This document shows, in pieces, positions 1-20,755 of a DNA stretch of 20,755 nt (within the stretch, counting starts at the first letter, position 1; the number at the start of each line of letters is the position of its first letter). The notes beneath the pieces were generated by a model, which was given only the letters and a program-made list of their open reading frames with translations, was not told the origin of the DNA and ran no database searches. The DNA is from a virus. Location of the stretch: positions 1 through 20,755 of the IMG/VR virus record IMGVR_UViG_3300031566_003166. One strand, given 5' to 3'. Position numbers and translations under genes: made by a program.

Positions 1-2
1 AT

Positions 3-2159
3 TTCGAGAGATATGATGATGATGATTATTATATGGGAGGGGTATATATTAATAGCGTTAATTCTTCGGCATCATCCCTAAATACGCAATTATCTTCGAC
101 GGTATCGGTAGAATCTTCTGGATGGTATCGTGATACTCCATTTGCTTGGATATCTAATACCGGATCAAATACATTAAACAAGGTAAATTATCCATATTCT
201 GCGGAGTACATCAACGGAATACTACCCAGTATATCACCATATTTATATGCAACAACAAATAGCACATACTATTCGGCGGTTTCTGGAGAGACAACATTTT
301 GGAGACCAGCAAGCGGATGGATAGATCGATCAAGTGGTGGAATTTTTGGTATAGCAGTAGATTATTGCTATAATGTGTGGACGGTTTCTAATGCTCTATC
401 TGGATATGTTAGTAAGTTTACTTCAAATGGAACCTTGCTTTCTTCTATATATCTTGGCCAAACAATACATTATTCACCTTCAGTAGCACTTGACAGTAAA
501 GCAAATGCATGGGTTACCAGATGGACAGAAGGTTTAGGAACATTTGCTATAAAATATGATAAAAACATGATAGGTACAACACTTATTTTATTGGCATCTT
601 TTCCATTCGTATATTCTGGATCAGATTATATATCTGCCAGACCAGTTCAAATTGATACTGATACCGAGGACAATGCTTGGGTTACATATTCACATCCATT
701 GTGCAGCAGCTTGGCTAAATATACCAGTGCTGGTGCTCTTATTACATCAGTGTTTTTCCCATTAAGCGCACAACCGCAAGGTATGGTTGTTGATCCATCA
801 GACAATTCGGTATGGGTTTGTGAAGAATATCAGAAACAATATTTTCCATATACAGAAGAACAAACAGCAAGTGGTGGAGCAATTCAAAAATATGACTCTA
901 TGTGTCATCTTGTAAGTTCTTTTGAAAATATACCACATCCTGCATATTTAACAATAGATCAAAACTCCAATCCTTGGTTTACTTTTGGTGAATCCGCAAT
1001 TGGTTGTATAAGCGGATATGATGTTATTAAAAGAAATATTGCCAATGAGAACATAGTAGGTTACGGTTTAGAATACTCCACAGCAGATAATGCAACATCA
1101 GCTCTAAGTGCAAATCTTGAGGGTATAGCATGTGATTCAAGAGAAAGAATATGGGTATTAAATACGACGGAAGCAAGGGCATATATTCTTTCCATAAACA
1201 ACATAAGCGCGGTTGATTCGTTCTTGATATATCCTCGTAGTGCTATCGAACGAGGAATACAGGCGTTTGGTGATTGGACAGGATATCAAATGATACATAA
1301 ATATGTTGATACTCCTAAAACATATAGTGTTTCCGGAACGAGTGCATTGTTTGATATTTATGCAAATGCAGACGATATTAATATTAGAAAATTTAATGAA
1401 AGTTGGGACTCAACAAAACAAATGAGGGACTATGCATTGTCCGAACACATTTATAACAATGTAAATTTATTTAATACATATCTAGACACAATGGTTGGTA
1501 ATAAGACCGATACTAACACTTCTCTTGGGGGAAAATCATATGAAAAGATTGCCAATTTTGTAAATAATAATTCTAATATAAATACCTGTGAAATAGATCA
1601 ATTATATTCTATATCAGAAGAAGTAGATGTACCAATTGATAATTATAAATTTAACTATCCGCCATCACTAAAACGATTAATTAATATTGCTTCAATATCA
1701 CATAATAATCTTTGGGGAACACGTTGTAAGTGTAATACAAATTTTGTAAGAAATAAAGCGGTATGTAGCGTTTGTGGACATGATCATTGTTTTAATAGGG
1801 GAACCGATATTATAGATCAAGCAACATATATGGTATCCGGTGGGGTTGCATTTGTTGTGCAGCCTATTTTTGGTCAGGAAACCTATGAAACGGTTCTTGA
1901 TACTACACACGCACTTACTGGTGTGGCATTATCATCAACAAGTAGTGTAGCATGGTTACTTTCAAGTGATTATGCAACTTATAAATTTTACAAGTATATA
2001 CCAACTCTTTGTGATGTTCAAGTCGAGGGAGTTATTAATTGGGATGACGATTATACTACACTGTCTGAAACTAACTCTTCATTGTCTGCATGGTATACCA
2101 ATTATGGAATTATAGATAGACTCTTAATGGATAATTTATACGGAGGAATAAACACATAA
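3..2159 (+). CDS. Large virion structural protein with N-terminal beta-propeller and Cys/His knuckle (5' partial)
   Basis: The frame is open to the left edge of the window. The first in-frame ATG (33) has no Shine-Dalgarno and follows acidic, protein-like codons (four Asp in a row), so the true start is probably upstream. Numbering from that ATG, residues about 106-388 hold six repeats of the form G/S-hydrophobic-x-hydrophobic-D, a few residues, then an N/W pair (for example GIAVDYCYNVW and GIACDSRERIW), typical of NHL or lyase-type beta-propellers. Residues about 445-560 look helical. C565, C567, C578, C581 and C586 with H583 and H585 form a likely metal-binding knuckle. The last 120 residues are beta-rich. 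There is no signal peptide or membrane segment in the visible part. The segment from KFNESWDS through the knuckle resembles, from memory, virion proteins of large marine phages. I infer a baseplate or tail component; the exact role is unknown. Confidence 0.85.
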   Translation, partial: FERYDDDDYYMGGVYINSVNSSASSLNTQLSSTVSVESSGWYRDTPFAWISNTGSNTLNKVNYPYSAEYINGILPSISPYLYATTNSTYYSAVSGETTFWRPASGWIDRSSGGIFGIAVDYCYNVWTVSNALSGYVSKFTSNGTLLSSIYLGQTIHYSPSVALDSKANAWVTRWTEGLGTFAIKYDKNMIGTTLILLASFPFVYSGSDYISARPVQIDTDTEDNAWVTYSHPLCSSLAKYTSAGALITSVFFPLSAQPQGMVVDPSDNSVWVCEEYQKQYFPYTEEQTASGGAIQKYDSMCHLVSSFENIPHPAYLTIDQNSNPWFTFGESAIGCISGYDVIKRNIANENIVGYGLEYSTADNATSALSANLEGIACDSRERIWVLNTTEARAYILSINNISAVDSFLIYPRSAIERGIQAFGDWTGYQMIHKYVDTPKTYSVSGTSALFDIYANADDINIRKFNESWDSTKQMRDYALSEHIYNNVNLFNTYLDTMVGNKTDTNTSLGGKSYEKIANFVNNNSNINTCEIDQLYSISEEVDVPIDNYKFNYPPSLKRLINIASISHNNLWGTRCKCNTNFVRNKAVCSVCGHDHCFNRGTDIIDQATYMVSGGVAFVVQPIFGQETYETVLDTTHALTGVALSSTSSVAWLLSSDYATYKFYKYIPTLCDVQVEGVINWDDDYTTLSETNSSLSAWYTNYGIIDRLLMDNLYGGINT
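1725..1790 (+). other. Putative zinc-binding Cys/His knuckle within the first structural protein
   Basis: The encoded segment has the pattern C-x-C-x10-C-x2-C-x4-C with two His between the last Cys residues (CGHDHC). The rest of this 708-residue stretch has few Cys, so the cluster stands out and resembles a zinc ribbon or knuckle. It sits between a helical region and a C-terminal beta region, so it may brace a fold or an interface in the virion. Metal binding is inferred from the residue pattern only. Confidence 0.6.
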
Positions 2160-5100
2160 TGGCTATTTTATCTACATATTCCAAAACACAAGATACATCC
2201 AGATCGAATTATATTACTAATAAAGAATATATGGAAGGTATCAAGAATAATACCGCAGTAGTGGTACCGGAAGATAGTAGGGTTCCGTTTACCTATCAGG
2301 AATGGGTTCAAAGAAATTCCGGAATTATACCTGGAAAGGAAACCGTTCAATATAATCAATATGTTAAAGCTTGGTACAATAACACATATACAAACACCGA
2401 TACCACAAATGATTTGCGTTCAGATTATATATCTTTGCTTAAGGAATTAAAATTATACGGAAACGAGGAAGATAAGAAATGGCTTGAGGATATAGATTTT
2501 GATGATCCATTGGATATTGACGACGCAATTCCATTGTTTGTTAAGAAACTAAGAGAGATATCAATATATTTTATTAACAAACGGGAAGCAATAAAAAAGG
2601 CTAAACTAAAATATAATATGGTTGGTTCTGAAAATGCATTAAGAACCCTATTTTATGAATATCTATTAAAGGCATTTACACAAAGAGATTATGTTTTAAA
2701 TGTTCCAGAACAATCAGCATATGATACATTTCCAGATTTGTCTGCTATATCTACTGGATTTAAAATCATATTAGAAGAATTGTATGATGATACAAACTAT
2801 TATGATAAAGATCCAACGGTTGCTGTTTCTTCATATTATGATCTCGAATCCGCAACAGTATCATCATATTTTGATAGTTTAGGGTTTGAAATTTCGGCGT
2901 TGAACTGGTTATACGGAACGGGAGTTAATGCGTTAGATGCAAACAATCCATTATTATGGACAATAAATACAGTACTGAAATCCCATGGAGTTTCTGATGT
3001 ATCCGCATTACCATTATCTGCATATTCTGAGTTCAATAGAGAAGTATTAAATGATTATGTTAGGTTTGATGCTACCAAGAAATATATTGGAGAGAACCAA
3101 TACATATTATCGGGTGGTTATTATGTTTCTGATACTCGTACTGTTGAACATACTTTGGTGTCCGGAAATAACTGGTTCTACTTCCCATCTGGAGAATACT
3201 TCAGGGAATATGAACAAGACATTGTATTTGATCCTATATATTTAAGCGCAACATCATTAATAAACGATGGGGCAATAGCCGCCAATAATTATAAGTTTGC
3301 TGATAAGATTTTTATCCAAAATAACAACGCAATTTCTGGTTCTTGGTTAAAGTATACTTCTGAAAATATATTAGAAGATACTATGAAGGCAACACTATTT
3401 GAATCAAGAAACACAAGATTTAGATTTCCATATCCAGGATATGGAACAAGTGGGGATGGATTGGATTGGAGCGGCCCATTACTAGAAAATTCATATTATA
3501 TAGATACATATGATGATTCTATATTAAACAAATATTGGAAAACAGTTCCAGTTTCAGCTATCAATCCTATAAACATAAATGATACCAAGTTGATTGATAT
3601 TGGTGCTATTCCGTCACAAACACATTTAAGTGCAGATAAAATATCAGTAAGAACAACTACGGTATCAGATGGAATACATGATTTCAATCCAGATACATTA
3701 TATTCGGGTCCGTTTGATCGGGCATGGTTGTATAAAATGATTAATACTGATATACCAATATCAGTCGGTAAAACATTTATTAACTGGCCATTACACACAT
3801 ATAATCCAGACAATCCTGACCTACCAATGAATATACTTTCCAGTCAATGTATTCCTATTACATTATCATCAATAAGCGTTGAAACTGCAATTGTCGGTGC
3901 TAGATCAGGATATGGATTATATGACAGTGATATGATATATAAACTAAATGCACCAAATGGTTATCCTGTTGAGTGTGCATGGCTAAGTGGACTGGACTTA
4001 AAGACATTGGCTGGCAGCAATTCTACGCTTGTTTATAATGCAACTGGAAAAATACAACCATCACTTACATTGAAATGTAAACCCGGAAACTATGAAACAT
4101 TTGTATGGCAAGATTCTTCAATATTTATAGACGAGACTTCTATTGTACATTATAATCATCAAGTGGATTGTCTATATTACATAAACGATCATAAATCAAT
4201 TCATGATACTAAAAATATTGGTATCGTAGACTTAGCAACGAACGGTATTGGCGATTGGAATGACTGTACTTGTAGAGCAATAAAATATTCTCCATTAGGA
4301 CATCCTGGATCTAATTATAGTGATTATTCATATATGACTGATATAGTATTTGTTGATACACAGTTCCCTGAACATTTTGATTTGGATTCATGGAGAGGAA
4401 CAGATTCGTTAGGATATAAGTCAAGCAAGGATTTTGCATTCTATCAAGTATCAGGAAATAATCCCGAACCAGATGTTGGTTGGGGTGCGGGTCAATGGAA
4501 AACCGGAGATGGATCTAGATTTCGATTTGAAACTGGTGTTGTGTACAAATACCTACGAAGTAATTTACTTAGAAATCCTGGAGACCTAATCGTTGATTTT
4601 GTTCCTAATTTAATTATAAAACACAAGCACACAAATACTACCAAAGCAGAATGGATGAAAGCCACACTAGATACTGATGGTATTTGGGAAAAGAGCACGT
4701 CAGCATCACCAATGGTATTAAATGCCGGTGATTTTATTATGTATGATCATATAGATTCTAATTGGTATTGTTTAACAAGTGACGATACCAGAGGATCTAC
4801 CGTTGGAACATATTTAGCATCCAGTGTAAGCATAGAAGCTAATCCATGGTATACTAGCAACCATCTTACAACTGGTCAGTACGTGGATTATGTGTGGCCA
4901 GTAGGATTTTATGATGATGGTCCAGAACATTCCGCAGCAGAATTAACCGCTGTTGTTTGGAATTTGATTAAGCCAGATTCGACTAATGTTGAAACAATAA
5001 AAATATCACCAAACAATAAATTTTCATATCTTATTGATCAGATTGGGGAATATCAAGTTTCTGGTATTGGTTATGGTCCATTTGCACCAGAAACGTTTGT

Positions 5101-7057
5101 GGTTTTACCGCCAGTAAGCGGAGTTAATTTTGATTTAACCACAGAACTAAGCGGTAGTCTTGGTATTACAACCAGATATAATGACAGAATTAATGCAGTA
5201 ATAAATATACCACTTAGTGGATGGGATTATACATCAAATGTATATAATGTAACTGCCGTTGGTGGAAGACCATTTTGGGCAGTTTCATATGATAATTCAT
5301 CGGGTCAAACAAAACAAAAAGGAACAATGACATGGGGCGGTGGTATTCGCACACCAATTGATGATTACACATTTATAACACAACCGGATATATCAAGATT
5401 ATCTTTGGTAGAAAATATATATGTTGATTACAAAAATAATGGAACCGGGAATATTATTTGGGAAGAACCTATAGAATTTAAGATTAATTCGGAAAGCAAA
5501 CGTTGGTGTGATCTTGTTATTAATCCGTTATGTACATCACCATTGAGTTCTTATTTAGATAACATAAACACAGAAATGGTTATATCTGCAACAAACAATC
5601 CTTCTGATATTATATTAAGTAACGAATCAGAAATGTTTGTTAATTATTGGGCAAATTCCGCAATCACATGGAAACAGGCATTAGTAAATTCGACGAATGG
5701 AATACCACCAACAGGTGGATTATGGGTTGATTATATATCTGGAACATTAGTTGATGCATTAGTTCCATATGCAAATATTTTAAATCGACATTTTCCAACA
5801 ATAGCCACAATACCATATATTGGGGATTTGTATTCCAGAGAAGATGTTGGGGGATATTTCCTACCAAAACTTATGGGGCTAACCACATATATTGGTAAAG
5901 GATATACAAACACTATTTATACTGATGATCTGGAAAATACATATAATAGAGAATTATCAGCGATATTTCAGAATCCTGCATTATATACCAGAGATGCTGG
6001 GGTATCTAATAAAACACAAATTAAACCAATATCTTCTACGAATATAGATTCTAGTTGGTTGAAAACCGGGATTACACTGGATTCATATTCCGGTACGTCC
6101 GATGAGTTACCGGGATATTCAGAGTTTATTCCTTATCAAACAAAATATGAAAGCACCGGATTTAATTATAACGGATTTAAAATTCAAAATGATAAATATG
6201 ATCCTTGGTCTGGAGCATTGGATAATACTTGGAATGACATCCAAGCATTCCCAGAGAATTTTAGAGGGGAACATAATATTGATTCTTGGTACGGTAACAT
6301 AGAAAATCAAAATAAGTTTGTATATCAATGGAAAACCGATATATTTGGAAATCAATATTTTCTATTAAAGGACAGAGCACTAGAAACAATATACACCAAA
6401 AATAATGCAACTGGATATATGTGGACTAAAAACACAGATGGAAACGCGGTTTCCGCTTCAGTATCACTAAGTTCCATTTATAATAACTTCGGATTATTTA
6501 CTTCTGCTGTATCATCTGATATATTAAACGGGCAAATAAGAGATTTTGATATTTGGTTTGATACAATTATGGTATATACCACTGGGCATTTATTGTTTGA
6601 AAAGATAAAATATGACTATGATACTTCCAGAATATATTCTATAGCCGATGACGTTCATATTATAGATCTATCGAGTAATAACAACGGAAATTATGGTGGG
6701 GTTTGGTTATTTGATGAAGAAAAACACGTTACAATTTGTACTGTGGCATCATCTGATTATGCTGATAATGTAATATATCCTAAATTGTATAATTTAGACC
6801 TAGAATCAAATATATTAACAACTATTTTTGATGGTAGAAACAATGTGGAGTGTAATGAAATATCCTCTGTATTATTAAGTTCTGTAGAACAGCCTGTGTT
6901 CTCCTATAATAACATTAATAATACATATAATATTTCGTTTGTTGGGTATTCCACATATTATGGGGATGGAATGGTACTTACCACTATGAATATACGTAAT
7001 ACTATAGATGATACATATACTGTTGACATTTCGGCAATAACACCAGTGCAATCATAG
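2159..7057 (+). CDS. Giant virion structural protein, 1632 aa (probable baseplate/tail component)
   Basis: The ATG overlaps the previous stop as TAATG, with a strong GGAGGA at 2142-2147 inside the end of the upstream gene. Residues about 40-180 are charged and helical, including FTYQEWVQRNSGIIPG and a run around AIPLFVKKLREISIYF; from memory this matches the N-termini of very large structural proteins of big marine myovirus-like phages. The remaining 1400 residues are beta-rich and full of Ser, Thr, Asn, Tyr and Trp. A Cys-containing patch (WNDCTCRAIKYSPLGHPG, near residue 700) also looks conserved with that family. Residues about 915-985 resemble an Ig/PKD-like domain, and the last 240 residues have propeller-like strands. 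There is no signal peptide or membrane helix. Size, packing and composition point to a virion part; the precise position in the tail is inference. No enzymatic motif was seen. Confidence 0.85.
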   Translation: MAILSTYSKTQDTSRSNYITNKEYMEGIKNNTAVVVPEDSRVPFTYQEWVQRNSGIIPGKETVQYNQYVKAWYNNTYTNTDTTNDLRSDYISLLKELKLYGNEEDKKWLEDIDFDDPLDIDDAIPLFVKKLREISIYFINKREAIKKAKLKYNMVGSENALRTLFYEYLLKAFTQRDYVLNVPEQSAYDTFPDLSAISTGFKIILEELYDDTNYYDKDPTVAVSSYYDLESATVSSYFDSLGFEISALNWLYGTGVNALDANNPLLWTINTVLKSHGVSDVSALPLSAYSEFNREVLNDYVRFDATKKYIGENQYILSGGYYVSDTRTVEHTLVSGNNWFYFPSGEYFREYEQDIVFDPIYLSATSLINDGAIAANNYKFADKIFIQNNNAISGSWLKYTSENILEDTMKATLFESRNTRFRFPYPGYGTSGDGLDWSGPLLENSYYIDTYDDSILNKYWKTVPVSAINPININDTKLIDIGAIPSQTHLSADKISVRTTTVSDGIHDFNPDTLYSGPFDRAWLYKMINTDIPISVGKTFINWPLHTYNPDNPDLPMNILSSQCIPITLSSISVETAIVGARSGYGLYDSDMIYKLNAPNGYPVECAWLSGLDLKTLAGSNSTLVYNATGKIQPSLTLKCKPGNYETFVWQDSSIFIDETSIVHYNHQVDCLYYINDHKSIHDTKNIGIVDLATNGIGDWNDCTCRAIKYSPLGHPGSNYSDYSYMTDIVFVDTQFPEHFDLDSWRGTDSLGYKSSKDFAFYQVSGNNPEPDVGWGAGQWKTGDGSRFRFETGVVYKYLRSNLLRNPGDLIVDFVPNLIIKHKHTNTTKAEWMKATLDTDGIWEKSTSASPMVLNAGDFIMYDHIDSNWYCLTSDDTRGSTVGTYLASSVSIEANPWYTSNHLTTGQYVDYVWPVGFYDDGPEHSAAELTAVVWNLIKPDSTNVETIKISPNNKFSYLIDQIGEYQVSGIGYGPFAPETFVVLPPVSGVNFDLTTELSGSLGITTRYNDRINAVINIPLSGWDYTSNVYNVTAVGGRPFWAVSYDNSSGQTKQKGTMTWGGGIRTPIDDYTFITQPDISRLSLVENIYVDYKNNGTGNIIWEEPIEFKINSESKRWCDLVINPLCTSPLSSYLDNINTEMVISATNNPSDIILSNESEMFVNYWANSAITWKQALVNSTNGIPPTGGLWVDYISGTLVDALVPYANILNRHFPTIATIPYIGDLYSREDVGGYFLPKLMGLTTYIGKGYTNTIYTDDLENTYNRELSAIFQNPALYTRDAGVSNKTQIKPISSTNIDSSWLKTGITLDSYSGTSDELPGYSEFIPYQTKYESTGFNYNGFKIQNDKYDPWSGALDNTWNDIQAFPENFRGEHNIDSWYGNIENQNKFVYQWKTDIFGNQYFLLKDRALETIYTKNNATGYMWTKNTDGNAVSASVSLSSIYNNFGLFTSAVSSDILNGQIRDFDIWFDTIMVYTTGHLLFEKIKYDYDTSRIYSIADDVHIIDLSSNNNGNYGGVWLFDEEKHVTICTVASSDYADNVIYPKLYNLDLESNILTTIFDGRNNVECNEISSVLLSSVEQPVFSYNNINNTYNISFVGYSTYYGDGMVLTTMNIRNTIDDTYTVDISAITPVQS

Positions 7058-7078
7058 GTTGCTATACATCACTTTAGG

Positions 7079-7086
7079 ACTAAATA
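7079..7086 (+). promoter_or_regulatory. Candidate late-promoter-like element (ACTAAATA)
   Basis: One of only two gaps larger than a base or two in this window contains ACTAAATAATTA 20 bases upstream of the next ATG. It matches 6 of 8 bases of the T4-type late promoter TATAAATA, and the same core (TAAATA followed by A/G-TTA) recurs in the other gap at 18316-18325. In DNA this AT-rich a chance match is easy, so this is only a candidate. Confidence 0.25.
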
Positions 7087-7105
7087 ATTAAAATAGGATA
7101 TTATT

Positions 7106-10100
7106 ATGGCAAAAGATATTGCAGTAGCTAACTTTACCATTACCCCACTAAGCGGGTTTGTGGATAATGGTAACAAATTTACATTAGATTGGGAACTTAC
7201 CACAACACAAACTGATGTATTATCTGGATTTACTAGAATATTTAGATATGTTGGTGATTATCCACCCGATCAAATCAGCGAACCAGATTTAAGTGATTAT
7301 ACCGTTATTCACGAAACTTCTGGGTTGGACGTAATGACATATGATGATGATTTATCCGAATATACTTCTGAACAATTATCTCAAATTTTTACATGTAAAC
7401 GGAAACTTTTTTATGCCATCCGTGGTATAGAATGGACAGAAGCAGGTAGTTTTGTTTACTTGGATTCGTTTTCTTTTATTGCTATCTCCAATCAGGGGTC
7501 GGTAAAAGCTACTGACGACCTAAACACGGTTACCAACACTGGTGTTATGGCATCCGTAAAATCCTCTAAATCTCAGGTAAAATATAATACATTATATGAT
7601 GAGGGGCAAAACGTATGGGCTGCACATTATGGTGATTTGGGGGTAAAGTGGCTATCCAGAACAACCATTGATCCAAATACCACTCGTACTGCTTTTTATG
7701 GTGGTACTGTATGGTATGCTGATCGTTGGTCATCATATGTTCTTAGAGTAAAACTACATAACGGAGAAGTTGAAGGAAGATATTCTATTGGGGATGGAAT
7801 GATAAGAGGAATCGCAGTTGACCCCGAAACTGGTGATTGTTATGCTGGTGGTAGCAACAATACATTGTATAAAATATCCTATTCTGATGACACCGTACAA
7901 CAGATTGCTCATATTAATGAATCTATACCAACTTTTAGTTACGGAATGGTACATTATGGTGGAACATTTTATGAATCCAGATTCAGAGAAGATGGGCTTA
8001 CAGGGGTAGTTAATTATACTTGGGTATTAAACGATAATGGAACAGTAAATGGTTATAAGTCTGGAGCAACAAATGCTGGATATGGAATTACAGTTGGAGC
8101 GGATGGTATTGTATGGATTAACAAATATATAACAGAATTTGCATCTGCATTTGAAACACATAATCCTATTGTAACGGAAACATATGAAATATCAACATCA
8201 GATTGGCAGGCAAGCAGAGGTATTTGTACAGATTTTCCACTTACGTCTGATATAGAGGATTACAATGTTTACGCCTCTGTTGGATATGCACAAGGTCCAT
8301 GGGATAATAGGGTATATAAAAAACATTGGAATGGATCAACATTTGATGCAACCACAATATATCACAGAATATCTTCTGTTTTTGGTGTCGGAACAGATTC
8401 TGAAAATAATGTATGGTGTGTTGGTGATACCAATAAACTGTTTAAAATATATTCAGATGAAATACATGGAACACCAACAAATAGTTTTCCGTCTGGTGGA
8501 TATTGTACATATCTTAATGTACCATATACAGAATGGAAACAACCAACTACAAGTTGGAGAGAATTAGATTATGTATTAACAAGAGATCCAACATTAATGA
8601 CTGTATCTGCTGCTGGTGCGTGGGATACTATTGTAGAATCGCTAACAACAGCAGAAACTAAAACAGCAACAGTTGGGGGAGATTCATTATCATATACAGT
8701 AACATCATGGGGAAAACGTATTATTGGTATTGACGACAAGAACCGAAAAGAAAATGCACAGGATTGGATTGATACTCATGGAGCATACAGTTTCAATACC
8801 AGCGGAATACGACTTTATCCATTATATGACAACATCACAAATGAGGGGTTGGTAGAAATAGATAGCGAATATGGTGCGGCATACCAATATAGTGATTTTA
8901 CTGGTGCAGCAAATTCACAATTGTCTGATATTACTGATCTTATTGAATACCCATCAAATATATTAAGTATGCATCCAGACTACATTTCCCCAGAAATAAC
9001 AATACGTTTTGGTTATGTAAATAGTACTCCAAAATTAACCGATGGAAACTATTGGGACGCACTAGCGGTTTCTAATGGAAATAATATATCTGGATATGAT
9101 GACTTAAATGTTAGATGTGATATAAGCGTTAATACCAACAGTTTTTCATTAACTGGATATCATTATAATTTCGGAGATAGGGTTCTTGATATTGGAGGAG
9201 ATACAAATACATCAGTATTTTTAAATGATACTGAAATATTTAATGAATATACTTATCATGATCCATCTAAGAGTGGAAAGCCAGCATCACGATTTAGTGG
9301 TGGTCCGGGAGAAACCAATGGAATATATTCCGTTGAGGTATCTGCCACTGGTAATATTAATTGTTATTTAGTTTCTGGTGTTGATCCAAACTATAACGTT
9401 CCAGTGTCTGCTGGTGCAACAGGAACAGTAGAGGCTTGGGAGAGGTGGCCTACTGCTAGTCAAACAGTTATACCATACGACAATGTTGCATTACGTAGTT
9501 CACTCTGGTCAGATTTAACACAAGCATTATCGGTTGGTGTTATAAACGGAATAGTTTCGGGATATGATCCAGTATCAGCAGTATTTAACGATCAATCAAT
9601 AGCAAGAACCTGGCCGCTATGTGCATGGGATTTTACTTTTGGTGATGGATCATCAGATACATACGAAACAGAAGATGCTACATTTGCACCAAGAGACACC
9701 CAAACATTAAACAATGAGATAACCTCACATGTTTACTATAGGGTGGGAACGTATTATGAAACTATGTCTGTACGAGCAAGCAATACAAATACGGAATCTG
9801 CCGCACTTGATACCATGAACGTTGCTGTAACAACAGAAATTCAGGTAAAAGAAAATCCAGCATATGCAAACTTTTTAGTAATGGCGGTGTCAACAGTTTC
9901 TGCTAATTATAGTGATGATATAGAAAACCCAATAGAGGATTATCTATCAGTAGATCAACCACCAGTTGGCATAATGAGTGCCTTGATTTCTGGATATGCT
10001 CCTAATCTGTCCATAACATTTATGGAGTCTTCAGTTCCACACTCATTACCAATAAGTGCATATAATTGGAATTTTGGTAACTGGTATAGCGAATCAACTA

Positions 10101-10780
10101 TGACTAGTGCTATAACTGCTGGTACTATACTTACGGATTATCCATCATGGACAACAGAAAGGACTAACCATATGATTACGCATACATATGTTATGCCGGG
10201 AGTGTATGATGTTTCTTTATGTGTAGAAACAAGCACCACAAGTATGGAAAGTTGTTGTGCCAGAAACAATTTTGTGTATGTTGAGGAAATACCACCAAGT
10301 AATTGTGATATACGGGCGAGCAGGGCACTAACAGGACTCTTTACGGATCTTAGTGCAATTAGTGGAGATATAGGAACAATATATTTTAACCTATCATCCC
10401 TTATTCCCGGATCTTTTCCTATCGGAATTATTGATTGGGACTTCGGGGATAGTACCGATATAGAAAGAGTAACCAGAACACCATTTACTAGTATTATTAG
10501 CGGAGCAACTGCATATCCAAACGATATAACAGACCCAAGAAATGTTTTTGTATCACATAAATACACAACATTGGATACATTTGATGTGTATACTTCCGCG
10601 TATGCGGCTAATACTAATACATATATTTCTTGTTCGGGATCTATCGGACCATTTGATGATTTTGTTAAATTATCAGGAAAGAGGCATTTAATAAGTAGTA
10701 GAAATAATGAAGATAATATCTTATTTGTATTTGAAGATGAACTTCAAAATAAAATTTACAATGTAGCATTGTCAGGATAA
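7106..10780 (+). CDS. Large virion structural protein with beta-propeller and PKD-domain array, 1224 aa
   Basis: It starts at ATG 7106 with AGGA at 7095-7098, after a 48-base gap. Residues 1-80 look like an Ig/Fn3-type beta domain. Residues about 165-455 contain propeller repeats, for example GIAVDPETGDCYAGG near 235, GITVGADGIVWI near 327 and GVGTDSENNVWCVGD near 425. The C-terminal half carries at least three and probably four PKD-like domains with the W-D/N-F-G-D signature followed by a H-x-Y...G-x-Y/F-x-V strand: a divergent one around NFGD 688-691, then W841DFTFGDG, W988NFGNW and W1111DFGD. PKD and propeller domains are protein- or glycan-binding modules common in surface-exposed phage proteins, so a peripheral tail or host-contact role is likely but inferred. 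It has no membrane segment or catalytic motif. The next gene begins one base after its stop. Confidence 0.87.
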   Translation: MAKDIAVANFTITPLSGFVDNGNKFTLDWELTTTQTDVLSGFTRIFRYVGDYPPDQISEPDLSDYTVIHETSGLDVMTYDDDLSEYTSEQLSQIFTCKRKLFYAIRGIEWTEAGSFVYLDSFSFIAISNQGSVKATDDLNTVTNTGVMASVKSSKSQVKYNTLYDEGQNVWAAHYGDLGVKWLSRTTIDPNTTRTAFYGGTVWYADRWSSYVLRVKLHNGEVEGRYSIGDGMIRGIAVDPETGDCYAGGSNNTLYKISYSDDTVQQIAHINESIPTFSYGMVHYGGTFYESRFREDGLTGVVNYTWVLNDNGTVNGYKSGATNAGYGITVGADGIVWINKYITEFASAFETHNPIVTETYEISTSDWQASRGICTDFPLTSDIEDYNVYASVGYAQGPWDNRVYKKHWNGSTFDATTIYHRISSVFGVGTDSENNVWCVGDTNKLFKIYSDEIHGTPTNSFPSGGYCTYLNVPYTEWKQPTTSWRELDYVLTRDPTLMTVSAAGAWDTIVESLTTAETKTATVGGDSLSYTVTSWGKRIIGIDDKNRKENAQDWIDTHGAYSFNTSGIRLYPLYDNITNEGLVEIDSEYGAAYQYSDFTGAANSQLSDITDLIEYPSNILSMHPDYISPEITIRFGYVNSTPKLTDGNYWDALAVSNGNNISGYDDLNVRCDISVNTNSFSLTGYHYNFGDRVLDIGGDTNTSVFLNDTEIFNEYTYHDPSKSGKPASRFSGGPGETNGIYSVEVSATGNINCYLVSGVDPNYNVPVSAGATGTVEAWERWPTASQTVIPYDNVALRSSLWSDLTQALSVGVINGIVSGYDPVSAVFNDQSIARTWPLCAWDFTFGDGSSDTYETEDATFAPRDTQTLNNEITSHVYYRVGTYYETMSVRASNTNTESAALDTMNVAVTTEIQVKENPAYANFLVMAVSTVSANYSDDIENPIEDYLSVDQPPVGIMSALISGYAPNLSITFMESSVPHSLPISAYNWNFGNWYSESTMTSAITAGTILTDYPSWTTERTNHMITHTYVMPGVYDVSLCVETSTTSMESCCARNNFVYVEEIPPSNCDIRASRALTGLFTDLSAISGDIGTIYFNLSSLIPGSFPIGIIDWDFGDSTDIERVTRTPFTSIISGATAYPNDITDPRNVFVSHKYTTLDTFDVYTSAYAANTNTYISCSGSIGPFDDFVKLSGKRHLISSRNNEDNILFVFEDELQNKIYNVALSG
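9118..10640 (+). repeat. Array of four PKD-like domains (protein-level repeat)
   Basis: Four successive domains share a W/Y-x-F-x-x-G-D-like turn and, 35-60 residues later, an H-x-Y-x-x-x-G-x-Y/F-x-V strand, which together define the PKD fold. The second (W841DFTFGDG with SHVYYRVGTYYETMSV) is a textbook match. The third has Asn in place of the usual Asp residues (WNFGNW), and the first is the most divergent. They differ in sequence and spacing, so this is an old domain array rather than a recent DNA tandem repeat. Confidence 0.75.
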
Positions 10781-10781
10781 T

Positions 10782-13700
10782 ATGAATACAACATCAGTAA
10801 CAGAATCTAATCTTATATCATTATCCGCCGATTACAGTTATAAAACCGGAGTTGGGTTTATTCCTGTACGGGATTATTATAACGATGGATATACTTTTGT
10901 AAATAATCCAATTTTTAATTATGCAAAAGATGTTAGGTTTGCCAACGACACATTATTTTTTGTAACGTCAGCAGGAACCTTTGGCAATTTTATTGAGTCT
11001 GATCAGGGAGATGCTGTTTTCTCAACACTTGTTTCATATATTTCATTATCAGCAAATGGTAAATTCATAACAAATGTAAGTAATGCATTATATCTTTCGG
11101 GTGACGGTGTTACACCAACAGATGAACAACTGTTCCGATTAACTATTAGTGATGGATCGGCAGCAATTTCATATGGTAAAAAGTATTTCACCGTTAATAG
11201 AACCGCACCATGGAATATAACACTAGCAGATGCTATACAAGGCGATCCATATCATCAGCAAGTATTCGATTATTGTGTTGTTGATGACACTATTGCGCTA
11301 TCAACTAAATTTACAACCAATGAATCTTATGGTCCATCTGTTGTAAAGAAATATATTTCATATAGTAGCGTAACCGATACAATTCGTGCTATTGGTATAA
11401 TATCTGATGATGATTATGATCCAAGTAATCCATACATATTTACGATGGGTCTATATGAAGATAATTTACAAATAGGGTTTTATGATAATGTTGGGTGGGT
11501 AAAATATTATAACGAATATTATAACAAGCAAAATAATACCAATGCAGAAAAGGAAGAAACTGTTTTTAATATAAAACAAAACTATTTGGTGGATTGTCCG
11601 TATAAAACAAAGGTTAATAATACTCATGGTGCTATGAACATTAACATAGCCAATTTAAAAAACATACAAACACCTGAATACGAAACAACACAAACTCCAT
11701 ATATTTGTGGTAATACTCTTGTACCAGTAACTTCGGCTAATAAAAACGATGCGCTTAAACGAAGAGAATATGAAAAAATATTTACAGGAACAAATCAGGA
11801 TTATGGGTTTGAAAATCCATATTTAGGCTTTACTGCGAGCACCAAAGAAGTTGTTTTTAAAAAGGACAATGTTACATATTTTCATTATCCTAAAACCGCA
11901 CTTGCTGGAATTGCACTGTCTTCAATGGGAATAGAAGATAGTGGCTCTACTGCTGGAACAACACCATTCCGAGCAGATAAAATATGGAAGAAAAATGCTA
12001 ACTATTCCAAAAACATTTGGTGGGGAGATTCCATACCTTGGCAACACGGAACTTGGTTATGTTCGTGGTTATCAGGCAACGAAGTTAATAAGGCATGGAT
12101 GGATAGATGGTTTTATCCCGGTTATGTAACATTAATACATGCAATATCAAGTAACACAGATACATACACCGTAGTACCAAATAGCGGTGATCTTGTTTGG
12201 GACGAACCATCACGAATGACATTTGATGGTGGAGTCTGGTATAAATATTATCATTTTGGTGAATTGGGTAATAACAGTGTTGTATCAACATTAACAGGTG
12301 ATGGTACCGAATTAAAACTTAACTTAAAAAATTGGGCACCCACAACAGAAGACAGTTCTCCATATAATAATGACGGAACAATAGAAAACTATAAGGCGGG
12401 AGTTATAAACGGAAACGCAATAGTATTAAATGGTGTTGATCAGGACTGCATGGTTCCATACAATAGTAGTTATTTCTTAACCGGAGATATGAGTTATTCT
12501 GTTTGGATAAAGACCAATAACTGGGGTAACTGTAAAGCCAAGAATCTTGTGGGAACAGAATTCCGAGGTGGTTGGGGATTGGGATATACAAACGGCTTTA
12601 GTAGTTCTATATATCCTGTTTATGATACAACATATGGTCACGTAGTTTTTACTAACATAAACGATAAAATGTATTTTGACAGACTATTGCCTACCAGCGG
12701 AAGTGAACTTACAGAAGCAGGAAATCCAACAGTTATATGCTTGGATAATAATTTGTATACATGGATTCTCGATGATAAGTATAAAAAGGTACATATAATA
12801 GATTATAATGGAGACATTGTTAAACAAATAACCTTTGACAGTAGCGTTACACTTAGTGACATGGCAATAAATAGTGCTGGAAACGTAGGAATATTAGATA
12901 CTGTTAGTAATAATATATCAAGCTTTACATTTAACGGAACATTTGATTCGGTGTCTGCGGTTTCGTCTAGTTATATATGTTTTGATTACGACTTATCAAA
13001 TAACATTGTTGGAACAAGCGGAAATGATATATGCGTGGATAACGACGGAGTAACATGGGTAGCAAACGATGATGGAATATTGAAAGCCGGAACTCTTATA
13101 TATGCATATTCTGATGCTGTTAGAATTGTATGTGATGCTGATAATTCCATTTGGGGAACCAGTAGCAATACATATATTAAATTAAATTCTGCTGGTAGTG
13201 TATTACTTTCGGGGTCTATAGGAAATACAACCACAAACATGGATTTAGGGTTCATTAACGAATACGATGATGGTTTATATTATGATAGGGTATTATTCGT
13301 TAATAGTACCGATAATAAGATCTTTAAGTACACAATTAGTGGAGTATACATAAGTGATAACAACCTATTAGATGGTATAAATACAATTCTTTATTCTGAT
13401 GAAGTTCAAAGTTCTATTTCATTCCAAGCAAAGGGAGATTTTACAGGATATGATTGGCAGCGAAAATATAATTATGTATTAAACGGAGAAACTACATATA
13501 TAAGAGCAAATACCAATTTTGGTAATTTATTACTATCTGCAACGTCTACGCTAAAGTATCCAACTTCCGGTTTGGTAAATAATAAATGGCATCATTTTAT
13601 GGTACAATATAATTCAGTATCGGGTGAGTGTAATTTGTATGTAGATACCGCATTAGAAGATACGGTGTACGTAAACGCAGGATCAAACATATTCTATTAC

Positions 13701-14102
13701 TATAAAAATCCATTGCTTATTGGAGCCAACGTAGGAAAACGATTGCCACTAGATACGGAACTTTCTATTGATACATTCCATGCCAAGGCAGATTTTAAAG
13801 ATTTAAGAATTTATAACACAGTTCTCGATAGATCAGATGTAATGCATATTTATAAATTGGAATTGAATTTTTATGATATGACATGGAATATGCCTATAGG
13901 ATCACAGGAATTTATGGAAGAAATTGAACGGTTCTTTAAGCATAAAGTACCAGGAATTAAATCACAGTACTTTAATATTATATTAAAAGGACTAAATATT
14001 ACTAACGAGGAAACGCGAAGTTTGATAGAAGATATAATAAAAGATACAGTTAAGAAAATATCACCAGCATATACTGAACTGTATAGTATAATATGGAAAT
14101 AA
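10782..14102 (+). CDS. Large virion structural protein with LamG/jelly-roll domain interrupted by a beta-propeller, 1106 aa
   Basis: It starts one base after the previous stop (TAATATG), with a short-spaced AGGA at 10774-10777. Residues 1-510 are beta-rich without a domain I can name, including a Trp-rich patch (QHGTWLCSWLSG). Residues about 520-605 match the first half of a LamG/concanavalin-like domain (GNAIVLNGVDQD at 544-555, YSVWIKT around W575, GGWGLGY at 596-602). Residues about 649-865 are propeller repeats (ICVDNDGVTWVANDDG). Residues about 879-1026 then complete the LamG pattern (W936HHFMVQYN, NLYVD at 951-955, DLRIYNTVLDRSD from 1007). The last 65 residues are helical. LamG domains bind glycans or proteins, so a receptor-binding or tail-peripheral role is plausible, though not shown by the sequence. 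Confidence 0.87.
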   Translation: MNTTSVTESNLISLSADYSYKTGVGFIPVRDYYNDGYTFVNNPIFNYAKDVRFANDTLFFVTSAGTFGNFIESDQGDAVFSTLVSYISLSANGKFITNVSNALYLSGDGVTPTDEQLFRLTISDGSAAISYGKKYFTVNRTAPWNITLADAIQGDPYHQQVFDYCVVDDTIALSTKFTTNESYGPSVVKKYISYSSVTDTIRAIGIISDDDYDPSNPYIFTMGLYEDNLQIGFYDNVGWVKYYNEYYNKQNNTNAEKEETVFNIKQNYLVDCPYKTKVNNTHGAMNINIANLKNIQTPEYETTQTPYICGNTLVPVTSANKNDALKRREYEKIFTGTNQDYGFENPYLGFTASTKEVVFKKDNVTYFHYPKTALAGIALSSMGIEDSGSTAGTTPFRADKIWKKNANYSKNIWWGDSIPWQHGTWLCSWLSGNEVNKAWMDRWFYPGYVTLIHAISSNTDTYTVVPNSGDLVWDEPSRMTFDGGVWYKYYHFGELGNNSVVSTLTGDGTELKLNLKNWAPTTEDSSPYNNDGTIENYKAGVINGNAIVLNGVDQDCMVPYNSSYFLTGDMSYSVWIKTNNWGNCKAKNLVGTEFRGGWGLGYTNGFSSSIYPVYDTTYGHVVFTNINDKMYFDRLLPTSGSELTEAGNPTVICLDNNLYTWILDDKYKKVHIIDYNGDIVKQITFDSSVTLSDMAINSAGNVGILDTVSNNISSFTFNGTFDSVSAVSSSYICFDYDLSNNIVGTSGNDICVDNDGVTWVANDDGILKAGTLIYAYSDAVRIVCDADNSIWGTSSNTYIKLNSAGSVLLSGSIGNTTTNMDLGFINEYDDGLYYDRVLFVNSTDNKIFKYTISGVYISDNNLLDGINTILYSDEVQSSISFQAKGDFTGYDWQRKYNYVLNGETTYIRANTNFGNLLLSATSTLKYPTSGLVNNKWHHFMVQYNSVSGECNLYVDTALEDTVYVNAGSNIFYYYKNPLLIGANVGKRLPLDTELSIDTFHAKADFKDLRIYNTVLDRSDVMHIYKLELNFYDMTWNMPIGSQEFMEEIERFFKHKVPGIKSQYFNIILKGLNITNEETRSLIEDIIKDTVKKISPAYTELYSIIWK
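12324..13860 (+). other. Split LamG domain with nested beta-propeller
   Basis: The strand order of a LamG_3-type jelly roll is seen in two pieces separated by about 270 residues. The N-half ends at the GGWGLGY hairpin (residues 596-602) and the C-half carries the W-H-H-x-x-V, L-Y-V-D and D-L-R-I-Y-N signatures (936-1012). Between them lie propeller-like repeats (about 649-865). The simplest reading is one LamG domain with a propeller inserted in a loop. Two degenerate LamG domains flanking a propeller are the alternative. Confidence 0.6.
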
Positions 14103-14103
14103 T

Positions 14104-17100
14104 ATGGCAGATTCATTAAGTCTTGGAGCATCACAAAGAACGGATGTTAGTATACGAATGTTTGCTGTTGCAACACAACAGCAAAGCACCCTATCTTCTG
14201 TTGTGTGGTCATGGGATGGAAACACACAATTAAGTGCATATGATTGGGCTACATCTTTAGCATATACAGAAAGTGAACCAATAACGGGTGTTGGAACAAG
14301 TACATTAATCTTTGTTACATATGATGATACACAAACATATAATATTGAAGTTTCGGCGGAAAATGGGTTAACTGATAGTTATATATTTTATCCAAGAAGA
14401 TTTTTTATAAGTCCAATGGAAACAACCACCAGTACAGCTACCCTTAGTGCCATACTTAGTGGTGCAGACGGAACAACAACAGGAATTCCTCCAGTATCAT
14501 ACATCAGTTGGAACTCTGATATTACCGATACATTGGTTTCATATTATATTAAGGGAGTTGTAGCGGATACTGAATATACATTAGGATCGAGTGTTATAGC
14601 AGCTAGTGGTGACTATATGTTATTTGATTCCACGGTTCTATCAACCACAGAAACCTATGTAATAAGTGCTGTAAACGGTGATGCTAATAGAACTGTTGGT
14701 GAATATAGCTTTACTGTCGATACTACAAACGAGGGAAACACATTAAACATATCTACAATATCCTCAACCGATGGCGGAATATTACTTTCTGGAATATTCA
14801 CACAGGGTGGATATACATATACTAACATTAATCCATTATCTTCTATCTTTTGGTATATTACACCATCTGCCACTGTAAACATATTAAGTGCGGGGGGCGG
14901 AGTATATACCCAAGGAGTTAGTGGTGTGGCTGGAGATATAGATAGACTTGATGTAACATACTCAAATTATTTTACAACATATTTAATAAGTTTATGTTCA
15001 AAGGAATATCCAGCATATAGTACAAGTATAACATATGTTCCACAATTAGAACCTCTCAATATGTTGGTTAGTGCAGCAAGTTTTGATAATTTACCAGTTT
15101 ATAGAACACTTTCGGCAGTAGCAGTAGGATATAGAGATACTATTGGATATCATAATATTGGTTCAACATATACGTTGGCATGGGATGCTACCGCACCCGC
15201 TAGTGATTCAATATGGGCTAGAGATATGGAAGGTAATCCATATACGTTTGGAACCAGAAAACCAGCCGGTGTTATTGGAACCATAGTTTTCACAATGACC
15301 GCTAATGAATTTAGTGATACTCCACAAATATCCAGTATGTTGGTATCTTCCGCTTATATTTCTGCGTCACCAAATTCTTCTGACACTATATTCCATACAT
15401 CATCAACATATAGGTTTGATATAGACGAATTTCCAGCCGAAAGTCTGTTTGATATTAATTTCAAAGTTAATAACGAGGACACTTATTATACAAATGGTGT
15501 TTGGAGGGTTTCTGGTGAATATGCAACAGTGGCAGCAACAGCAGTAGATACTTCTATAATACCAAATAAAGATACCACACAAGGATCATATGTTTGGTTA
15601 TCCGGTAGTGAAATATTAGAAACAACGTCTAGTATTGAATTGTTATTTATACCATCAGCTTTTAACACAACATTAATCCTATCTGGTATTGCCATGAGTG
15701 CTGCTAATTGGTTGTCTGCTCATAGTAGTTTTGATTACATGGACATTAACTTTATAGGCAGATTTTTGAGTGCAGATTTTGTGGCTGCTCCTACATATAC
15801 ATGGACTACAAGTGCAGCTTATATACACACCGGAAGTAGCACCACATTAACGGAATCCAGTGGAGTATGTGCATATGGGGAAGGACATACAGAAACGTTT
15901 GTATTAAGTTCTAATATAGTAGGAACTTCATATACATGGGAAATTTCTGGTAAAGTTTACGGTACCACGAAAGTATTACATCCTAATATATCATCTGTTG
16001 CGGATACTACTTTTAATAACTCTGGAAGTGCTATCTTGTTTGGGGTGTTTAATTCTGAATTACCAACCACCATGACAAGACAGCATACCGCAGACTCTGG
16101 TTCGGTAGAATATTATAGCAATTTCAAAACGACATCAAGTACTGATAATACAAGTCCATTATTTCAAAATATACGGATAGTTTCATATGAAGATCCTACA
16201 GCAACAATTACTCCAACAAATTCTGCAACGTTTGTTGTTATTGGTACACAAACACTTGAATCAACTAAAACGATTACATATCCACTATATAGTCCGGTTT
16301 CCGAGGTAAGCGGAGTTTATGCGTGGACATTATCGGCGGCAGAATGGGATGCAAGTATATATCAGTCTGGAACGACATTTAGTACGGTATTATCTTCTGG
16401 TGATGGAATTGTTAACGGAACGATTAATCCTAGTATTTCAACACATTTATCGCTAGATCTTACTGGTGTTGTAACTCAAAATATTGATAATTGGCCTAAC
16501 GATTGGGATAATGTCGATAGAGATGTTACGGCAAGCACTCAATATTTTACGGTATATGCAGCACCACAGTTGGGTATATATGTTGACAGTAATGTTATAA
16601 CCGTAAATGCATCTGCGGAAATACTCAATATAACACCCCAAACATTGTCTAGTATAATATCCGGATTTATCTGGGAAGATACATATGGTAATACACAAAC
16701 GGTTCAGAACTTTTCTTCGTTTACTGTTACATATCCTTCTGCGGGAAATTATTCCATTATGTTATCAGCAGTATTGCATACCGAGGATGTTATTACAAAG
16801 TTATTTACTAACTTTATAACCGTAATTACAGGCTACACTGAATTTGATACTGATGTTGAAAGATTTTATGGAGATACAACACTCACATTACCCAATACTC
16901 TTGAAAGTGTTTATATTCCACCAAACGAATTTACTGATAGAAATAATATTAATAGAGCATTTACAAGATTGGATGATAATTATACGTATTTAAAAAATGC
17001 CTGTAAGTTTTATAGTCCATCACCAATATCTTATACCGGATGGTTGGGATCAATAAATGGAACATTAACAGAATGGAATACTGAAAGTTCACCAAGTAGT

Positions 17101-18288
17101 GCTCATTATATGAGTGTTGCTGGAGTATCATCTGATATATTAAGCGATGTTAATGATGTTGTATCCAGACACGGATATTTGTATGTTGCAGATGATACAA
17201 CGGTAAAAATACTTTCAACTGATAACACAGCAACAGTTATAGCTGAAAGAAGTTTTAACGGAATTGATGATGATTTTCTTAGTATTAATGCTATTGGTGT
17301 AGATTCCAATGAAAATATATTTGTACTAGACACGCTCAGTCATAAGGTTATAGTATTAAATTACAACCACACAAGAGCTAATTGGGAGTTATTGTATAAT
17401 TGGGGCGGATTGGGTGGTCCTATGTCCAAGACAAAATTAAACAGTCCAAATGATTTATATATAGATACTTATGATAATATATGGATAGCAGACACTGGTA
17501 ATAAGGTTGTAAAGGAATATTCAGAAACTGGCGCGTGGTTAAAAACGGTATTACCTACAGATATAACGGGGGATAGCACAGAAAATGGTGGAATTATAGG
17601 TATAACACTTGATTTAACTAATAATTTATATATACTAACAAAAAATATTGTTTATAAATACACCAACACTGGAACATTTATTGCATCGTTTATATTAACA
17701 GAAACCGAAAAAACTCCTGTAAAAATAATATCAGGAAAAGATGGCGGATTTTTGTATATATTATATACTGGATTTGTCCATAAATACACCCTTGGTGGGG
17801 TTTTTGGTGGTCAATTCGCCAATAATCTTACCGGAACACTGGATTATAGAAGCATTTATCATGATGATAGTAGAGATTTATATGTCGCCAATGTGAACAA
17901 TATAATAAAATATCACGACAGAAATGTTATAACAGACGTTGTATTGGCAGCAGGAATAGAAAACGAATGGGATATAGATAGTGACTTAATAGACAAGGAA
18001 GAATATATACAGGATTGGGTATATAATATAGTGTTTTCCCATTTATATGGAAATTTGGCATTATTAAGAAGAAGTATAATAGGTAAAATAGTATTTACCG
18101 AAACGGATATTGGCGGAAGCTTTGAGATCGTTAATTTTACTATCGAGGAATACCAAGACTCTGCTTTTGCGTATGACAGAGAAGATATTTCCATTGGAAT
18201 TAACGAAAAAGTTTCATCTAATGTTGTAAACAGATGTTTGAAACAGTTATACAGTTGTCAAACCCAATTATTAGATTTAATAACATAA
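14104..18288 (+). CDS. Large virion structural protein: Ig/PKD-like repeats followed by a C-terminal NHL beta-propeller, 1394 aa
   Basis: It starts one base after the previous stop, with no convincing Shine-Dalgarno (only GGAA at 14094-14097), so translation probably depends on reinitiation from the upstream gene. Residues 1-910 are Ser/Thr-rich, beta-rich Ig/PKD-like domains; a clear one lies at about 17-90 and another at about 826-910 (FTVTYPSAGNYSIMLSAV). Residues 946-963 form a linker (RNNINRAFTRLDDNYTYL). A six-bladed NHL propeller follows from about 1004 to 1275, including SINAIGVDSNENIFVLDT and S1114PNDLYIDTYDNIWIADTGN. The final 90 residues are helical. From memory, the linker plus propeller resembles a structural protein found in large marine phages. 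I infer a tail or baseplate component. It is the last gene of the structural block. Confidence 0.87.
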   Translation: MADSLSLGASQRTDVSIRMFAVATQQQSTLSSVVWSWDGNTQLSAYDWATSLAYTESEPITGVGTSTLIFVTYDDTQTYNIEVSAENGLTDSYIFYPRRFFISPMETTTSTATLSAILSGADGTTTGIPPVSYISWNSDITDTLVSYYIKGVVADTEYTLGSSVIAASGDYMLFDSTVLSTTETYVISAVNGDANRTVGEYSFTVDTTNEGNTLNISTISSTDGGILLSGIFTQGGYTYTNINPLSSIFWYITPSATVNILSAGGGVYTQGVSGVAGDIDRLDVTYSNYFTTYLISLCSKEYPAYSTSITYVPQLEPLNMLVSAASFDNLPVYRTLSAVAVGYRDTIGYHNIGSTYTLAWDATAPASDSIWARDMEGNPYTFGTRKPAGVIGTIVFTMTANEFSDTPQISSMLVSSAYISASPNSSDTIFHTSSTYRFDIDEFPAESLFDINFKVNNEDTYYTNGVWRVSGEYATVAATAVDTSIIPNKDTTQGSYVWLSGSEILETTSSIELLFIPSAFNTTLILSGIAMSAANWLSAHSSFDYMDINFIGRFLSADFVAAPTYTWTTSAAYIHTGSSTTLTESSGVCAYGEGHTETFVLSSNIVGTSYTWEISGKVYGTTKVLHPNISSVADTTFNNSGSAILFGVFNSELPTTMTRQHTADSGSVEYYSNFKTTSSTDNTSPLFQNIRIVSYEDPTATITPTNSATFVVIGTQTLESTKTITYPLYSPVSEVSGVYAWTLSAAEWDASIYQSGTTFSTVLSSGDGIVNGTINPSISTHLSLDLTGVVTQNIDNWPNDWDNVDRDVTASTQYFTVYAAPQLGIYVDSNVITVNASAEILNITPQTLSSIISGFIWEDTYGNTQTVQNFSSFTVTYPSAGNYSIMLSAVLHTEDVITKLFTNFITVITGYTEFDTDVERFYGDTTLTLPNTLESVYIPPNEFTDRNNINRAFTRLDDNYTYLKNACKFYSPSPISYTGWLGSINGTLTEWNTESSPSSAHYMSVAGVSSDILSDVNDVVSRHGYLYVADDTTVKILSTDNTATVIAERSFNGIDDDFLSINAIGVDSNENIFVLDTLSHKVIVLNYNHTRANWELLYNWGGLGGPMSKTKLNSPNDLYIDTYDNIWIADTGNKVVKEYSETGAWLKTVLPTDITGDSTENGGIIGITLDLTNNLYILTKNIVYKYTNTGTFIASFILTETEKTPVKIISGKDGGFLYILYTGFVHKYTLGGVFGGQFANNLTGTLDYRSIYHDDSRDLYVANVNNIIKYHDRNVITDVVLAAGIENEWDIDSDLIDKEEYIQDWVYNIVFSHLYGNLALLRRSIIGKIVFTETDIGGSFEIVNFTIEEYQDSAFAYDREDISIGINEKVSSNVVNRCLKQLYSCQTQLLDLIT

Positions 18289-18313
18289 AATTATTGTTTT
18301 TATTTGTATTTTT

Positions 18314-18321
18314 AGTAAATA
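18314..18321 (+). promoter_or_regulatory. Candidate late-promoter-like element (AGTAAATA)
   Basis: The largest gap in the window (79 bases, 18289-18367) separates the structural block from the cupin gene. It contains AGTAAATAGTTA, which shares its core with ACTAAATAATTA in the gap at 7058-7105. It matches 6 of 8 bases of the T4-type late promoter. Transcription from here would give a leader of about 40 bases with a small hairpin before the TTG start. The T-rich stretch before it lacks a GC-rich stem, so I do not call a terminator. Confidence 0.25.
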
Positions 18322-18325
18322 GTTA

Positions 18326-18344
18326 TACCATAGAGTTAATGGTA
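18326..18344. repeat. Small inverted repeat in the leader of the cupin gene
   Basis: TACCAT (18326-18331) and ATGGTA (18339-18344) are perfect 6-base complements around a 7-base loop. They lie between the promoter-like TAAATA element and the Shine-Dalgarno. The stem is short and AT-rich, so it could be a weak RNA hairpin, a protein-binding dyad or chance. Confidence 0.3.
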
Positions 18345-18354
18345 GTGTTAACAT

Positions 18355-18361
18355 AAAGGAG
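18355..18361 (+). promoter_or_regulatory. Strong Shine-Dalgarno (AAAGGAG) that fixes a TTG start
   Basis: AAAGGAG ends six bases before TTG at 18368. No in-frame ATG lies between this site and the body of the cupin protein, and the site is the best ribosome-binding sequence in the window, so it decides in favour of the TTG codon. Confidence 0.7.
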
Positions 18362-18367
18362 TTTGAA

Positions 18368-18850
18368 TTGAAAATACTTGACTACACAAAATTAAAACAT
18401 AATAGCACCCCCGTATCCACAAAAAATATATCAGATGCTATAAAACATTTAACCAAAGCATATAATATTAATTACGATGATATCGTTGGTGAGGTGTTTG
18501 ATGAAAAATATAGTACTTATGATATCCCCGTATTGGACGGTATAGGAGGAGCAAATATCAATGGGTTATTTAAAACGGAAGAGATTGCTGTTGCCAAAGT
18601 TCATATCTTAGCAGGAACAAAAATAGAAGCACATGTACATAACGAGGTTGAAATAATAAAAGTATTGTCTGGTTGTGTTGTGGTGTATTTAGGAGCAGAC
18701 GAAATAAAAGAACATATGATATCAGCAGGGGAACTTCTTGTTATTGATAAAAACGTTAAGCATTATACTATTACGGATACCGTAGATTCAGATATATTAT
18801 GTATAACATTGCCAGCTAGTAAAACATATCCAATACAAGGAGATATATAA
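18368..18850 (+). CDS. Cupin-domain protein, 160 aa, TTG start
   Basis: The gene starts with TTG behind a strong AAAGGAG. The C-terminal half (about 74-150) is a single cupin barrel. Motif 1 fits G-x5-H-x-H-x3-E-x6-G exactly (G83, H89, H91, E95, G102). Motif 2 is degenerate at its Pro/Gly positions but keeps G121 and the metal-ligand H132, so all four usual metal ligands are present. The N-terminal 70 residues are polar and not recognised. Cupins of this size include small enzymes, sugar-nucleotide or polyketide-type binding proteins and regulatory sensors; which applies here cannot be told. No signal peptide or DNA-binding helix-turn-helix is visible. It ends in a TAATG overlap with the membrane protein gene and is in the same run as the protease, suggesting co-expression with them. 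Confidence 0.85.
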   Translation: MKILDYTKLKHNSTPVSTKNISDAIKHLTKAYNINYDDIVGEVFDEKYSTYDIPVLDGIGGANINGLFKTEEIAVAKVHILAGTKIEAHVHNEVEIIKVLSGCVVVYLGADEIKEHMISAGELLVIDKNVKHYTITDTVDSDILCITLPASKTYPIQGDI

Positions 18851-19272
18851 TGCCACCTGAAATTCCACTAGACGAAAATAAACAAATTGTTATAACCCTA
18901 GCCTTAATTCAGAAGGCACTTGAAGATTTAAATACGAGAGTAGGGGATCATCATAAGGTTCTGTTCGGAAACGGAAACCCCGAAGAGAGTGTGGTATGGG
19001 TTATCAAAAAATTATCTGAGGTAATGTCTCAATTAGAAAAGAGCATGGCAACATTTTGTAAGATTGATAGTTGTCCAATTGTTATAGAAAGGGTAAAGGA
19101 TTCTAGAGATCGCAATAAAAATCTAATTGAAAATTTATCATGGAAACAATATTTTAAGGTATTTATGATGAAATGGTTTTGGGCAGTGTGTGCGTTTACA
19201 ATAATTGTTGGCATTTTTCATAGACCATTAACTGCCATAATTGAAAATGTCGCAAAGTTTATAGGAAAATAA
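18850..19272 (+). CDS. Small coiled-coil protein with one C-terminal membrane segment (holin-like or membrane-anchored accessory protein), 140 aa
   Basis: The ATG overlaps the cupin stop (TAATG), with AAGGAG at 18837-18842. Residues about 10-65 look helical and partly coiled-coil. They contain DHHKVLFGNGNPEES (33-47), a motif that resembles, from memory, the H-x-x-L-Y/F-G-N-G-x-P signature of small phage membrane proteins sometimes annotated as putative holins. Residues about 104-123 (VFMMKWFWAVCAFTIIVG) are a single hydrophobic helix, followed by a short amphipathic tail. C70 and C75 form a C-x4-C pair. The layout (long soluble helix, then one C-terminal membrane helix) recalls XhlA-type lysis accessory proteins. 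A holin or lysis role is plausible; a scaffold for the protease or another membrane-linked function cannot be excluded. It overlaps the protease gene by one base. Confidence 0.75.
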   Translation: MPPEIPLDENKQIVITLALIQKALEDLNTRVGDHHKVLFGNGNPEESVVWVIKKLSEVMSQLEKSMATFCKIDSCPIVIERVKDSRDRNKNLIENLSWKQYFKVFMMKWFWAVCAFTIIVGIFHRPLTAIIENVAKFIGK

Positions 19273-20755
19273 TGAAAGACAATCCAATTACATCGTTACC
19301 TCCGCATAAATATACTGATGTTATTAGTACATTATCCCAAGTTAAGGGATGGGAAATCAAGCAAACTAATATTCCAAACACATGGAGAGTAACACAGGGA
19401 GAAGATATAACCGTTATGGTTATTGATACTGGGTGGTCTGATCATAATGATCTTGGTGAAAATTGTCAGAAGGGAATATCTACAGTTCCAAATAACAATA
19501 TAGATGATGTTGAAGGCCATGGTTGTGTAGCACCAGAAACATATATACATACTAATTTTTGTGGAATTGAAAAGATAGAAACTCTTTATAATAGAATACC
19601 CATTACTGAACAGTATGATGAAAAAACAGAAAGTTATATTAAAGATGTTCGATCAATGGGTATAAAAACATATTCATTAAACAATGTTACTGGTAAAACA
19701 GAAATAGATAATATACAATTTATACATAAAACACCAATAAATGATAAAATTATAAAAATAGAACTTGCTGGAAATATTAATTATAAATTAACTGCATGGC
19801 ATCCAATATATACATATAACGCAAAACAACATAAGAAATTTGATATTAATAGAAAACGAGCAGATAAATTACAAATTAATGATAGAATGATTTTTGGTAA
19901 AGGAGAATTTGCCGGACATTTAATTAATGATTATTATAGAACATATGGATTAAAATATCGTCGATGTATTAATTGTGGATATAAACATGAATTTAAAAGA
20001 GAAAGAAAATCCGAATGGAAATGTAAACGCTGTCGTAATAAAAAACATATCGATGAAAATAGCAATTATTTAGTAACAGAAGATTTGGCATATTTGTGTG
20101 GTTTGGTATTAACCGATGGGCATATAGGCAATCCAAACAGAAACCAATATAGAATAGAGATAACGTCTACTACACCAGAAATTTTGGAACAGGCAAAACA
20201 ACGGTTTAATAATTTAGGATTTAATACATCATATATAAGACAAGAAAAAAATAAAGCCAATAGATTAATTATAGACAATAAAGAACTACATTCTATTTTT
20301 GTAAATTTAGGCATATTATTTTTTAAAAAAACATATAATCAATCATTACCGGAATTTGTGGGTAAGTCTCCTTATAGTGTGCAGTGTGCATTTATAGCAG
20401 GTGTGATTGATGGTGATGGGTGTATATCTAAAACAACAGGAAAAAATAGAGTAACAGGAGTATCTAAAGTATTTATTGAACAATTTGGTTGTTTGCTAAA
20501 TTCTATTAATATTAGCGCAGGATATCAAATTAGTAAAAATATATGTTGTAGCGGATTTACTAAAACGGATGGTACTAACGCAATAATTTATAATAGTACA
20601 TTTCAATCATTAAATGAAACTATTATTAAATATATGACACACCCTAAAAAGGTAGAAAGAGCATTAAATCAAATAAAAAACAAAAAATGTCAATATAAAG
20701 CTCGTCGTATTAAAAATATTACTAATCAACAATATAATGGTAGTTTTTATGATTT
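19272..20755 (+). CDS. Subtilisin-family (S8) serine protease precursor carrying an intein (3' partial)
   Basis: The ATG overlaps the previous stop (TAATG), with AGGA at 19263-19266. The frame stays open to the window edge (494 full codons). Residues 1-84 resemble the N-terminus of Bacillus-type intracellular subtilisins: no signal peptide, a W-x-x-T-x-G lead-in (W38 to G43), the catalytic-Asp block VMVIDTG (D52) followed by H-x-D-L, then EGHG with the catalytic His at 83. In S8 enzymes this His motif continues as T-H; here an intein begins at C85 instead. The oxyanion Asn, catalytic Ser and the rest of the fold must lie beyond 20755 in the C-extein. The lack of a secretion signal suggests activity in the infected cell or in the virion, perhaps maturing structural proteins or acting at lysis; this is inference. 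The unspliced precursor should be inactive. Confidence 0.88.
   Translation, partial: MKDNPITSLPPHKYTDVISTLSQVKGWEIKQTNIPNTWRVTQGEDITVMVIDTGWSDHNDLGENCQKGISTVPNNNIDDVEGHGCVAPETYIHTNFCGIEKIETLYNRIPITEQYDEKTESYIKDVRSMGIKTYSLNNVTGKTEIDNIQFIHKTPINDKIIKIELAGNINYKLTAWHPIYTYNAKQHKKFDINRKRADKLQINDRMIFGKGEFAGHLINDYYRTYGLKYRRCINCGYKHEFKRERKSEWKCKRCRNKKHIDENSNYLVTEDLAYLCGLVLTDGHIGNPNRNQYRIEITSTTPEILEQAKQRFNNLGFNTSYIRQEKNKANRLIIDNKELHSIFVNLGILFFKKTYNQSLPEFVGKSPYSVQCAFIAGVIDGDGCISKTTGKNRVTGVSKVFIEQFGCLLNSINISAGYQISKNICCSGFTKTDGTNAIIYNSTFQSLNETIIKYMTHPKKVERALNQIKNKKCQYKARRIKNITNQQYNGSFYD
19965..20033 (+). other. Zinc ribbon inserted in the intein
   Basis: The encoded segment has C148-x2-C151 and C167-x2-C170 separated by 15 residues rich in Lys and Arg. 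It lies between the N-terminal splicing domain and the first LAGLIDADG helix. Such a basic four-Cys module is probably an extra DNA-contacting element for the homing endonuclease. Zinc binding is inferred from spacing only. Confidence 0.7.
20085..20420 (+). other. LAGLIDADG (DOD) homing endonuclease core
   Basis: Two dodecapeptide helices, LAYLCGLVLTDG and FIAGVIDGDG, lie about 100 residues apart, the usual spacing of a monomeric two-motif enzyme. Each keeps the acidic residue (Asp of TDG and of DGDG) that binds the catalytic metal, so the nuclease may be active. Its expected target is the intein-free allele of the protease gene at the codons for the catalytic His motif. Confidence 0.88.

Follow-up and report, generated by a model that had tools for sequence, protein, structure and literature searches.

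A LAGLIDADG intein directly behind the catalytic histidine of a phage subtilisin-like protease

We describe a LAGLIDADG intein that lies right behind the catalytic histidine of a phage subtilisin-like (S8) protease and starts at Cys85, immediately after G84. Very probably this is a mobile intein of class 1 that carries a LAGLIDADG homing endonuclease, placed between the Gly that follows the catalytic His and the Thr of an ISP-like phage protease. The protease gene closes the window, which is the entire 20,755-base IMG/VR record IMGVR_UViG_3300031566_003166; the contig ends inside intein block F and the frame of the last ORF, 19272-20753(+), is open up to that point. The features of this ORF and of the two genes upstream are as follows, where L018, L224 and L245 are loci on other viral contigs.

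18368 to 18850, + strand: upstream cupin protein, syntenic with L018 (32%)
18850 to 19272, + strand: upstream 140-aa membrane protein, syntenic with L018 (47% identity)
19272 to 19523, + strand: N-extein, S8 residues 1-84 (TIGR03921 and 2x8j matches, alignments)
19419 to 19433, + strand: VIDTG with catalytic Asp52 (alignments)
19518 to 19520, + strand: catalytic His83 (alignments)
19512 to 19529, + strand: N-terminal splice junction E-G-H-G / C-V, residues 81-86, with the boundary between 19523 and 19524; shared by L224 and L245
19524 to 20755, + strand: intein, 410 residues and 2 bases present; aligned to L224, it falls about 18 residues short
19524 to 19565, + strand: block A, CVAPETYIHTNFCG, with the Cys1 nucleophile (TIGR01445, alignment)
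19785 to 19805, + strand: block B, KLTAWHP (T-x-x-H), aligned with LTPWHP in L224 and L245
19965 to 20033, + strand: zinc-ribbon-like insert CINC...CKRC between the splicing and endonuclease domains (sequence comparison)
20085 to 20129, + strand: first LAGLIDADG motif, LAYLCGLVLTDGHIG, acidic residue retained (LTDG)
20391 to 20429, + strand: second LAGLIDADG motif, FIAGVIDGDGCIS, acidic residue retained (IDGDG)
20736 to 20753, + strand: block F, NGSFYD, interrupted by the contig end, block F Asp retained

The first-pass annotation had read the protease as running through E-G-H-G straight into an intein Cys1, and this proved correct. The NCBI intein N-terminal model TIGR01445 places its position 1 exactly on Cys85 (E 4.8e-7), the Pfam model Intein_splicing is matched from position 11 to position 137 of its 155 (E 1.3e-8), its 35.2 bits falling just short of the cut-off of 35.8, and LAGLIDADG_3 (PF14528) matches with an E of 7.5e-16. 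Foldseek comparison of the AlphaFold model ranked whole inteins first (TliVMA, PI-PfuI and PI-SceI; best E 1.5e-18), the models being of low confidence (mean pLDDT 58 for the window and 51 for the L245 precursor). An ordinary S8 variant or a frameshift is ruled out by the open frame and by the intein models beginning exactly at Cys85. The assignment to class 1 follows from the Cys1 of block A, the T-x-x-H of block B and the in-frame nature of an insert for which intein-free alleles are known (L177 and L018).

The host part of the protein is short although clearly of the S8 family. Residues 1-84 match the mycosin model TIGR03921 (E 6e-8) and the intracellular subtilisin 2x8j (E 1e-5, phmmer), and phage S8 proteins were matched in a tblastn search in which THVAGIIAA had been appended to the N-extein after G84. 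Asp52 and His83 are invariant in the alignments with these proteins and follow each other in the motif order of peptidase family S8. PF00082 alone stays below threshold on the 84-residue fragment of the window, whereas it reaches 1e-34 to 1e-51 in the homologues. The N-terminal LPPHK stretch is ISP-like: LPPHK, LPPFK and LPPYK of the phage proteins align with the LIPY stretch of intracellular subtilisins, where this stretch is a propeptide, so these phage proteases may already possess an ordinary form of control.

Because the window stops within the intein, complete alleles were essential for defining its far side. An S8 alignment search of the viral contigs returned 239 relatives, 80 of which were kept; these are phage S8 proteases whose GH[QGS][TS]H motif is intact. 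A second search with full-length relatives led to L224 (IMGVR_UViG_3300014656_000031), where the match starts only behind the His motif; its S8 gene is a single ORF of 1127 aa (4588-7968) with two inteins. Intein 1 sits at the His site and is bordered by GHS/CVTADTKIFTNFCGLQKIETL ... YLYDFTVENSNNYIANGIIASN/THCQGII (GHS/C...ASN/THC). It is homologous to the window intein over its whole length (29% identity and E 4e-42 by BLASTP; 34% over aligned residues), and the window copy ends 18 residues before its end in the alignment. Searching with these two His-site inteins revealed L245 (IMGVR_UViG_3300035698_017111, 146.8 kb), whose intein, 34% identical to that of the window, is complete between GHG/CVSPNDYVYTSMCGLQKIQ ... 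HMFDFTIKDYGNYVANGMIVSN/THVSGII (GHG/C...VSN/THV) and has GTSM downstream. The acidic residues of the LAGLIDADG motifs are retained in all three His-site inteins, and the zinc-ribbon-like CxxC...CxxC insert is found in those of the window and L245 and is absent from the L224 allele.

These alleles bear on several points that had been anticipated for the part beyond the contig end. Thr had been predicted as the +1 nucleophile at a G/intein/T junction, and it is in fact the residue that follows the intein in the homologous alleles L224 (SN/THC, after GHS) and L245 (after GHG). The expected division of the catalytic triad was also seen, with Asp52 and His83 before the intein in the window and the Ser motif behind it in L224 and L245; GTSM with the catalytic Ser and the oxyanion Asn are present in L224, L245, L018 and L177, while the window copy ends before that region. 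When the inteins are removed, the exteins of L224 and L245 align gap-free at every junction with intact S8 proteases, the Ser motif included. Furthermore, the NCBI C-terminal intein model matches both L224 inteins through to their final residue, and the Pfam splicing model reaches position 155 of 155 in L224 and L245. A terminal Asn is followed by a permitted +1 residue (Cys, Ser or Thr) in each case (SN/T and HN/S in L224, SN/T in L245), and from these we infer the C-terminal end of the window's own copy, whose block G lies beyond the contig end. A block G ending in His-Asn, which the first-pass annotation had expected, was contradicted: both complete His-site alleles end in Ser-Asn, with Ser as the penultimate residue and with Asn or Gly at the place of the block F His. 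These two histidines are customary in class 1 inteins without defining the class; inteins lacking the penultimate His exist and splice at varied rates (PMC4031507, PMC5050341), and splicing of the His-site alleles could be slow or conditional given the missing block F and G histidines. Between L224 and L018 the exteins behind the two inteins are 61% and 61% identical and the N-extein 50%; the C-exteins are thus conserved as much as the N-extein, which fits working splicing.

The second intein of L224 (L224:6460-7659) lies directly before the catalytic Ser of GTSM, with borders SGT/CLAKGTKVY ... VVYDLTIEDNHNFVAEGLIVHN/SMSTPF (SGT/C...VHN/SMS). It ends in the canonical HN/S, carries both the block F and the block G histidine and is unlike the His-site intein by BLAST. 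Its +1 residue is the catalytic serine itself, so that one and the same serine would act first as the splicing nucleophile and then as the nucleophile of the protease. The interruption of both catalytic motifs, His and Ser, in the L224 protease is the most striking part of the picture, and it lies outside the window. As a separate observation, this region (L224:6448-7671) shows a weak likeness (24%) to a segment of Dmt, the DNA methyltransferase of phages P1 and RCS47, a possible sign that Dmt contains an intein-like element not yet annotated.

The intein is sporadic even among close relatives. Among 151 fetched S8 loci, the only split genes were those of L224 (fetched twice, also as L244) and L245. 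Homologues of the window's structural proteins occur on the L018, L177 and L224 contigs, and within this phage group the intein is found in the window and L224 and is absent from L177 and L018, which have intact proteases. Of the intact alleles, that of L177 is nearest to the window (67% over the N-extein), reading IDREGHS/THCSGII across the site, and L018 shares with the window the gene order cupin, 140-aa membrane protein, S8. For the L245 contig, two structural proteins were tried and no homologue came up. An S8 tree made by a quick method, in which the window is placed by 84 residues only, grouped the window with the intact L177 (98) and L224 with the intact L018 (97), with L245 far off; taken at face value, this quick tree would imply three separate occurrences of the intein. 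The GC content is 26-29% in the inteins and 36-41% in the exteins. The presence and absence among sister phages shows either mobility or repeated loss, and the 34-38% identity among the three inteins could reflect old vertical descent with losses. Identity between L224 and L245 is 38% in the inteins and much the same (39%) in the exteins, although the searches turned up no structural gene common to both contigs; any transfer may have gone in either direction, early or late. Other searches gave little: the whole window protease had no match in the viral contigs, the 140-aa neighbour found nothing but its syntenic counterpart in L018, and the tail protein had no match in the phage records.

Beyond the protease, positions 3-18288 of the window encode very large proteins without PHROG or Pfam names, except for PKD domains in one of them, and these proteins occur in the same order in the 236-kb contig of L018. 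The first protein of the window (3-2159) contains a cysteine-rich zinc-like motif. L016-L038 and their relatives form a large group of phage S8 proteins with Gln after the catalytic His (GHQTHC), many of which have a Pro/Glu-repeat linker and a C-terminal membrane segment, whereas the group of the window has a short Trp-rich tail instead.

According to the mobile-intein reading, the endonuclease would cut intein-free S8 genes at the codons of the His motif and repair would copy the intein in (homing). After translation, the intein would excise by means of Cys1, the T-x-x-H of block B, the terminal Asn and Thr+1; GHG would be joined to THV or THC and the protease made whole. In the unspliced protein, about 400 foreign residues would separate Asp and His from Ser. 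We infer that the unspliced precursor is most likely inactive, as Asp and His precede and Ser follows an insert of 385-410 residues, and on these structural grounds splicing is probably needed for protease activity. This inactivity would be a consequence of a mobile element residing in the most conserved codons of the gene. Activation by splicing follows for most inteins in active sites, their usual location (reviewed in PMC7765530). The further suggestion of the first-pass annotation, that splicing serves the phage as an activation device, was not borne out: the intein is missing from the closest relatives L177 and L018, and its sporadic distribution, low GC and apparently intact homing endonuclease are as expected of a selfish mobile element. 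The uninterrupted protease of the sister phages leaves a regulatory role unsupported.

The opposing view would be that the intein is kept as a regulatory zymogen device, in which slow or conditional splicing, owing to the missing block F and G histidines, times a protease that is harmful early in infection. The split triad, the interruption of both the His and Ser motifs in L224 and the lack of the two assisting histidines in both complete His-site alleles are compatible with this view, as is the finding that splicing rates change in phage inteins with a different penultimate residue (PMC5050341). However, the closest relatives live without the intein, just 2 contigs carry a split gene among the 151 S8 loci, and the low GC and the endonuclease are in keeping with a selfish element; we consider such a role unlikely. 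Its boldest version would be a natural tunable zymogen switch, given that two independent intein lineages have entered the protease at different catalytic motifs, one at His in three phages and the other at Ser in one, that the +1 splicing residue used by the Ser-site lineage is the protease's catalytic serine, and that the lost assisting histidines might make release slow or conditional; this too strikes us as improbable. An element that has decayed, no longer splices and has left the window protease gene dead would agree with the non-canonical blocks F and G of the alleles and with a C-terminal end that falls outside the record. We regard this as very unlikely, as the frame is open for 410 residues, Cys1, T-x-x-H, the block F Asp and the LAGLIDADG acids are all retained, the N-extein is 67% identical to that of L177 and the C-exteins of the homologues are conserved as in intact genes. 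Finally, a single short contig ending within an intein might raise the suspicion of an assembly chimera or a chance joining of an S8 N-terminus to an intein, but the same fusion at the same residue in two other contigs (L224 and L245), with homologous inteins and complete C-exteins, refutes this for practical purposes and leaves it a negligible chance.

The mobile intein is of a kind already known, and what is new are the insertion sites and the host protein family. Like the class 1 LAGLIDADG inteins of Thermococcus litoralis VMA, PI-PfuI and PI-SceI, which gave the best PDB fold matches, the window intein combines HINT blocks A, B and F with an embedded two-motif endonuclease and is inserted in frame at a conserved active-site motif. 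It differs from them in its subtilisin host, in the complete alleles ending in Ser-Asn without the block F and G histidines, and in the zinc-ribbon-like insert of two of the three alleles. Proteases are likewise interrupted by the inteins of chloroplast ClpP (Chlamydomonas eugametos) and Pyrococcus abyssi Lon, as cited in PMC4031507; these concern other protease families and other sites, whereas here the enzyme is of family S8 and is entered at the catalytic His in three phages and at the catalytic Ser in one. The TerL and RDF inteins of mycobacteriophages are also phage-borne class 1 elements in functional motifs, with active homing endonucleases and a variable penultimate His (PMC5050341), but they sit in DNA packaging and recombination proteins and not in proteases. 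Conversely, intracellular subtilisins (ISP, 2x8j) and the S8 proteases of Bacillus phages FADO and Goe3 and of Moorella phage MTATph1 share the S8 fold, the N-terminal LPP/LIPY-like stretch and the lack of a visible signal peptide, and none of them carries an intein.

No intein at this S8 site was known to the first-pass annotation, and our searches agree. A search of 50,697 phage records found no intein-bearing S8 protein, and neither did one of the literature, in which ClpP and Lon (as cited in PMC4031507) were the only proteases with inteins; that search was limited to open access and is hence no proof. The exact pattern GHG/C plus an intein start was also scanned for in 84,980 prokaryote genomes and in the viral contigs, giving 68 genome and 6 viral hits, all by chance. 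This is a weak negative, since the pattern (D..GHGC + intein start) fixes GHG ahead of Cys1, demands that the codon at intein position 6 be for Thr or Ser, and would miss L224 (GHS/C), L245 (Asp at intein position 6) and Ser1 inteins. With this case, subtilisins join the intein-invaded proteins. There are two insertion points in the active site, some of the alleles are complete, and sister phages without the intein provide a matched comparison, so that the old question of whether active-site inteins are ever regulators or only selfish becomes testable. Moreover, the His-site alleles, in which the histidines of blocks F and G are missing, offer fresh material for splicing chemistry and for protease-caging tools. 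In another phage, at L038:1-3186, we also noted a ribonucleotide reductase gene interrupted by an intein region that includes a GIY-YIG endonuclease in a different frame.
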